A DNA stretch of 64,000 bases, from NCBI RefSeq assembly GCF_007725405.1, contig NZ_CP042163.1:1860001-1924000 (forward strand), given 5' to 3'. Position numbers and translations under genes: made by a program. The stretch is from Shouchella miscanthi (GTDB lineage: Bacteria > Bacillota > Bacilli > Bacillales > Bacillaceae_D). The notes under the pieces were generated by a model, which did no database searches, was not told the origin of the DNA, and worked only from the letters and a program-made list of their open reading frames with translations. Positions 1 through 64,000 of the stretch are shown piece after piece (the first letter of the stretch is position 1; the number at the start of each line of letters is the position of its first letter).

Positions 1-81
1 CCGGTTACAAAAAAAGCAATACAAATTATTTTAGAAAGGAGTGGTTATAGTGAACCCGTCTTCGAAACAGATGACATTTAG
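1..81 (+). CDS. spoVAEA: SpoVAEA C-terminal end (partial, 5' end outside window)
   Basis: Frame 1 is open from the first base to a TAG at 79-81 and encodes 26 residues containing the tail motif ITKKA..ILERSGY-like (here PVTKKAIQ then ILERSGY). From memory this matches the C-terminus of the soluble spore protein SpoVAEA, which precedes spoVAF in Bacillus. The gene helps form the SpoVA complex that moves dipicolinic acid in spores. Its end overlaps the spoVAF start by about 32 nt, so translation of the two is probably coupled. Only the tail is visible, so the call rests on the motif plus the neighbour. Confidence 0.7.
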   Translation, partial: PVTKKAIQIILERSGYSEPVFETDDI

Positions 82-1531
82 AAGAAGTATTGCAGAAAAT
101 GATCACATTATGAATGAGCGTTTAGGAATAGGCGAATCCTTCGATGTTGGTGTTAGAAAGCTAAATGTATTCGGTAAAGATGTCTATATTTATTATTTAA
201 CGGGCTTAGTCGATAACTTATATATTATTGATATCTTGCGTGAGCTTATGGATACCGAAAGTCGGATGCGGCGAGCTGAACATCCTTTTCAATCTGTTAA
301 GAATCATTTAGCGCATATTCAAGTTGAAGAAACTGAGTCGATTGATCATGCCATTACACAAGTGTTATCAGGGTTAATTTGCGTTGTCGTCGATGGCGAA
401 GCAAATAGTTTGATTGTTGATGTTCGATCGTATCCTGGTCGTGGACCTGAAGAACCAGATACAGAGCGTGTAGTACGTGGGTCACGAGACGGCTATACAG
501 AGAACATCATCTTTAATACGGGCTTAACGAGGAGACGAATACGAGATGAACGATTACGCCAAGAAATTATGCAAGTGGGTGTGCGTTCTAAAACCGACAT
601 AGCCTTATGTTATATAGAAGGAATTGTTGATCCTAAGCTAGTAAACATTATTAAGAAAGAGCTTAAGGATATTAATATTGATGGACTAACGATGTCGGAT
701 AAAGTGGTGGAAGAATACATTGTTAAACAAGGCATTAATCCATTTCCACTCGTACGTTATACAGAGCGTCCAGACGTAGCTGCTACTCATATTCTAGAAG
801 GACATATTGTTCTTATTATTGATACATCTCCGTCCGTTGTAATTACACCGGCAACACTGTTTCACCATGTGCAGCATGCTGAGGAGTACCGACAAGCTGC
901 TGCAGTTGGTACATTTTTGCGATGGATGCGGTTTGTCGGCATTCTCTTTTCACTATTAATTGTCCCGTTTTGGCTATTGCTTGCAACTCATCAAGAATTA
1001 CTGCCGCCAGCGTTGGATTTTGTCGGTGTAGAAGAAAATAACAATATCCCGATTGCGGTCCAAATTATTTTTGCAGAAGCTGGAATAGAATTGCTGCGAA
1101 TGGCTGCCATACACACCCCGTCTCCATTAGCAACAGCACTTGGTCTCGTAGCCGCCCTTTTAATTGGAGAAATGGCGATTGATGTAGGTTATTTCACAAC
1201 GGAAGTCATTCTTTATGTGGCACTTGGTTCGATTGGAATGTTTGCCACACCAAGTTACGAGTTAGGAGTGGCGCTAAGGATGAGCCGCTACCTTATCATT
1301 CTTGCAGTAGCACTTTTTGGGCCAGTAGGATTTGTTGTATCGTTGTTTTTACTACTGATTTCGCTTATTCGACTGTCTCCACTTGCAAAGCCTTATCTAT
1401 GGCCGTTTTTACCATTTGATCCACCGGCTATGTATCAGATTCTTGTTCGTACATCTGTTCCAAGCGTTCGTTGGAGACCGAGTATTGTTCATCCTGTCGA
1501 TAAAATTAAGCAATCACCAAAAAGTGAATAG
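50..1531 (+). CDS. spoVAF: Stage V sporulation protein AF (GerA-type membrane protein)
   Basis: The product is a 493-residue GerA/SpoVAF family protein of the spore inner membrane, last member of the spoVA operon and thought to assist germination. Residues about 1-285 form the hydrophilic N-terminal region. From about 295 to 470 there are hydrophobic segments, including a run rich in Leu/Val/Phe near 295-310 and others at about 355-440, followed by a basic tail. I chose the GTG at 50 because AGAAAGGAG at 33-41 lies 8 nt upstream and the length then equals the usual 493; an in-frame GTG at 41 sits on the ribosome site. The reading frame overlaps the end of spoVAEA. A hairpin terminator follows, ending the operon. 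Confidence 0.93.
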   Translation: MNPSSKQMTFRRSIAENDHIMNERLGIGESFDVGVRKLNVFGKDVYIYYLTGLVDNLYIIDILRELMDTESRMRRAEHPFQSVKNHLAHIQVEETESIDHAITQVLSGLICVVVDGEANSLIVDVRSYPGRGPEEPDTERVVRGSRDGYTENIIFNTGLTRRRIRDERLRQEIMQVGVRSKTDIALCYIEGIVDPKLVNIIKKELKDINIDGLTMSDKVVEEYIVKQGINPFPLVRYTERPDVAATHILEGHIVLIIDTSPSVVITPATLFHHVQHAEEYRQAAAVGTFLRWMRFVGILFSLLIVPFWLLLATHQELLPPALDFVGVEENNNIPIAVQIIFAEAGIELLRMAAIHTPSPLATALGLVAALLIGEMAIDVGYFTTEVILYVALGSIGMFATPSYELGVALRMSRYLIILAVALFGPVGFVVSLFLLLISLIRLSPLAKPYLWPFLPFDPPAMYQILVRTSVPSVRWRPSIVHPVDKIKQSPKSE

Positions 1532-1575
1532 TAGTCAAACGTTTTAACTTCTGATAAACTAGATAGCAATTGCGG

Positions 1576-1615
1576 AAAGTAGCTTTATGGCTTCGCCTGA
1601 AGCTGCTTTTCTTTT
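1576..1615 (+). terminator. Intrinsic terminator of the spoVA operon
   Basis: A 10-bp stem (AAAGTAGCTT pairing with AAGCTGCTTT, one G-U) with a 14-nt loop is followed by TCTTTT. It lies between spoVAF and lysA. Confidence 0.75.
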
Positions 1616-1638
1616 GTTATTAAAGGAGTGAGAGTGGC

Positions 1639-2970
1639 GTGTATTTGCATGGAACAATGGAAATCAATGCAAGTGGACATTTAGAGATTGGTGGTGTAGA
1701 TACCGTTGAGCTAGCTAACGTTTATCGTACCCCTCTATTTGTTTACGATGTTGCACTTATAAAAGAGAGAATGAATGCATTTAAAGACGCGTTTGAAAAG
1801 AAACAAGTAGCTTACCAAGTAGCTTATGCTAGTAAAGCATTTAGCACAGTAGGGATGTATCAACTGGCCCATTCAGCTGGTTTAAGTATTGATGTGGTAT
1901 CTGGCGGTGAGTTATTTACTGCACTAAAAGCAGGTGTGCCGGCATCTACAATCCATTTTCACGGTAACAACAAGAGCATTGATGAATTGAAGATGGCCTT
2001 AGATGAACAGATTGGTTGTATTGTTGTCGATAATTTCTACGAATTAAAAACGATTCAGGCTTTAGCGGAACAACGTGGACAAACGGTTCCTGTCTTATTG
2101 AGACTAACACCAAATGTTGAGGCTCATACCCATGAATATATTACAACAGGTCAAGAGGATTCTAAATTTGGCTTCGATCTTGCAAGTGGTCAAGCTACAA
2201 AAGCGATCGGCATTAGCTTAGAAGATGAACATATTCACTTATTAGGCGTTCACAGTCACATTGGCTCACAGATTTTTGAAACAGACGGTTTTGTACTTGC
2301 AATAGAAAAAGTATTTGAAAATCTTGCACGATGGAAACAAACATTTAATTATGAGCCGGCCGTGCTCAACTTCGGTGGTGGGTTTGGCATTCGTTATGTG
2401 GATGGAGATACGCCACTTCATCCAAGTGTGTATGTAGAGAAAATCGTTGATGAAACGATAAAGCATACAACATTATTAGAAATGGACATGCCTGAGATTT
2501 GGATTGAGCCAGGTCGTTCCATCGTTGGGGATGCAGGTACAACCCTTTATACAATTGGTTCACAAAAAGATATTCCAAATGTGCGCCGCTACCTTTCCGT
2601 CGATGGAGGGATGGGTGATAACTTGCGACCTGCTTTATACGAAGCAAAGTATGAAGGGATGCTAGCGAATCGTGCAAATGACAAGCCAGAGGATACGTTC
2701 TCTGTTGCTGGGAAATGCTGTGAAAGCGGCGATATGTTAATTTGGGATTTGCCTTTACCTGATGTTACAGCAAACGACATATTAGCGATTTCGTGCACAG
2801 GTGCGTATGGCTATTCAATGGCAAATAACTACAATCGTATTCCTCGCCCGGCTATTGTGTTTGTTGAAGACGGTGAAGCGCAGCTTGTTGTCAAACGAGA
2901 AACCTATGAAGACTTAGTGAAGCTTGATTTACCTTATCAGCAAAAAGCAGTCGCACCATTTGAGAATTAA
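1639..2970 (+). CDS. lysA: Diaminopimelate decarboxylase
   Basis: This 443-residue PLP enzyme removes CO2 from meso-diaminopimelate, the last step of lysine synthesis, in the cytoplasm. It is a fold-type III decarboxylase: the N-terminal barrel carries the PLP lysine in VAYASK (Lys66), the HSHIGSQ and GGGFG motifs follow, and the C-terminal half has the CCESGD motif with the catalytic cysteine near residue 355. The GTG start at 1639 lies 10 nt after AAAGGAG and gives the MYLHGT N-terminus typical of Bacillus LysA. Following the spoVA operon directly is the usual Bacillus order. No lysine riboswitch fits in the 100-nt leader. Confidence 0.96.
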   Translation: MYLHGTMEINASGHLEIGGVDTVELANVYRTPLFVYDVALIKERMNAFKDAFEKKQVAYQVAYASKAFSTVGMYQLAHSAGLSIDVVSGGELFTALKAGVPASTIHFHGNNKSIDELKMALDEQIGCIVVDNFYELKTIQALAEQRGQTVPVLLRLTPNVEAHTHEYITTGQEDSKFGFDLASGQATKAIGISLEDEHIHLLGVHSHIGSQIFETDGFVLAIEKVFENLARWKQTFNYEPAVLNFGGGFGIRYVDGDTPLHPSVYVEKIVDETIKHTTLLEMDMPEIWIEPGRSIVGDAGTTLYTIGSQKDIPNVRRYLSVDGGMGDNLRPALYEAKYEGMLANRANDKPEDTFSVAGKCCESGDMLIWDLPLPDVTANDILAISCTGAYGYSMANNYNRIPRPAIVFVEDGEAQLVVKRETYEDLVKLDLPYQQKAVAPFEN

Positions 2971-2988
2971 TGACAATGTGTGTACAAT
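2960..2988 (+). promoter_or_regulatory. Sigma-A promoter of ppiB
   Basis: TTGAGA and TACAAT are separated by exactly 17 nt, starting inside the last codons of lysA. The -10 element is about 48 nt before the ppiB start. Both boxes match the vegetative consensus at 5 of 6 positions. Confidence 0.6.
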
Positions 2989-3036
2989 AGATGAAGTGCG
3001 GAAGCGCAATTACGAGTAGTGAGAGGACGGATAAAG

Positions 3037-3471
3037 ATGAAAAAAGGTAGCATCACGTTTGAAAACGGCGAAAAAATCGTTATCGATTTCTTTGAAAACG
3101 AGGCACCAGGAACAGTTGAAAACTTTGAAACATTAGCGAAAAAAGGTTTTTACGACGGACTAACATTCCACCGCGTTATTCCTGGTTTCGTTGCACAAGG
3201 CGGCGACCCGAACGGAAACGGTACAGGAGGTCCTGGCTACACAATCAAATGTGAAACGGCTGGTAACCCACATAAGCACGTAGCGGGTACATTATCTATG
3301 GCACACGCTGGTAAAGATACAGGCGGTAGCCAATTCTTTATCGTACATGAGCCACAACCACATCTTGACGGCGTTCATACTGTATTCGGACAAGTCGTTG
3401 AAGGTCTTGACAGCGTTTATCGCATTAACCAAGGCGACGTTATGCAAGAAGTGAAAGTTTGGGAAGAATAG
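3037..3471 (+). CDS. ppiB: Peptidyl-prolyl cis-trans isomerase B (cyclophilin)
   Basis: A 144-residue cytoplasmic cyclophilin that catalyses cis-trans isomerisation of prolyl bonds during protein folding. Visible family motifs are [15 protein letters not shown] with the catalytic arginine, GTGGPGY, the GSQFFI strand and a DG.HTVFG.V block near the end. The length equals that of Bacillus PpiB. I start at the ATG at 3037, which is 9 nt after GAGAGGA; an upstream in-frame GTG at 3019 has no ribosome site and would add six unlikely residues. A single-gene unit: its own promoter precedes it and a strong hairpin terminator follows. Confidence 0.95.
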
Positions 3472-3482
3472 AATAAACAAAA

Positions 3483-3520
3483 AAGTATGCATGAGTGAAA
3501 AGCTCTGCATGCTTTTTTTT
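3483..3520 (+). terminator. Intrinsic terminator of ppiB
   Basis: A 13-bp stem (AAGTATGCATGAG with CTCTGCATGCTT, one G-U and a small offset) closes a short loop and is followed by eight T. Confidence 0.85.
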
Positions 3521-3619
3521 GCATAGGAAATCATGATTAATGAACTTTGTTCAATTATCAAGCCTCTAACGGTTATATTTGGGTTGAAAAAGGAGAATAT
3601 TCCAAAGGAGGTAAGTAAG

Positions 3620-4105
3620 TTGTATAAAAATCTTTGTTTAGCAACGATTCTACATGATCCTCATTCCCTTTTGTATGATGCTATAGTTGAAAATGAAAAG
3701 AGATTACGGAAATGTAAATATGAAAATAAATACGTTGCGATTAGCAATGAAACGAACAAAGATATAGTTGATTTGCTGTTAGAATATAATTTCACAATTT
3801 ATAGGGTTGAAAAGCGTGGGCCTGGTAACGCAAGGAGAGACTTGTTGAAACATCTCCCTTATGTTAAGAATCGTTTCTATCATTATTGTGATTTCGACAG
3901 GTTTTTAACATGGGTAAAGTATCATGGTGAGGACTTAAATGTACTAAATAGGTATGTTGAAACAAATGATCCCAATGGTTTGAGATTTACAAATTATAAT
4001 AAAACGTCTGATGATCATTCTTTAGGTTCATGGATCTCAAGGCTAGAACTTACAACTTCTATTGCAAAAACCATTAAGGTATTAGGTAGGGACTGTAAAT
4101 TTTAG
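3620..4105 (+). CDS. Truncated glycosyltransferase-like (GT-A) protein
   Basis: The predicted 161-residue protein begins with the LATILHDPH strand, then a VAISNET strand, a GPGNARRDLL helix and the HYCDFDR motif followed by LTWVKYH. This order resembles the N-terminal half of GT-A-fold proteins, with CDFDR in the place of the metal/nucleotide-binding DxD element. Such proteins are usually about twice this length, and an LGR..F string appears just before the stop, so the gene looks cut short. The TTG start at 3620 is supported by a perfect AAAGGAGGT 7 nt upstream. The region is markedly AT-rich compared with ppiB and the operon after it, suggesting transfer or decay. Function and expression are uncertain. 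Confidence 0.5.
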   Translation: MYKNLCLATILHDPHSLLYDAIVENEKRLRKCKYENKYVAISNETNKDIVDLLLEYNFTIYRVEKRGPGNARRDLLKHLPYVKNRFYHYCDFDRFLTWVKYHGEDLNVLNRYVETNDPNGLRFTNYNKTSDDHSLGSWISRLELTTSIAKTIKVLGRDCKF

Positions 4106-4348
4106 TGTGTAATTTACATTAATTAAACAAGCGATATTTTGCCTTTTTACTATACAAGCGCAACAGATCTGGCAGTCGTCTTTGTTCGACGCAATTAAAT
4201 GATTGATACAAAAAGTATGGTAAGAATCAAGAGGGGGGAGGTAAACAAACGTATTTTTAAAATCTAGTGAAAAAAGCTTATAACTAAAAAGGCCCATTCC
4301 ATGTGCGTATGACTCGCGCAATGAAAGAGTCCCTTTTAACATCGTCAA

Positions 4349-5200
4349 CTAGGTAGAGAGTGATTCTTGATCTAGCAATTCCAAAAACGCTTTTACTTGC
4401 GGGAGAGAAGCGTTTTTTTCGTTATAATACGTCCATGTATCTCGTCGAAGTTCGTTCCCATTCATATGTAAGCGTGTAAAACGACATGTTGTATCGTCAA
4501 GGTCTTTCGTAGCGATTTCCGGTAAAATACAAGCGCCAATACCATTTAACATTAGTTGTTTGCAAGTCTCAATTTGATCAACTTTAATGGTTTGCTTCGG
4601 TAAAGGGAATGGTTCAGTGAGAAACCATTTATCTAATGTTGCATGGAAAGTAGCGTCGCTTTGGAATTCAATTAAGGTGTTCGTATCTTCATAATGCTTG
4701 TTTGCAACATAGTAGAGGTTTTCAGAGAATAATTTCTGTTTAACATCTTCTCCTTCAAGCTCTCCTCGTAAGATGCTTACGTGTACATTGTGTCGTTGAG
4801 CATACATAGCAGTGGTGAAGCCGGTTTGTAGGTCAATTTTCACTTGAGGGTACTGCTCCATATAGTTCTTTAAGAGTAGAGGGAGATAGTATTGAGCGAT
4901 AACAGATGATACAGCGAGTGAAAGGGTACCACGAACATGACCTGTTAACGTATTCATTCGATTCATAAATTCTTTTTCTTCTTGAATACGTGTTTTTGCA
5001 AAAAGAATCACTTCTTCTCCTACTGGTGTGGGGATGAGTGATTTATGAGTACGTATAAAAAGCGCTTCACCCCATTTTTCTTCAATCTGTTTAAGTCGTT
5101 GACTCAATGCTGGTTGTGACAAGTACAGCTGTTTGGCAGCGCCTCGAATCGTGCCGGCAGCATCTAAAGCAACAATTAATTCGTCATCGTCAAGTCTCAT
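4349..5200 (-). CDS. LysR-family transcriptional regulator of the methylcitrate operon
   Basis: A 283-residue LysR-type regulator. The N-terminal winged helix (residues 1-60) has the typical GTIRGAAKQLYLSQPALSQRLKQ recognition region, and the rest is a substrate-binding-like effector domain. It is divergent from the methylcitrate/methylmalonate-semialdehyde operon, so it probably controls that operon, with an intermediate such as 2-methylcitrate as a possible co-inducer (inference). I start at the second methionine (5200) because AAAGGAT lies 8 nt before it; the first ATG at 5209 sits on the ribosome site. A perfect dyad between the two divergent genes is a likely binding site. Confidence 0.85.
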   Translation of the reverse strand: MRLDDDELIVALDAAGTIRGAAKQLYLSQPALSQRLKQIEEKWGEALFIRTHKSLIPTPVGEEVILFAKTRIQEEKEFMNRMNTLTGHVRGTLSLAVSSVIAQYYLPLLLKNYMEQYPQVKIDLQTGFTTAMYAQRHNVHVSILRGELEGEDVKQKLFSENLYYVANKHYEDTNTLIEFQSDATFHATLDKWFLTEPFPLPKQTIKVDQIETCKQLMLNGIGACILPEIATKDLDDTTCRFTRLHMNGNELRRDTWTYYNEKNASLPQVKAFLELLDQESLST

Positions 5201-5296
5201 TGCAATCATCCTTTTTACGAATCTATCTTTACATTGTAATCGTTCTCAATCTCTATCACAAGGTTGAATAGACAGAATAAATCAACATTGGCACCG

Positions 5297-5317
5297 ATTA
5301 CGAAATTATGGTAATCT
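5297..5317. promoter_or_regulatory. Putative LysR operator (GATTAC-N9-GTAATC dyad)
   Basis: A perfect 6-bp inverted repeat with 9-nt spacing lies 97 nt from the LysR start and 109 nt from the methylcitrate synthase start. The geometry suits a LysR-type dimer site in a divergent promoter region. Binding is inference. Confidence 0.5.
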
Positions 5318-5368
5318 AAAAAAGAAGTGAATTCACAGTATATGCTCTTGTAGGAATATGCTGAAATT

Positions 5369-5382
5369 TGTAAGCGCTTTAT
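5369..5382. promoter_or_regulatory. Candidate cre site (CcpA) before the methylcitrate operon
   Basis: TGTAAGCGCTTTAT matches the catabolite-responsive consensus TGWNANCGNTNWCA at 12 of 14 positions, including the central CG. It is 44 nt before the first gene. The equivalent mmg operon of B. subtilis is known to be under catabolite control. Confidence 0.55.
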
Positions 5383-5425
5383 CTTTAGTATGCATGTTTT
5401 ACACTACGAGTAACGGAGGGATGAA

Positions 5426-6541
5426 ATGGCAATTGAACAAAGCTACTACCCTGGTCTTGATGGCGTTATTGCAGCAGAAACAGATTTATCATTTCTTGAT
5501 ACAGAACAAGGAGAAATCGTGATTCACGGATACGATTTAATTGAACTATCAAAATCACATGGATACTTAGACATTGTCCACTTGCTTTTGCAAGGCACGC
5601 TGCCTACGTCAACAGAACGAACGGACTTGGCAAAGCGACTAAGTGATTCGTACGATGTACCAGAAGTGATTCTTGATGTGTTTAAGCTCTTACCAGCTTC
5701 AACTCACCCAATGGATGCATTGCGCACAGGTATTTCCGTATTAGCAAGCTATGATCACGACTTGTTAAACCGAGATCCAGAAGTAAATCGAGAAAGAGGG
5801 TATCAGCTACTTGCGAAGTTACCAACCATCGTCGCAAATAGCTATCGCGTCCTAGAAGGAAAAGACGTTATGCGTCCAAAAGAATCTCTTTCTTATAGCG
5901 CGAATTTCTTGTATATGATTACTGGAAAAGAACCGACGGAACTTGAAGAACGGGTTTTTGATCAGTCACTCGTTCTATATTCTGAACATGAAATGCCGAA
6001 TTCGACATTTACCGCTCGAGTGATTGCTTCTACATTATCGGATATGTATGGTGCATTAACAGGAGCAGTCGCGTCTCTAAAAGGGCATCTTCATGGTGGG
6101 GCAAATGAAGCTGTCATGTATATGCTTCTTGATGCGAATACCCCAGAAGAATTCGAAACACTCCTTACGAACAAGTTGAAGCAAAAAGAGAAAATTATGG
6201 GCTTCGGTCATCGGGTTTACATGAAAAAAATGGACCCTCGGGCTCAAATTATGAAAGAAGCATTGGCTGAGTTATCCGCTGCAGCAGGAGACGACCGTCT
6301 TTTGCGGATGTGCGAAGCAGGAGAAGCATTGATAGCGAAGGAAAAAGGGCTTTATCCGAACCTTGATTACTATGCAGCACCGGTTTATTGGATGCTTGGT
6401 ATTCCAATTGGCCTATATACACCTATTTTTCTTTCATCCAGAACAGTTGGCTTGAGTGCCCATGTAATTGAACAACATGAGAACAATAAATTATTCCGCC
6501 CAAGAGTAAAATATACTGGACCAAGACATACAATCAAATAA
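5426..6541 (+). CDS. prpC: 2-Methylcitrate synthase / citrate synthase
   Basis: This 371-residue enzyme condenses propionyl-CoA with oxaloacetate to 2-methylcitrate, the entry step of the methylcitrate cycle. It is a short bacterial citrate synthase of the MmgD/PrpC type. The catalytic residues are visible: His223 in KGHLHGGANEA, His262 in GFGHRVY and Asp314 in PNLDYYAAPV. Length equals B. subtilis MmgD (about 372). The start is preceded by ACGGAGGG. It is the first gene of an operon with the dehydratase and lyase 25 and 18 nt apart, which favours methylcitrate over citrate synthase; activity with acetyl-CoA cannot be excluded from sequence. Confidence 0.92.
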   Translation: MAIEQSYYPGLDGVIAAETDLSFLDTEQGEIVIHGYDLIELSKSHGYLDIVHLLLQGTLPTSTERTDLAKRLSDSYDVPEVILDVFKLLPASTHPMDALRTGISVLASYDHDLLNRDPEVNRERGYQLLAKLPTIVANSYRVLEGKDVMRPKESLSYSANFLYMITGKEPTELEERVFDQSLVLYSEHEMPNSTFTARVIASTLSDMYGALTGAVASLKGHLHGGANEAVMYMLLDANTPEEFETLLTNKLKQKEKIMGFGHRVYMKKMDPRAQIMKEALAELSAAAGDDRLLRMCEAGEALIAKEKGLYPNLDYYAAPVYWMLGIPIGLYTPIFLSSRTVGLSAHVIEQHENNKLFRPRVKYTGPRHTIK

Positions 6542-6565
6542 TAGTGACTATGGAGGGTTACGCTT

Positions 6566-8002
6566 ATGTTAAAAACAGATACAAGAAAAACAGATCAATT
6601 GCTAGAGGATATTGCAGATTATGTCCTAGATAAAGAAATTACAAGTGAGGAAGCGCTAACGACAGCTGCTCATGTTCTTATTGATACTTTAGGTTGTGGG
6701 GTATTGGCACTTCGCTATCCTGAATGTGTGAAAATGCTAGGACCAGTAGTGCCAGGTACAACCGTTCCAAATGGCGTTAAAGTACCAGGAACTTCACATG
6801 TATTAGACCCAATTCGTGGTGCCTTTAATATTGGTACGATGATTCGTTGGCTTGATTACAACGACACGTGGCTCGCTGCTGAGTGGGGACACCCTTCAGA
6901 TAATTTAGGCGGTATTTTAGCAACAGCAGACTATATCAGTCGTACAAATATTGCTGAAGGTAAAGAACCATTAACCGTTCGAGATGTATTAGTTGCAATG
7001 GTAAAAGCCCATGAAATTCAAGGGGTGCTCGCCTTAGATAATAGCTTTAACCGTGTCGGCTTAGATCACGTTTTACTTGTTAAAGTGGCTTCTACTGCTG
7101 TTGTTGCAGGGATGTTAGGAGGCACAAGAGAGGAAATCATTAATGCTGTTTCTCATGCGTGGATTGATAATGCAGCATTGCGAACGTATCGTCATGCACC
7201 GAATACAGGCTCAAGAAAATCATGGGCAGCTGGTGATGCAACTAGCCGAGGTGTATTTCTTGCAATGACGGCACTAAAAGGAGAAATGGGGTACAAAACA
7301 GCACTAACAGCTCCAGGATGGGGTTTTCAAGATGTCCTGTTCAATAAACAAGAATTAACGTTAGCAAGAGACCTTGATGCATATGTAATGGAAAATATTT
7401 TGTTTAAAGTTTCGTATCCAGCAGAATTCCATGCTCAAACAGCTGCAGAATGTGCTGTTACTTTACACGAGTCCATTAAAGATCGTCTAGACGACATTGA
7501 CCGAATTGAAGTGAGTACACATGAGTCAGCCATTCGGATCATTGATAAAAAGGGTCCTCTCTACAATCCAGCTGATCGTGATCATTGTTTACAGTACATT
7601 ATTGCCATAGGGTTATTAAAAGGTGACATTGTTGCTGACGACTATGAAGAGGACATGGCGAATGATCCAAGAGTGGATGGGTTAAGAGATCTAATGGTTG
7701 TTAGTGAAAACAAGCAGTATTCAAAAGATTATTTAGATCCGAACAAGCGCTCAATCGCCAATGCCATTCAGATTTTCTTTAAAGATGGATCATCGACAGA
7801 TCAAATTGCAGTGGAGTATCCACTTGGTCATCGTTTTAGAAGAGAAGAAGCGGTTCCAGCAATCCAACAAAAATTTACAGACAATCTAGCAACTCATTAT
7901 GCTAGTAAGCAGCATCAAGCGATTTTAGACATGACGAATGATTACAAAGAGTTAGAAAAAGTCACAGTACCTGCATTTACAGATTTGTTTGCACAGGAAT
8001 AA
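6566..8002 (+). CDS. prpD: 2-Methylcitrate dehydratase
   Basis: A 478-residue PrpD/MmgE-family enzyme that removes water from 2-methylcitrate to give 2-methyl-cis-aconitate. The protein shows the MmgE/PrpD helical N-terminal domain with the WLDYNDTW motif near residue 95, the HPSDN segment and the [30 protein letters not shown] region, then the C-terminal domain with the [15 protein letters not shown] segment. Length is close to the family norm (about 470-485). GGAGGG lies just before the ATG. It is the second gene of the operon, between synthase and lyase, as in the B. subtilis mmgDEF order. Confidence 0.95.
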
Positions 8003-8019
8003 GAAAGGAGCGTGTGAAG

Positions 8020-8928
8020 ATGCCTTGGATTGTTGATCAACCATTGTCACAAAAAGAACTGGCACAACAGTTTCTTGAGCAAGTAAAGGAAAAGGGAATT
8101 TTGCAAATTCCCGGAGCTCATGACGCCATGGCAGGTTTAATGGCGAAACAAGCAGGTTTTACAAGTCTCTACCTTTCAGGTGCTGCCTTTACAGCAAGTC
8201 TTGGATTACCAGATCTCGGAATTGTGAATTCAAAAGAAGTAGCAGATCGGGCTAAAGAAATTATTCGTGCCACAAATCTACCTATTTTAGTCGACATTGA
8301 TACGGGGTTTGGTGGTGTTTTGAATGTAGCTCGTACAGCGGTTGAGATGGTCGAAGCCGGTGTTGCAGCAGTACAAATGGAAGATCAAGATTTGCCGAAA
8401 AAATGTGGTCATTTAAACGGCAAGAAGCTTGTCACTACAGAGGAAATGGTACAAAAGATTGCGGCACTTAAAAAAGCAGCACCGTCACTCTTGCTCGTTG
8501 CGCGAACCGATGCAAGAGGCGTGGAAGGACTGGATGAAGCCATTGACCGGGCCAAAGCTTATGTAGAGGCTGGAGCAGATGCTATTTTCCCAGAAGCGCT
8601 TCAAGGAGAGGAAGAGTTTAGAGCGTTTGCGAGTGCAATTGAAGCACCGCTCCTTGCTAATATGACCGAGTTTGGTAAAACACCGTATTACCAAGCCGTT
8701 GAATTTGAAGATATGGGCTATGAGATGGTGATTTATCCAGTGACGTCATTGCGAGTCGCAGCAAAAGCATATGAGCGTGTTTTTCAAGATATACTAGAAA
8801 ACGGTACGCAAAAAGCGAGTCTCGAGCATATGCAGAAACGAAGTGAGCTTTATGAAACCATCTCTTATCAAGATTTTGAAGACTTAGATCAATCGGTAGC
8901 AAAAACAGTGCTATCAAAACATCAATAA
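8020..8928 (+). CDS. prpB: 2-Methylisocitrate lyase
   Basis: A 302-residue isocitrate-lyase superfamily enzyme that splits 2-methylisocitrate into pyruvate and succinate. The metal-binding VDIDTGFGG strand lies near residue 91-99 and the catalytic loop KKCGHLNGKKL places the active cysteine at residue 129. The VARTDAR and EALQ motifs follow. I start at the ATG at 8020 (9 nt after AAAGGAG) giving the MPWIV N-terminus, as in the MmgF family; the GTG six bases upstream is too close to the ribosome site. A stem-loop separates this gene from the next two, so expression may step down here. Confidence 0.95.
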   Translation: MPWIVDQPLSQKELAQQFLEQVKEKGILQIPGAHDAMAGLMAKQAGFTSLYLSGAAFTASLGLPDLGIVNSKEVADRAKEIIRATNLPILVDIDTGFGGVLNVARTAVEMVEAGVAAVQMEDQDLPKKCGHLNGKKLVTTEEMVQKIAALKKAAPSLLLVARTDARGVEGLDEAIDRAKAYVEAGADAIFPEALQGEEEFRAFASAIEAPLLANMTEFGKTPYYQAVEFEDMGYEMVIYPVTSLRVAAKAYERVFQDILENGTQKASLEHMQKRSELYETISYQDFEDLDQSVAKTVLSKHQ

Positions 8929-8941
8929 AACGCATCATCAT

Positions 8942-8967
8942 GCCTGTACTTTTATCAAAGTGCAGGC
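8942..8967 (+). terminator. Intercistronic hairpin, possible partial terminator
   Basis: An 11-bp stem (GCCTGTACTTT with AAAGTGCAGGC, one G-U) and 4-nt loop lies between prpB and the dehydrogenase pair. Only TCTTCTCT follows, so termination would be incomplete; mRNA stabilisation or processing is an alternative. Confidence 0.5.
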
Positions 8968-8990
8968 TCTTCTCTAAAGGAGGGCTAACA

Positions 8991-9896
8991 GTGAAAATAG
9001 GATTTATTGGTCTTGGAAATATGGGAAAACCGATGTCTCTTAATCTGCTAGAATCTGGTTATGACGTAATAGGGTATGATGTAAATGAAAGCGCTTTACA
9101 AACGCTTGAAAAGAATGGCGGAAAAGCCGCTTTGACTATTGACGATGTTGTTGATTACGCTGAATTAATTTTTACAAGCCTACCTTCTTCTGAAACATGT
9201 GAAGATGTATACTTAGGGGAAAATGGGTTGATACGCAAAGTACCTACTGGACTTGTATTAGTTGATACGAGCACCGTTTCACCAGAGCTTGAACGTCGAA
9301 TTGGTGAAGAAGCAGAAAAGCGAGACGTGTCCTTTCTCGCAGCACCTGTTAGTGGGGGTGTCGTTGGTGCAGAGAATCGTACGTTAACGTTTATGGTTGG
9401 TGGCCCAAAAGCACTGCTAGAAAGTATTCACGCTCATTTGGCGATCCTTGGAAGCAATGTTTTTCACATAAGTGAACAATACGATAGTGGTACGAATGCA
9501 AAACTGATTAACAATTTATTAATTGGTTTCTATACAGCAGGAGTGGCAGAAGCGTTAAAACTAGCCGAAAAGAGTGGTCTGAACCTTGATTTTCTCTTTA
9601 ATGTTCTGAATGTTTCGTATGGTCAAAGTCGTATTTATGAGCGAAACTATAAATCATTTATGGCGGACGACAATTACGAGCCTGGTTTTGCGTTAAAACT
9701 TTTAAATAAAGATTTGCGCTTTGCTATGGATTTAGCAAAAGAGCACGGTCTTGAGTTACCTATTAGTCAGGCACTTGTAGACTTATATGAGGATGCAGAA
9801 AAGTCCGGCCTTGGTGAGAAAGATATGTCGGTACTGTTTAAGCGTGTTGGAAATCAAACGATCACTTTTAAAGCAGAAGGGGTGTCAGAAGCATGA
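8991..9896 (+). CDS. mmsB: 3-Hydroxyisobutyrate dehydrogenase (NAD-binding)
   Basis: A 301-residue beta-hydroxyacid dehydrogenase that would oxidise 3-hydroxyisobutyrate to methylmalonate semialdehyde in valine breakdown. The N-terminal Rossmann motif GLGNMG is at residues 7-12, the substrate-binding [14 protein letters not shown] block is at about 119-132, and the catalytic lysine is Lys171 in [11 protein letters not shown]. The GTG at 8991 follows AAAGGAGGG by 7 nt; an upstream ATG in the same frame would begin inside the hairpin. It overlaps the next gene by ATGA, and that neighbour uses its product, which supports the specificity. Related tartronate-semialdehyde reductases look alike, so the substrate is inferred from context. 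Confidence 0.85.
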
Positions 9897-11350
9897 CGAC
9901 AACAGTGAAAACGGTAAAGAACTGGATTGATGGTAGCTGGGTAGAATCAAGAGCAACAACGCAAGAGACTGTACCGAATCCAGCGACAGGTGAGACCATT
10001 GCAACAGTACCACTTTCAACGGTAGAAGATGTTCATGATGCAGTGGTAGCGGCAAAACGTGCATATCAAGAGTGGAAGGTCGTTCCTGTTCCTGAACGAG
10101 CACGTTACATGTTCGTTTATTTAGAAAAATTAAAAGAACATCGAGAAGAATTAGCTCAACTTATAACGAAAGAAAATGGGAAGACAATTAAAGATGCACG
10201 TGGTGAAGTACAGCGGGGCATTGAATGTGTGGAACTTGCAACGTCTACACCGTCAATGATGATGGGGGATGCCCTTCCGAATATTGCAGGTGGAATTGAC
10301 GGGTCGATTTGGCGTTATCCATTAGGGGTTGTAGCTGGAATTACGCCGTTTAATTTTCCAATGATGGTACCCTTATGGATGTTCCCATTAGCGATTGCTG
10401 CTGGTAATACGTTTGTTTTAAAAACGTCGGAACGAACGCCACTTTTAGCTGAGCGACTTGTTGAAATCATGCATGAAACGGGTTTACCAAATGGTGTTTT
10501 AAATTTAATTCATGGTGGAAAAGACGTCGTTAATGGTTTGCTTGAGCATCCAAATGTGGAAGCCGTTTCGTTTGTTGGTTCAGAACCTGTTGCAAGACAC
10601 GTCTATCAAACAGGTACAGCAAATGGAAAGCGAGTCCAAGCGTTAGCAGGGGCAAAAAATCACGCTGTGGTTCTGGCGGATTGTGAAATGGAAAAAACTG
10701 TACAAGGTGTTATTGGCGCAGCATTTGCTTCGAGCGGCGAACGTTGCATGGCTTGCTCCGTTGTAGCGGTTGAAGAGTCGTGTGCTGACCAGTTTATGAG
10801 TGTATTAACACGTGAAACAGAAAAATTAACAGCTGGAAACGGTAGTAAGGATGAGCATTTTGTTGGTCCACTCATTCGTCAGAGTCATAAAGACCGAGTA
10901 GTCGGTTTCATTGAAAAAGGTGTAGAAGAAGGAGCAAACCTTGTTGTTGATGGGCGCGATCCAGTTGTTGAAGAGGATGGCTATTATCTTGGCGCAACGT
11001 TGTTTGACAACGTCACACCTGATATGACCATTTGGCAGGAAGAGCTCTTTGCGCCTGTTCTAAGTGTTGTTCGCGTAAAAGATTTAGACGAAGGCATTGC
11101 ACTGACGAATCAATCTCGTTTCGCTAATGGTGCTGTTTTGTATACGTCAAGTGGGAGAGCGGCGCAGTATTTTAGGAATTCGATTGACGCTGGTATGATT
11201 GGCATCAATGTGAATGTACCTGCACCGATGGCGTTCTTTTCATTCGCTGGAAATAAAGCATCGTTTTTCGGAGACTTAGGGACCAATGGCAAAGACGGCA
11301 TTCAGTTTTACACGCGGAAAAAAGTCGTAACGGAACGTTGGTTTAATTAA
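9893..11350 (+). CDS. mmsA: CoA-acylating methylmalonate-semialdehyde dehydrogenase
   Basis: A 485-residue aldehyde dehydrogenase converting methylmalonate semialdehyde, NAD and CoA to propionyl-CoA, CO2 and NADH. The MmsA/IolA signature is present: [10 protein letters not shown] with Asn154, the [10 protein letters not shown] segment in place of the usual catalytic glutamate, and the nucleophile Cys285 in SGERCMACS. Length equals the family norm. It overlaps the preceding dehydrogenase by 4 nt. Its product propionyl-CoA is the substrate of the operon's first enzyme, so the five genes form a closed route from 3-hydroxyisobutyrate to pyruvate plus succinate. It could also serve beta-alanine or inositol breakdown, as malonate semialdehyde is an alternative substrate in this family. 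Confidence 0.92.
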
Positions 11351-11353
11351 CAC

Positions 11354-11389
11354 AAAAAAAGAGTGGTCGATTTTCGACCACTCTTTTTT
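11354..11389. terminator. Bidirectional intrinsic terminator
   Basis: A perfect long stem (AAAAAGAGTGGTCGA with its complement) around a 3-nt loop, flanked by A and T runs, lies between the convergent mmsA and ABC-F genes and serves both strands. Confidence 0.93.
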
Positions 11390-12977
11390 ATTTAACAGCT
11401 GTTTTTAAATAATCTTCATAGGAATCTTTATCAATAATGCCATCACTCGTTAGCTCAATCACACGATTTGAGATCGTACGAATAAACTGTTGGTCATGAG
11501 AGCTAAAGATCATTGAACCTTTAAAGTTAATAAGTCCATTATTCAGTGCAGTAATGGATTCAAGGTCAAGGTGGTTCGTTGGCTCGTCTAATAATAAGAC
11601 GTTAGCACCGCTTAACATCATTTTTGACAGCATACAACGGACTTTTTCTCCACCAGAAAGAACACTTGCATTCTTCAGTACTTCTTCACCAGAGAACAGC
11701 ATCCGACCTAAGAAGCCCCGTAGGAATGATTCGCTGTCGTCTTCAGGTGAGAATTGGCGTAACCAGTCAACAAGATTGAGGTCACAGCCTTCAAAGAATT
11801 CTGCGTTATCTTTCGGGAAATACGATTGACTCGTTGTAATGCCCCACTTGAACGATCCGCTATCGGCTTCTAATTCCCCTGTCAAAATTTTAAATAGCGT
11901 TGTTTTCGCAAGGTCATTTGAACCAACTAAAGCAATTTTATCGTCTTTGCTCATGCGGAACGAAATATTGTTTAACACTTTTTCCCCATCAATTGTTTTC
12001 GTTAAACCTTCAACTAACAACAAATCATTCCCGATTTCACGATCAGGGGTGAAATGAATATATGGGTATTTACGAGATGAAGGTTTGATGTCATCAAGCG
12101 TAATTTTTTCTAGCTGTTTTTTACGAGAAGTGGCTTGCTTTGATTTCGACGCGTTCGCACTAAAGCGAGCTACGAAACTTTCAAGCTCTTTAATCTTCTC
12201 TTCTTTTTTCTTATTTTGGTCTTGCGCCATTTTTAACGCTAATTGACTAGATTCATACCAGAAATCATAGTTTCCAACGTAAAGCTGAATTTTTCCAAAG
12301 TCAAGGTCTGCAATGTGAGTACAAACATTATTTAAGAAATGACGATCGTGAGATACAACAATGACCGTATTTTCAAAATTAATTAAGAAGTCTTCTAGCC
12401 ATTGAATGGCTTTTAAGTCAAGACCATTTGTTGGTTCGTCTAAAAGTAGAACGTCAGGTTGGCCAAACAACGCTTGTGCAAGCAACACTTTTACTTTCTC
12501 TGACTCAGATAGTTCGGCAAGTGTTTTATAATGAGCGTCTTCGCCAATTCCGAGCCCTTTTAAAAGAACAGCAGCATCCGATTCTGCTTCCCAACCGTTT
12601 AGTTCAGCAAATTCTCCTTCAAGTTCGGCTGCTTTCATGCCGTCTTCATCAGAAAAATCTTCTTTCATATAAATCGCGTCTTTTTCTTGCATCACTTGGT
12701 AGAGACGAGCGTGACCCATAATAACTGTTTGCAGTACTTGCTCATTTTCATATTCAAAGTGATTTTGTTTTAACACAGCCATACGGGATCCTGGTTTCAT
12801 TGAAACATGACCTTGCTGCGAATCGATTTCTCCAGACAGGATTTTTAGAAAAGTCGATTTACCAGCACCATTTGCGCCAATTAATCCGTAACAGTTACCA
12901 GGGTTAAATTGTATATTTACGTCTTCAAATAGTTTACGTCCGCCAAACTGTAAACCGACGTTAGAAACAGTAATCAT
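11388..12977 (-). CDS. ABC-F family ribosome-associated ATPase (YkpA/YbiT type)
   Basis: A 529-residue soluble protein with two ABC ATPase domains and no membrane segments. Domain 1 has Walker A GANGAGKST at residues 34-42 and Walker B LLLDEPTNGLDL; a charged linker (EEKIKELESFVARF) follows; domain 2 has SGGEK and LLLDEPTNHLDLES. In domain 1 the signature is LSESEK rather than LSGGQ. The second Walker A reads GSNDLAKTT, with Ala where Gly is usual. ABC-F proteins act on the ribosome in translation control or antibiotic protection; this subgroup resembles YkpA. AGGAGGT precedes the ATG at 12977. Longer in-frame starts run into the neighbouring gene and lack a ribosome site. Confidence 0.9.
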   Translation of the reverse strand: MITVSNVGLQFGGRKLFEDVNIQFNPGNCYGLIGANGAGKSTFLKILSGEIDSQQGHVSMKPGSRMAVLKQNHFEYENEQVLQTVIMGHARLYQVMQEKDAIYMKEDFSDEDGMKAAELEGEFAELNGWEAESDAAVLLKGLGIGEDAHYKTLAELSESEKVKVLLAQALFGQPDVLLLDEPTNGLDLKAIQWLEDFLINFENTVIVVSHDRHFLNNVCTHIADLDFGKIQLYVGNYDFWYESSQLALKMAQDQNKKKEEKIKELESFVARFSANASKSKQATSRKKQLEKITLDDIKPSSRKYPYIHFTPDREIGNDLLLVEGLTKTIDGEKVLNNISFRMSKDDKIALVGSNDLAKTTLFKILTGELEADSGSFKWGITTSQSYFPKDNAEFFEGCDLNLVDWLRQFSPEDDSESFLRGFLGRMLFSGEEVLKNASVLSGGEKVRCMLSKMMLSGANVLLLDEPTNHLDLESITALNNGLINFKGSMIFSSHDQQFIRTISNRVIELTSDGIIDKDSYEDYLKTAVK

Positions 12978-13029
12978 CGTGTAACCTCCTAAGAGTCGTA
13001 ACAAATGTTCGATTTTTAATCCACTCTCT

Positions 13030-13058
13030 AGTTTACCTCCAAAGTGTAGAGGTGTAAA
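13030..13058 (-). promoter_or_regulatory. Sigma-A-like promoter of the ABC-F gene
   Basis: On the minus strand TTTACA and TAAACT are separated by 17 nt. The pair sits in an imperfect inverted repeat (GTTTACCTC with GAGGTGTAAAC), which could be an operator. The start codon lies 53 nt downstream of the -10. Confidence 0.45.
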
Positions 13059-13108
13059 CGGCAAAAGATAAATTCTTTCACTAAATTGGGTTTTTACTTG
13101 CTTACAAC

Positions 13109-13145
13109 AAAAAAACGCTCGTCCGCATTCTGCGTTAACGAGCGT
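13109..13145 (-). terminator. Intrinsic terminator of the aldo/keto reductase gene
   Basis: On the minus strand ACGCTCGTTAACGCA pairs with TGCGGACGAGCGT, with a mismatch, and is followed by a run of seven T. Confidence 0.85.
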
Positions 13146-13153
13146 CTGTTTCA

Positions 13154-13978
13154 TTAGCGAGCGTGCATATCGTTTGGATCTGCACCTCGACGTTGATTCC
13201 GGTCAAGCTGATTGACTGCGTTCATTTGGTCATCCGTAAGCTCAAAATCAAATACATTAAAATTCTCTTCAATCCGACTTGGTGTTACGGACTTCGGAAT
13301 GACAATGGTTTCCCGTTGAAGGTGCCATCGTAATACTACCTGAGCTGGAGTTTTTTGATGTGCTTCCGCTATGTGCACGATTACGTCATCCTGCAATAGT
13401 TCTTGTCCCTGGTCAAGAGGGCTCCAGGCTTCCACATAAATATTATGCTTTTCACAAAAAGCTCTTAGCTCATTTTGAGCTAGGTACGGATGACACTCAA
13501 CTTGGTTCAGAACTGGAGGAACATCACATTCATTTAATAAGCGCTCTAAATGCTCAATATGAAAATTACAGACACCGATGGCGCGAACACGACCATCTTT
13601 GTATAGTTTTTCTAATGCTTTGTACGTATCAATGTATTGATCAAAATCTGGTGTTGGCCAGTGGACTAAATACAAATCTACATAGTCAAGGCCGAGTTTA
13701 TTCATGCTCGTTTCAAATGCAGCGAGGGTTTGGTCATACCCTTGATCGGAATTCCAAACTTTTGTTGTGATAAAGAGTTTTTCTCGGTCAATAGTCGACT
13801 CTGCAATGGCTTTGCCGACGCCTGTTTCGTTTTGATAAATCATCGCAGTATCAATTGATGTATAGCCAATTTCAAGTGCTTTTGAAACGGCTGGTTGTGC
13901 CTCTTCATCTTTCACTTTCCATACACCAAATCCAAGTTGCGGCATTTCGACGCCATTGTTTAATGTAACCATTTTCAT
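13154..13978 (-). CDS. Aldo/keto reductase
   Basis: A 274-residue NADPH-dependent aldo/keto reductase of the AKR5 type (2,5-diketo-gluconate reductase/YvgN-like). The catalytic tetrad is complete: Asp43 and Tyr48 in SIDTAMIYQNE, Lys73 in TTKVWN and His106 in LVHWP. The IPKSVTPSRI.EN cofactor-binding stretch is present near residue 232. The physiological substrate cannot be told from sequence; methylglyoxal and other small carbonyls are typical. I start at ATG 13978, about 7-8 nt after AAAGGAG; an in-frame GTG at 13987 overlaps the ribosome site. An ATTATA (-10-like) lies 25 nt upstream. A decayed relative of this gene lies at 48196. Confidence 0.92.
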   Translation of the reverse strand: MKMVTLNNGVEMPQLGFGVWKVKDEEAQPAVSKALEIGYTSIDTAMIYQNETGVGKAIAESTIDREKLFITTKVWNSDQGYDQTLAAFETSMNKLGLDYVDLYLVHWPTPDFDQYIDTYKALEKLYKDGRVRAIGVCNFHIEHLERLLNECDVPPVLNQVECHPYLAQNELRAFCEKHNIYVEAWSPLDQGQELLQDDVIVHIAEAHQKTPAQVVLRWHLQRETIVIPKSVTPSRIEENFNVFDFELTDDQMNAVNQLDRNQRRGADPNDMHAR

Positions 13979-14096
13979 TTTTATCACTCCTTTTTCAACT
14001 TGATTATACGCTATATGGACGTGTATGGAAAAGCAGAAGGTTTTAACAAAGTGAAAATCGTTTATACAAAGGATAGAATGGATGGAGGTGTGTCAA

Positions 14097-15197
14097 ATGA
14101 AAAAGATCATGATGACACTTGGAGGAAGTTTTCTCTTAGTGGCATGCAATACAGTAGACGATGAAGAAATGACTGACATAACAGGTGATGCCTCAGATGA
14201 TGACGGTGTGAGTGAAACCGTTGTAGAAGTTGAAGAGACGGCAATGGCAGAAAATCTTCAAAGTCCATGGGCCATCGTGAAGGATGAAGATCGCTTCTTT
14301 ATTCCTAAACGAGAGGGGACCATTTATCGAATAGACGAAAATGAAGAGATTACGGAAGAAACCGTACAATTAAATGAAGATGTTATTCAGGAAGCGGAGT
14401 CTGGTTTGCTTGGTATGGTGTTAGATCCTGATTTTACCTCGAATGGCTACGCGTACGCGTATCATTCTTATGAAGGCGCTGACACAGCGATTGAGAACCG
14501 AATTGTACGACTGGAATGGAATGAAGCTGATAATGAGTGGACAGAAAATGCGGTCTTGTTAGAAGGGATTCCTGGTGCGCCAACACATAATGGGGGTAGG
14601 CTAGCGATTGGACCCGATGGGTATTTATATGCAACAACAGGTGATGCGGAAGAAGTCGATTTGGCACAGGACCAAGAGAGCTTGGCAGGGTCTATTTTAC
14701 GTATGGAATTAGATGGTGCTATTCCTGAAGACAATCCATTCGATGGTTCACTTGTGTATTCATACGGTCATCGAAATCCGCAAGGGCTAACATGGTTACA
14801 TGATGGGACGATGTATAGTTCAGAACACGGAGCATCTGGTCATGATGAAATCAACGTTATTGAAGCCGGCAATAATTACGGTTGGCCTGTGATTGAAGGC
14901 GATGAAGAAGAGGAAGGGATGGAGACACCTATTATTCATTCAGGTCAAGATACGTGGGCACCTTCAGGCATCACGACTTATGATGATGTGATTTATATGG
15001 CAGGTCTAAGAGGGGAAGCTGTTTATTTGTTTAACCCTGACGAACCAAGTGAATTGACAGAATATGTATCAGATTATGGGCGTGTTCGAGATGTTGTTAT
15101 TGAAGGAAATGATCTTTACTTTATAACGAATAATACTGACGGTAGAGGAAATCCAGAAAGTGAAGATGATCGTCTCATTCACATGGAATTAAATTAA
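14097..15197 (+). CDS. PQQ-type sugar (glucose/sorbosone) dehydrogenase-like lipoprotein
   Basis: A 366-residue exported beta-propeller of the GSDH family. Residues 1-19 form a lipoprotein signal with lipobox LVAC, so it should be anchored on the outer face of the membrane. The propeller shows NLQSPWAI, AESGLLGM..DP.F, APTHNGGRL and YGHRNPQGL motifs, and the conserved EHG..GHDE. segment, as in soluble glucose dehydrogenases. The mature protein is extremely acidic, a trait of exported proteins in alkaliphiles or halophiles. Gram-positives generally lack PQQ synthesis, so it may use scavenged PQQ or do something else. The ATG at 14097 follows GGAGGTG by 6 nt. Confidence 0.85.
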   Translation: MKKIMMTLGGSFLLVACNTVDDEEMTDITGDASDDDGVSETVVEVEETAMAENLQSPWAIVKDEDRFFIPKREGTIYRIDENEEITEETVQLNEDVIQEAESGLLGMVLDPDFTSNGYAYAYHSYEGADTAIENRIVRLEWNEADNEWTENAVLLEGIPGAPTHNGGRLAIGPDGYLYATTGDAEEVDLAQDQESLAGSILRMELDGAIPEDNPFDGSLVYSYGHRNPQGLTWLHDGTMYSSEHGASGHDEINVIEAGNNYGWPVIEGDEEEEGMETPIIHSGQDTWAPSGITTYDDVIYMAGLRGEAVYLFNPDEPSELTEYVSDYGRVRDVVIEGNDLYFITNNTDGRGNPESEDDRLIHMELN

Positions 15198-15266
15198 TCG
15201 ATTGGCTTAAATCGTTTTGAGCGCATATGTTACACTATAAATGAGAAGAATAAATGAGGTGATAAC

Positions 15267-15590
15267 GTGGAAGAGTTAAAATCAGTTCAGGATTGGGATA
15301 AATTTCAAGGAAAAGCAACTGAACAAACTGTATTAGTCTTTAAACATAGCACACAGTGCCCTATCAGTGCAGAGGCATTTGAAGAATTTCAAGCGTTCAC
15401 AAGCGAAAACCCAACTTTTGAAACCGCATATGTGAAAGTGATCGAATCGCGACCTGTTTCGAACCAAATTGCAGAGGATTTAAACACGACTCATAAATCT
15501 CCCCAGCTTTTTGTGTTAAAGAATGGCCAAGTTCATTGGACTGAATCCCACTGGAACATTAAGAATAAGGCGATTGCAGAACAAGTCTGA
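15267..15590 (+). CDS. brxC: Monothiol bacilliredoxin BrxC (YtxJ family)
   Basis: A 107-residue thioredoxin-like protein of the YtxJ/DUF2847 family. The active-site motif CPIS has a single cysteine (Cys31 in HSTQCPIS), which in this family removes bacillithiol from S-bacillithiolated proteins. The SNQIAEDL..THKSPQLFVLKNGQ region with the cis-proline strand follows. Length equals B. subtilis YtxJ. The GTG start has GAGGTGAT 6 nt upstream. The bacillithiol deacetylase gene bshB2 is only 3 kb away, so two parts of the same thiol system lie together. A strong hairpin terminator follows. Confidence 0.9.
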   Translation: MEELKSVQDWDKFQGKATEQTVLVFKHSTQCPISAEAFEEFQAFTSENPTFETAYVKVIESRPVSNQIAEDLNTTHKSPQLFVLKNGQVHWTESHWNIKNKAIAEQV

Positions 15591-15593
15591 CGG

Positions 15594-15634
15594 AAAACGA
15601 ACGATTTTGCGCTTGCGCTATCGTTCGTTTTTTT
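15594..15634. terminator. Intrinsic terminator of brxC
   Basis: AAAACGAACGAT pairs with ATCGTTCGTTTT, with an inner TGCGCTTGCGC region, and seven T follow. The stem also forms the 3' end of the small minus-strand gene that converges on it. Confidence 0.88.
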
Positions 15635-15737
15635 GTTTTGCTTGTTGGTCTTGCTTAAAAATGCAGCGATATGTAAATAAAACAAGTAGTATAACGAGAA
15701 TGGACGCGCTACGCTGTATGATTTCAAACCAAGTCAA
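15618..15737 (-). CDS. Small single-pass membrane protein (39 aa)
   Basis: A short frame encodes a 39-residue protein: six N-terminal residues with one tryptophan, a hydrophobic segment of about 17 residues (ILVILLVLF core) and a basic, glutamine-rich tail. The TTG start has GAGGTG 6 nt upstream; an ATG two codons earlier touches that site. The stop lies inside the brxC terminator stem, so the tail codons and the hairpin share bases. It looks like a genuine small membrane protein by ribosome site and composition, but I do not recognise the family and function is unknown. Confidence 0.45.
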   Translation of the reverse strand: MTWFEIIQRSASILVILLVLFTYRCIFKQDQQAKQKNER

Positions 15738-15921
15738 TGTCATCACCTCATATGGTTACTATTTACAACGTTTCTACTGTTTATACGTGAATTGCCTAAA
15801 AAAGAAGTTTCCCCTTTAGCGAAAAAGCAACTAGTGCATTACTCTATTTTTATAGTCTTCAGGCAAACAAACAAGAATGTCGTGCAGGCATTGCATAACG
15901 TAGAAGCATGGAGGTGATTCT

Positions 15922-16143
15922 GTGAATCTAGCAGTTTATGCGTTAAGCTTGTTTGTATCAATCTTAGTCGGTTTAACAAGCGTATTTGGAGCAGTATTTT
16001 CGCTGCTTTCTGGACTTGGAAGTGCTTATTTTTTATCGTGGCTAGGTGTAGCTGCTTTTTCTTTTCTAGTGATTTACGTCATTCAATTGAGTGCGCGTGT
16101 AGCAGCCATTGAAGCAAGGCTTGAAGAAGAGGAAGAGGAGTAA
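15922..16143 (+). CDS. Small two-helix membrane protein
   Basis: A 73-residue protein with two hydrophobic segments (about residues 4-28 and 33-57) joined by a Gly/Ser-rich turn, then a short amphipathic ARVAAIEARLEE helix and an acidic C-terminus of glutamates. The GTG start follows GGAGGTGATT, a strong ribosome site. I do not recognise the family. Such small proteins with an acidic coiled tail are common in Bacillaceae without assigned role. A long-loop hairpin follows. Confidence 0.7.
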   Translation: MNLAVYALSLFVSILVGLTSVFGAVFSLLSGLGSAYFLSWLGVAAFSFLVIYVIQLSARVAAIEARLEEEEEE

Positions 16144-16169
16144 AGACTAATAAGTTGTAACTTATATAC

Positions 16170-16218
16170 TAAATGGGCGGTATCCCTATAAAAGATCTAC
16201 AAGTTTACCGCCTATTTA
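16170..16218 (+). terminator. Long-loop inverted repeat after the small membrane protein gene
   Basis: TAAATGGGCGGTA pairs with TACCGCCTATTTA (13 bp, one G-U) around a 23-nt loop. Only GCTTTACTT follows, so it is a weak terminator or an operator-like repeat. Confidence 0.4.
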
Positions 16219-16302
16219 GCTTTACTTATGTATTTTATAGAGGATGTCTAAACAGTCCTTTTTAAATCGAAATATAAAAAACTAGTAAGTCTATTAATAA
16301 AA

Positions 16303-16443
16303 TTACCTATTTAATTCGTTCATATGTATATCGCGTCTCATTAACTCTTGTTCTAGGATAGCAAGAAAATCTTCTTCTAGTTGATTTTGCTTTGCTTTCT
16401 TATACGCCTCTAGTAGTACTGAATCAGACAATTGTTCAATCAT
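16303..16443 (-). CDS. sda: Sporulation checkpoint inhibitor Sda
   Basis: A 46-residue protein, exactly the length of B. subtilis Sda, with the same pattern: LSD..LLEAY.KA....L..DF...LE.EL.RR. Sda binds the histidine kinase KinA and blocks phosphate flow to Spo0A while DNA replication is initiating or damaged. Residues about 4-38 give the antiparallel helical hairpin. The ATG at 16443 follows AGAAGGAG; a longer in-frame reading (from 16515) has no ribosome site. I see no clear DnaA box cluster upstream, although sda is DnaA-controlled in B. subtilis. It stands downstream of a GNAT gene but a terminator lies between them. Confidence 0.85.
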   Translation of the reverse strand: MIEQLSDSVLLEAYKKAKQNQLEEDFLAILEQELMRRDIHMNELNR

Positions 16444-16525
16444 TCGTAACGCTCCTTCTACATATAAATCGTTTCTATAACGTTCCCGTACCCATATTAA
16501 AATAGATATAAACAAAAAAAATACG

Positions 16526-16556
16526 ACAAAAACCTAGCTTACTTAAAAACTAGGTT
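16526..16556 (-). terminator. Intrinsic terminator of the GNAT gene
   Basis: On the minus strand AACCTAG pairs with CTAGGTT around a 12-nt loop, followed by TTTTTGTCG and a longer T run. Confidence 0.65.
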
Positions 16557-17037
16557 AGTCACCGTACCATTGAATTTTGCCGTTTTTTTCCTCTTTATTA
16601 AGCGTAATATAGAAAGAATGCTTTTGATAGAAATGAGTAAGCCGGTCGACGTGACCCCAATCGCGCTGAACAATACGTCCCTGAATATCGCAATTCTCTT
16701 TCCATGCTATCTCTTTAAGATAGTTCATACAAATCGACCCGTAGCCTCTACAAGGTTCTCCTTTTATGTCGTCAATAAAAAGCGTGTTTGCTTCTTTGTA
16801 TTCCGCTTCTAGAACGAAATCCCACTTTCCATCATATGGCTGACTACAATCATTGATCATCACTTGAAAAGAATCATTGTGATAAGATTTTGAGACAATG
16901 ACCCATTCTTCTTCATCCACTTGCTCAATTCCAATAACTTCCTTCTTTTCTTCTTTTGCTATTTCTTTTACATGTTGTTGCATACGAATTAATTGAATAT
17001 CTCGTTTATCTGCCTTTGGTAGAGTAGAAACGGACAT
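16555..17037 (-). CDS. GNAT-fold acetyltransferase-like protein
   Basis: A 160-residue protein. The first 35 residues are charged and helical. The C-terminal part has the GNAT features: an FIDDIKGEP strand, then RGYGSICMNYLKEIA, which fits the acetyl-CoA pyrophosphate loop (R/QxxGxG/A), and DRLTHFYQKHSF, the usual motif B helix and strand. The substrate is unknown. The ATG at 17037 has AAGGAG 9 nt upstream. It is transcribed alone between the exonuclease operon terminator and its own terminator. Confidence 0.7.
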   Translation of the reverse strand: MSVSTLPKADKRDIQLIRMQQHVKEIAKEEKKEVIGIEQVDEEEWVIVSKSYHNDSFQVMINDCSQPYDGKWDFVLEAEYKEANTLFIDDIKGEPCRGYGSICMNYLKEIAWKENCDIQGRIVQRDWGHVDRLTHFYQKHSFYITLNKEEKNGKIQWYGD

Positions 17038-17120
17038 CTAAACACTCCTTCTCGTCCTTAGGAAATCCGTCATCCATTATAGAAGAATCGAAAGTGGTTT
17101 GCAATGGAAATGAATTGAAG

Positions 17121-17159
17121 AAAAACTCAATGCCGAACACGGGGTGTGGCATTGAGTTT
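17121..17159 (-). terminator. Intrinsic terminator of the yojF-bshB2-exonuclease operon
   Basis: AAACTCAATGCC pairs perfectly with GGCATTGAGTTT around a 13-nt loop, and the minus strand continues with T residues. Confidence 0.85.
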
Positions 17160-17166
17160 AAGCGTT

Positions 17167-18003
17167 TTATGGAAGACTGACTTGAGGACGCTCTAATGAA
17201 GAAATGGCTGGTAGCGACTCAATGTCGCACTTAATGGCTGAAAGCTCTTTTGATAGCAGTGTCATGTCTTTCCCTGCTGCTAGCTTTTTCTTTACACGAT
17301 TGAAGCGGGGATCAAGATCATCTAGTTGGTGAAACAACAGATCAAGCGTGGTGTATGCTTGGATAAGCGGTAAAGCGGTTTTCTCACCTACACCGGGGCA
17401 ACCAGGTATATTATCACTTGGATCACCAAGCAAGGCTTTAACATCAACCCATTGTTCAGGTTCAACTGCATACGTTTGGGTAAATCGTTCGTAATTCATC
17501 ACAATATCTTGTTTTTTGGCGGCAATGATTTGAGATACTTGTTTATTTATCAATTGAAACAAGTCTTTATCATTCGAATAAATGTAAGCAGGCGCTTCGG
17601 GTGCTTCTTCTCCCCATTTTTTGCTAATACTCCCCATTAGATCATCTGCTTCGTAGGGTGAAAGTGTTAGTTGGGCAATTGATAGGGACTCAAGCTCTTT
17701 CTTTACCAATTCATATTGCTGAATTAACGGTTCTGGTAATTCATTTCTTGTTTGTTTGTAAGGTGGGTATAGCTGACGCCTAAAGGTATCTTCTCGCGGT
17801 ATATCCCACGTTACAACACAATGAGAAGCATTGTATTGACTGAGTAATGAATGTACCTTTCTTAGAAAGACATTCAACCCATTAACAGGAATACCGTTTT
17901 CGTTTTTTTCTAATGATTCGACAGGACGATTATAACTTGTCGCAAAATAGGCTCGGCTTAGTAAATTAAACCCATCTATAATGAGTAAGCACTTATCTGT
18001 CAT
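17167..18003 (-). CDS. 5'-3' exonuclease (FEN family, YpcP-like)
   Basis: A 278-residue stand-alone 5'-3' exonuclease related to the N-terminal domain of DNA polymerase I. Metal-binding acidic residues are seen in LLIIDGFNL, VTWDIPREDTFRR, SPYEADDLMG and YSNDKDLFQL, and the helix-hairpin-helix region is DPSDNIPGCPGVGEKTA. It should process RNA primers or flaps in replication and repair, as YpcP does in B. subtilis. The ATG overlaps the bshB2 stop as ATGA, so the two are translationally coupled, an unusual pairing of DNA repair with bacillithiol synthesis. Confidence 0.9.
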   Translation of the reverse strand: MTDKCLLIIDGFNLLSRAYFATSYNRPVESLEKNENGIPVNGLNVFLRKVHSLLSQYNASHCVVTWDIPREDTFRRQLYPPYKQTRNELPEPLIQQYELVKKELESLSIAQLTLSPYEADDLMGSISKKWGEEAPEAPAYIYSNDKDLFQLINKQVSQIIAAKKQDIVMNYERFTQTYAVEPEQWVDVKALLGDPSDNIPGCPGVGEKTALPLIQAYTTLDLLFHQLDDLDPRFNRVKKKLAAGKDMTLLSKELSAIKCDIESLPAISSLERPQVSLP

Positions 18004-18683
18004 GAAGAATGCTCCGCTTTAAGTGGGTAGGTCCAGAATCGCTCAATGGTTAAACGTTCTACCGCCTCTTTATTTCCTTCGTGATAGGCCTTTTCTAAAC
18101 TTGGCAACGTCCAAGCGAGCTGTGAAGCATGGGCTCGCAATGTATCAAGCTTTATTTGAGCGTAGGGACGGACGTCATTTAAAATATCCGGTTTTCCAAT
18201 CGCTTCCTCATGTCCATTTGAAAAGGCAATGGCATGAAACGTCGGCCGGTCTTTTTCAGGCAACGATTCTAACGCCTCAACAACCGCTTCCCCAGTGGCA
18301 TCGTGGTCAGGATGAACTGCATAGCCAGGATAAAACGAAATAATAAGGGATGGCTTTAATTCAGTGATTAAGTCTAGAATATCTTGTTTGACTTTACCGG
18401 GTGCTTCGAATTCAATCGTTTTGTCACGATAGCCGAGCATTCTTAAATCGGAAATGCCCATCTCTATCGCGGCTTGTTGCAATTCTTGTTTACGAATGTC
18501 AGGCAATGATTCTCTTGTTGTAAAAGGTGGATTTCCTAAATTGCGTCCCATTTCTCCTAAAGTAAGACATGCATAGGTGACAGGGATGTCATGTCGAATG
18601 TAGTTGACAATTGTTCCAGATACGCCGAATGCTTCATCATCAGGATGAGGAAAAACGACGAGTACATGGCTTTGTTTGTTCAT
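18000..18683 (-). CDS. bshB2: Bacillithiol biosynthesis deacetylase BshB2
   Basis: A 227-residue LmbE/PIG-L family zinc deacetylase. The metal site is HPDDE at residues 13-17 and YAVHPDHDA near 120-128. In Bacillus, BshB2 (YojG) removes acetyl from GlcNAc-malate (shared with BshB1) to make GlcN-malate, a bacillithiol precursor; it may also act on bacillithiol conjugates. The start follows TAGGAGTG. The upstream gene is the yojF homologue, as in B. subtilis, which fixes the paralogue as BshB2 rather than BshB1. The nearby brxC gene uses bacillithiol chemistry. Confidence 0.92.
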   Translation of the reverse strand: MNKQSHVLVVFPHPDDEAFGVSGTIVNYIRHDIPVTYACLTLGEMGRNLGNPPFTTRESLPDIRKQELQQAAIEMGISDLRMLGYRDKTIEFEAPGKVKQDILDLITELKPSLIISFYPGYAVHPDHDATGEAVVEALESLPEKDRPTFHAIAFSNGHEEAIGKPDILNDVRPYAQIKLDTLRAHASQLAWTLPSLEKAYHEGNKEAVERLTIERFWTYPLKAEHSS

Positions 18684-18705
18684 ATTAGTTCACTCCTAAT
18701 GAATT

Positions 18706-19053
18706 TTAGCGAAAAGGGGTTTTCGATAGCTCCATGGCAATAGCTAATTTCCCGTCTGGTCCATGACCAGCAAGTAAAAGTCTGCCTTCTTCATCAAGCT
18801 CAAAATGAGTCAAACCCTCTCCATAAACCCAACCAATATCGAGTTTTAAGCCGACACGATAGGGGCCATCACCGGCAATTTTTCCGTTTTCGTACGTGAT
18901 TTTCGCATTCCGAATATACGCGGTTGCTGAAAAGAAAGATTCATCAAAGTGAGAAGCATAAGCACCATTTGTTGTTTCTAGGTGTAAGTAAACCTCTTGT
19001 GTTGCAAATTCGTTTATATGCAGTTGGACGGTTTCTTTATTTATTCGTTCCAT
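18706..19053 (-). CDS. yojF: YojF family protein (DUF1806)
   Basis: A 115-residue cytoplasmic protein that matches B. subtilis YojF (DUF1806) in length and in motifs such as YLHLETTNGAYA, FSATAYIRN, GPYRVGLKL..GWVY.EGLTH and a C-terminal G...L..A..LS..PF. Its role is unknown but it is regularly paired with bshB2, as here (22 nt apart), so a link to bacillithiol metabolism is likely by association. GGAGGC lies 7 nt before the ATG. Confidence 0.88.
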   Translation of the reverse strand: MERINKETVQLHINEFATQEVYLHLETTNGAYASHFDESFFSATAYIRNAKITYENGKIAGDGPYRVGLKLDIGWVYGEGLTHFELDEEGRLLLAGHGPDGKLAIAMELSKTPFR

Positions 19054-19180
19054 AAGTAGCCTCCATAGTAAAGTAACAGCGACATGCTATCGTTCATTAT
19101 AATAGCAACAGTCTTTTGCTTCAATGAAGGTGACTTAAAAGCCGTTAAATAAATGTTATAAAAAGAATTTCATGTTGAGA

Positions 19181-19191
19181 AATGGTATACT
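19181..19191 (+). promoter_or_regulatory. Extended -10 promoter before the LOV-STAS gene
   Basis: TGGTATACT contains a TATACT -10 with the TGn extension. No good -35 is found 16-18 nt upstream, which is acceptable for extended -10 promoters. It lies 37 nt before the start codon. Confidence 0.45.
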
Positions 19192-19227
19192 ATTCGTAAC
19201 GTATGCGTTGTAGGAGGCATGAAGAAC

Positions 19228-20016
19228 ATGTTGGAAGAGGTTGCTAAGCAAGCGGAACTATTAGTGAAAGTTTTAGACTATACACGAGTAGGCATTTTAA
19301 TTACAGATCCAGATCTTAAAGACAATCCAATTGTCTATGTAAGTGAGGGTTTTACGAAAATGACAGGTTATGAAGTCGAAGAAGTCTTAGGGACAAACTG
19401 TCGTTTCTTGCAAGGTGAGGAAACAGATCGTAATAAGATTGATTTACTTCGAGAGGCGATAAAAGAAAGAAAACCAGTCTTGATTGAAATAGCCAATTAT
19501 ACGAAAGACGGAACGTTATTTTGGAATGAACTAACGATTGACCCTGTTTATATAGAAGACCAAGACAAGCTTTATTTTGTAGGTGTGCAAAGGGATATTA
19601 CGGAACAAGTCATGGCAAAGAAAGAATATGAGCGTTCCGTACAACGCATTCAATCCATTTCAACGCCGATTGTTCCTTTATTGGATGGATTAGCAGTACT
19701 GCCTCTTATCGGAGAGATGAATAAAGAGCGGTTTGATCTTATGTTTGATACGGTCACACAAGAAACCGTGCGTTTAGGTATAAAAAAGCTTGTCATTGAT
19801 TTATCTGGCCTAACGCACTATGATGCATTTGTTGTAGAAGGGATTTTTCAGTTAAGAGATGTTCTAAAGCTTATTGGAGCTGAACTTGTTTTATGTGGTA
19901 TGGCACCTGGGCTTGCCATTCAATCGGTTCTCAAGGGAGGAAACCAATTGGAAACAATTCAAACAGCTAGTTCGGTTAAGCAAATTTTAAAAGAAGCGTT
20001 TGAGCGATTTGAGTAA
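19228..20016 (+). CDS. ytvA: Blue-light receptor LOV-STAS protein (YtvA type)
   Basis: A 262-residue photoreceptor. The PAS/LOV domain (about 12-125) has the flavin-adduct motif GTNCRFLQG with photoactive Cys58, and the FWNEL and YFVGVQRDIT strands. A J-alpha linker helix leads into a C-terminal STAS domain (about 145-255, LPLIGEMNKERF then VIDLSGLTHYD). YtvA acts in the stressosome to switch on the sigma-B general stress response in blue light. At the usual STAS phospho-threonine positions there are lysine/asparagine and alanine, so this subunit is probably not phosphorylated. ATG 19228 is used because GGAGG lies 10 nt upstream; ATG 19219 is only 1 nt away. The next gene begins inside its 3' end. 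Confidence 0.93.
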   Translation: MLEEVAKQAELLVKVLDYTRVGILITDPDLKDNPIVYVSEGFTKMTGYEVEEVLGTNCRFLQGEETDRNKIDLLREAIKERKPVLIEIANYTKDGTLFWNELTIDPVYIEDQDKLYFVGVQRDITEQVMAKKEYERSVQRIQSISTPIVPLLDGLAVLPLIGEMNKERFDLMFDTVTQETVRLGIKKLVIDLSGLTHYDAFVVEGIFQLRDVLKLIGAELVLCGMAPGLAIQSVLKGGNQLETIQTASSVKQILKEAFERFE

Positions 20017-20758
20017 CGACTCACATAACTATGAGGAAGAGCCACCGTTAAGTGACTTCTTAGAGGATGAACCTAAGAAAGAAAAGAAAGGAAGAAGACG
20101 TTTTTTTCGAATAATTGCTATGGTAGTAGCTTTAGCATTATTTGTTCAGACGGTATCCTTTTTATTTGAGCATTATTCTTTAAACGCATGGCACTATATA
20201 CGGGAAAGCGAATCATTGTTTAATGATGAGGCAATTGAAGCTTGGCAAAGCAGTGTCGTCGTCGTTGAAACAAACACTGGACACGGGACCGGTTTCTTTG
20301 TGAGTGAGGAGGGTGACGTGTTAACCAATCATCACGTTAGTGACGAGCAAGGTCCCTTGTGGATTGTAACAGCCGACGGAAAAAGATATGAAGCGGAATC
20401 GATAAAACACGACATTGAAAAGGACCTTGCTCTACTGCGTGTAGACGCTGAAAATCAATTGTTTCAACCGTTAAAGCTCGCTGAACCAACTTCCTTTTTA
20501 CATGAAAATGTTATTGTTATTGGTCATCCTCAAACCCACTCCTTTATTGCAAATGAAGGGGAAGTGTCTGAAGAAGTAGGAGATTACCAACGATTGTCGA
20601 TTACAAACGATGTGTATCCTGGACACAGCGGCTCGCCAGTCCTTTCTCAAGAAGGAGAAGTCATTGGCATTATATATGCCCGCTCGCTAGAGGAGAGAAC
20701 CCGTGGAGAGGGACTTGCTGTTCCAATCCAACAAGTCCAAGCGTTCCTTTATCATTGA
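20000..20758 (+). CDS. Membrane-anchored trypsin-like serine protease
   Basis: A 252-residue protein: acidic cytosolic N-terminus (1-27), basic KKGRRRFFR stretch, one membrane segment (about 36-57), then an external S1 protease domain. The triad is readable: His112 in TNHHVSD, Asp142 in EKDLALL and Ser210 in PGHSGSPV. It resembles HtrA proteases but has no PDZ domain. No ribosome site is clear for the TTG at 20000 (another TTG is at 20009), and the frame overlaps the end of the LOV-STAS gene by 17 nt, so translation is likely coupled to that gene. The gene pair suggests a light or stress linked envelope protease, but this is inference. Confidence 0.85.
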   Translation: MSDLSNDSHNYEEEPPLSDFLEDEPKKEKKGRRRFFRIIAMVVALALFVQTVSFLFEHYSLNAWHYIRESESLFNDEAIEAWQSSVVVVETNTGHGTGFFVSEEGDVLTNHHVSDEQGPLWIVTADGKRYEAESIKHDIEKDLALLRVDAENQLFQPLKLAEPTSFLHENVIVIGHPQTHSFIANEGEVSEEVGDYQRLSITNDVYPGHSGSPVLSQEGEVIGIIYARSLEERTRGEGLAVPIQQVQAFLYH

Positions 20759-21159
20759 AATGTAACGTCAGTTCCTTTATTTTCAGCAATGTCTTTTGCG
20801 CGTTGAACAGCTTCTTTTTTCGTCTTATACACGTGGCTAGGTTTTTGTGCACCTTCCGCTTGAACGGCCCAGCCATCGTCTCTTTTTTTAACAAGCTGAT
20901 TGCGTTCATTTAACGTTGGAGAGGATTGTTTTTCCCTGTTTTTTGATGGTTTCATTTGACCATGTTTGTAAAACTGATCAACATCCTCCTTAGGTGTATC
21001 CTCGTACCAGCTTTTTGCCTGCGAAATCGCAATTGGAATCGCATCTTTTTCTTCATAACCGTCATCTAGCATGGCATTCCCAATTTCGATCGCTTTTTTC
21101 TTTATTGGTGCTTTCATCTGTTTTAAAGCAGGTGGGTATTGTTTCATGTCCCAAGGCAT
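20752..21159 (-). CDS. ydaT: YdaT-like general stress protein with DUF2188 domain
   Basis: A 135-residue protein. The N-terminal 55 residues (MPWDMKQYP...KKKAIEI.NAML..GYEE..AIPIA) match B. subtilis YdaT, and the C-terminal part (about 88-133: KRDDGWAVQAEGA..PSHVYKTKKEAVQRAK.IA) is a DUF2188 domain. YdaT is a general stress protein of unknown mechanism. It converges with the protease gene, their stop codons overlapping by 7 bp. A sigma-B-like promoter lies upstream, agreeing with a stress role. AAAAGGAG precedes the ATG. Confidence 0.85.
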   Translation of the reverse strand: MPWDMKQYPPALKQMKAPIKKKAIEIGNAMLDDGYEEKDAIPIAISQAKSWYEDTPKEDVDQFYKHGQMKPSKNREKQSSPTLNERNQLVKKRDDGWAVQAEGAQKPSHVYKTKKEAVQRAKDIAENKGTDVTFQ

Positions 21160-21186
21160 CTTGCTTCACACTCCTTTTTAATGTTC

Positions 21187-21212
21187 ATAGCCGAGGATGG
21201 ATTAGGTAAAAC
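21187..21212 (-). promoter_or_regulatory. Sigma-B-like promoter of the YdaT-like gene
   Basis: On the minus strand GTTTTA and GGCTAT are separated by 14 nt, each one base from the sigma-B consensus GTTTAA / GGGTAT. The -10 ends 28 nt before the start codon. Confidence 0.5.
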
Positions 21213-21298
21213 ATGATTCTATCATTTTTTTCATTTAACATTAGTTGAAAGTCAACAGAATGTAGTTGCGAATAAAGTAGAAAAGGAGTGGCACAGGA

Positions 21299-22444
21299 GT
21301 GGATTTATTAAAAACGTCGTCAGCAAATGAAAGAGAGGAACGATTGCTGAAGCACATAAAACCGTTTAATAAAATAGGGGCACAACATGATCGAAAGCAA
21401 ACGGTACCTATTGAAAACATACAAGTTTTGCGAGACTGCGGCTATGCTGCTTTAGCAGTGGAGAAGGAATTTGGTGGCTTGGAAGTACCGCTTTCGGAAT
21501 GGCTTCGCCTACAAGAGCTTATCGCTAGAGAAGATGGTCCGACTGCTTTGAGCATTGGCTGGCATATGGGAACCATGTATCAAGAAGCGCAAGAGAAAAA
21601 CTGGCCTAAAATCCATCGTCAGCACGTGCTTAAAGCTGTTGTAAACAATGGCCTTTTACTAAATACCGCAGCCACTGAAAAAGCTACAGGAAGTCCAACG
21701 AGAGGTGGCGTTTTTCAAACATCAGCTAAAAAAACGTCTGAAGGCTGGCTGATTAACGGAGAAAAAACGTTCTACACTCTTGCCGAACATCTTGATTATT
21801 ACCTTGTGCTTGCGACAATTGAAGAAGATGGATCAACAGGCGTATTTCTAATAAAAAAAGGCACAGAGGGCGTAACGATCAACCCAACTTGGGATATGGT
21901 TGCAATGGGCTCAACAGGAAGTCATGACCTTGTATTGGATCAAGTCATATTACAAGAAGATGCGCTTTTAAAAGTCCAAGTACGAAAGGAACTGCCTCAA
22001 GCGTGGCTTTTGCACATTCCCGCATGTTACTTAGGAATTGGTTACGCAGCAATTCAAGAAGCCGCTACGTACGCCCGTACGTATGCACCAAATAGTATAG
22101 GAAAACCGATTGCGACGATTCCGACTGTTCGCCAACGACTAGGCGAAGCGATGCTGCTTTATCAGCAAAGTCAAAGCATTCTCTATGGTGTTTCAAAACA
22201 ATGGGATGAAGCATCTATAGACGAACGTAAAACAATGCATTTGTCGTTTATGATGACAAAGCATAGTGTTGTCCAACATGCAATTAACATGGTGGATCTT
22301 TCAATGAAAGTAGTGGGGGCACAAAGTCTAGCACATGCTTCACCTTTATCAAGGTATTATCGCAATGTTCGTGCTGGGTTACACAATCCACCAATGGACG
22401 ATCAAACGGTTGAGTTTGCCGCAAAGACAGTATTAAACGAATAA
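21299..22444 (+). CDS. Acyl-CoA dehydrogenase family protein (YdbM-like)
   Basis: A 381-residue flavoprotein of the acyl-CoA dehydrogenase fold: helical N-terminal domain (to about 110), beta domain with the LLNTAATEKATGSP FAD-contacting loop and WLINGEKTFYT, then a helical C-terminal domain with VVGAQSLAHASPLSRYYRNVRAG. It most resembles B. subtilis YdbM. Substrate is unknown; the group includes both dehydrogenases and monooxygenase-like members. The GTG start is 10 nt after AAAGGAG. The two small genes that follow at 14 nt and with an 8-nt overlap probably share its transcript. Confidence 0.85.
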   Translation: MDLLKTSSANEREERLLKHIKPFNKIGAQHDRKQTVPIENIQVLRDCGYAALAVEKEFGGLEVPLSEWLRLQELIAREDGPTALSIGWHMGTMYQEAQEKNWPKIHRQHVLKAVVNNGLLLNTAATEKATGSPTRGGVFQTSAKKTSEGWLINGEKTFYTLAEHLDYYLVLATIEEDGSTGVFLIKKGTEGVTINPTWDMVAMGSTGSHDLVLDQVILQEDALLKVQVRKELPQAWLLHIPACYLGIGYAAIQEAATYARTYAPNSIGKPIATIPTVRQRLGEAMLLYQQSQSILYGVSKQWDEASIDERKTMHLSFMMTKHSVVQHAINMVDLSMKVVGAQSLAHASPLSRYYRNVRAGLHNPPMDDQTVEFAAKTVLNE

Positions 22445-22458
22445 AAGGAGAATTTAAC

Positions 22459-22767
22459 ATGTATGTGGTTCATTCTACTTTCAAAGCACCAGAGGATAAG
22501 GCAGAAGAAGTTATAGCTATCTATCGCAATCGTTCTAAAAAAGTTGATTCCGCCAATGGGTTTGTTTCCTTCCGTCTGTTACAGCATCATAAGCGACCGG
22601 GTGAGTTAACTGTAGAGCTACAATTTGAAACGAAAGAAGATTATCTTGAATGGGTACGGAGTCAAGAGTTTAAAGATATCCATGATTTGGAGAAGAAATA
22701 CCCAGATCAAGAGCTAGCGAATATTGTACCAACAGTTCGCCAGTTCGAGGTGATTATCAATGAATGA
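22459..22767 (+). CDS. Antibiotic biosynthesis monooxygenase (ABM) domain protein
   Basis: A 102-residue ferredoxin-like ABM-fold protein with V..TFKAPEDKAEEVIAIYRNR, GFVSFRLL and LTVELQFETKEDYLEWVRSQEFKDIH. The layout is similar to the IsdG/HmoA haem-degrading enzymes, with a Trp (65) and His (75) at positions like those of IsdG, but the early Asn of IsdG is replaced by Thr7. Haem monooxygenase activity is therefore possible but unproven. It follows the acyl-CoA dehydrogenase gene by 14 nt with AAAGGAG, and its stop overlaps the next start. Confidence 0.75.
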   Translation: MYVVHSTFKAPEDKAEEVIAIYRNRSKKVDSANGFVSFRLLQHHKRPGELTVELQFETKEDYLEWVRSQEFKDIHDLEKKYPDQELANIVPTVRQFEVIINE

Positions 22768-23173
22768 ACGCCTGCCTCATTATTATGAACCGATCGTCCA
22801 ATCGATTGCTCAATCCATTTATCATGATTTTCCAAGCTTAGTTGAGCGATACGGCGAGAAGGGCTGGAAGCATACGATTGAAGACAATGAACACCATTTT
22901 CGCCATTTAGAAGCAGCGTATGCAATTCGTGATTCACAAGTGTTTGTTGATTATGCCATATGGTTAAATGGTATTTTAACGAAACACGGCATGACAACAT
23001 ATTTACTCATTGATAATTTTGAACGAATTCCAGCTGCCATTGAAAAACAACTTGGTCAAGATAAGGAACAACAGTTCACTCACTATATTTCAGCCGCCAT
23101 TCAAGCCTTAAAAGCGACTGATGAATATGTGAAGAGAGAACGTGTTCCTTTCCGTGAAAAAAATAACGAATAG
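22760..23173 (+). CDS. All-helical protein of unknown function
   Basis: A 137-residue protein predicted to be all helical: PIVQSIAQSIYHDFPSLVERYG, then an H-rich EDNEHHFRHLEAAYAIRD, VFVDYAIWLNGILTKHGM and a final helix to KREKNNE-like basic end. The pattern (N..HH..HL..A....S..F.DY..WL..IL...GM) recalls helical modules preceding cobalamin or sensor domains, but I cannot name the family. It overlaps the ABM gene by 8 nt, with GAGGTGAT before the ATG. The two histidines with the neighbouring possible haem-degrading gene make ligand binding worth testing. A terminator follows. Confidence 0.65.
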   Translation: MNERLPHYYEPIVQSIAQSIYHDFPSLVERYGEKGWKHTIEDNEHHFRHLEAAYAIRDSQVFVDYAIWLNGILTKHGMTTYLLIDNFERIPAAIEKQLGQDKEQQFTHYISAAIQALKATDEYVKRERVPFREKNNE

Positions 23174-23240
23174 TAAGTCAGTAAGCAAAGCAATAAATGG
23201 GATCCATGACGAGTCTGTAAAAATAAGGTTGTTCTTTACA

Positions 23241-23272
23241 AAGAGCGTACTCATAAAGAGTATGCTTTTTTT
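23241..23272 (+). terminator. Intrinsic terminator of the acyl-CoA dehydrogenase operon
   Basis: AGCGTACTC pairs with GAGTATGCT (one G-U) around ATAAA, followed by TTTTTT. Confidence 0.85.
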
Positions 23273-23316
23273 GGTTTTTAGAGATAGAATAGTTAGAAAA
23301 ATTAAACATATAAAAG

Positions 23317-23345
23317 TTGACTGAATAATCACGCCGAAGTATAAT
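23317..23345 (+). promoter_or_regulatory. Sigma-A promoter of the arabinan operon
   Basis: TTGACT and TATAAT are separated by exactly 17 nt, near-perfect consensus. The -10 lies 62 nt before the abfA start. Confidence 0.8.
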
Positions 23346-23373
23346 CCACTATAAGTAATGTATCTATTTTTAA

Positions 23374-24921
<1,548 letters not shown>

Positions 24922-24948
24922 TTAGCAGCTCGTTCGCATTTCTTTATT

Positions 24949-24962
24949 TGTAAGCGCTATCT
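24949..24962. promoter_or_regulatory. Candidate cre site (CcpA) before the CUT1 importer
   Basis: TGTAAGCGCTATCT matches the cre consensus at 13 of 14 positions. It lies between abfA and the binding-protein gene, 34 nt before the latter, where CcpA could act as a roadblock or repress an internal promoter. Confidence 0.65.
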
Positions 24963-24995
24963 TTTTTTAAATGATGAAGAAAAGAGGTCGTTTCA

Positions 24996-26258
24996 ATGAA
25001 GCATTCCAAGTACTGGATCGTTGCGGCATGTGCGGTTGCGCTGTTGAGCGGTTGTACACGCTCAGCTGACACAATGGCAGATGGAAGAATAAAGCTCGAT
25101 TATTGGGTGTTCCTGTCAGGCGGGGATTTGTCCTACATGGAAGCGATTGTTGACGAGTATAACAGCAGTCAAGATGAAGTATATGTTGACATCATTTTGC
25201 AGGATTGGGATGACTATTACACCAAGATTGTTACGAGCGTAGCAGCTGATCGTGGACCGGATATTGGCATTTCCCATGCGGCTTCCTTGCCACAGTTAAT
25301 GAATCAAGGACTGTTGCAGCCGGTTGAGGAGATGATGACGGGAGCTGGGTTAGATTTTAATCGGTTCCCTGAGAATATTCGTGATGCCGTCGAAGTAGAG
25401 GATGAGCTCTATGCTGTTCCAATTGATACACACCCATTTATTCTCTATATCAATACAGATTTAGCAGAAGAAGCGGGTTTGCTGAATGAGCAAGGACTGC
25501 CTGAGATCGAGTTGACTCCAACGGGATTATCGGATTATTTTGCGGCAGCGAAAGAAGCGCTCCCTGATAAGACCCCATTAGCCATTTCAACAGGAGGTGT
25601 CGATACGTATCGGTGGTGGTGGACCGTCTACTTCCAAATGGGTGGAACTCCAATCTTCTCAGATGATTTGCGTGAACCTGAAATTACATTAGATCGAGAC
25701 ATAGCAATTCAAGCTGCGGAATACATTCATAATTTCTTCGGAGATGTTATCCCGATGCATATTGGTGATTTTTATGAAACCTTTCAGGCTGGAAACGCCG
25801 TTGGGATGATGACGGGTGTATGGGCAACGGGCATCTGGGAAGCTGCTGATCTAAATTTTACGGCCATGCCAATTCCTCAATCATTTGATGTTGAAGCTGC
25901 CCAAGGTGACGCACATACATTGATTGTTCCGATTAAAGAAGAACAATCTTCTGAGCGAAAACAAGCGATTGCTGAATTTATTTCGTTCGTTAGCGATGAA
26001 GGGGCTGAGTGGGCGAAGGCAGGTCATATACCCGCTCGAACCGATGTGGTAGAGTCATCTGAATTCCAAGACCAGCCGTTTCGCGCAGATTATGCGGAGG
26101 TCGCATCAAAGGTCGTGTTTACAAACAAAACGATTTATCAAAATCCAGCTGAAACAGACATGATTCGTGCGCTAGATGAGATTATGAGCAATCGCCTAAC
26201 GCCAGAAGCTGGAATTGATCAAATGTTGAAGGCTCTTGCTGTAACGACAAGACAATAA
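24996..26258 (+). CDS. Extracellular solute-binding lipoprotein of the CUT1 sugar ABC importer
   Basis: A 420-residue family 1 solute-binding protein. The N-terminal signal ends in lipobox LLSGC (Cys at 20), so the protein is anchored outside the membrane. The mature part has the usual two-lobe pattern: IKLDYWVFLSGGD, DDYYTKIVTSVAADRGPDI, YAVPIDTHPFILYIN and MMTGVWATG. Context (GH51 genes, AraP/AraQ-like permeases) points to arabino-oligosaccharide binding, comparable to AraN or AbnE, but the specificity is inferred. Mature protein is acidic. It is followed at 33 nt by the first permease gene. Confidence 0.9.
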   Translation: MKHSKYWIVAACAVALLSGCTRSADTMADGRIKLDYWVFLSGGDLSYMEAIVDEYNSSQDEVYVDIILQDWDDYYTKIVTSVAADRGPDIGISHAASLPQLMNQGLLQPVEEMMTGAGLDFNRFPENIRDAVEVEDELYAVPIDTHPFILYINTDLAEEAGLLNEQGLPEIELTPTGLSDYFAAAKEALPDKTPLAISTGGVDTYRWWWTVYFQMGGTPIFSDDLREPEITLDRDIAIQAAEYIHNFFGDVIPMHIGDFYETFQAGNAVGMMTGVWATGIWEAADLNFTAMPIPQSFDVEAAQGDAHTLIVPIKEEQSSERKQAIAEFISFVSDEGAEWAKAGHIPARTDVVESSEFQDQPFRADYAEVASKVVFTNKTIYQNPAETDMIRALDEIMSNRLTPEAGIDQMLKALAVTTRQ

Positions 26259-26291
26259 GCTGTGGCAAGTACCCGCTGAGGAGGGCATGAA

Positions 26292-27173
26292 ATGAAAAAG
26301 TTAACGTGGAAAGACGATCTCCGTCCCGTTCCGTTTTTGCTTGCTTTCTTTGTTGCTTATGTGCTTTTTACGATTTACCCAATCTTTAAAGGGATGCAGA
26401 TGAGCTTCTTTAATTGGACGTTAATTGAACAGCAAGAGTTTATTGGGCTGACCCATTACATCAATGTGTTAAGTGATCCGAATTTCTGGGAAGCATTTGG
26501 CAACACCTCATTATTCGTTCTGTTGTCAACGCCGACAATGGTCATTCTTGCTTTAGGGCTAGCGCTAATGGCGAATTTAAATACGCGCCTGCAAACGTTT
26601 TTTCGGGGCTCCTTCTTTATCCCAAGCATTTTGAGTGTATCGGTTATCTCGTTTGTCGCGATCTTCATGCTTCAGCCATACACCGGCGTTGTGAATAATC
26701 TCTTACAGGCCGTCGGTCTTGATGCAGAACCGTTTTGGCTAGCGACCCCTTCACTTGCTTGGGTGAGTATTATCGCAGTCACGCTCTGGTGGACGGTCGG
26801 TTTTAATATGATTTTATTTTTAACGGCGCTCCAAGGAATTCCTGATGAACTATATGAAGCTGCTGAAGTTGACGGGGCAACAAGGCAGCAGATGTTTTGG
26901 CAGATCACACTGCCACAGCTTCTCCCAATTGGTCGCTTAATCTTACTGCTCCAAGTCCTTGCTTCGTTTAAAGTTTTTGCACAAATTCTTTTAATTACTG
27001 ATGGAGGGCCCGGGACAACAACACGGCCAATCATCTTGTACATCTATGAAATGGGCTTCCAACGTTATGATTTAGGTTACGCTGCAGCGATGTCTTATCT
27101 ATTGTTTATGGTGTTGTTGGTGCTGTCTGTTATTCAATTGCGCTTAGGCGGAAAAGAGGGGAGAATGCTATGA
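26292..27173 (+). CDS. CUT1 sugar ABC transporter permease (AraP-like)
   Basis: A 293-residue inner-membrane permease of the MalF type with six predicted hydrophobic segments. The cytoplasmic EAA loop is PDELYEAAEVDGATRQQMFWQITLPQLLP, the contact to the ATPase. It pairs with the next gene, whose start overlaps its stop by 4 nt. No ATPase gene is present in this transport operon, as in B. subtilis araNPQ, where the shared MsmX ATPase drives several importers. Confidence 0.92.
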   Translation: MKKLTWKDDLRPVPFLLAFFVAYVLFTIYPIFKGMQMSFFNWTLIEQQEFIGLTHYINVLSDPNFWEAFGNTSLFVLLSTPTMVILALGLALMANLNTRLQTFFRGSFFIPSILSVSVISFVAIFMLQPYTGVVNNLLQAVGLDAEPFWLATPSLAWVSIIAVTLWWTVGFNMILFLTALQGIPDELYEAAEVDGATRQQMFWQITLPQLLPIGRLILLLQVLASFKVFAQILLITDGGPGTTTRPIILYIYEMGFQRYDLGYAAAMSYLLFMVLLVLSVIQLRLGGKEGRML

Positions 27174-28012
27174 GCCAGTCTGTGCTGACAACAAAACGCG
27201 ATCCGTTTCGCTGGTTAAAGGTGTCTATTGCTTTTCTGTCTGCGCTTGCCTTTTTATTCCCCATCGTCTGGATGTTTTTTGTGTCAATGAAGCCAGAGGG
27301 AACGGCAGCAAGCTCAGCCATCGATTGGTTTTTGCCGCCCTATACATTTAGCAACTACGTCAACATCATTGCCGGGAGCGACGTGTTTTTATGGATTTGG
27401 AATAGCTTCTTTGTTGGCGCGGTGACGACTTTGCTGACGCTTGTATTAACATCAATGGCGGCATTCGCTTTTTCGAAAATGCGCTTTCGCTATCGAAAAG
27501 CACTTTACCTATTCTTTCTTGCTGGGTTAATGGTGCCGGGAGAAGCAATGATCATCCCCCTTTATGAAATAGTCGGATCAATGGGTTTGCTTGATACGTA
27601 TGCGGGCTTAATTCTTCCTGGTATTGCTGCTCCTCTTGGTGTCATTATCTTAAAGAGCTTCTTTGATGGAGTTCCAAATGAGCTAATTGAAAGTGCTAGG
27701 CTAGATGGCTGTAGCGATTTCCGCCTGTATTGGAGTATTGTATTACCCCTTGCAAAAGCTGCGGTGGCGGCGGTAGGAATTTTAACCTTTATCGGTTCAT
27801 GGAACAATTTTCTCTGGCCATATTTAGCGATTATTTCTGAGGCTCTTTATACGCTGCCAGTCGGTATACCGATGTTTAACTCAAATTATTCAGAAACGTA
27901 TATATTGCCGATGACTGTAAACGCCATTGCATCACTACCTGTCATTATTGCATTCCTCTTTTTTGAGAAGCAGATTGTAAAAGGGGTAAGTTTCTCGGGA
28001 ATAAAAGGGTGA
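27170..28012 (+). CDS. CUT1 sugar ABC transporter permease (AraQ-like)
   Basis: A 280-residue permease of the MalG type with six hydrophobic segments and the EAA loop VPNELIESARLDGCSDFRLYWSIVLPLAK. The C-terminus (IVKGVSFSGIKG) is typical of the family. It forms the second half of the membrane channel with the preceding permease, overlapping by ATGA. Translation coupling and gene order are as in arabinan importers; the sugar specificity is inferred. Confidence 0.92.
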   Translation: MSQSVLTTKRDPFRWLKVSIAFLSALAFLFPIVWMFFVSMKPEGTAASSAIDWFLPPYTFSNYVNIIAGSDVFLWIWNSFFVGAVTTLLTLVLTSMAAFAFSKMRFRYRKALYLFFLAGLMVPGEAMIIPLYEIVGSMGLLDTYAGLILPGIAAPLGVIILKSFFDGVPNELIESARLDGCSDFRLYWSIVLPLAKAAVAAVGILTFIGSWNNFLWPYLAIISEALYTLPVGIPMFNSNYSETYILPMTVNAIASLPVIIAFLFFEKQIVKGVSFSGIKG

Positions 28013-28037
28013 AATCAAAGGGAAAGGGTGATGATTT

Positions 28038-28685
28038 TTGGAGGCTGCTGGTTTAAGAGGAATTGCCTTGCGTATTTGCGACTGGATCGTGCGCTTAGCT
28101 TATGTAAATGGTCTTTGGCTTGGTTTTTCCTTACTAGGCGGCGTGGTTTTAGGTTTTTTTCCAGCGCTGCGAGCAATGTTTGTGGTAATGAGGAAATGGT
28201 GCATGGATGAAGATGATTTTTCACTTGTTCCTTTGTTCTTCATAGAGTGGAAGCGCTTTTTTTGGCAGGCGAACAAACTTGGCTACACGGTTTTAAGCAT
28301 AGGAGCTGTTCTTGTTCTCGATTATATGATCGTGATGCAGCTTGCGTTTACTGGTTCTCAAGCAGTAGCGGCATTTCTTATTTTGTGCCTGATTGTGTAC
28401 GGATTAATGCTGCTGTTTATCGGTCCTGCTTTCGTCCATTACCCTAAGCAATCCCTCTATCCATTTTTGAAAAATGTCATGCTGTACGCCATCGCTTCGC
28501 TGTCTTATGCGCTTATAATGGGACTTTTTTTAAGCATAAGTTTGATTTTATTCTTACTGGTTCCACCGGCTGCAGTGTGCTTTGGTGGAAGTCTATTCGC
28601 TTGGATTACAACACATGTTAGCTTGCGCGCATTTGAACGTACAAATCAAATAATCGATTCAACGAGAGAGGCTGAAACGATATGA
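28038..28685 (+). CDS. DUF624 (YesL/YteU-type) membrane protein
   Basis: A 215-residue integral membrane protein of the DUF624 family, with about five hydrophobic segments and the family marks [16 protein letters not shown] near the N-terminus and FPAL.AMF after the first membrane segment. DUF624 proteins such as YesL often sit in operons for plant polysaccharide uptake (pectin, xylan, arabinan); their role, perhaps in assisting the importer, is unknown. The TTG start follows AAAGGGTGAT. Its stop overlaps the next ATG (ATGA). Confidence 0.8.
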
Positions 28686-30139
28686 CAAACAGTGTCAGAG
28701 CTACCATTGATTTAGAGAAAGCTGGATCTAAGATTAATTCAGCCATTTACGGGCATTTTGCTGAACATTTGGGGAGATGTATATACGAAGGGATCTGGGT
28801 TGGTGAAGACTCCCTCATTCCGAATAAAAAGGGACTCCGAACGGATGTATTAACAGCGTTGAAAGAGCTGCAAATCCCGGTTTTACGCTGGCCAGGAGGG
28901 TGTTTTGCCGATGAGTATCATTGGAAAGATGGCATTGGCCCCCGTGAAAAAAGAAGGAAAATGGTTAATACCCATTGGGGCGGAACGGTGGAAACGAATC
29001 AATTTGGCACGCATGAATTTATGTTGTTATGCGAAGAGATTGGAGCAGCCCCGTATATTAATGGAAATGTGGGTAGCGGCGAAGTGCTTGAGATGCAGGA
29101 ATGGGTGGAATATTTAACTGCTTCAGAGGGAAGTCCGCTGGCAGACCAGCGGGCGAAAAACGGCCGAGCTGAACCGTGGGACCTTCCTTACTTCGGTGTC
29201 GGTAATGAAAGCTGGGGTTGTGGTGGTCATATGCGCCCAGAGTATTATGCTGATTTATACAGACGTTATCAAACCTATGTGCGAAAATACGGCGACAAAC
29301 CCATTTATAAAATTGCCTGTGGTGCAAATGTCGATGATTACAACTGGACGGAGGTTTTAATGAAACAAGCGGCAGCGTTTATGGACGGACTGACTTTACA
29401 TTATTATACGGTGCCTAGTACATGGCAAAACAAAGGGGCTGCCACAGGGTTCAGTGAACAGGAATGGGATGAGACGATTCAGAAAGCACTGCATATGGAC
29501 GAATTAATTACAAAACATAGCGCGATAATGGACGAATACGACCCAGAAAAACGTGTTGGTTTAATCGTAGACGAGTGGGGCACTTGGTACGATGTGGAAC
29601 CTGGAACAAATCCGGGCTTCTTGTTCCAACAAAACAGTATCCGCGATGCGCTTGTTGCAGGTGTGACCTTGAATATTTTTAATCACCATGCAGACCGTGT
29701 GCACATGGCTAATTTAGCACAAACAATAAACGTGCTTCAGTCGATTGTTTTGACAGAAGGCGACAAGATGCTTAAAACGCCTACTTACCATGTGTTTGAT
29801 CTTTATAAAGTCCACCAAGGTGGGAGAGTCTTACCTATTGAGCTAATCGGGGAAGGATTACATCTATCGGCATCTTCTGATCCCTTGGGCAAGACACATA
29901 TTAGTGTCTGTAATCTCTCCCAATGGGAACCTGTGTCCCTAGAACTAGCCATTAACGGAGAGGCTGATTCAGTTCAGTGGCAAGCAACGATTTTAACCGG
30001 TGACAGACGAGATGCTCATAATACGTTTGAGCAGCCTAATCGAGTCAGTCCTAAACCGTTTACAGACTTTAAGATGGAAAATAATCAGCTTATTGCAGCA
30101 ATGCCACCCATGTCAGTTGCCGTCTTTTCACTTGTATGA
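28682..30139 (+). CDS. Second intracellular alpha-L-arabinofuranosidase, GH51
   Basis: A 485-residue cytoplasmic GH51 enzyme of a different subgroup from abfA. Acid/base Glu176 is in [11 protein letters not shown] and nucleophile Glu298 in [10 protein letters not shown]. The N-terminal [19 protein letters not shown] and [14 protein letters not shown] motifs mark the branch related to AbfB/Abf2-type enzymes. Two GH51 enzymes often differ in preference for alpha-1,5 main chain versus alpha-1,2/1,3 side chain linkages, so the pair may divide these tasks (inference). Its start overlaps the DUF624 stop and its stop overlaps the next small gene, so all three are coupled. Confidence 0.95.
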
Positions 30140-30372
30140 GCTGCCATAGATGCCCAGAAAAACTGGGTAAAAGCGAGATCCAGCAGCAAATTGCTGAGCA
30201 ATTGGCACTTGAAACCAATTTAGTGAGTGAGGAAGTAGCTGTAAGTCGATTAGCCATCTGTGAAAGCTGTGAGCAGTTGATTGACGATAATACATGTGGG
30301 TTATGCGGATGTTACATTCATTTTCGAGCAAGGTTGGCAGCAAAAAATTGTCCTGCAAATAAGAGCTGGTAA
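30136..30372 (+). CDS. Small cysteine-rich (zinc-ribbon-like) protein, DUF6171-like
   Basis: A 78-residue protein with cysteines in CxxC at the N-terminus (SCHRC), then CESCEQL, CGLCGC and a CPANKSW tail. The last part fits the DUF6171-type pattern C..C......C..CGC......A....CP...W, likely a metal-binding ribbon. The ATG overlaps the GH51 stop (ATGA) and there is no terminator between them. Its presence at the end of an arabinan operon is unusual; role unknown. Alternatives are a small regulator or a structural metal protein. Confidence 0.7.
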
Positions 30373-30375
30373 TGG

Positions 30376-30396
30376 GCTAGGGTTGTTGCGTCTAGC
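30376..30396. promoter_or_regulatory. Putative autoregulatory operator GCTAG-N11-CTAGC
   Basis: A perfect 5-bp dyad, flanked by further pairing (ATGG and CCAT), spans the -35 box of the ArsR-type regulator promoter. Overlap with the promoter suits repression by a dimeric regulator. Confidence 0.4.
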
Positions 30397-30411
30397 TCCA
30401 TTCATTATACT
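30383..30411 (+). promoter_or_regulatory. Sigma-A promoter of the ArsR-type regulator
   Basis: TTGTTG and TATACT are separated by exactly 17 nt, 26 nt before the first candidate ATG. This separates the regulators from the upstream enzyme operon. Confidence 0.65.
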
Positions 30412-30436
30412 TAGACTAATGAGCAGATAGTAGAAA

Positions 30437-31354
30437 ATGGGTGGAGAAATGGAACTAGAATTAGATTTAACAGAACATTCGCTTCCTGTCTATGAAGCGT
30501 TAGCAAGCCGAATACGCTTAAATGTATTGCGTCTGCTAGCAGAACGGGCACTGAATATTCGTGAGCTCGCTGAATCACAGCAAGTGAGCAGTGCTATCAT
30601 GACGAAACATGTGCAAAAACTAGAAAAAGCAGGATTGATTCAAACCGAGCAAGTGCGCGGAAGAGCTGGCATGCAGAAGGTATGCAAACTACGGGTGAAA
30701 CAAGCAGGAATTCTATTCCCAGAAGGCGCTACCTCTGTCCGTTCTTATCATGAAAGCCATGTATCCGTTGGCCATTTCACTGATTTTCAAGTAGAACCAA
30801 CGTGTGGACTAGCGACTGGCGAAGCAATTATTGGGGAGTTTGATGAGCCAAGGTATTTCCTTGACCCCATGAGGGTAAATGCAAAAATCTTGTGGTTTTA
30901 TAAAGGGTTTGTTGAATACAAGCTATCTAACTTTATGCATGCTGGAGAGAAACCAAAAGAATTACAAATCTCATTAGAATTGTCATCAGAAGCGCCTTTT
31001 ACGAATGAAAACTGGCCGTCTGATATTTCATTTTATTTAAATGAGACAAATCTCGGTCAATGGAGAAGCCCTGGAGATTTTGGCGACCAACCAGGTAAAT
31101 ATACACCCGCATGGTGGCCGCGGACAATTAATCAATATGGCCTATTAAAGGTCATCCGAATTACCGAAGCAGGGACCTTTATTGATGGCAAACAGCTGTC
31201 AATCGTGACAATTGATGATGTGGCTATTCGCAACAAAGTATGGACATTTAAAGTGGCGGTAGAGGACGGCGGGAAAATTGGTGGCGTCACTTTATTTGGT
31301 TCCTCATTTGGCAACTACAATCAAGACATGGTTTTCCGTTTGTATTATGAGTAA
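30437..31354 (+). CDS. ArsR-type HTH transcriptional regulator with large C-terminal domain
   Basis: A 305-residue regulator. Residues about 15-85 form an ArsR-like winged helix (YEALASRIRLNVLRLL, then VSSAIMTKHVQKLEKAGLI). The remaining 215 residues form a beta-rich domain (VEPTCGLA, FLDPMRVNAKILWFYKGFVEYKLSNF, SLELSSEAPFTNENWPSDISFYLN, PAWWPRT), probably a sugar sensor fused to the DNA-binding head. I have seen this architecture near arabinofuranosidase genes, so control of this cluster is likely. Start is ambiguous: ATG 30437 (weak ribosome site) or ATG 30449 (GTGGAG only 2 nt away). It has its own promoter and a dyad. Confidence 0.8.
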   Translation: MGGEMELELDLTEHSLPVYEALASRIRLNVLRLLAERALNIRELAESQQVSSAIMTKHVQKLEKAGLIQTEQVRGRAGMQKVCKLRVKQAGILFPEGATSVRSYHESHVSVGHFTDFQVEPTCGLATGEAIIGEFDEPRYFLDPMRVNAKILWFYKGFVEYKLSNFMHAGEKPKELQISLELSSEAPFTNENWPSDISFYLNETNLGQWRSPGDFGDQPGKYTPAWWPRTINQYGLLKVIRITEAGTFIDGKQLSIVTIDDVAIRNKVWTFKVAVEDGGKIGGVTLFGSSFGNYNQDMVFRLYYE

Positions 31355-31362
31355 TGAGTTGC

Positions 31363-31385
31363 AGCGGAGGCGCTTTGCCTCCGCT
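31363..31385 (+). terminator. Hairpin between the two regulator genes
   Basis: AGCGGAGGC pairs perfectly with GCCTCCGCT around a 5-nt loop. No T run follows, so it is more likely an mRNA processing or attenuation element than a full terminator. Confidence 0.45.
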
Positions 31386-31404
31386 TAAACTGAAAGGAGC
31401 ACAA

Positions 31405-32298
31405 ATGAGTTTCTATGATAATGACCTAAGAAGCGAACCTTATTATCCAGTTGTTAAATTCTATTACTACAAAGAGTGGAGTCAATTCGAAATGAAGCCT
31501 CACGCACATGAAGCAATTGAATTGATGCATGTGCTATCAGGCAGTTGTAAAGTAGAAACAAAGACCGATAGCTACCAGCTTAAAAAAGGACAAATCATTT
31601 TCTTAGATGCGAACACAAGTCATCGGCTCAGTGTTCAAGAAAAATGCAGAATGTTCAACATTGAGATATCCTTTCAACAGGGTAGAACAGCTTTTCCTCC
31701 GTTTTGCGAGGTTTATAAAGAAAATGAAGCTTTGCGTTTAATGATCGATAATAAGAAACCACATATGCTTCTACACGATTCTGATGATACGTATCAATGC
31801 TTACGAAGACTTATTATGGAAGTAGATAAAAAAAGCCAACAAACCGATTTTATGGTGCAACTATTGATATGTGAGTATATTATACGTGTTGCGGGTTTGG
31901 CAGAAATTAATTACACAGAAACAGATCAACAATACACGAGTAGGGTCATTTCTTATATCCATCAGAACTATGATAGGGAAGTGAGTGTAGCAGAGATTGC
32001 GGATGCGGTTCATCTACACCCTGGATATTTACAGCGCGTCTTTAAAGTATCAACAGGCACATCGATTCATGAATTCCTCGTCTCCTATCGAATGAAGAAA
32101 GCAAAAGCAATGCTGGCGGAAACAGACATCAGCATTACGGATATTCCCCATTATATTGGCATGAATTCTCAACAGTATTTCAGTACAACGTTTAAGAAAT
32201 ATGAGCAATGTACGCCTAGTGCATATCGAAAAGCGCATCAATATAACGAAAAATTGAGAAGAAAAAGTGAGGATATTAAACATTCAATTGAAAGATAA
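31405..32298 (+). CDS. AraC-family transcriptional regulator
   Basis: A 297-residue AraC/XylS regulator. The N-terminal cupin (to about residue 110: HAHEAIELMHVLSGSC, QIIFLDANTSHRL) should bind a sugar, and the C-terminal pair of helix-turn-helix motifs (about 190-290: VSVAEIADAVHLHPGYLQRVFKVSTG, ITDIPHYIGMNSQQYFSTTFKKY) binds DNA. It lies just upstream of the araL-M-D-B-A operon and downstream of the ArsR-type regulator, suggesting control of arabinose genes. ATG 31405 has AAAGGAG 6 nt upstream; a longer frame from 31354 would be read through the hairpin. Confidence 0.9.
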   Translation: MSFYDNDLRSEPYYPVVKFYYYKEWSQFEMKPHAHEAIELMHVLSGSCKVETKTDSYQLKKGQIIFLDANTSHRLSVQEKCRMFNIEISFQQGRTAFPPFCEVYKENEALRLMIDNKKPHMLLHDSDDTYQCLRRLIMEVDKKSQQTDFMVQLLICEYIIRVAGLAEINYTETDQQYTSRVISYIHQNYDREVSVAEIADAVHLHPGYLQRVFKVSTGTSIHEFLVSYRMKKAKAMLAETDISITDIPHYIGMNSQQYFSTTFKKYEQCTPSAYRKAHQYNEKLRRKSEDIKHSIER

Positions 32299-32308
32299 GT
32301 TCGATTAT

Positions 32309-32322
32309 TGAAAGCGCTTTTA
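32309..32322. promoter_or_regulatory. Candidate cre site (CcpA) before araL-M-D-B-A
   Basis: TGAAAGCGCTTTTA matches the cre consensus at 13 of 14 positions, 102 nt before the araL remnant. A glucose effect on arabinose genes through CcpA is well known in Bacillus. Confidence 0.7.
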
Positions 32323-32423
32323 TATGGTCGGATGTATGATAAAACCACTTAAACCATCAAATCAATAGTAGCCTGAGGTGTTGAAAATAGACACTCATTA
32401 GGAAAATGAGGTGAGGATTCCAA

Positions 32424-32789
32424 ATGCTTAAAGACATTGAAGGCATCCTGTTTGATATCGATGAAACCATCTTTCAGGATGATCGATTGATAGAGATGGT
32501 GAAGGAGATAATTGAAGTTGCAACTGGAAGAAAGACTAAATTGGTTGTTGGCAAACCATCTTGCTTTATGGCAGAAGCGACCCTTGATTTTTTGCGAGCG
32601 GTTCCAAAAAGCTGTCTCATTGTTGGTGATCGTATAGAATCTAATATTGGATTTGGCCGGTTGCAGGGAATGAAAACAGCGCTTGTCTTAATTTGTAACG
32701 CTAGCAATGTAGAAGCCGATCATCTTCCGCAAAGAATCCGCCCTGTTTCTATTCTCGGAAGTATCGCTCAGCTAAGGAGGTACATATGA
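32424..32789 (+). CDS. araL: AraL-type HAD phosphatase with internal deletion
   Basis: A 121-residue frame that joins the two ends of an AraL/NagD phosphatase (about 270 residues in B. subtilis). The start has [13 protein letters not shown], the HAD nucleophile motif, and the second part runs from [22 protein letters not shown] to [24 protein letters not shown], which is the C-terminal core with the motif-III lysine and motif-IV aspartates. The roughly 145-residue cap and middle region between them are missing, in frame. AraL dephosphorylates sugar phosphates in the arabinose pathway; this version is probably inactive, or kept for coupled translation. ATATGA overlaps the araM start. GAGGTGAGG precedes the ATG. 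Confidence 0.8.
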
Positions 32790-33973
32790 ATTTACGATTA
32801 CTAGAAGAGCACATTAGTCGGTCAGAAGAAAAGCTTAATCCTTTACCACTTGAAACAATCGTTGTGGAAAAGAATGCATTAAAAAAAGCAGCAGCATTTG
32901 TTGCAAGTCGGGTCAAGCAAAGTATTCTGCTTGTTGCTGATAGCCAGACGTACGCGGCAGCAGGAAACCAATTGACTGATTTGCTACAGGAGGAAGCTGT
33001 TTTTGTTAATATTCATCTCGTTAAGCCGAATAAAAACGGCGATGTGCTTGCTGATGAACGCTCCTTAATCGATGTTTTTTTAAGCGTTAAAGAAGAAACC
33101 GAACTGCTTTTAGCGGTTGGCTCAGGCACAATTCATGATCTTGTTCGCTTTATAAGCGGAAAGACAGGAAAATCATTCATCTCCATTCCTACAGCTCCAT
33201 CAGTCGATGGCTTCACGTCGCTCGGGGCACCGATTGTTGTGAGAGGGGAGAAAAAGACGTACCAACTTGTGGCTCCAGTTGCTTTGTTTGCTGACATAAC
33301 TGTATTGCAAAAGGCGCCACCTGCTTTAATTGCCGCAGGTTTTGGGGATATGGTTGGGAAATTTACGTCGCTTTTAGATTGGCACATTGGATCCATTGTG
33401 ACTAATGAACCGTATTCTGCTTTTGTTGCTGAACGAACAAAAGAAGCGCTCCAAGCTTGTCTTGACCATGTTGAGGAAATTAATACAAAAACAGAAAAGG
33501 GCGTACAGCGATTAATGGAGGCTCTGTTACTATCCGGGCTGGCAATGGCTCTTTTTGGTCAATCTCATCCCGCCTCTGGAGCTGAGCATCATCTGTCTCA
33601 TTATTGGGAAATGAAGGCGTTGGAGAATGAGGAGAAACAGCTATTGCATGGTGCTAAAGTTGGTTTATCAACCTTAGTCATTACTCAATTCTATAAAGAA
33701 ATCATCAAGCCAGAACTTCACAGTTTAATGGGTGCGGAAGAAGCAAAGCAGATTCGCCAATTAATTGAAGAATTGCCGGACGTGGAATTCATTCAATCAC
33801 AACTTGAACAAGTAGGCTGGTCTAAGGAGCTTGTGCCTATTCCACAAAGCCTGATTGAGCAGAGCTTAAAGGAAGCTCATCTACTAAGAGATCGTTACAC
33901 GCTTTTGCGCTTGTACAACGACTACAAGGGAGGAAGAAGCGATGCTTACCGAACTAAAACAGCAAGTATATGA
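32786..33973 (+). CDS. araM: Glycerol-1-phosphate dehydrogenase AraM
   Basis: A 395-residue iron-alcohol dehydrogenase-like enzyme. AraM in B. subtilis is a nickel-dependent sn-glycerol-1-phosphate dehydrogenase, forming G1P from dihydroxyacetone phosphate for archaeal-type ether lipids (heptaprenylglycerol). The nucleotide-binding [13 protein letters not shown] and [13 protein letters not shown] motifs, metal ligands in GFGDMVGK and the [13 protein letters not shown] block are present. It overlaps araL by 4 nt and araD by 32 nt, so it is firmly within the arabinose operon, as in B. subtilis; why is unknown. Confidence 0.93.
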
Positions 33974-34637
33974 TGCGAATATGGCTTTACCAGAGCATGG
34001 ACTTGTAACGATGACATGGGGGAATGCGAGCGGTATTGATAGAAGTCGAAATATTGTTGCGATTAAGCCTAGTGGACTGGATTATGCAGACATGACTCCA
34101 GACGATATGGTGCTCGTCTCGCTTGATGGAGAACGAATAGAAGGTTCTCTCCGCCCCTCCTCCGATCTCCAAACGCATCTGGTCCTATACCGTACTTTTG
34201 CTGAAATTGGAGGAATTGTTCACACGCATTCAACTTGGGCGACAGGTTGGGCCCAGGCTGGAAAATCGATTCCTGCTTTTGGTACAACACATGCCGATTA
34301 TTTTTACGGTGACATTCCTTGCACAAGAGAAATGAAAGAAGCAGAAATCCGCGGCAGCTATGAGCGGGAAACGGGAAACGTAATTGCGGAAACGTTCGAA
34401 TTAGGAAACCCGCTGCAGATGCCAGCCGTGCTTGTTCACGGGCATGCTCCTTTTACATGGGGACGTACTCCGAAAGAAGCCGTTTATCATGCGGTTGTCT
34501 TGGAAGAGGTAGCGAAAATGGCTTCTAATACGATCGGCTTAAACCCTCAAGCATCTGGAATTTCACAAACGCTACTCGATCGTCATTACTTGCGTAAGCA
34601 TGGAGAACACGCCTATTACGGTCAAGAAGGGAAGTGA
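33942..34637 (+). CDS. araD: L-ribulose-5-phosphate 4-epimerase
   Basis: A 231-residue class II aldolase/epimerase converting L-ribulose 5-phosphate to D-xylulose 5-phosphate, which enters the pentose phosphate pathway. Zinc ligands are in [14 protein letters not shown] and [12 protein letters not shown]; the N-terminal WGNASGID and KPSGLDY phosphate-binding loops are seen. The ATG at 33942 has GGAGGAAG 4-6 nt upstream and lies 32 nt before the araM stop. It is followed by araB 6 nt later. Confidence 0.96.
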
Positions 34638-34643
34638 TATGGA

Positions 34644-36332
34644 ATGAACAAGCGCTATACAATTGGAATCGATTATGGAACAGAGTCAGGCAGAGCGGTA
34701 TTAATTGATTTAGCAGATGGAGCAGAAGTTGCTGAGCATGTTACGCCTTACGCACATGGTGTAATGGCTAAGCAATTGCCAAAAGGAGGGGTGGTGCTGG
34801 AGCCTGAGTGGGCACTTCAACATCCTCGAGATTATATTGATGTGCTTGAGCAATCTGTTCCTAAAGTGTTGACAGAGGCGGGTGTTCATCCAAGCGATGT
34901 AATCGGCATTGGCATTGATTTTACCGCATGTACGATGCTGCCAATTGATGAGGATGGCGAGCCCCTTTGCTTCCATACATCTTTTGCGAACCGTCCACAT
35001 GCATGGGTGAAATTATGGAAACACCATGCGGCCCAGGATGAAGCAAATGAGATCAATCGAATCGGCGCAGAAAGAGGAGAAGCATTTCTTAAGCGCTATG
35101 GAGGCAAGTATTCTTCAGAATGGATGATCGCAAAGATATGGCAAATTTTTAATGAGGATCGGCAATTATTTGATGAAGCGGATGCATTTCTTGAAGGCAC
35201 CGACTGGGTGACCGCACAGATGACCGGAACGATTGTACGCAATAGCTGCACTGCTGGGTATAAAGCGATGTGGCACAAGCAGGACGGTTATCCTGAGGAT
35301 ACTTTTTTTGAAGCCTTGCATCCTGATTTAAAGAGACTAACAGCAACAAAGTTACGAGGTCATATTCGCGCTCCAGGTGAGACAGCTGGCAATTTGATGA
35401 AAGAGATGGCTGACCGAATTGGACTCTTGCCAGGTATCGCTGTCGCTGTTGGTAATGTAGACGCACATGTTTCCGTACCGGCAACAGGGGTTGTAACTCC
35501 AGGGAAGCTTGTGATGGCGATGGGGACGTCCATTTGTCATCTCGTTCTTGCAGAAGAAGAGAAAGAAGTAGAAGGAATGTGCGGTGTAGTTGAAGACGGA
35601 ATTGTCCCTGGCTATTTTGGCTATGAAGCAGGACAATCGGCTGTTGGCGACATTTTTGCTTGGTTTATGGAGCATGGCGTCTCATCCGATCTTGTTAATG
35701 AAGCGAAGCAGAAAAACGTACCGCTTCATGCGTTACTAGAAGAAAAAGCGGCTGCTTATCAACCAGGTGAAACCGGTTTGCTCGCATTAGATTGGTGGAA
35801 TGGAAACCGCTCAACATTGGTTGATACAAACTTATCAGGGGTCATTCTTGGAATGACGCTGCAAACGAAATCAGAAGAAATTTACCGAACGTTGCTGGAA
35901 GCTACGGCATTTGGAACAAAGAAAATCATTGATGCGTTTACAAAAGCCGGCGTTGAAGTAAATGAACTGGTTGCCTGTGGTGGCTTACCGCAGAAAAACA
36001 ATTTGTTAATGCAAATTTTTGCTGATATTACGAATTTGGAAATAAAAGTGGCAGCATCCAAACAAACACCAGCGCTTGGGGCAGCTATGTATGCAAGCGT
36101 CGCAGCAGGTAAAGCGGCGGGTGGCTATGCAACGATTTTTGCAGCAGCAGAAAAGATGGCGCGTGTACAGGATAGGTCCTATAAGCCTAACCCGGAACGG
36201 GCGCAAGTCTACAAAGAAATGTATAAGGAATATAGCAAGCTTCATGATTATTTTGGGAAAGGAGAAAACGATGTGATGAAAACACTTCGGAGCGTGAGAG
36301 ATAAAACAAAAGGAGGGGTTGTTCATGCTTAA
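34644..36332 (+). CDS. araB: Ribulokinase
   Basis: A 562-residue FGGY-family kinase that phosphorylates L-ribulose using ATP. N-terminal [16 protein letters not shown] is the phosphate-binding strand; [15 protein letters not shown], the [14 protein letters not shown] and [21 protein letters not shown] segments complete the family pattern. Length matches AraB of Bacillus (about 560). The last 8 nt of its frame overlap the araA start. Fourth gene of the araL-M-D-B-A operon. Confidence 0.96.
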
Positions 36333-37788
36333 ACAAAAAACGTCACACTTTTGGTTTATTGCTGGTAGTCAGCCCTTATACGGGCAAAAAACGATTGATC
36401 AAGTCGCTGCTCATGCGGAAGAGATCGTCAAAGGCTTGAATGAGTTGCTGCCAGAACAGCTTATCTTAAAACCGGTCGCAACTTCCCCTGAACGTATTAC
36501 TGCACTCTTGCGGGAAGCGAGTATGGATGAAAACTGTGCAGGAATTATTACGTGGATGCACACGTTTTCACCGGCAAAGATGTGGATTGCGGGACTAAAA
36601 GAATTGACGAAACCGATGCTTCACTTACACACCCAGTACAATCGTGACATTCCGTGGTCCACGATTGATATGGATTTTATGAATTTAAATCAGTCGGCTC
36701 ACGGTGACCGTGAATTTGGCTTTATGGTTTCAAGAATGGGGATTAACCGTAAGGTAATAGCCGGACACTGGCAGGACTCGAATGTCGCCAATCGAGTCGG
36801 TGATTGGATGAAAACAGTTCGCGCCTATCAAGAAAGCAAGCAATTAAAGATTGCTCGTTTCGGTGACAATATGCGAGAGGTAGCGGTGACAGAGGGAGAT
36901 AAGGTTGAGGCGCAAATTCAGCTTGGCTGGTCTGTTTCCGGTTACGGTATCGGTGATTTAGTCGAAACGATTGAAGCCGTTAATGACCAAGATGTCGCCA
37001 CATTAATGGAAGAATATCGCAGCCTGTACACATTCCATCCAGATGCGGACGTTCGCGCGATTGAAGAACAGGCACGAATTGAGCTTGGGCTTGAAACCTT
37101 TCTTGCACGAGGAAACTATCGCGCTTTTTCAACGACTTTCGAAGATTTACATGGAATGAGCCAGCTACCAGGACTGGCGGCACAGCGGCTAATGGCAAAA
37201 GGGTATGGTTTTGCTGGAGAAGGGGATTGGAAAACAGCCGCATTTTTGAGGGTACTTAAAGTGATGGCAGGTAACAGTGGAACGTCGTTTATGGAGGATT
37301 ACACAAATCATTTAGAGCAAGGGAATGAACTGATCTTAGGCTCACATATGCTAGAAGTATGCCCGACGATCGCAGCTGAAAAGCCGACGATTGTCGTAGA
37401 ACCCCTTTCTATGGGCAACAAAGCGGACCCGGCAAGGCTTGTTTTCAAAGGCAAAGCAGGACACGCGCTTAATGCAGCAATAATGGATGTCGGTTCTCGT
37501 TTTCGAATTGTCGCAAACGAAGTGGAAGCGGTCGAGAATCAGCAGGAAATGCCACAGCTTCCTGTAGCTAGTGTCTTGTGGAAACCGCTTCCTTCGTTTT
37601 CGGAAGCAACGGAGGCATGGATCTATGCTGGTGGGGCGCATCACACAGTTTTGTCATACGAGATTACGAAAGAGCAGCTGGCTGATTGGTCAAGTCTAAT
37701 GGATGTGGAATGCCTTGTAATTGGAAAAGAGTCGAGTATAGAGCAAATACGCAAGGAGTTGTTCTGGAACGAGAAGTCTTATCGTTAA
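36325..37788 (+). CDS. araA: L-arabinose isomerase
   Basis: A 487-residue enzyme converting L-arabinose to L-ribulose, the first cytoplasmic step. Key Mn-binding and catalytic segments are [58 protein letters not shown] and the C-terminal [16 protein letters not shown] 36325 is 8 nt after AGGAGG and inside the end of araB; the TTG two codons upstream is weaker. No clear terminator follows; the next unit has its own cre site. Confidence 0.96.
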
Positions 37789-37850
37789 GAAGATCAATAA
37801 TAATGGAAGGATCGGTAAAGAGAGTGTACGAAAGAACCGTTACATCATTA

Positions 37851-37864
37851 TGAAAACGCTTACT
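37851..37864. promoter_or_regulatory. Candidate cre site (CcpA) before the CUT2 importer
   Basis: TGAAAACGCTTACT matches the cre consensus at 13 of 14 positions and lies 22 nt before the binding-protein gene. Confidence 0.7.
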
Positions 37865-37886
37865 CATAAAATAAGGAGGGAATAAG

Positions 37887-38969
37887 ATGAAAAAATACAT
37901 TGGAAGTTTCGTCGTACTTGGTTGTGTTGTTTTTACAGGAGCATGTTCTGAGGAAGGATCAGGAGAAGGATCAGGGGAAGGCAAAGGAACGATTGGAATT
38001 GCCATGCCAACTCAATCCTCTGAACGCTGGATTGCTGATGGTAATCACATGGTCTCGTATTTTGAAGACCTAGGTTATGAAACGGATCTACAATATGCGG
38101 AGGATGTCGTAGAAAATCAAGTTTCCCAGATTGAAAATATGATCACACGTGGTGTAGATGCACTTGTTATCGCTTCTGTTGATGGAGAAGCCTTAACAAC
38201 AGTATTAGAATCAGCAAATGCACAAGAGATTCCAATCATCTCCTATGACCGTCTCATTATGAATTCAGAGTTTGTCGATTACTATGCGACTTTCGATAAT
38301 TTTGAAGTAGGTGTTCTGCAAGGTCAATACATCGTTGATGAGTTAGACCTAGAGAATGAAGAAGGACCATTTAACATTGAGTTATTTGGTGGCTCACCAG
38401 ATGACAATAATGCCCATTTCTTCTTTAATGGAGCGATGTCTGTCCTTCAACCCTATCTAGATGAAGGGAAATTAAATGTGCAAAGTGGTCAAACCGATTT
38501 TAATCAAATTGCCATTCTTCGTTGGGACGGTGCAGCTGCTCAGAGTAGAATGGATAATTTGTTGAGTTCTAACTATGGTGGTAGCGAAGACCTTGATGCT
38601 GTATTAGCGCCAGCGGATTTATTAAGTATTGGTATTCTAGCTTCACTAAAAAACTCTGGATTTACAGCTGATGATATGCCAATTTTGACAGGGCAAGATG
38701 CAGATATTCCTTCAGTGAATGCGCTTATTGCAGGAGAACAAGCGATGACTGTTTTTAAAGATACACGCGTTCTTGCAGAAAAAGCTGTTGAAATGACAGA
38801 GGCGGTTCTGCAAGGCGATGAGCCTGATGTGAATGATACAGAAACCTATGACAATAATTCCAAAGTGGTTCCTTCATTCCTAGAGACTCCTGTTGTTGTG
38901 ACGATTGATAACTATGAAGAAATCTTAATAGACAGCGGCTATTACGAGGCGGATCAGTTAAATCAATAA
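37887..38969 (+). CDS. chvE: CUT2 monosaccharide-binding lipoprotein (ChvE-like)
   Basis: A 360-residue pentose/hexose-binding lipoprotein: signal with lipobox TGAC (Cys20), then a Gly/Ser/Glu linker containing two SGEG repeats, then a type I periplasmic-binding fold ([70 protein letters not shown]). The pattern is that of the multiple-monosaccharide receptor ChvE, which binds arabinose, galactose and glucose. Here L-arabinose uptake is likely from context. AGGAGGG precedes the ATG. The mature protein is strongly acidic. Confidence 0.9.
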
Positions 38970-38977
38970 GGGTTATT

Positions 38978-39003
38978 GCGGTTTTCTCATGAGAGAGAAC
39001 CGC
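38978..39003 (+). terminator. Intercistronic hairpin after the binding-protein gene
   Basis: GCGGTTTTCTC pairs with GAGAGAACCGC (one G-U) around a 4-nt loop, with CTTTATA after it. Such hairpins commonly keep binding-protein mRNA more abundant than that of the ATPase and permease. Confidence 0.6.
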
Positions 39004-39026
39004 CTTTATATAGGAGGTGACCGCAA

Positions 39027-40565
39027 ATGGCGGACGTTCTTTTGGAAATGAAACAAATAACAAAGGAATTCCCTGGTGTTAAAGCGTTGGACAATGTGAA
39101 CTTGATCGTGAAACAAGGGGAGATTCATGCTTTATGTGGAGAAAATGGAGCTGGTAAATCGACACTAATGAAAGTGTTAAGTGGTGTCTATCCGTTTGGT
39201 ACATATAACGGTGAGATCTTTTTGAATAGAGGAACGTGTCAATTCAAAGATTTAAAGCAAAGTGAAGCGGAAGGAATTGTCATTATTCACCAGGAGCTTG
39301 CCTTAATCCCTGAGTTAAGCATTGCGGAAAATATCTTTCTAGGAAATGAGCGCAAGAGATTTGGTGTCATTGATTGGGATGCGACTGCGAAAGAAACAAA
39401 ATCCTTATTAAAAAAAGTGAATTTAGATGAGCCCCATGATTCGCTCATTAAGCACATTGGCGTAGGGAAGCAACAGTTAGTAGAAATTGCAAAAGCATTG
39501 GCAAAAAAAGTAAAGTTACTCATCTTAGATGAACCAACTGCTTCATTAAATGAAACCGATAGTGATAACCTTCTAAATCTGCTTGTGGAATTAAAAGAAC
39601 AAGGTATTACTTCTATTATTATTTCTCACAAACTGAATGAGATTAGACAAGTTGCCGATGCTGTAACGATTTTACGCGATGGCAAGACAATTGAAACGTA
39701 TGATCTAGAAGAAAAAGAGATTAATGAAGATGACATTATTAAAGGAATGGTTGGTAGAAGTCTAACGAATCGCTATCCTCCGAGCAAATCAGAGATTGGT
39801 AGTACGATCTTTTCAGTCGAAAAATGGAATGTGTATCATCCGGTTCAGCGAGAAAGACAAATTATCATGGATGCTGATTTTCATGTAAGGCGTGGAGAAA
39901 TCGTTGGTCTCGCTGGTCTAATGGGTGCTGGTCGAACGGAATTTGCCATGAGCATATTTGGCAAGGCGTACGGGACACAAATTACTGGAACGATTAAGAA
40001 AGACGGGAAAGTAATAGACCTTCAGTCTGTCAGTGAAGCAATTAAGCAGGGTTTGGCATATGCAACGGAAGATCGAAAATCATACGGGCTCGTTTTGATG
40101 AACGACATTAAAGAGAACATTTCGTTGGCTAGTTTAAATAAGCTTTCTTCACGCGCCATCATTGATGAGCAAAATGAAGTAAGGGTTGCTGAAGAATTTA
40201 AACGGAAGTTGCATATAAAGGCGCCGACAATCTTGCAAGAGACTGGTAAATTAAGCGGAGGAAATCAACAAAAGGTTGTTTTAAGTAAGTGGATTTTTTC
40301 TGATCCAGATGTTTTGTTTTTAGATGAACCTACTAGAGGGATTGATGTTGGAGCCAAATATGAAATTTATACCATTATTCGAGAACTAGCAGCGACAGGG
40401 AAAGCGATCGTCCTTATTTCTTCTGAACTACCAGAATTGATGGGGATGTGTGATCGTGTATATGCGATGAATAAAGGTCAGATTACAGGCGAGCTCGCTA
40501 AAGATGAACTTTCACAAGAAAGATTAATGAAATTAATGACGAAAACAAGAGAGGTTTCCCCATGA
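39027..40565 (+). CDS. gguA: CUT2 sugar ABC transporter ATP-binding protein
   Basis: A 512-residue double ABC ATPase of the MglA/XylG/GguA type that energises monosaccharide import. First domain: GENGAGKST near residue 40, [31 protein letters not shown]. Second domain: the divergent Walker A-like GLMGAGRTE, the [10 protein letters not shown] signature and [20 protein letters not shown]. It overlaps the permease start by ATGA. AGGAGGTGA precedes the ATG. Confidence 0.94.
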
Positions 40566-41722
40566 AAGCGCTATTGAGCGTCATCCAAAATAACGTACGT
40601 CAATACAGTATGACATTTGCATTGTTGCTTATTATGATTCTATTCCAACTCTTAACAGATGGTATTCTACTACAGCCATTAAATATCACAAATTTGATTT
40701 TACAGAACAGTTATATTCTTATACTTGCTATTGGTATGGTTCTTATTATTATTACGGGGCATATTGATTTGTCAGTAGGGTCGATTGCTGCTTTTATTGG
40801 AGCACTATCTGCTATCCTAATGATACAAATGAATCTTGACCCCATTTTATCTGTGTTAATTTGCTTATTGGTCGGTGCGTTAGTTGGAGCTTGGCAAGGG
40901 TTTTGGGTTGCTTATGTCAAAATTCCTGCATTTATTGTGACCCTTGCTGGGATGCTGATCTTTAGAGGAATCACGTTAATTATGTTGCAAGGGCAATCAA
41001 TTGCACCATTTCCTCCATCCTTTCAACGATTAAGTTCAGGATTTCTTCCAGATGTGTTTAATGGTTCTTCTTTGCACCTGTTATCCTTGTTAATTGGTGT
41101 GTTGCTTTGTGCCATTCTCATTTTTATTGAGTTGCGCGGGCGGAAGAGAAAACAAAACAACGGTACGGATGTGCTAAATCCGACATTATTCATTTTGAAA
41201 CTTGTTGGTATCGCAGCCGTTATTTTAGGCTTTACGTATATCTTGGCCAGCTATCGCGGAATTCCTTATATTCTCATCTTGTTGATTGCGTTAATTGCTT
41301 TTTACGCATTTCTAACGAAGAAGACAGTCTTTGGTCGTCATATCTATGCAGTAGGTGGAAATGAAAAAGCCGCAGCTCTTTCCGGTATTAAGACGAAGCG
41401 CGTAACCTTTATGGTGTTTGTGAACATGGGGATGCTCGCAGCCTTGTCTGGTCTGATTTTCGCGGCTCGGTTAAATGCGGCTACACCGCGTGCAGGTAAC
41501 TTATTTGAATTAGATGCCATTGCAGCTGCTTTTATTGGTGGAGCATCCGCTTACGGGGGTGTTGGAACAGTCATCGGCGCAGTAGTAGGTGGCCTTGTTA
41601 TGGGTGTTATGAATAACGGAATGTCCATCTTAGGTCTCGGAATTGATTGGCAACAGGCGATCAAAGGGCTCGTTTTACTAGCGGCTGTTGCGTTTGACAT
41701 TATGAATAAGAAGAGAGGATAG
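40562..41722 (+). CDS. gguB: CUT2 sugar ABC transporter permease
   Basis: A 386-residue branched-chain/ribose-type permease with about nine to ten hydrophobic segments. Family motifs: [62 protein letters not shown] and [33 protein letters not shown]. The long polar insertion between the middle helices (about residues 140-220) is usual for the GguB/multiple-monosaccharide branch. It is 3 nt before the GH4 glycosidase gene, with which it is cotranscribed. Confidence 0.93.
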
Positions 41723-41725
41723 TAT

Positions 41726-43231
41726 ATGTCATTTAAAGTCACCTTTATTGGAGCAGGAAGCATTGGCTTTACAAGAATGTTACTACGAGATTTACTATCT
41801 GTCCCTGAATTTAAGCAAGTTAGAATTTCGTTCACAGACATCAATGCTGAGAATCTAGAGATGGTAACGGCTCTTTGTCAACGAGATCTAAAAGAAAATG
41901 GCTTTAACACCGAGATACAAGCAACACTTAATCGTAAAGAAGCACTTAAAGATGCACGCTATATTTTTTCGGTTGTTCGAATTGGTGGATTGGAGGCATT
42001 TGAACAAGATATCTCGATTCCTTTGAATTATGGTATTGATCAATGTGTTGGAGATACCTTAAGCGCAGGCGGCATTATGTATGGTCAAAGGGGCATTCAG
42101 GAAATGCTGGCAATTTGCAAAGATATTCGCGAAGTAGCCGAACCAAACTGCTTATTACTAAATCATGCCAATCCTATGGCAATGTTAACATGGGTGTGTC
42201 AGACGTACGGAGAAGTAAATACGGTAGGCCTCTGTCACGGCGTGCAAGGTGGCCATAGACAAATTGCAACTGTTTTTGGACTAGACAAAAAAGAGGTGGA
42301 TATAGTCTGTGCGGGTATTAACCACCAAACTTGGTACATTCAAATAAAACATAACGGAAATGAGTTAACACCGATGCTACTTGATGCATTTGAACAACAT
42401 CCTGAATACAGTAAGACAGAAAAAGTAAGAATCGACATGCTCAAACGCTTTGGGTATTACAGTACGGAATCGAATGGTCATCTAAGTGAATATGTACCGT
42501 GGTATCGTAAGCGCTCTGATGAAATAATGGATTGGATTGATTTAGGGACATGGATTAATGGCGAAACAGGCGGGTATTTACGTGTATGCTCAGAAGGTCG
42601 GAATTGGTTTAAAGAAGACTTCCCAAATTGGATGCAGGATCCAGTTCTTATCTATTGCAATGAAAATCGTAGTGAAGAACATGGTTCATATATTATTGAA
42701 GCCCTTGAAACAGGGCGTGTCTATCGTGGCCATTTTAATCGTGTCAACAATGGGACGATTACCAATCTACCAAAAGATTGTGTCATTGAAGCACCTGGTT
42801 ATGTAGATCGAAATGGATTGACTATGACGTTCATTGGAGATTTGCCCCTTGGTTGTGCGGCCGTCTGCAACGCGAGCATCCAGGTTCAGCGGCTAGCAAT
42901 CATGGCAGCTGTAACCGGAGATGAACAGCTATTGCGCCAAGCTTTTATGATGGATCCGTTAACGGGTGCCGTCTGTACACCACCTGAAATTTGGCAGCTG
43001 GTAGATGATCTATTAATTGCGCAAGAAGAATGGCTTCCTCAATATGAAAAAAGTATTGAAAAAGCAAAGCAAAGACAGTCAACTGAGCCTAGGCTAGTGA
43101 CAAAAAAATCATCAGGAGCAGCAAGATTAAAGCAAAAAACGATTGAAGAGCTAAAGGAAAATCGTGCAGAAGCAATAAAAAACGCACAAGCAGCTGACAA
43201 AGCGAATAATCGACCCGCGCGTTCCACTTGA
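41726..43231 (+). CDS. GH4 glycosidase (alpha-galactosidase/MelA type) with extended tail
   Basis: A 501-residue NAD- and Mn-dependent GH4 enzyme. Rossmann motif IGAGSIGFTRML is at residues 8-19, NHANPMAM near 146, the metal ligand Cys170 in CHGVQGG and His200 in AGINHQTWY. Of the GH4 subgroups it is most like MelA alpha-galactosidase, not 6-phospho-glucosidases. It is about 70 residues longer than MelA, because of a lysine/alanine-rich charged helical tail from about residue 435. It is cotranscribed with the monosaccharide importer inside an arabinose island, so its true substrate may be alpha-galactosides or beta-L-arabinopyranosides (inference). A strong terminator follows. Confidence 0.85.
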   Translation: MSFKVTFIGAGSIGFTRMLLRDLLSVPEFKQVRISFTDINAENLEMVTALCQRDLKENGFNTEIQATLNRKEALKDARYIFSVVRIGGLEAFEQDISIPLNYGIDQCVGDTLSAGGIMYGQRGIQEMLAICKDIREVAEPNCLLLNHANPMAMLTWVCQTYGEVNTVGLCHGVQGGHRQIATVFGLDKKEVDIVCAGINHQTWYIQIKHNGNELTPMLLDAFEQHPEYSKTEKVRIDMLKRFGYYSTESNGHLSEYVPWYRKRSDEIMDWIDLGTWINGETGGYLRVCSEGRNWFKEDFPNWMQDPVLIYCNENRSEEHGSYIIEALETGRVYRGHFNRVNNGTITNLPKDCVIEAPGYVDRNGLTMTFIGDLPLGCAAVCNASIQVQRLAIMAAVTGDEQLLRQAFMMDPLTGAVCTPPEIWQLVDDLLIAQEEWLPQYEKSIEKAKQRQSTEPRLVTKKSSGAARLKQKTIEELKENRAEAIKNAQAADKANNRPARST

Positions 43232-43256
43232 GGCTGATAAAACGAATAAGTGTAAA

Positions 43257-43298
43257 GTAGAAGTAAAATCGTTAAAGCCGATTTTACTTCTTTTTTCG
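43257..43298 (+). terminator. Intrinsic terminator of the CUT2-GH4 operon
   Basis: AGAAGTAAAATCG pairs perfectly with CGATTTTACTTCT around a 7-nt loop, followed by TTTTT. It ends the arabinose island. Confidence 0.9.
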
Positions 43299-43343
43299 TT
43301 TGAAATGGGTTTGGATGATGGCGACTGACATGGACATTTACTT

Positions 43344-44186
43344 TTAGAAAATCAGTTGTTTGCGTTCAAGAGCCTGAGCCAAAGTAGAATGAATGGTAAC
43401 GTCAGAGAAAGAAATACCAAGCTGTACAGCTGTTTGAGCAATTTCTGGACGTAACCCAGATAAAGAGGTTTGAACACCAATAAGCTTTAACCCTTTAATA
43501 AGCTGGAATATTTGTTGTGCCACCATCGTATCAATAACGGGCACACCTGATAAATCAATGAATAGTGTATGAATATATTGCTCGGAGCAATGTTGGAGTG
43601 TATGATCAAACATTACTTTTGCACGGTGGGTATCAATCTCACCTACAAGTGGCAATAGAGCTGTTTTTGGAGCCAGTTGAATAATGGGTGAACTTAACTC
43701 ATCAATCATTTGTTTTTGTGCATTTAATTGATAGTCTGATTGCTTTTTATTTTGCCTAGAAAACTCTAAAATGACTTCGTTAACTCCTTGAACGACAATT
43801 TCGTTCCAACGATAAACATCCTTAAGAGAAATAGATTCTTGTTTAACCGATTCGGCATAAGATAATATAAGATCCATATACTGTTGCTGTGTTCTAAAAA
43901 ACTCGCTCAAAATATTGTTGAAGGGTGTTCGTTGATGAGCACGATCATTCGCAATTGATTCAATCCATTTTAAAAATTCTTCATCGTGAATTCCATTCTT
44001 AGTCGGGTTAAATAATTCAGTAAAAAGAGTGTGGAAAGCACGATTTTGGTCTTTGAGCAATTCAATTTGACGAGGATCGGAAGTACTATACACACCGTCT
44101 TGTGATTTGTCCAAAGACTTGTACCATTCTTCTGTCAGCTCATCTGTTTTTGATTTTATATATGAATACAGTCCATCTGTTGGCAA
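43344..44186 (-). CDS. RsbR-type stressosome protein (STAS domain)
   Basis: A 280-residue RsbR paralogue. Residues 1-150 form the helical globin-like sensor turret and about 165-275 the STAS core. The two phosphorylated threonines of RsbRA (T171, T205 in B. subtilis) are conserved as Thr186 in VGEIDTHRAK and Thr220 in GVPVIDTMVA, 34 residues apart. It would assemble with RsbS and release RsbT kinase to activate sigma-B. It could be RsbRB, RC or RD; I cannot tell which. The TTG start has AGGGGG 7 nt upstream. A sigma-B-like promoter precedes it, suggesting feedback. The LOV-STAS protein at 19 kb would join the same complex. Confidence 0.9.
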   Translation of the reverse strand: MPTDGLYSYIKSKTDELTEEWYKSLDKSQDGVYSTSDPRQIELLKDQNRAFHTLFTELFNPTKNGIHDEEFLKWIESIANDRAHQRTPFNNILSEFFRTQQQYMDLILSYAESVKQESISLKDVYRWNEIVVQGVNEVILEFSRQNKKQSDYQLNAQKQMIDELSSPIIQLAPKTALLPLVGEIDTHRAKVMFDHTLQHCSEQYIHTLFIDLSGVPVIDTMVAQQIFQLIKGLKLIGVQTSLSGLRPEIAQTAVQLGISFSDVTIHSTLAQALERKQLIF

Positions 44187-44228
44187 AGGAAAGCCCCCTA
44201 AAGAGTTAAGAAATTAATTCTAAACTCT

Positions 44229-44254
44229 ATACCCACTCTATATAAATTATAAAC
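44229..44254 (-). promoter_or_regulatory. Sigma-B-like promoter of the RsbR paralogue
   Basis: On the minus strand GTTTAT and GGGTAT are separated by 14 nt; the -10 is perfect and the -35 is one base off the sigma-B consensus GTTTAA / GGGTAT. It lies 43 nt before the start codon. Confidence 0.65.
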
Positions 44255-44428
44255 CTGTTTTAAATGAAATGTATAAAAATTCATGTATAAAGAGGACCGT
44301 ATCGGCAACATCGCTTCAGCCGGTCACTCTGTTTAACTAGTCGGTTGAGTAGGTTTCATCGATTCTGTGATTCAACTAAAAGATAATGAAGCTATAATGA
44401 GAATGAAAATAAGTATAAGAAAAACCAA

Positions 44429-44755
44429 TTAATTCGATACATTTTTTCGAATTCCTACTTTATCTCTTAAGCGACTTAACTCCATGAACCACTGCTTGTC
44501 CTTAGTGAGTAGTGCTAGTTCTTGTAAAGCTCTTATATCAGATTCTTTTAAACGAGCTTTGCTCGTTTGCAAATCTTCTTCATTTGCAAGTAGTGGTTGT
44601 TTGCCATTTAAAACTCGTTGCTTCGTGTAGAATTGATACATCGTTTTAATCGGTTCATTTGAAGAGCTTGACGCAATAACTTTAGCATCACTGATCCATC
44701 CTAATATACTTGTGCGACCAGCTTTATAAATCACCCATTCTCCATTTCCGAACAT
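44429..44755 (-). CDS. Small protein with IDEAL-like C-terminal motif
   Basis: A 108-residue protein. Its N-terminal 35 residues (GEWVIYKAGRTSILGWISDAKVI) look like a small beta-barrel, and the C-terminal segment (IRALQELALLTKDKQWFMELSRLRD) fits the IDEAL domain pattern, a short helical motif used for protein contacts in Bacillus proteins such as ComK and YpiB. Function unknown. AAAGGAG lies 8 nt before the ATG at 44755. It is 60-100 nt from the terminator of the gene upstream, so it is transcribed alone. Confidence 0.6.
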   Translation of the reverse strand: MFGNGEWVIYKAGRTSILGWISDAKVIASSSSNEPIKTMYQFYTKQRVLNGKQPLLANEEDLQTSKARLKESDIRALQELALLTKDKQWFMELSRLRDKVGIRKNVSN

Positions 44756-44813
44756 TCTATCAACTCCTTTAAATCATCGTATTCAAGTCTGAAGTTGAAT
44801 ATGTATTGCAAGC

Positions 44814-44857
44814 GTAAAAAAGTCGAGCTCGATTTCTGAAGCTCGACTTTTGCACTG
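44814..44857 (-). terminator. Intrinsic terminator of the cysteine/proline-rich gene
   Basis: AAAAGTCGAGCT pairs perfectly with AGCTCGACTTTT around a 10-nt loop, with T residues on the minus strand. Confidence 0.88.
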
Positions 44858-45163
44858 TTAGCTAATTGTACAAATTTGAGAAAGTGTAAATGTTCGAGTT
44901 TGTACACCATCTGTAAACACAACCGTACCATTCGCAAGGTTAAACCCAATAAATATTCCTGTGAATGTGCTCGTAGCTGTCGTAATTGTTACTGGGGTGT
45001 TAGCTGGTAAAGCTAAGACGGTATTTGCAATCGCAACTAAAGATTGACAGTTGGTGCCTCTCGAAATTGGAAACGGAAAGAAAGGAAAACGACATGGATT
45101 TTGACACTGACAGTCACAATCATTTCGCTTTTCATTCTTTTTCTCATCGCGTGAACGAGACAA
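44858..45163 (-). CDS. Small protein with Cys/Pro-rich head and beta-barrel-like tail, possible spore surface protein
   Basis: A 101-residue protein: charged N-terminus (to about 14), cysteine cluster CDCQCQNPC followed by FPFFPFP, then a Thr/Val-rich domain (LVAIANTVLALPANTPVTITTATSTFTG, FIGFNLANGTVVFTDG..TRTFTLSQICTI) that reads as four or five beta strands, like a small SH3/Lsm-type barrel. Cysteine clusters with such barrels occur in spore coat and exosporium proteins of Bacillaceae, so a spore role is possible, but the family is not recognised. The TTG start is set by AAAGGTGG 6-7 nt upstream; GTG codons at 45175 and 45172 fall on that site. A strong terminator follows. Confidence 0.5.
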   Translation of the reverse strand: MSRSRDEKKNEKRNDCDCQCQNPCRFPFFPFPISRGTNCQSLVAIANTVLALPANTPVTITTATSTFTGIFIGFNLANGTVVFTDGVQTRTFTLSQICTIS

Positions 45164-45312
45164 GTAATCCACCACCTTTTTGTAGGATACTGTAGACTAT
45201 TCGCAGAAGTCAAAATGAGGTTGGATGATTCACCGAGACCAATCGCCCTTTTTCGTTTCTCTCACTAAATTCATTGGACAAACATGAAGAAGATGTGCAA
45301 GAAAATAGGATA

Positions 45313-45334
45313 GCGATTACAAAAAGCGGTTACA
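45313..45334 (+). repeat. Short direct repeat in the zwf leader
   Basis: GCGATTACA and GCGGTTACA lie in tandem with a 13-nt period, 140-160 nt before zwf. One base differs. It might be a regulator half-site pair; evidence is weak. Confidence 0.3.
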
Positions 45335-45473
45335 ATGAAAAACAGGTAGAAACCAATGAATTCACAGTTCAAAATGTAGCTAAATGAAAGAGAAACTGGT
45401 ATCATGAAAAGCACTAACCTTAGTATGAGGATAGAAAATGATAAGCGTTGTGAAATAGAAAGAGGGTATACTC

Positions 45474-46955
45474 ATGAAAGATAATAGACAGTCAGAGGCT
45501 GTTTTTGTTATATTTGGGTCAACTGGAGATCTAGCAAAACGAAAATTGTTTCCATCTTTATACAATTTATATGTAAAAGGATTGCTATCGAATAAATTTG
45601 CTGTCATAGGATTAGGAAGAAGAGAGTGGAGCGACGAAACATTAAAACGTGTCGTTCAAGAAGCGCTAGAAGAAACCAATCAGCAACTAGATAAAGTAGA
45701 ATCATTTCTTACTCATTTTTCTTACATGTTATTTGATGTAACGAATAAAGATTCCTATAAAGACTTAAAGCAGGAAATCGAGACAAAAGAAGAAGATTTC
45801 CAACTGCCAGGGAACCGAATTTTTTACATGGCAATGGCGCCAGAATTCTTTGGGCAAATTGCTCAGTCTATACATAAATATGGCTTAAAGGAAACAAAAG
45901 GGTGGACAAGACTTGTTATCGAAAAGCCATTTGGAACAGATTTACAAACGGCCAAAGTGCTAAATAGTGAAATACGTGAAGCGTTTGCTGAAGATGAAAT
46001 CTATCGAATTGATCATTATTTAGGAAAAGAAATGGTGCAAAATATACAGGTCATCCGCTTTGCAAATGCCATGTTTGCACCGCTTTGGAACAACCGCCAT
46101 ATTGCTAACGTACAAGTAACCTCTAGTGAAAAGCTTGGTGTAGAAGGCCGAGGTGGCTACTATGAAAAATCTGGTGCATTACGTGATATGGTACAAAACC
46201 ATATGCTGCAAATGGTTTCCTTATTGGCAATGGACGTACCATTGCAATTAACAACAGACGAAATAAGAAGTGAAAAAATAAAGGTGCTTCGAGCACTGCG
46301 TCTTATTACGAACGACAATATTGATGATACCGTTGTTCGCGCACAATATCATGAAGGTAACATGAACGGTCAACAGGTTCCAGGTTACGTCGAGGAAGAC
46401 AATGTCGACCCTCATTCTTACACAGAAACCTATGTTGCGGCTAAATTAATGATTGATAACCACGTGTGGGCAGGTGTTCCTTTTTACATTCGAACAGGGA
46501 AACGGATGGCTGTCAAATCAACGAAGATTGTGATTGAATTTAAAGAGATGCCCCTTAATCTTTATGCGAAGGAACATAAAGCAACAGGACCTAACTTGCT
46601 TATTATTCACATTCAGCCAGACGAAGGCATTACGATTGTGTTAAATGGTAAAAAGATCGGCTCTGCCGACACAACCCCAGTCCATTTGGAATATCGCCAT
46701 GATAGTGAAGATCGTGTTAACACACCAGAAGCATACGAACGTTTACTTTATGATTGCATGATGGGTGATGCCACAAACTTTGCTCATTGGGATGAAGTAA
46801 GTTTATCTTGGTCACTCGTTGATGCTATTTCAAATGCATGGAAAGAGTCTGCTCATAAACCGGTAAACTATCGAGCAGGGACAATGGGTCCTAAAGAAGC
46901 AGATCGTTTGCTGGCAGGTGATGGTCACGCTTGGTGGCCTGTTGAAGAAATGTAG
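45474..46955 (+). CDS. zwf: Glucose-6-phosphate 1-dehydrogenase
   Basis: A 493-residue enzyme oxidising glucose 6-phosphate to 6-phosphogluconolactone, making NADPH at the start of the oxidative pentose phosphate pathway. Motifs: FGSTGDLAKRKLFPSLYNL at residues 14-32 (nucleotide binding), VIEKPFGTD and RIDHYLGKE near residue 180 with the catalytic His, and the substrate-binding FYIRTGKRM. AAAGAGGG precedes the ATG. The gnd gene (48.6-50.0 kb) lies nearby and convergent, as in many Bacillus. A terminator follows. Confidence 0.96.
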   Translation: MKDNRQSEAVFVIFGSTGDLAKRKLFPSLYNLYVKGLLSNKFAVIGLGRREWSDETLKRVVQEALEETNQQLDKVESFLTHFSYMLFDVTNKDSYKDLKQEIETKEEDFQLPGNRIFYMAMAPEFFGQIAQSIHKYGLKETKGWTRLVIEKPFGTDLQTAKVLNSEIREAFAEDEIYRIDHYLGKEMVQNIQVIRFANAMFAPLWNNRHIANVQVTSSEKLGVEGRGGYYEKSGALRDMVQNHMLQMVSLLAMDVPLQLTTDEIRSEKIKVLRALRLITNDNIDDTVVRAQYHEGNMNGQQVPGYVEEDNVDPHSYTETYVAAKLMIDNHVWAGVPFYIRTGKRMAVKSTKIVIEFKEMPLNLYAKEHKATGPNLLIIHIQPDEGITIVLNGKKIGSADTTPVHLEYRHDSEDRVNTPEAYERLLYDCMMGDATNFAHWDEVSLSWSLVDAISNAWKESAHKPVNYRAGTMGPKEADRLLAGDGHAWWPVEEM

Positions 46956-46973
46956 ACAAATAAGCAAGGTGAC

Positions 46974-47006
46974 GGGAAGGAGTATACATGCTCCTTCCCT
47001 TATTTT
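46974..47006 (+). terminator. Intrinsic terminator of zwf
   Basis: GGGAAGGAG pairs with CTCCTTCCC around an 8-nt loop, followed by TTATTTTTG. Confidence 0.85.
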
Positions 47007-47213
47007 TGTGGGTACAACTATGAATAGAATAAAGATCATGCAAACGGCTAAATTTGTATTAGAACTGGGAAGATTATCCTGATTTTGCTCTATAACCGTT
47101 AAAATGATTGTATTCATTCTTCTATTCCTGTAGCATTGTCCATCCGTCATCTTATACAAATGAAAGACAAATAGAAATGTAGATAAATCGATATGAATAA
47201 GAGAGGAGACCAT

Positions 47214-47954
47214 TTGTTTAGTCCAACTGATTGGTTACGGTTGTTTATGGCAGCTCTTTTTATCCTTCCGATTGTCACGGTTATACGTGAATCAGGTTAT
47301 TATTTGGCTGCAACACTGCTTAGAGGTGAAAATAAAAAATTAATTATCGGTAGCGGTCCTACTTTTTTTAAGCTCCGAACGATAGAGGTTAGACGTTATT
47401 TCTTTATGTACAGCTGGATGGAATACGATGAATTAAAGCCAGGTAACCGTTTTTGGCATGGTTTCATCTATGCTGCACCAATTATTACAACAGGCACTTT
47501 TGCGTTTCTTGTAAATTCACTCGTGCTTGGTGACGTTTTACCGCCTAATATCTTTTGGACCACCTTTATTTTTTATTGCTTCTACTACATGCTTTTCGAT
47601 GTGATCCCAGTCTATCTTCCAGACGGACAGCCTACTAATGGACGTGCTATTTTTGATCTCATTTGGCACGGTGAACGGTCAGACTTCAAAAAGCTTAGAG
47701 AAGAAAACGAGTTGAATGCTCAAGGAAGCCATGAACGGAGTAATACAGTAGCTCAAGAAGAAACTATGGAAAATCGAGATCGAGATGATGAAGAAAGAGA
47801 CGATCATACAAATCCGGAATCCAATGAAACAATGGATGATTCCGAGTCAGATTTTGATGAACGACGTAGTTATACAGAATCTCAGGAGCAAACGAAAGAA
47901 AATCGAGATCGAGATGAACGTGCAAGAGGAAATCATGTAGAACCAGATAAGTAA
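47214..47954 (+). CDS. M50-like membrane protein lacking the metalloprotease motif, with acidic repeat tail
   Basis: A 246-residue membrane protein with four hydrophobic segments in the first 150 residues. It keeps the layout of a short site-2 protease: first helix with RESGYYLAA at residues 25-33 where M50 enzymes have HExxH (the histidines are Arg and Tyr, the Glu is kept), a FIYAAPIITTG stretch and VIPVYLPDGQPTNG near residue 131, like the NxxPxxxxDG motif. So it is probably a non-catalytic relative. From about residue 160 the tail is highly charged, with two copies of a QE.T.ENRDRD-type repeat. TTG 47214 follows AGAGGAG by 5-6 nt; ATG 47193 lacks a ribosome site. Confidence 0.65.
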   Translation: MFSPTDWLRLFMAALFILPIVTVIRESGYYLAATLLRGENKKLIIGSGPTFFKLRTIEVRRYFFMYSWMEYDELKPGNRFWHGFIYAAPIITTGTFAFLVNSLVLGDVLPPNIFWTTFIFYCFYYMLFDVIPVYLPDGQPTNGRAIFDLIWHGERSDFKKLREENELNAQGSHERSNTVAQEETMENRDRDDEERDDHTNPESNETMDDSESDFDERRSYTESQEQTKENRDRDERARGNHVEPDK

Positions 47955-47997
47955 AGGAACAAGTCAGTATGTTATTCACGCACAGATACTGAGAAGC

Positions 47998-48031
47998 AAA
48001 AAAAGCGCCGACGAACGGCGCTTTTTTTTTT
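47998..48031 (+). terminator. Intrinsic terminator of the M50-like gene
   Basis: GCGCCG pairs with CGGCGC around a 5-nt loop, flanked by A6 and T10 runs. Confidence 0.9.
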
Positions 48032-48177
48032 GAACGAGAACGAACAGGTTGAAGAAGTTTTACTAAGGAAAAGCCGGTAAATGAGGGGTATGAACACTTG
48101 ATAGAAATAGGCAATTTTTGAATAGAATTATACGACAGAAGCGGAGCTTTACCGTTTACAGTAAATAGTAAGCGTAA

Positions 48178-48421
<244 letters not shown>

Positions 48422-48500
48422 CGAAATAGATTTTGTCAGTTTTGATGAATGGCTTGTTACGTTGAGAAAAAGTTTAGTGACATGCCTCATGTAAACACGA

Positions 48501-48535
48501 AAACCGCGATGGATAACTAAATCCACCGCGGTTTA
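48501..48535. terminator. Intrinsic terminator of gnd
   Basis: AAACCGCG pairs with CGCGGTTT, with a further TGGAT/ATCCA pairing inside and a mismatch, around a 6-nt loop. T-rich sequence flanks both sides. Confidence 0.7.
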
Positions 48536-48553
48536 CTTTATTAATCGTCTAAT

Positions 48554-49960
48554 TTATACCCAGTTCGTATGGAAAATACCGTCTTTATCAATACGCTTAT
48601 ACGTGTGAGCGCCGAAATAATCACGCTGCGCTTGAAGCAAATTAGCTGGCAAGCGTTCACTTCGGTAACTGTCATAATACGCAATGGCGCTTGAAAAGCT
48701 TGGGACAGGAACGCCGTTTTCAACAGCAAGTGAAATGACTTTTCTTAATGAGCTTTGATAAGAAGAAGCAATGTTTTCAAAGTAAGGATCGAGCAATAGG
48801 TTTGCTAGCTCTGGGTTACTTGAAAAAGCTTCCGTAATTTTATGAAGGAACGCAGCACGAATAATACAGCCTCCCCGGAAGATTCGTGCAACTTCTCCAT
48901 ATTGGATATCCCAATTCTGCTCATCTGACATTGCTTTTAATTGAGCAAAACCTTGAGCATAAGAAAGCACTTTACTAAAGAAAAGAGCTTTACGAATCTC
49001 TTCAATTAACGCTTGTTTGTCGCCTGAATAAGAAGAGATTTCTGGTCCAGAAAGCACTTTACTTGCTTGAATACGCTCTTCTTTAATTGCTGATAAGAAG
49101 CGAGCGAAAACGGACTCAGTGATGATCGATAGAGGAACACCTAGATCGAGGGCACTTTTGCTTGTCCACTTTCCTGTACCTTTTTGACCTGCCGAATCAA
49201 GAATAACGTCAACAAGTGCTTGTCCAGTTTCTTCATCTTGTTTTGTGAAGATGTCTGCGGTGATTTCAATTAAGTAGCTGTCAAGTTCGCCTTCATTCCA
49301 TTCTTTAAAGACATGGTGAAGTTCCTCGTTTGAAAGACCAACAATCTCTTTTAATAGAGCATAGGATTCAGAAATAAGCTGCATATCACCGTACTCAATT
49401 CCATTATGAACCATTTTCACATAATGACCTGCACCATTAGGTCCAATGTATGTTGTACATGGTTCGCCATTTACTTTGGCAGAAATATCTTCAAAAAGTG
49501 GGCGAACGAGTTCATAGGCTTGCTTTTGTCCACCAGGCATAATAGAAGGACCCTTTAGTGCGCCTTCTTCGCCGCCTGATACACCAGCGCCGATAAAATG
49601 AACACCACGCGCTTCAACTCGTTCAGATCGACGAATGGTATCCGTATAATACGTGTTTCCTCCGTCAATTAAAATATCTTTTTCATCAAGTAAAGGAAGC
49701 AATGAGTCGATTACAGAATCAGTTACCTCGCCAGCTTGAACCATGAGCATAATTTTGCGAGGCGTTTCTAAAGAAGCAACAAGTTCCTCAAGGGAATAAG
49801 TCCCTACTAAGTTTTTCTTTTTCTCTAAGGCAATGATTTGGTTTACTCGTTCTTCGGAAACATCGTATAAAGAAACACGATACCCTTTACTTTCAAAGTT
49901 AAGGGCTAAACTTCTCCCCATCACGCCAACACCAATAACACCGATATTTTGCTTCGTCAT
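48554..49960 (-). CDS. gndA: 6-Phosphogluconate dehydrogenase (decarboxylating)
   Basis: A 468-residue enzyme oxidising 6-phosphogluconate to ribulose 5-phosphate and CO2, making [21 protein letters not shown] at residues 6-21 binds the cofactor; [39 protein letters not shown] with the catalytic Lys, and [14 protein letters not shown] are family motifs. Length and motifs match the NADP-dependent GndA of Bacillus. GAAAGGACG precedes the ATG. A perfect inverted repeat lies in the leader. It is convergent with zwf across a 1.6 kb variable stretch. Confidence 0.95.
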
Positions 49961-49998
49961 TTCGTACGTCCTTTCTCTATTGCTTACCTGTAGTCAAG

Positions 49999-50025
49999 GC
50001 ATGATTCTCTAAAAACTAATCATGC
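49999..50025. promoter_or_regulatory. Inverted repeat in the gnd leader (GCATGATT-N11-AATCATGC)
   Basis: A perfect 8-bp dyad with an 11-nt spacer lies 39-65 nt upstream of the gnd start. It could be an operator or an mRNA stem-loop. No T run follows, so it is not a terminator. Confidence 0.5.
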
Positions 50026-50052
50026 TCGAAGATTCGCTATGACCATACCACA

Positions 50053-50066
50053 TGAAAGCGATTTCG
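50053..50066. promoter_or_regulatory. Possible cre site before gnd
   Basis: TGAAAGCGATTTCG matches the cre consensus at 13 of 14 positions. It lies 93 nt upstream of gnd, immediately after the 3' end of the methyltransferase gene. Catabolite control of gnd is unproven. Confidence 0.4.
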
Positions 50067-50081
50067 AGCAAGCTGGGATTC

Positions 50082-50807
50082 TTACGTTTCTGTTTTTGAC
50101 GCTTTTATGATAATGTGGCCAATTTTATCTTTATAGTTTGCCATCAATAATTGGTGTTGATGCATCTTTTCATAGAACTGGGTATTAATCGTCTCAGACG
50201 GTCGCATATCGTTTCCTTTGTCCGTTTCATCGTGCTGTAATGATTCTGCTGTGTACTTCTCCATCGTTTGAATGGTGCTAAAACCTGCCTGTGTTAATCG
50301 TTCTACCCATTGGTCAGATGAATAAAGTGACGTAAATCCATAGGCGTTTTGTAGTACAGTTCGCTCGTCATTTGACAAAGGGGCGAAGCAAACAAGCTCA
50401 TTGATAAAAAGGGTGCCGCTTTTTTTAAGCACTCGATATAGTTCAGCTAAAGCGCGATCAATGGACACGAAGCTTAATACAGATTCTGTTAGAGCATAAT
50501 CAACATAATCTTGCTCTAATGGAATCGCTTCTATAGATGCTTGATGTAAATCAACAGGTAAAAGGTTGTCTGTAAAACGTTGCTGTGCTTTTTTAAGCAT
50601 AAGAGGATGGCATTCAAGTGCAACCATCTCACAATCAAATTGTTGTTTAATGTAGGCGGACGTTTGGCCAGTTCCGCACCCACAATCAAGAACAGTCGAA
50701 CGTTCATCAATGTCCATATGCATAATCATGGCTATTGATTTTTTAAAACCACCAGGGTGGGCGCTACCAATTCCAAAGGCAGCAAGCATATCTGTGTAGT
50801 TGGTCAT
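50082..50807 (-). CDS. Class I SAM-dependent methyltransferase
   Basis: A 241-residue Rossmann-fold methyltransferase. Motif I is VLDCGCGTGQTSAYI (about residues 38-52), followed by the acidic end of strand 2 (MVALECHPLMLKKA), the DYALTESVLSFV motif and LKKSGTLFINELV. The substrate is unknown; small-molecule methylation is likely in the UbiE/ArsM-like branch. Start is at ATG 50807 with GGGAGAT upstream. It lies behind gnd on the same strand but has more than 100 nt and its own context between them. Confidence 0.85.
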   Translation of the reverse strand: MTNYTDMLAAFGIGSAHPGGFKKSIAMIMHMDIDERSTVLDCGCGTGQTSAYIKQQFDCEMVALECHPLMLKKAQQRFTDNLLPVDLHQASIEAIPLEQDYVDYALTESVLSFVSIDRALAELYRVLKKSGTLFINELVCFAPLSNDERTVLQNAYGFTSLYSSDQWVERLTQAGFSTIQTMEKYTAESLQHDETDKGNDMRPSETINTQFYEKMHQHQLLMANYKDKIGHIIIKASKTET

Positions 50808-50878
50808 ACATATCTCCCTCTTGTTTTTTACTATCGTATGACCTAGTAGTGGTTTCGTGCTTTTTATGACCGTTATAT

Positions 50879-50895
50879 TGTTACAGATAGGTTAC
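50879..50895 (+). promoter_or_regulatory. WalR-like box before the cell wall protein gene
   Basis: TGTTAC-N5-GGTTAC matches the WalR direct-repeat consensus TGTWAH-N5-TGTWAH at 11 of 12 positions. A TTACAA-N17-TAATAA promoter-like pair begins at 50892 and overlaps its end. The gene downstream is a YocH-like hydrolase, a known WalR target class in B. subtilis. Confidence 0.5.
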
Positions 50896-51070
50896 AAAAA
50901 GATTAAATGGACTGTAATAAGTATTAATTTAGGACAACGACGAGTAGGTATGGAACAGATTACAAGAAGGAGGCGTTCATTTTTTTATGAAGACTTCAGA
51001 GGCTTTTCGCCACCGTAACAAAAGGGGATTAATGAAAAATAGGGAAAAAGCATATAAGGAGAGGTTCGTA

Positions 51071-52069
51071 ATGAAATATATGATCGGTATGATCGCTACA
51101 TTCCTAATGGGGGTACTATTTTTACTGCCAGACCATACATATGCAACATCTGTTCAAACGATTGAAACAAACGAAGAAAGTGAACGGGTAGAGTGGTTAC
51201 AAAGCCAATTAGTGGAACAAGATTTCTTAAAAGAAGAGGATATGTCTTCCATATTCGATGATGCAACGGTTGAAGCGGTGAAAGCCTATCAAGAAGAGCA
51301 CGGTTTAAGTGTAGATGGAATTGTTGGAAAGCAAACGTTAGGTGCGTTAGAAATATTGCAAGAGGGGAGTCAAGGATTGCTTGTAGAAGCATTACAAAAA
51401 AAGCTGCAGGAGCTAAATTATTATAGCAGTTCAATTGATGGCCAGTTTGGTCCTCTTACAACACAAGCGGTGGTAGCTTTTCAACAAGCCAATCATTTAC
51501 TTGTAGATGGCATTGCCGGTCCAGAAACACATGCACATCTTTATTACAATCAAACAAAGGTAGCCAATGTTGTTGAATCAACTCCGGCTACTAAGCAACA
51601 GGAAGAGCAAGAGGCACAAGCGGAACAAACAGAAGATACGACTACTAGTGAGGAAGAACAAACAGTAGAAGTGACAGCGGAAGCGGAAGTGAACAATAAA
51701 AAGAAAGAAGAAACGACTATAGAAGAAGAAACGACAGCAGTTGAAGAAGAAACGACTGTAGCAGTAAACGAATCTGCTGGTCAAACCATGACAATGGAAG
51801 CGACAGCATATACTGCTTATTGCGAAGGCTGTTCAGGTGTTACGAGAACAGGCATTGATTTACGTGCAAACCCAAATCAAAAAGTAGTCGCTGTTGATCC
51901 GAACGTTATTCCACTTGGTAGTAGGGTATATGTAGAGGGCTATGGCGAAGCAATTGCCGGAGACACAGGTGGAGCGATTAAAGGACAAAAAATTGATTTA
52001 TACGTGCAAACAAAAGATGAAGCATTTCAATTTGGGCGTCAACAAGTACAGGTGACCGTGTTGAATTAA
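51071..52069 (+). CDS. Secreted 3D-domain cell wall protein with two peptidoglycan-binding domains
   Basis: A 332-residue exported protein. Signal peptide (about 1-28, ending TYA), two PG_binding_1 repeats (about 38-88 and 95-150, with the AV..YQ..HGL.VDGIVG..T and AV.AFQ..N.L.VDGIAG.ET patterns), a Glu/Thr-rich linker with many TTIEE-type repeats (about 160-250), and a C-terminal 3D domain (about 255-332: ATAYTAYCEGCSG, AVDPNVIPLGSRVYVEGYG, AGDTGGAIKGQKIDLYV), with the three conserved aspartates of lytic transglycosylase-like enzymes. Probably a YocH-type autolysin. Start ATG 51071 follows AAGGAGAGG; an upstream in-frame ATG at 50987 would lengthen the signal. A terminator follows. Confidence 0.88.
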   Translation: MKYMIGMIATFLMGVLFLLPDHTYATSVQTIETNEESERVEWLQSQLVEQDFLKEEDMSSIFDDATVEAVKAYQEEHGLSVDGIVGKQTLGALEILQEGSQGLLVEALQKKLQELNYYSSSIDGQFGPLTTQAVVAFQQANHLLVDGIAGPETHAHLYYNQTKVANVVESTPATKQQEEQEAQAEQTEDTTTSEEEQTVEVTAEAEVNNKKKEETTIEEETTAVEEETTVAVNESAGQTMTMEATAYTAYCEGCSGVTRTGIDLRANPNQKVVAVDPNVIPLGSRVYVEGYGEAIAGDTGGAIKGQKIDLYVQTKDEAFQFGRQQVQVTVLN

Positions 52070-52075
52070 ACAAGT

Positions 52076-52110
52076 AAGAAGCTGCAGAAACGACTGCAGC
52101 TTCTTTTGTT
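52076..52110. terminator. Bidirectional terminator between cell wall protein and cation exporter genes
   Basis: AAGAAGCTGCAG pairs perfectly with CTGCAGCTTCTT around a 6-nt loop, with T-rich flanks. Confidence 0.88.
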
Positions 52111-52983
52111 TTACGTTGTATCTGGCTCAACATGTACGGTTGTCTCTGTCACATCGTGTTGATCACGAAGTGTTTGCTCGATAAGGTCGGCAATCTCGTG
52201 ACTAGTACGAACACTCATAGACGGTATGACTGTAATCGTTACATCAGCGTAGATGGTTGAACCGACTTGCCTTGCTTTAATGCCCAACAAATTTTGTACA
52301 CCGTCAATCGCCAAAACCGTTGATTTAAATGGCTGGAGTGCTTCTTCACTAAATCCATCAGTTAACGAGTGACTCGCTTCTTTAAAAATAGACCATGCCG
52401 TATAACAAATGATAAGACCAATTAAAAAAGCCATTAAAGGATCAATCCAGCTCAAATGAAGATGGGAGCCAATAATTCCAATAACAACACCAATACTAAC
52501 TAGGGCATCATTCTTATTGTCTTGTGAGGCCGCTTTTAATGCTTGGCTATTAATTTTTTCTGCTAGCTTGCGGTTAAAACGGTAGACGAAAAGCATAATA
52601 ATCGCACTAAATCCAGCTACCCAAGCAGTAATGAAACGAGGTGCTTCAACTGGTTCATTTGCAAGCAGCGTAGTCCCAGCATTTAGGATAACTTGTAAGC
52701 CGATGACAGCCATGATAAACGAAGCTAGGAGTGCTGCAATATGTTCAGCCCGAAAATGACCGTAAGGATGATCGTGATCAGGTGGCTTTTGAGATATACG
52801 CAAGCCAACAAGAACAGCTACAGAAACAATAATGTCAGCAGCATTGTTATAGCCGTCAGCCACGAGGGCTTGCGACAAAAAGAGGTAACCGATAATTAGT
52901 TTTAAGCTAGCTAAGAAAAGGTATGTGCCTATACTTAGCCATGCACCACCTTCACCTTTACGCAATTCCTCGTAACGTCTCAT
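52111..52983 (-). CDS. mneP: Cation diffusion facilitator (MneP-type, Mn efflux)
   Basis: A 290-residue CDF exporter with six hydrophobic segments and a C-terminal cytosolic ferredoxin-like domain. The metal motif ADGYNNAADI in helix 2 (Asn where zinc exporters have His/Asp) and DHDHPYGHFRAE match B. subtilis MneP (YdfM), which pumps manganese out of the cell. The N-terminus MRRYEELRKGE.GAWLSI also fits. Start at ATG 52983 with AAAGGAAG upstream; a longer frame from 53022 lacks a ribosome site. The metal is inferred from similarity. Confidence 0.88.
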   Translation of the reverse strand: MRRYEELRKGEGGAWLSIGTYLFLASLKLIIGYLFLSQALVADGYNNAADIIVSVAVLVGLRISQKPPDHDHPYGHFRAEHIAALLASFIMAVIGLQVILNAGTTLLANEPVEAPRFITAWVAGFSAIIMLFVYRFNRKLAEKINSQALKAASQDNKNDALVSIGVVIGIIGSHLHLSWIDPLMAFLIGLIICYTAWSIFKEASHSLTDGFSEEALQPFKSTVLAIDGVQNLLGIKARQVGSTIYADVTITVIPSMSVRTSHEIADLIEQTLRDQHDVTETTVHVEPDTT

Positions 52984-53142
52984 TCTTCTTCCTTTCTTTG
53001 GTGCATATTTATTGTTCTTCATTAATGTTTAAACTGTTTGAAAATACAAATTCGTGTTATAGTTATATGATAAAAAATCCTATTTTGATTTAGTATGGAC
53101 AAAGATACTTATTTTATAAGGAGTAAGAAAGGAAGCTTTTTT

Positions 53143-54225
53143 ATGTCAGAACATACACTAGAAATTATGAAATGTACCCACGAAAAGACAAAGCCAGATC
53201 CAGATTCTCTCGTTTTCGGAACAGTCTTTACAGATCATATGTTTATTATGGATTATTCTGAAGAAAAGGGTTGGTACAGTCCTCGTATCATTCCATACCA
53301 GCCCTTAACACTTGATCCAGCTTCAATGGTATTTCATTATGGACAAACCGTTTTTGAAGGGTTAAAAGCGTATCGATCGAAAGAAGACGGAACCATTCGC
53401 TTGTTTCGACCGGATATGAATATTAAACGTCTTAATCGCTCTAGTGAAAGGTTAACGATTCCGCCTGTTGATGAAGAACAACTATTAAGTTATTTAAAAG
53501 AATTGTTGATTATTGATAAAAAGTGGATCCCCGAAAAAGAGGGAACCTCGCTTTATATACGTCCATTTATTATTTCAACGGAACCGAATTTAAGTGTGGC
53601 ACCTTCTCATTCTTATAAATTAATGGTTATTTTATCGCCAGTCGGCGCTTACTACAAAGAAGGAATGTCGCCAGTTAGTATTTTAGTCGAGGAACGCTAT
53701 ACGCGCGCTGCTCCTGGAGGAACTGGTACAGCTAAAACAGCCGGCAACTACTGTTCTGCTTATAAAGCTCAAGAACGTGCCACGGCAAAACAAAAGTCGC
53801 AAGTATTGTGGCTAGATGCAAGCGAGAAGAAATACGTTGAAGAAGTCGGAAGTATGAACGTCTTCTTTAAAATAAATGGCGAGATCGTCACACCAAAGTT
53901 AAACGATAGTATTCTTGATGGTGTGACGCGAAATAGTGTCATTCAAGTTTTAAAAGACTGGGGATTAACAGTAAAAGAGCAGCAAGTTGAAATTGAAGAA
54001 ATCTTTCAAGCTCATCGAGACGGTGTCTTAGAAGAAGTGTTTGGAACCGGAACTGCTGCGGTGATCTCACCAGTTGGACAATTAGAATGGAACGATGAAA
54101 ACATTACCATTCATAATAATGAAACGGGTCCTTTAGCTCAGAAACTATACAATTACTTAACAGATCTACACGTTGGAAAAGAAGAAGATCGTTTCGGCTG
54201 GATTGTTGAAATCGATAATGATTAA
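53143..54225 (+). CDS. ilvE: Branched-chain amino acid aminotransferase
   Basis: A 360-residue fold-type IV PLP enzyme that transfers amino groups between glutamate and leucine, isoleucine or valine. The PLP-binding lysine is Lys198 in GTAKTAGNY; other family marks are FHYGQTVFEGLKAYR, RPDMNIKRLNRS and EEVGSMNVFF. Length equals BCAT-2 type enzymes of Bacillus (about 360). The ATG at 53143 is 9 nt after AAAGGA; the frame opens upstream but without ribosome site. No T-box leader is visible in the 120 nt before it, so it is probably not tRNA-regulated. Its substrate family also links to the valine pathway at 9 kb. Confidence 0.93.
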   Translation: MSEHTLEIMKCTHEKTKPDPDSLVFGTVFTDHMFIMDYSEEKGWYSPRIIPYQPLTLDPASMVFHYGQTVFEGLKAYRSKEDGTIRLFRPDMNIKRLNRSSERLTIPPVDEEQLLSYLKELLIIDKKWIPEKEGTSLYIRPFIISTEPNLSVAPSHSYKLMVILSPVGAYYKEGMSPVSILVEERYTRAAPGGTGTAKTAGNYCSAYKAQERATAKQKSQVLWLDASEKKYVEEVGSMNVFFKINGEIVTPKLNDSILDGVTRNSVIQVLKDWGLTVKEQQVEIEEIFQAHRDGVLEEVFGTGTAAVISPVGQLEWNDENITIHNNETGPLAQKLYNYLTDLHVGKEEDRFGWIVEIDND

Positions 54226-54245
54226 TGGTTAAAGCGAGGGAGCCG

Positions 54246-55058
54246 ATGATAAAAGCCGTATTTTTTGATTTAGACGATACATTACTGTGGGATAAAAAAA
54301 GTATTGCCTTAGCATTTAAGCAGACGTGCTTGCAGGCAGCTGTTGAAAAAGAGCTCGATCCAAAGGAACTAGAGGAGTGTGTAAGGGAAGAAGCAAGAAC
54401 GCTTTACCAATCCTATGAGACGTATCCTTTTACAGTAAACATTGGCATCAACCCATTTGAAGGATTATGGGGTAGCTTTCGCGACGAAGAGGAAGGCTTT
54501 AAAGCGTTAAGAGAGGTTGCGCCAGTTTATCAAAAAGCGGCGTGGCACGAAGGGTTAAAGCGAGTGGGGATTGACAATGAAGCGTTCGCACAACATCTTG
54601 CAAATCTATTCCCAGTCGAGCGTCGTAAGCACCCAGTTGTGTATGAAGACACGTTCTCAACGTTAAATGTGTTGAAGGATAAAGTTCATCTTGTTTTACT
54701 AACAAATGGCTCTCCTGATCTACAAAATACAAAGCTAGAATTAACGCCAGAGCTTGTACCATACTTTGATCATATTCTTATATCTGGGTCTTTTGGAAGA
54801 GGGAAGCCGGACGTTATGATGTTTGAAGACGCATTACATCGTCTCCATCTTGAACCTCATGAAGCGATAATGGTTGGTGATAATCTTCATACGGATATTA
54901 AGGGTGCAAATGCAAGCGGGATTCCATCCGTGTGGTTAAATCGAGATAGCCGATCAAATGAAACATCTATTCACGCCACATACTCGATTGAATCGTTAGA
55001 TGAGTTGTTTCGTTTAGAAAAAGTCAAACATTCCCTTGATAAAGCTTCAAGAATGTGA
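54246..55058 (+). CDS. HAD-superfamily hydrolase
   Basis: A 270-residue haloacid dehalogenase-like hydrolase with an alpha cap inserted after motif I. Motif I is FFDLDDTLL (near residue 7), motif II LLTNGSP, motif III lysine in GRGKPDVMMFEDA, and motif IV GDNLHTDIKGA. Similar to YsaA/YfnB-like phosphatases; substrate not predictable. ATG 54246 has GAGGGAG about 4 nt upstream; an ATG at 54225 overlaps the aminotransferase stop. Cotranscribed with the aminotransferase. Confidence 0.85.
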   Translation: MIKAVFFDLDDTLLWDKKSIALAFKQTCLQAAVEKELDPKELEECVREEARTLYQSYETYPFTVNIGINPFEGLWGSFRDEEEGFKALREVAPVYQKAAWHEGLKRVGIDNEAFAQHLANLFPVERRKHPVVYEDTFSTLNVLKDKVHLVLLTNGSPDLQNTKLELTPELVPYFDHILISGSFGRGKPDVMMFEDALHRLHLEPHEAIMVGDNLHTDIKGANASGIPSVWLNRDSRSNETSIHATYSIESLDELFRLEKVKHSLDKASRM

Positions 55059-55087
55059 TCTAATTAGCTTAACAAAAAATTATAAAT

Positions 55088-55170
55088 GCCACTAGGGGTG
55101 CGAAGAGCTGAGAGAGGATAAATCCTTAACCCTTTACCTGATCTAGATAATGCTAGCGAAGGGAAGTGCG
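55088..55170 (+). promoter_or_regulatory. TPP riboswitch (thi box)
   Basis: The conserved thiamine pyrophosphate aptamer is clear: ACTAGGGGTGC, GCTGAGAGAGG, a CCCTTTACCTGATCTAGATAATGCTAGCGAAGGGAAGTG-like second half (written here in parts: ACCTGATCTAGATAATGC, then TAGCGAAGGGAA). The terminal pair is CACT with AGTG. It lies 110 nt before ykoE, with a terminator hairpin between. When thiamine is abundant the terminator should form and shut the transporter. Confidence 0.95.
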
Positions 55171-55223
55171 ATATGTAGAATGATTGGTTGTTTGTAAGTC
55201 CTAGCCAGTTTATTTGCATGCGT

Positions 55224-55252
55224 CGTTCCGTCGTCTAGATGGAACGTTTTTT
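55224..55252 (+). terminator. Riboswitch expression-platform terminator
   Basis: CGTTCC pairs with GGAACG (inner TC/GA pair with one bulged base each side) followed by TTTTTT. It is the expected off-state terminator of the TPP riboswitch. Confidence 0.8.
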
Positions 55253-55280
55253 GTGTTCGTAGTGGTGGACAGGAGTCGAA

Positions 55281-55859
55281 ATGAAAAAGAAGAATAGGCT
55301 GACGTTAGCGGATATTATTGTGACAGTTATGATTGCCACTGTGTTTGCGGTTGTGTACCGATTATGGAGTCCTGTTACAGACGTTGTTGGATTATTTGGT
55401 TTACAACTGGAACAGCTTATCTATGGCATGTGGTTTATTGCAGGTACAATTGCGGCTTTGATCATTAAGAAGCCGTTCGTAGCTTTAATTGCTGAAACGG
55501 CTGCGGCGTCTGGAGAATTTATCGCAGGCTCCCCGTATGGTGGCATATTGCTTATTTATGGAATTCTTCAAGGAATTGGAATGGAATTAGCCTTTGCGCT
55601 ATTCCGCTACAAAGTTTACTCCATCTGGACTGCCATGCTGGGTGGCGTGTTCGCAAGTTTTGCTTCAATTGGATTAGATTTCTTATATGCCAATATTGGT
55701 CAGTTGACAACGTGGGCGCTCGTTGTGCGAGTAAGCTTACGAACGATTGGTGCCATTCTCATTACAGGCGTTTTAGCTGCTAAACTGGTACAAGCATTGC
55801 AAAAGACAGGGGTTCTCGATTCGTTTGGATCGCACCACAAAGGAAGGCCGTTCTCATGA
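55281..55859 (+). CDS. ykoE: ECF transporter substrate-binding component YkoE (thiamine precursor)
   Basis: A 192-residue integral membrane S component with six hydrophobic segments. Family marks: ADIIVTVMIATVFAVVYRLWSP, LIYGMWFIAGTIAALII, AETAAASGEF..GSPYGG. YkoE of the YkoFEDC system takes up hydroxymethylpyrimidine or another thiamine precursor. Placement right after a TPP riboswitch supports this. Stop overlaps the next ATG by 4 nt. The partner ykoF gene, present in B. subtilis, is absent here. Confidence 0.9.
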   Translation: MKKKNRLTLADIIVTVMIATVFAVVYRLWSPVTDVVGLFGLQLEQLIYGMWFIAGTIAALIIKKPFVALIAETAAASGEFIAGSPYGGILLIYGILQGIGMELAFALFRYKVYSIWTAMLGGVFASFASIGLDFLYANIGQLTTWALVVRVSLRTIGAILITGVLAAKLVQALQKTGVLDSFGSHHKGRPFS

Positions 55860-57286
55860 ATGCGCATCAACCAATTGTATTAAAGGAGCTCACTGTACGA
55901 GATCAACAGAACGGGAAACTCATTTTAGATCGAGTTTCCTGTACAATTAAACCAGGTGAAAAAGTATTAATTGTAGGGCCAAGTGGTGCGGGGAAATCGA
56001 CTTTATTACAAGTGATTGCTAAACTTCTTGATACAACGAACCAGTTTGAGGTAAAGGCTGAATCGTATCAAGTCCCACCGTGTAGCTATGTATTTCAAGA
56101 TCCCGATTCGCAGTTTTGTATGCCTTATGTAGACGAAGAGCTTGCGTTTATGTTGGAGAATCAGCAAGTTGCTTCAGAAGATATGCTCGCTATTATAAAA
56201 AAAATGCTAACGACGGTTGGTTTACAAAAGGATCAACCCCATACTCCGATTCAAACGTTATCAATGGGAATGAAGCAGCGATTGGCATTGGCCTCTGCCA
56301 TGCTCCATAACCAAGAATGCATGTTGTTAGACGAGCCTTCTGCATTACTCGATCCAGATGGTGCAGTCCAATTATGGAAAGAAGTGGCGAAGCATTCTGA
56401 AGGGAAGACGGTTGTAGCCGTTGAGCACCGTATTACGGAAGCACTCCCGCATATGGATCGCATTCTACTCTTTAATCATCGCGGACAGCTGGTAGCCAAT
56501 TCTAACGCTACTGTTTTCTTTAACGAGTATCGAAAAGAGGTTATAGCTGCCGGCATCTGGCACCCACATTCATGGAGTGACTATGCAAGTGAAAAACAGT
56601 TTGCTAGCAGTTTTAAAAAGAAAAAAGAAGTGCTATCGCTTAGCGATTGGCAGCTGTTAAGACGAAAAAAACCACTCGTTACCGTTAAGGAAGCAACTGT
56701 GTATCAGAACGATTGGATTTGTATAACCGGCGTTAATGGCGCAGGTAAATCTTCGCTACTTTATGGATTGATGAATCTACTTCATCATAAAGGCCGATAC
56801 ACATTAAATGGGGGACTCGTTCATCGTAAAGAAAATGTGACAGATCGAATTAACTTTGTCTTCCAAAATCCAGAATTTCAATTTGTCACAACCAACGTGG
56901 AAGAAGAATTGCTCTTTTCTGCAACGAATCCCGAAGAAGATGCGCTAGTGAAGACGATCTTACAGCAATTTGGTCTTTCTGAACACCATGATGTGCATCC
57001 ATACCGTCTTTCTGTTGGTCAAAAAAGACGGTTAAGTGTAGCGACAGCGTTTGTTCATTCAAAACCGTTTCTTTTTCTTGACGAACCTACGTTCGGTCAA
57101 GATGCTTTTCATACGTTTACATTGCTTGATTTAATGGAGGACTTTCGTCAATCAGGTGGGACAATTGTGATGGTTACACATGATGAAACGTTAGTTCAAC
57201 TCTTTGCAACTCAAGAATGGCATGTGAAAGATGGAGCACTTTTTTCTAGTGAAGGGAGGCAGCTTGAAGGTGTACTCGCTACATGA
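55856..57286 (+). CDS. ykoD: ECF transporter ATPase with two ABC domains (YkoD)
   Basis: A 476-residue protein with two fused ATPase domains. First: GPSGAGKSTLL near residue 42, FQDPDSQFCM Q-loop, TLSMGMKQRLALASAM signature and CMLLDEPSALLDP. Second: GVNGAGKSSLLY, FQNPEFQFVTTNVEEE, RLSVGQKRRLSVATA and FLFLDEPTFGQD. It energises the YkoE-YkoC transporter. It overlaps ykoE by 4 nt and extends over the start of ykoC. Confidence 0.93.
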   Translation: MNAHQPIVLKELTVRDQQNGKLILDRVSCTIKPGEKVLIVGPSGAGKSTLLQVIAKLLDTTNQFEVKAESYQVPPCSYVFQDPDSQFCMPYVDEELAFMLENQQVASEDMLAIIKKMLTTVGLQKDQPHTPIQTLSMGMKQRLALASAMLHNQECMLLDEPSALLDPDGAVQLWKEVAKHSEGKTVVAVEHRITEALPHMDRILLFNHRGQLVANSNATVFFNEYRKEVIAAGIWHPHSWSDYASEKQFASSFKKKKEVLSLSDWQLLRRKKPLVTVKEATVYQNDWICITGVNGAGKSSLLYGLMNLLHHKGRYTLNGGLVHRKENVTDRINFVFQNPEFQFVTTNVEEELLFSATNPEEDALVKTILQQFGLSEHHDVHPYRLSVGQKRRLSVATAFVHSKPFLFLDEPTFGQDAFHTFTLLDLMEDFRQSGGTIVMVTHDETLVQLFATQEWHVKDGALFSSEGRQLEGVLAT

Positions 57287-58058
57287 TACATTTCTCACAA
57301 GCATTAATCCAACAGTCAAACTCCTTTGTTTGCTAGCGCTTTTTTTTGTCATTGTGCTCATTCATAATCCAAATGTATTGTTGTTTATGGTTGTATGTGC
57401 ACTTCTCGTAACAGTCTTCTTTTCGGGTCATCCAAAACGATATGTCCTCTTGTATGTTGCATCATTCGTGTTGCTATTTGTGTCTGCATCAACGACAATG
57501 ATTTTTTTTGGACAAGGTGAAACAACATGGGTAAAATGGGGGCTACTTCATATTACAGAGGAAAGCTTCTACACAGGTCTTCATCTAGGCTTACGAGCAA
57601 CATTATTTGCAACTCTTGGTTTACTGTTCCTTTTAACGACAAAGCCTGTACTCTTATTTTATTCCCTGATGCAACAGCTTAAACTACCACCGACGTTTGC
57701 TTATGCTTTTTTAGCGGCAGTGCGAATGCTGCCGATTATGGTAGGAGAGTTCCAAACGCTTCGCCATGCCTATCAAATTAGAAACGCGAAACAAAAGCCA
57801 AGAGGAAAACGATTGTACCGAGCTGTTTCATTTTACGTAATCCCGTTACTGACACAAGCGATTCGACGAGCACAACGACTAGCTGTAGCGATGGAAGCCA
57901 AGCAGTTTAACCAACAAAAACGAACTTTTTACTATCCTTTGACTTACCGTTGGGTTGATGGACAATTTCTCTTGTTGTTGGTCGTCTTTGTAGGAATTAG
58001 TTATACGCTAGGTCAAATGCTACCGATTGTGCCAACAACAGATATTCGACTGAGTTAA
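57264..58058 (+). CDS. ykoC: ECF transporter transmembrane component YkoC
   Basis: A 264-residue CbiQ/EcfT-type membrane protein with about five hydrophobic segments. The coupling motifs are seen as AVRMLPIMVGEFQTL and RRAQRLAVAMEAKQFN, the latter being the A-R-G/A ATPase-docking loop. Start is at TTG 57264 (4 nt after GGAGG) or GTG 57270 (10 nt), giving MKVYSL or MYSL N-termini; longer ATG 57231 has no ribosome site. The gene begins 23 nt inside ykoD, so translation is coupled. Confidence 0.88.
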   Translation: MKVYSLHDTFLTSINPTVKLLCLLALFFVIVLIHNPNVLLFMVVCALLVTVFFSGHPKRYVLLYVASFVLLFVSASTTMIFFGQGETTWVKWGLLHITEESFYTGLHLGLRATLFATLGLLFLLTTKPVLLFYSLMQQLKLPPTFAYAFLAAVRMLPIMVGEFQTLRHAYQIRNAKQKPRGKRLYRAVSFYVIPLLTQAIRRAQRLAVAMEAKQFNQQKRTFYYPLTYRWVDGQFLLLLVVFVGISYTLGQMLPIVPTTDIRLS

Positions 58059-58075
58059 TCGGAAAGGACATTTCT

Positions 58076-58657
58076 ATGATAGTGGAAAGGATGCCAGCCA
58101 ACTTTTATGCTCAATCAACTATTGAGTTAGCAAAAGCACTTATCGGGAACTACTTAGTTCATTTTCTTGATGGGGAGTTACTAGCAGGCAGAATTACAGA
58201 AACAGAAGCATACTTAGGTGTTTTGGACCGAGCTTGCCACAGTTACGGTAGAAAGCAAACCAAACGGACCCGAATTCTCTACGAGGAGCCAGGACATATT
58301 TATACGTATACGATGCATACACATTGCCTGTTAAATGTAGTAACGGAAAGAAGAGGTCAGCCTGAAGCAGTGCTCATTCGAGGGATTGAACCTGTATGGG
58401 GAATCGAAAAAATGGAATCTTTAAGAGGAAAGTCTGCTCTAGACAAACAGTTTGCAAATGGACCAGGTAAATTAACAAAAGCATTGGGTATTACAATGGA
58501 AGCTTATGGGGAGTCATTTATTGACGGTCCGCTCTATATTGGTTACAACGACAAGAAAAATGTAGCACCACTGCTGGTAAAAGCGACGAGGAGAATCGGA
58601 ATCGATAACACGGGACAAGCAAAGTACTTTCCCTTTCGCTTTATTGAAGACAGATAA
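58076..58657 (+). CDS. 3-Methyladenine DNA glycosylase (AAG/MPG family)
   Basis: A 193-residue DNA repair glycosylase that removes alkylated and deaminated purines. Catalytic and binding motifs are ETEAYLGVLDRACHSYG, HIYTYTMHTHCLLNVVTE, AVLIRGIEP and NGPGKLTKALGI. Length is normal. ATG 58076 has GAAAGGA 7 nt upstream. It follows ykoC by 17 nt and may ride on that transcript. A perfect hairpin ends the unit. Confidence 0.93.
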   Translation: MIVERMPANFYAQSTIELAKALIGNYLVHFLDGELLAGRITETEAYLGVLDRACHSYGRKQTKRTRILYEEPGHIYTYTMHTHCLLNVVTERRGQPEAVLIRGIEPVWGIEKMESLRGKSALDKQFANGPGKLTKALGITMEAYGESFIDGPLYIGYNDKKNVAPLLVKATRRIGIDNTGQAKYFPFRFIEDR

Positions 58658-58703
58658 AAACGTACAAGCCTCGCATAAAAGCGAAGCTTGTACGTTTGTT
58701 TTA
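58657..58703. terminator. Bidirectional terminator between DNA glycosylase and kyn operon
   Basis: AACGTACAAGC pairs with GCTTGTACGTT, with inner TCGC/GCGA pairing, around a 6-nt loop. T-rich flank toward kynA and A-rich flank before it serve both strands. Confidence 0.9.
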
Positions 58704-58712
58704 TTGTGCTTT

Positions 58713-59537
58713 TTAAATCGTTGTCCGCAATTCCCAAAGCTCTGGAAAGAAGTAGTCGTCGAGCACAGCCTTTAAATAATGAACCCCTGCTGAGCCTCCT
58801 GTGCCTGATTTCATTCCAATAATCCGTTCAACTGTTTTTAAATGTCGAAAGCGCCATTGCTGATGCCAGTCTTCGAGATCCACGAGCTTTTCAGCGAGCT
58901 GGTAAAGGTTCCAATAGCGATTCGATTGTTGATAGACGACTTGCCATGCGTCTCTGACTGACTCGGTCGATTGATGACTTTTTGTCACATCTCGCTCTAA
59001 GACGGTTTTATCGGAAAATAACCCCGCTCGCGCAAGTGCTTGAATGGCCTCGTCGTAAAGGGTAGGCTTCTCGTAATCCACTTGCAATCCTGATAAGATG
59101 GTCGGCTCGTTTTCATAAATTTTTAAGATATGAGGTGTTTTTTTTCCTAATAGAAACTCGAGCTGACGGTGCTGATAAGATTGAAAGCCAGAAGCTTGCC
59201 CTAAACTATCGCGGAATTCGACATATTCGCTCGGTGTCAATGTAGCGAGAACATCCCACGCTTGAATAATTTGTGCTTGGGTTTTTGAAACTCGAGCGAG
59301 CTGCTTGAAGGCAGGTTGAAATTGATCTTGTTGAAGGGATGTAATCGCACCACGTATTTCGTGGAGCATTAACTTCATCCACAGTTCGCTTACTTGGTGA
59401 ATCACAATAAACAGCATCTCATCGTGATGATCTGACAGTCGCTTTTGACTATTTAAAATCGGTTCTAGCTGCAAATAATCACTGTACGTCATTTTATCTT
59501 TAAAGTCTGTATAGGCAGAATGGCTGTTCTTTGTCAT
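58713..59537 (-). CDS. kynA: Tryptophan 2,3-dioxygenase
   Basis: A 274-residue haem enzyme opening the indole ring of tryptophan to N-formylkynurenine. Motifs: [51 protein letters not shown] and the C-terminal [24 protein letters not shown] with the haem histidine. ATG 59537 follows GGAGAGTG by 7 nt and the kynB stop (TGA, 1 nt apart), so translation is coupled; an upstream ATG in frame is inside kynB. Third gene of kynU-kynB-kynA. Confidence 0.95.
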
Positions 59538-59538
59538 G

Positions 59539-60168
59539 TCAATCACTCTCCAAAGGTTTAATAATCGCTCGTACTGGGCTGCCATCACCGCCAACAATGC
59601 GAAGAGGTAGGGCAATAAATTCATATAAGCCCTCCTCAACATGATCAAGTACAAGGTTCTCAATAATGGCGATATTTGCTTTACCTAGACTATGATGACC
59701 GATTAATTCCTTACTCGTGACCGGATCAACACTTGGGGCATCTACACCTAATAAGAAAACACCTTTTTTATGTAGATAGTTCGCTCCATCTTCTGTAACG
59801 TATGGAATATCTGTTGGAAAAACGGTTGGATCCGTTTTCGTTTTTGTTTTAATGAGTAGACGTCTAACACCGGTTAAATCATACGTTTCAAGTAAAGTTT
59901 GATTAATGGCTCGTGCGCCAATTGCAGTCATAACCGCTGCTTGCCCTACATACGTCTCTAGCGGTAACTCATCAATTGTTGCGCCTGTTTCGTGATAATG
60001 AAACGGTGCATCAGCATGAGTACCTGTATGAGTACTGGTTGTGATTTCACCTATATTCACTGAGCCCGTTTCTTCCATAGGAGCCGATAACGTGTATGAG
60101 AAAGGTGTATCGCCTGGCCAATGGGCAATCTGGTTATGTAGCGGCATTGTAATATCAATCCAGCCCAT
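59539..60168 (-). CDS. kynB: Kynurenine formamidase (arylformamidase)
   Basis: A 209-residue cyclase-family zinc enzyme hydrolysing N-formylkynurenine to kynurenine and formate. The metal-binding motif is [14 protein letters not shown] near residue 45-58, with HWPGDTPF before it and the [12 protein letters not shown] segment after. Its ATG directly abuts the kynU stop (TAAATG). Part of the kyn operon, supporting the specific call over other cyclase-family members. Confidence 0.93.
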
Positions 60169-61440
60169 TTATGCAATCACTCCTCGTTTATTTTCAAATT
60201 GTAGATACGTTTTCTTTTTCATTATAGTTGCAAGGGTATGCGCTGTCTCATAAACATCCGTAAACGAATTATAAAGAGCAACTGGTGCAATGCGGACACC
60301 GTTGGGACTTCGGAAATCAGGAATAATACCTTCGGATTTGAGTGCTTTGCAAATGCGTGCAGCTTCAGGGTGCTCAAGAAGAAGGTGCCCTCCGCGCTCC
60401 TCATCATGCACGGGTGTAGAAATCGTAAACGACTGTGTGTCAGGTAGCTGGTGTAGCAGGTTGCGTAAATAATGAGTGAGCGCCAATGATTTCGTTCGAA
60501 TTGCTTCTATACCGACGTCAGTAAACATGTCTAACGAGCCAATGAGTGGTGCCATTGATAAAAGGTGAGGAGTTCCAAGCTGGTAGGATCCAATAGCTGC
60601 ACTTTTATGGAACAGTGGACTCATATCAAATTGTTTCGATTTATCAGAGCCAAACCATCCTCTAAGACCTGGTAATGTAGTGTGATGCTTTTCATGAACA
60701 AATAGACCGCCAACACTACCGGGTCCCCCGTTTAAATGTTTATAGGTACACCAGAAAGCAAAATCAACATTCCATTGCTTAAGTTGATGAGGCACAGAAC
60801 CGATAGAATGACAAAGATCAAAGCCGATCAAAATCCCTTTATCGTGTGCTGCTTTTGTTAATCTTTCAAGAGATAAAAGCTGCCCGCTTCGATAGAGTAC
60901 GCTTGATAGAACCACCACAGCAACGTCATCGTCAAAGGAGGCAATAATATCTTCCTCAGATAATGTATGACCGTCTTTGCTTTCAATTAAACGGAGCCCT
61001 TTTTCATGAGAGATGCTATGGAGATCAAGATGCGAGTGAATTGCGTAAAGGTCTGTCGGAAAGCTAAGGGCTTCACTGACAATAACATAGCGGTCGGCTG
61101 TTGGTTGATAAAACGTAGCAAGCAATTGATGAAGATTGACCGTTGTTGAGCCCATTGCTAACACTTCTTCAGTTGATGCACCAACGAGTGGCGCCATTGA
61201 TGCGCCTAATTTCTCAGAAAGGGTGAACCAGGGGTACTGACCATCTGTCCATCCATCAATTCCGTATGTTTTCCAATCTTCAAGCATTTGTAAGACTGCC
61301 TGCTCAGCTCTCTTACTTAGTAACCCAAGTGAATTGCCATCCATATAGATGGTGTTTTTATCAAGATAAAACTCTTTTTGATAAGGAGCTAGCCTATCAG
61401 TTGCATCGAGTTTCGCTGCATACTGCTTTGAAGTGTCCAT
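60169..61440 (-). CDS. kynU: Kynureninase
   Basis: A 423-residue PLP enzyme splitting kynurenine into anthranilate and alanine. The PLP lysine is Lys234 in FWCTYKHLNGGPG; MDGNSLGLL, MGSTTVNLHQLL and GFDLCHSIGSVPH are family motifs, and the end has PDFRSPNGVRIAPVALYN. It is the first gene of the operon; the ATG has AAGGATGTG upstream. The palindrome in its leader may bind a regulator. With this operon tryptophan is degraded to anthranilate, alanine and formate; no kynurenine hydroxylase or NAD pathway genes adjoin. Confidence 0.95.
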   Translation of the reverse strand: MDTSKQYAAKLDATDRLAPYQKEFYLDKNTIYMDGNSLGLLSKRAEQAVLQMLEDWKTYGIDGWTDGQYPWFTLSEKLGASMAPLVGASTEEVLAMGSTTVNLHQLLATFYQPTADRYVIVSEALSFPTDLYAIHSHLDLHSISHEKGLRLIESKDGHTLSEEDIIASFDDDVAVVVLSSVLYRSGQLLSLERLTKAAHDKGILIGFDLCHSIGSVPHQLKQWNVDFAFWCTYKHLNGGPGSVGGLFVHEKHHTTLPGLRGWFGSDKSKQFDMSPLFHKSAAIGSYQLGTPHLLSMAPLIGSLDMFTDVGIEAIRTKSLALTHYLRNLLHQLPDTQSFTISTPVHDEERGGHLLLEHPEAARICKALKSEGIIPDFRSPNGVRIAPVALYNSFTDVYETAHTLATIMKKKTYLQFENKRGVIA

Positions 61441-61457
61441 CTACTCACATCCTTGTT

Positions 61458-61469
61458 CATAAATTTATG
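61458..61469. promoter_or_regulatory. Palindrome CATAAATTTATG before kynU
   Basis: A perfect 12-bp palindrome lies 18-29 nt upstream of the kynU start, near the expected promoter. A TTGATA lies about 17 nt further from the start. It may be an operator or simply AT-rich promoter DNA. Confidence 0.35.
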
Positions 61470-61621
61470 ACTCTAGTTAAACGTATCAAAATCCTATTCA
61501 ATTGAACAGTGGGAATTAAGCGGAGAACGTTAAATATGTGCGTTTCCTGCGCTCCTTACGTCTAATCGAATTCTTTCCATCTCACATAAAGTAGTTACAT
61601 AGAATGTATGGAGGTGGAGAA

Positions 61622-62959
61622 ATGATGTCAGCCACATTTTCTGTGGTGTTTCGTTCAAAAATAAAACAAAAAGAAGAGACAATTCTAGTACCGACATGTT
61701 TGAGAAAATGGTTCACTTATAAACAAATACAGTTAACGTATGGACTCGCATCTTGTAATCTAACAATCTCTTATTATGATGAGAGAGAAAACGATTCGTT
61801 GTCCATTTATGTTCATAAGAATGTTCAAAAAGAATTAGCTCTTCATAAAAAAGAGAGTTATCAAGTAAGAGTGGATCAGAACGAACTAACCATAGGTCCC
61901 TATATTGGCTTATTGCTAGGGGATCAGCCAGCGAATTATACCGCTGCATTTATGAAAGAACATTATGAAGAAAGAATGAAGCTACAAACCCAACTCGGTG
62001 TACGAGTAGCTGCTTTCTCAATCAAATGGGTTGACCTAGAACAGACAAAAACAAAGGCACTAACGTATTGTGTGGAAACAAAAAAATGGAAAGAAGAAGT
62101 AGTTCCGATTCCTAAGATTATTTATAGACGTCATTTGCGTCAAGACGAATTCAATGCGTTTAAAAAGCAAATTATACAAAAAGGGGGAACGATTTTTAAT
62201 TCTAATCGACCAGATAAGTGGGAACTTCATGCCTATTTTAGTGAAGATAGCACGTTAAAGAGTGTTTTGCCTGAGACAGAAAAGTGGACAAAGGAAGGTC
62301 AATTAGAGCGTTGGTTACAGGAAAAGCCAAAATTTGTATTGAAACCGATTTTAAATTCGCAAGGTCGGGGTATTTATATGATTACAAAATTAAAGCAGTC
62401 GAATCAGTTTTTAGTCTATGATTATGCCAAAACCGATCAAGCAATAAAAAGAAAGCTAACCAAAAAAGCGCTGTTACGATTTTTTCATAAACGTAAATTA
62501 CGATCGAAAGACTATTTAATACAAGAGTGGATTTCATTAAAGAAATGGGAGTCACGACCATTTGATGTCAGAGTATTTTTACAAAAAGAAACGACTAATT
62601 GGCAAGTAAACGGAATCGAGTGTCGACAAGCTCAAGTTAAGCAGCTTATTACTAATTTTTCAAAAGGGGGAAGAGTTCTCCCTCTAAACGAAATATTTGG
62701 TGGAAACACAAAAGTGAAGGAAGCAGAAATTGAACAATTGTGTGTAGAAATAGCGAATAAGATTGAATCGATTTATCAAGATGATCATTTTGCTGAATTA
62801 GGAATTGACCTTGCTTTTGATGTGAAGCAAAAGCGTTTCGTCCTTATCGAAGTTAACTTTCGACCAGGATACAAAGGGCTTAAACTGTTTGATGAAGACG
62901 CTTATTATCGGGTTGCATGGTCACCGTTTAAGTACGCCGCAAAAATGGAAGGGTTTTAA
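61622..62959 (+). CDS. YheC/YheD family spore-coat-associated ATP-grasp protein
   Basis: A 445-residue protein with the YheC/D architecture: N-terminal beta-rich part (to about 110, IGPYIGLLLG), then an ATP-grasp domain (about 190-440: PKIIYRRHLR, FNSNRPDKWELHAYF, KFVLKPILNSQGRGIYMI, QEWISL, PFDVRVFLQK, ELGIDLAFDVKQKRFVLIEVNFRPGYKGL with the metal-binding Glu/Asn). In Bacillus, YheC and YheD are endospore coat-associated; the peptide-bond chemistry is unknown. GGAGGTGGAG lies just before ATG 61622 (a second ATG is at 61625). A CATAGAATG string upstream might be a sporulation -10, which is weak evidence. Strong terminator follows. Confidence 0.85.
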   Translation: MMSATFSVVFRSKIKQKEETILVPTCLRKWFTYKQIQLTYGLASCNLTISYYDERENDSLSIYVHKNVQKELALHKKESYQVRVDQNELTIGPYIGLLLGDQPANYTAAFMKEHYEERMKLQTQLGVRVAAFSIKWVDLEQTKTKALTYCVETKKWKEEVVPIPKIIYRRHLRQDEFNAFKKQIIQKGGTIFNSNRPDKWELHAYFSEDSTLKSVLPETEKWTKEGQLERWLQEKPKFVLKPILNSQGRGIYMITKLKQSNQFLVYDYAKTDQAIKRKLTKKALLRFFHKRKLRSKDYLIQEWISLKKWESRPFDVRVFLQKETTNWQVNGIECRQAQVKQLITNFSKGGRVLPLNEIFGGNTKVKEAEIEQLCVEIANKIESIYQDDHFAELGIDLAFDVKQKRFVLIEVNFRPGYKGLKLFDEDAYYRVAWSPFKYAAKMEGF

Positions 62960-62961
62960 GC

Positions 62962-62993
62962 AAAAAACTCTGGGGAATTCCCCAGAGTTTATT
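62962..62993. terminator. Bidirectional terminator, perfect 26-bp palindrome
   Basis: AAACTCTGGGG, AATT core and its complement form an uninterrupted palindrome, with A and T runs flanking both ends. It serves the YheC/D gene and the ClpE-like gene, whose last codons overlap it. Confidence 0.92.
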
Positions 62994-64000
62994 CATGTGC
63001 AGCGTTTACTTGTAACATTCCTTCTTTAAGAACCACTTCTATATGCGTAATGTCGCCATCTTCAATAAGAAGCTCGGTAATATCGTCTTCAATTGTATCT
63101 TGAATAACGCGGCGTAATGGTCTTGCACCAAAAGAAGGGTGATAGCCTTTTTTCGCTAGTTCTCGTTTCGCGTCATCACTTACATGAATGGTCATATTTA
63201 GCTCATCTAAGCGAGTACGAAGATCATCTAGCATCACATCAACAATTTGAATTAAATCGTTTTCTGTTAGTTGATTAAACTCAATCAATGCATCAAAGCG
63301 ATTTAAGAATTCTGGCTTAAAGTAGTCATGCAGACTCTCAAGAATTCCAATCGTTTTACTTTGTTCAGCGTTAAAGCCAAGGGAACGAGAAGTGGAGCCA
63401 ACACCTGCATTTGATGTCATAATGACCATGGTATCTTTAAACGAAACGACTCGACCTTGACTGTCAGTTAAACGACCATCCTCCATAATTTGCAAGAACA
63501 TATGTTGTACATCAGGATGGGCTTTTTCAATTTCGTCTAACAAGATGATGCTGTACGGATTGCGGCGAACTTGTTCAGTTAATTGGCCACCTTCTTCATG
63601 TCCAACGTAACCAGGAGGTGAACCGATTAATTTAGAAACGGCGTGTTTTTCCATAAACTCACTCATATCAAGGCGAATCATATTTTCTTTATTCCCGTAA
63701 ACTTCTTCGGCTAACTGCTTCGTTAACTCAGTTTTACCAACGCCAGTAGGCCCGACGAAGAGAAAGCTAATAGGGCGATTGCCTTGCTTCAAACCAGCGC
63801 GGCTACGTTTGACTGCTTTCGCTGTTTTTGAAACCGCATCTTCTTGTCCAATGACTTTACTAGCAAGACGGCTTGTTAAGTCACGCATTTTTTGCTGCTC
63901 ATCTTTTTGCAGTTTCTGAACAGGAATACCTGTTTGTTTTTCAATTAATGCTTGGATGTCTTCAATTTTAACGTTAATCGGCGTTAAGCTTGATGCCGTT
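62989..64000 (-). CDS. clpE: Clp protease ATP-binding subunit, ClpE-like (partial, 5' end outside window)
   Basis: The reading frame is open to the end of the window, so the gene runs on upstream; about 336 residues of the C-terminal half are visible. These start in the linker (EDIQALIEKQTGIPVQKLQ), then the second AAA+ domain: Walker A FVGPTGVGKTEL, Walker B IILLDEIEKAHPD, sensor TSNAG, the arginine finger area EFLNRFD, and the D2-small domain with GARPLRRVIQ. The KQTGIPV linker favours ClpE over ClpC or ClpB. ClpE unfolds damaged proteins for ClpP under heat stress and is usually CtsR-controlled; its promoter is not in this window. The stop is covered by the terminator. Confidence 0.85.
   Translation of the reverse strand, partial: TASSLTPINVKIEDIQALIEKQTGIPVQKLQKDEQQKMRDLTSRLASKVIGQEDAVSKTAKAVKRSRAGLKQGNRPISFLFVGPTGVGKTELTKQLAEEVYGNKENMIRLDMSEFMEKHAVSKLIGSPPGYVGHEEGGQLTEQVRRNPYSIILLDEIEKAHPDVQHMFLQIMEDGRLTDSQGRVVSFKDTMVIMTSNAGVGSTSRSLGFNAEQSKTIGILESLHDYFKPEFLNRFDALIEFNQLTENDLIQIVDVMLDDLRTRLDELNMTIHVSDDAKRELAKKGYHPSFGARPLRRVIQDTIEDDITELLIEDGDITHIEVVLKEGMLQVNAAHE

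Follow-up and report, generated by a model that had tools for sequence, protein, structure and literature searches.

A long-form GH4 glycosidase at the end of an arabinose operon in Shouchella miscanthi, a candidate for the removal of terminal beta-L-arabinopyranose or alpha-D-galactose

In glycosidases of family GH4, NAD+ oxidises C3 of the sugar, a metal aids the enolate, elimination breaks the bond, water adds, and C3 is re-reduced (PMC7676230, accessible part). Beta-L-arabinopyranosidase activity is reported for two other families, GH27 and GH36, and bifidobacterial enzymes are named for freeing beta-L-Arap-(1-3)-L-Ara and alpha-D-Gal-(1-3)-L-Ara from arabinogalactan-protein side chains (both from the accessible sections of PMC10688797). 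In Geobacillus MC52 and MC61, an arabinopyranosidase gene is tabulated immediately behind the L-arabinose isomerase gene (PMC4428132, accessible excerpt). The sole genetically studied relative of the gene described here in the literature searched, as far as the accessible parts of the sources go, is melA of Sinorhizobium meliloti, which heads an alpha-galactoside operon. A GH4 beta-L-arabinopyranosidase was absent from the titles and abstracts among the matches listed, in which subscription journals are sparsely covered.

The gene studied here lies in a 64,000-nucleotide stretch of the Shouchella miscanthi chromosome; this whole stretch is called the window below. The original prediction had placed the gene in an arabinose importer operon. 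The features are:

23401..24921, + strand: GH51-type alpha-L-arabinofuranosidase, named from sequence
24996..28012, + strand: CUT1-type sugar importer, named from sequence (binding protein 24996-26258, permeases 26292-27173 and 27170-28012)
28682..30139, + strand: GH51-type alpha-L-arabinofuranosidase, named from sequence
30437..31354, + strand: regulator with MarR/ArsR-like HTH, family search
31354..32298, + strand: AraC-family regulator, family search; orthologue of the regulator paired with GH4 in relatives
32309..32340, + strand: cre-like box (32309-32322) and TATGAT (32335-32340), pattern search
32424..32789, + strand: HAD-type protein, 121 aa, family search
32786..33973, + strand: AraM-type dehydrogenase, named from sequence and position
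33942..34637, + strand: AraD-type ribulose-5-phosphate 4-epimerase, named from sequence and position
34644..36332, + strand: AraB-type ribulokinase, named from sequence and position
36319..37788, + strand: AraA, L-arabinose isomerase (NF002795, 772 bits)
37887..38969, + strand: ChvE, sugar-binding protein (NF040907, 528 bits)
39027..40565, + strand: GguA, ATP-binding protein (NF040905, 862 bits)
40562..41722, + strand: GguB, multiple-monosaccharide ABC permease, CUT2 (NF040906, 593 bits)
41726..43231, + strand: GH4 glycosidase of the long-form clade, 501 aa, ATG start (Pfam, NCBIfam, alignment, tree)
43259..43291, + strand: terminator-like hairpin with T-run, 13-pair stem

All the genes from the first GH51 gene to GH4 lie on the + strand in the order given, and GH4 is the final gene of the arabinose operon. 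Its predicted position 3 nt behind a CUT2 permease gene was confirmed, with the GguB stop at 41722. The NCBIfam name of this permease is "multiple monosaccharide", so the importer stands as CUT2 but not strictly as an arabinose importer. The terminator expected after the gene was recovered by computation from the sequence as the 13-pair stem and T-run at 43259-43291; the region scanned for hairpins gave five terminator-like matches against 5.4 expected from shuffles, none of the other four having as long a stem. The binding protein of the CUT1 importer had a weak match to GanS (29 bits, under the cut-off). Binding-protein families were dropped as a clue to substrate, as no equivalog was matched at its cut-off.

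Other features of the window were recorded in passing. The HAD-type gene (32424-32789) encodes 121 aa, compared to 264 aa in Alkalicoccobacillus murimartini (L045), its middle portion apparently having been lost. The gap between ChvE and GguA contains an 11-pair hairpin (38978-39003) of a kind able to raise binding-protein levels. Farther away are what we take, by eye, to be a methylcitrate-type cluster (5426-11350) and presumably a tryptophan-to-kynurenine-type cluster (58713-61440).

Both Pfam domains of GH4 were detected well past their cut-offs (PF02056 at 152 bits and PF11975 at 175 bits), and in Pfam and NCBIfam the protein matched GH4 models alone, not those of GH27 or GH36. The metal residues Cys170 and His200, described as intact in the original prediction, are indeed present along with His171 and Asn199; all four are invariant in an alignment of 32 sequences (A1). 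A maximum likelihood phylogeny of GH4 was calculated from 37 sequences and 432 columns, with AglA left out and the root placed by us on the 6-phospho enzymes. Proteins of about 490-505 aa, here called long forms, make up one clade (support 95); its sister is the clade of MelA (80), and the node uniting them has a support of 100; GlvA and LplD fall outside both. The 501-aa protein groups apart from the clade of E. coli MelA, to which it is 35% identical, so that the designation "MelA-type" fits it only loosely. Twenty-eight alignment columns discriminate the groups, being uniform in 17 of 17 long forms while no fewer than 11 of 12 MelA types differ there (in 8 columns, by a gap). They include R85, Y119, G172, N250-G251, and E280; as motifs, the long form has CHG for CHS, TESNGH for TESSEH, and Y119 for Arg. 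The motifs QET and CN/CD of 6-phospho enzymes (as in 5C3M and 1U8X) are replaced by VGDT and CHG. A position among the 6-phospho enzymes, named beforehand as the outcome that would overturn the predicted substrate, was not found: the protein lies outside those clades, and from this placement and the motifs 6-phospho specificity was rejected. The sequence comparisons thus support a non-phospho enzyme of a clade sister to the alpha-galactosidase (MelA) clade.

The clade is widespread. In a contig scan, the best 80 of 257 relatives were 69-84% identical over nearly the full length, and their hosts include Shouchella, Terribacillus, Domibacillus, Paenibacillus, Cohnella, and Alicyclobacillus, among others. 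Plasmid records added long forms at about 55-59% from Rhizobium, Sinorhizobium, Sulfitobacter, and Qingshengfaniella. Public annotation of the relatives reads "alpha-glucosidase/alpha-galactosidase". The protein extends about 60 residues past the end of E. coli MelA, and 20 of these 60 are Lys or Ala. Across 31 long forms, the mean majority share is 0.80 for residues 464-497, 0.87 for 1-441, and 0.61 for 442-463, and the GAAR core of the tail is retained in the Rhizobium long form; the tail is therefore a trait of the clade. The predicted Lys/Ala-rich tail, absent from E. coli MelA, is thus real, but it is about 60 rather than 70 residues long and is normal for the clade; a fusion or an oddity of a single gene was rejected.

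The enzyme might be a plain alpha-galactosidase acting on raffinose- or melibiose-type sugars, housed in the arabinose operon since both sugars are plant-derived. Consistent with this, it passes the NCBIfam model PRK15076, "alpha-galactosidase", with 593 bits (cut-off 486). The low identity to E. coli MelA and the three motif changes weigh against it, as does the presence of a separate 433-aa GH4 in the same genome (L126:7072-8373, 37% identical to the 501-aa protein), which is regarded as the MelA-type gene of the strain because of its 48% identity to E. coli MelA and its PRK15076 score of 644. The third GH4 protein of this strain falls among 6-phospho-beta-glucosidases in the tree. A different glycoside, for example an alpha-glucoside or alpha-xyloside, might be hinted at by AglA of Thermotoga maritima (1OBB), which also has CHG at the metal Cys, and the closest solved GH4 structures are distant (best 135 bits with a single sequence, 200 bits with a profile). 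However, the AglA model of NCBIfam gave 138, far under its cut-off of 650, and the long-form clade is sister to MelA; we consider this alternative quite improbable.

The alphaproteobacterial relatives bear on the alpha-galactosidase reading from both sides. In Rhizobium etli, S. meliloti, Sulfitobacter, and Qingshengfaniella, the long form is clustered with an ABC importer and a MelA-type GH4, and the R. etli importer is annotated as an alpha-galactoside importer. The S. meliloti melA gene (SMb21648) was matched by position (AraC, long GH4, importer, MelA-type GH4) to a locus of another strain (L134), whose GH4 is 55% identical to ours; the genetics of that operon, in the accessible text, favor an alpha-galactosidase, as do the clusters and the tandem of long form and MelA type in Alicyclobacillus (L048:10001-12858). 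The MelA-type agaL2 could itself provide the alpha-galactosidase in the rhizobial cluster. Long-form and MelA-type genes share one cluster in Alicyclobacillus (L048) and in four alphaproteobacteria (L129, L130, L131, and L134), and this recurrent pairing suggests two different activities. In Sulfitobacter, a gene whose annotation reads "tryptophan halogenase family" (L131:6502-7998) is located between the two GH4 genes.

Linkage to arabinose genes was counted in 41 genomes of the family, with the long form called at E <= 1e-90 and AraA at E <= 1e-100. The long form is present in 23 of these genomes, and in 18 of the 23 its neighbors are arabinose-type genes; at least four arrangements occur. 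In the first genus (g1, 11 linked genomes), nine have GH4 after GguB or, in the case of G001, placed no more closely than 4 kb from AraA, and in G007 and G012 it is immediately behind AraA. The five linked genomes of a second genus (g2) have the order HTH or GH51, AraC, GH4, HAD, AraM, with AraA elsewhere; a GH42 gene is upstream in three g2 loci (L045, L176, and L177). Two genomes of a further genus (g5) have GH4, GH51, aldose epimerase, AraD, AraA, an AraR-type regulator, and GH43. GH4 without arabinose linkage was found in G019, G024, G035, G037, and G038; in G024 (L046), a ChvE-type gene is about 4.5 kb downstream of it. No match to GalK or GalT was found in 89 related stretches or in the window (as a positive control, the same GalK query matches four other genomes), which, with the repeated arabinose linkage, speaks against the plain alpha-galactosidase; on balance, we regard that reading as unlikely, if a serious competitor.

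The link of GH4 to arabinose genes in the family is real. Presence alone is less specific. All 23 genomes with GH4 also have AraA, but the nesting of GH4 within GalK and XylA is equally complete (Fisher tests 5e-7, 2e-6, and 1e-4, relatedness ignored). The distribution of GH4 among genomes therefore does not point to arabinose in particular, and co-occurrence with AraA was rejected as proof of function. Among the best 80 of the 257 loci, an arabinose-type gene is near GH4 in 12, importer and regulator genes counted, and the remaining 68 have none nearby at the thresholds used; the 80 loci and the 41 genomes overlap (L035/G004, L045/G014), and the two counts are not independent.

The low count in the wider set would suit a GH4 gene that is a mere passenger of the operon, functionally unconnected to arabinose. 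Two of the 18 linked copies are interrupted (G012:C1:84345-85845 in G012 and L169:8169-9739 in G028), as is that of Terribacillus halophilus (L043:10001-11503); in G028 a sequencing error is possible, because the GH51 gene there is split too. The passenger reading could also draw on an apparent swap of GH4 by recombination. When the window is aligned with S. oshimensis (L035), DNA identity is 93-99% at 38640-41339, 70-84% at 41490-43439, 89-91% until 44189, 74-82% at 44190-44489, and 85-98% beyond; the low-identity block hugs GH4 within operons that are otherwise about 96% identical. Compared to G004, dS is 2.46 for GH4 and 0.12-0.38 for seven operon neighbors. From the local drop in identity and this dS, it seems that one lineage, that of the window or that of S. 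oshimensis, received a different version of just GH4. The frame is intact in both lineages, so the gene was kept under selection; with a dN of 0.09 at saturated dS, this selection is purifying. That, the linkage retained in 18 of 23 family members despite rearrangement, and a promoter layout and regulator in common with relatives make the passenger reading very improbable.

Neighbor counts for the regulator are out of 74, as in 6 of the best 80 of 257 loci (L073, L074, L081, L088, L106, and L109) a simple ORF caller retained no GH4 ORF. In 57 of the 74, the gene immediately upstream of GH4 is of AraC type, and all 57 belong to a single similarity cluster. In the window, the AraC gene is about 9.4 kb upstream of GH4. 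Its product matched 13 of 14 AraC proteins sampled from GH4 loci at 181-376 bits, the exception being L044 at 58 bits (12 of the 14 are immediately upstream of GH4 and the other two farther upstream; L048, the fifteenth locus, lacks one). AgpT, the R. etli AraC, MelR, and the AraC of the 433-aa paralogue scored only 58-70 bits, and the window AraC is therefore the orthologue of the regulator paired with GH4; AgpT, at 58 bits, was rejected as an orthologue of the Bacillales protein.

In a consensus over 58 gaps between AraC and GH4, a TACAAT-type -10 appears together with a cre-like box; L044 is one of the exceptions. The window has the box TGAAAGCG right behind the AraC stop, followed by TATGAT 18 nt after it (32309-32340). 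Two sets of relatives have the same layout behind AraC. In the Shouchella stretches related to the window, it is followed by the arabinose genes with GH4 at the end, and L148 and L149 have a weaker -10; in g2 genomes, for example that of A. murimartini, the spacing is 18 or 19 nt and GH4 comes first, ahead of HAD and AraM. AraC and the cre-bearing promoter thus precede GH4 alone in relatives and the entire ara operon in the window. One-mismatch matches to the cre pattern number 17 in the window against 6.2 expected (both strands of each site counted), and a second cre-type pattern (TTGATAACG...) was not above chance there (11 against 8.6). We infer that production of GH4 is tied to the arabinose operon through this predicted promoter.

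Six of the 41 family genomes contain a GH27 protein over the cut-off. Two of these were searched against the PDB and matched 4NX0, the GH27 beta-L-arabinopyranosidase Abp, at 701 and 724 bits; for one of the two the best match, narrowly, was 3CC1, whose PDB entry names a putative alpha-N-acetylgalactosaminidase. The remaining GH27 proteins are 69-76% identical to the first searched. In three sister genomes (G024, G038, and G039), GH27 is located at the ara cluster. G035 has an importer, GH4, a weakly AraC-like gene (20%), and an Abp-type gene in succession, and G037 has the orthologous importer (80% for the binding protein, 89% and 84% for the permeases) ahead of the Abp-type gene alone. In a Paenibacillus locus (L057), the Abp-type gene is about 2.4 kb from GH4. 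GH27 over the cut-off occurs in 1 of 18 genomes with ara-linked GH4 versus 5 of 10 other AraA-positive genomes (p 0.013, relatedness ignored; two matches under the cut-off, in G014 and G015, are left out of the count). Of the five in the second group, which have GH27 but no ara-linked GH4, four carry GH4 elsewhere; therefore the two enzymes are not simply interchangeable, and strict replacement of Abp by GH4 is weakened. The long-form clade may consist of NAD-dependent beta-L-arabinopyranosidases that replaced the GH27 Abp in the arabinose clusters of some Bacillaceae, a possibility we hold tentatively. The pairings are ambiguous, in that an alpha-galactosidase would be complementary beside Abp and a beta-L-arabinopyranosidase beside a MelA-type GH4, and for this reason an arabinopyranosidase alone is not rated above tentative.

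Family searches of the strain's own genome found no match to GH36, GH27, or GH53; there is one GH43, and GH39 appeared as a weak match, under the cut-off, within a GH51-type gene. Lacking GH53 and a GH39 over the cut-off, the strain is, by these families, not equipped for arabinogalactan breakdown. Arabinogalactan fragments had been predicted as the source; breakdown of the polymer itself by this strain is doubtful, and small imported glycosides seem the likelier substrate. From the family, clade, operon, promoter layout, and linkage, we infer the following activity, substrate, and induction, with a probability of roughly one half: GH4 would be an intracellular exo-glycosidase, dependent on NAD+ and Mn2+ and tied to the arabinose operon, that acts on terminal beta-L-arabinopyranose or alpha-D-galactose of short arabinose-containing plant glycosides. 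The cell would import these glycosides, GH4 would remove the terminal galacto-configured pyranosyl residue by C3 oxidation, elimination, water addition, and C3 reduction, as in the rest of the family, and the freed L-arabinose would enter the AraA-AraB-AraD pathway. Cutting either of the two bifidobacterial disaccharides yields L-arabinose, which would explain the location of the gene. Counted for the proposal were the GH4 domains and metal residues, the non-phospho clade, the linkage in 18 of 23 genomes, the lack of GalK and GalT nearby, the retained AraC and cre/-10 arrangement, the Abp-type neighbors, and the gene order tabulated for Geobacillus MC52 and MC61; counted against it were the S. 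meliloti operon, the nesting in GalK and XylA, GH4 elsewhere in four of five GH27 genomes, and the 68 arabinose-free loci among the best 80 of 257. The predicted pair of sugar ends thus survives with support from the clade, the linkage, the Abp-type neighbors, and the lack of a GH27 or GH36 match in the strain's own genome, and with the S. meliloti alpha-galactoside operon against it; between the two sugars, we lean slightly towards beta-L-arabinopyranose. If the clade does prefer that sugar, the "alpha-glucosidase/alpha-galactosidase" annotations need correction, GH4 gains an activity not found for it in the literature searched, and two unrelated chemistries, the redox one of GH4 and that of GH27, perform one task in operons of one kind.

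Compared to known systems, E. coli MelA shares with this protein the GH4 domains, the metal Cys and His, the non-phospho motifs, and a sister clade; the identity is 35%, and CHG, TESNGH, Y119, and the tail of about 60 residues belong to the Shouchella protein. S. meliloti MelA (SMb21648) and R. etli AgaL1 are of the long-form clade itself, with 55-56% identity, the core of the tail, and an AraC-type neighbor, but their clusters contain an importer and a second, MelA-type GH4, and their AraC (AgpT) is not orthologous to the Bacillales one. Thermotoga AglA is of the same family and has the CHG motif in common, whereas Bacillus LplD, also of this family, has CHE and is outside the long clade. The bifidobacterial GH36 beta-L-arabinopyranosidase, for which intracellular cleavage of beta-L-Arap-(1-3)-L-Ara is proposed, belongs to another family and another operon, with a GH39 enzyme (PMC10688797, accessible sections). 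The slot of the arabinopyranosidase gene behind L-arabinose isomerase in Geobacillus MC52 and MC61 is that of GH4 in G007 and G012 (PMC4428132, accessible excerpt). Abp of Geobacillus stearothermophilus (4NX0) and GH4 belong to unrelated families, and the GH27 mechanism is hydrolytic and NAD-free; the two are alike in the kind of locus, an arabinose cluster, and by this analogy they possibly share a substrate class.
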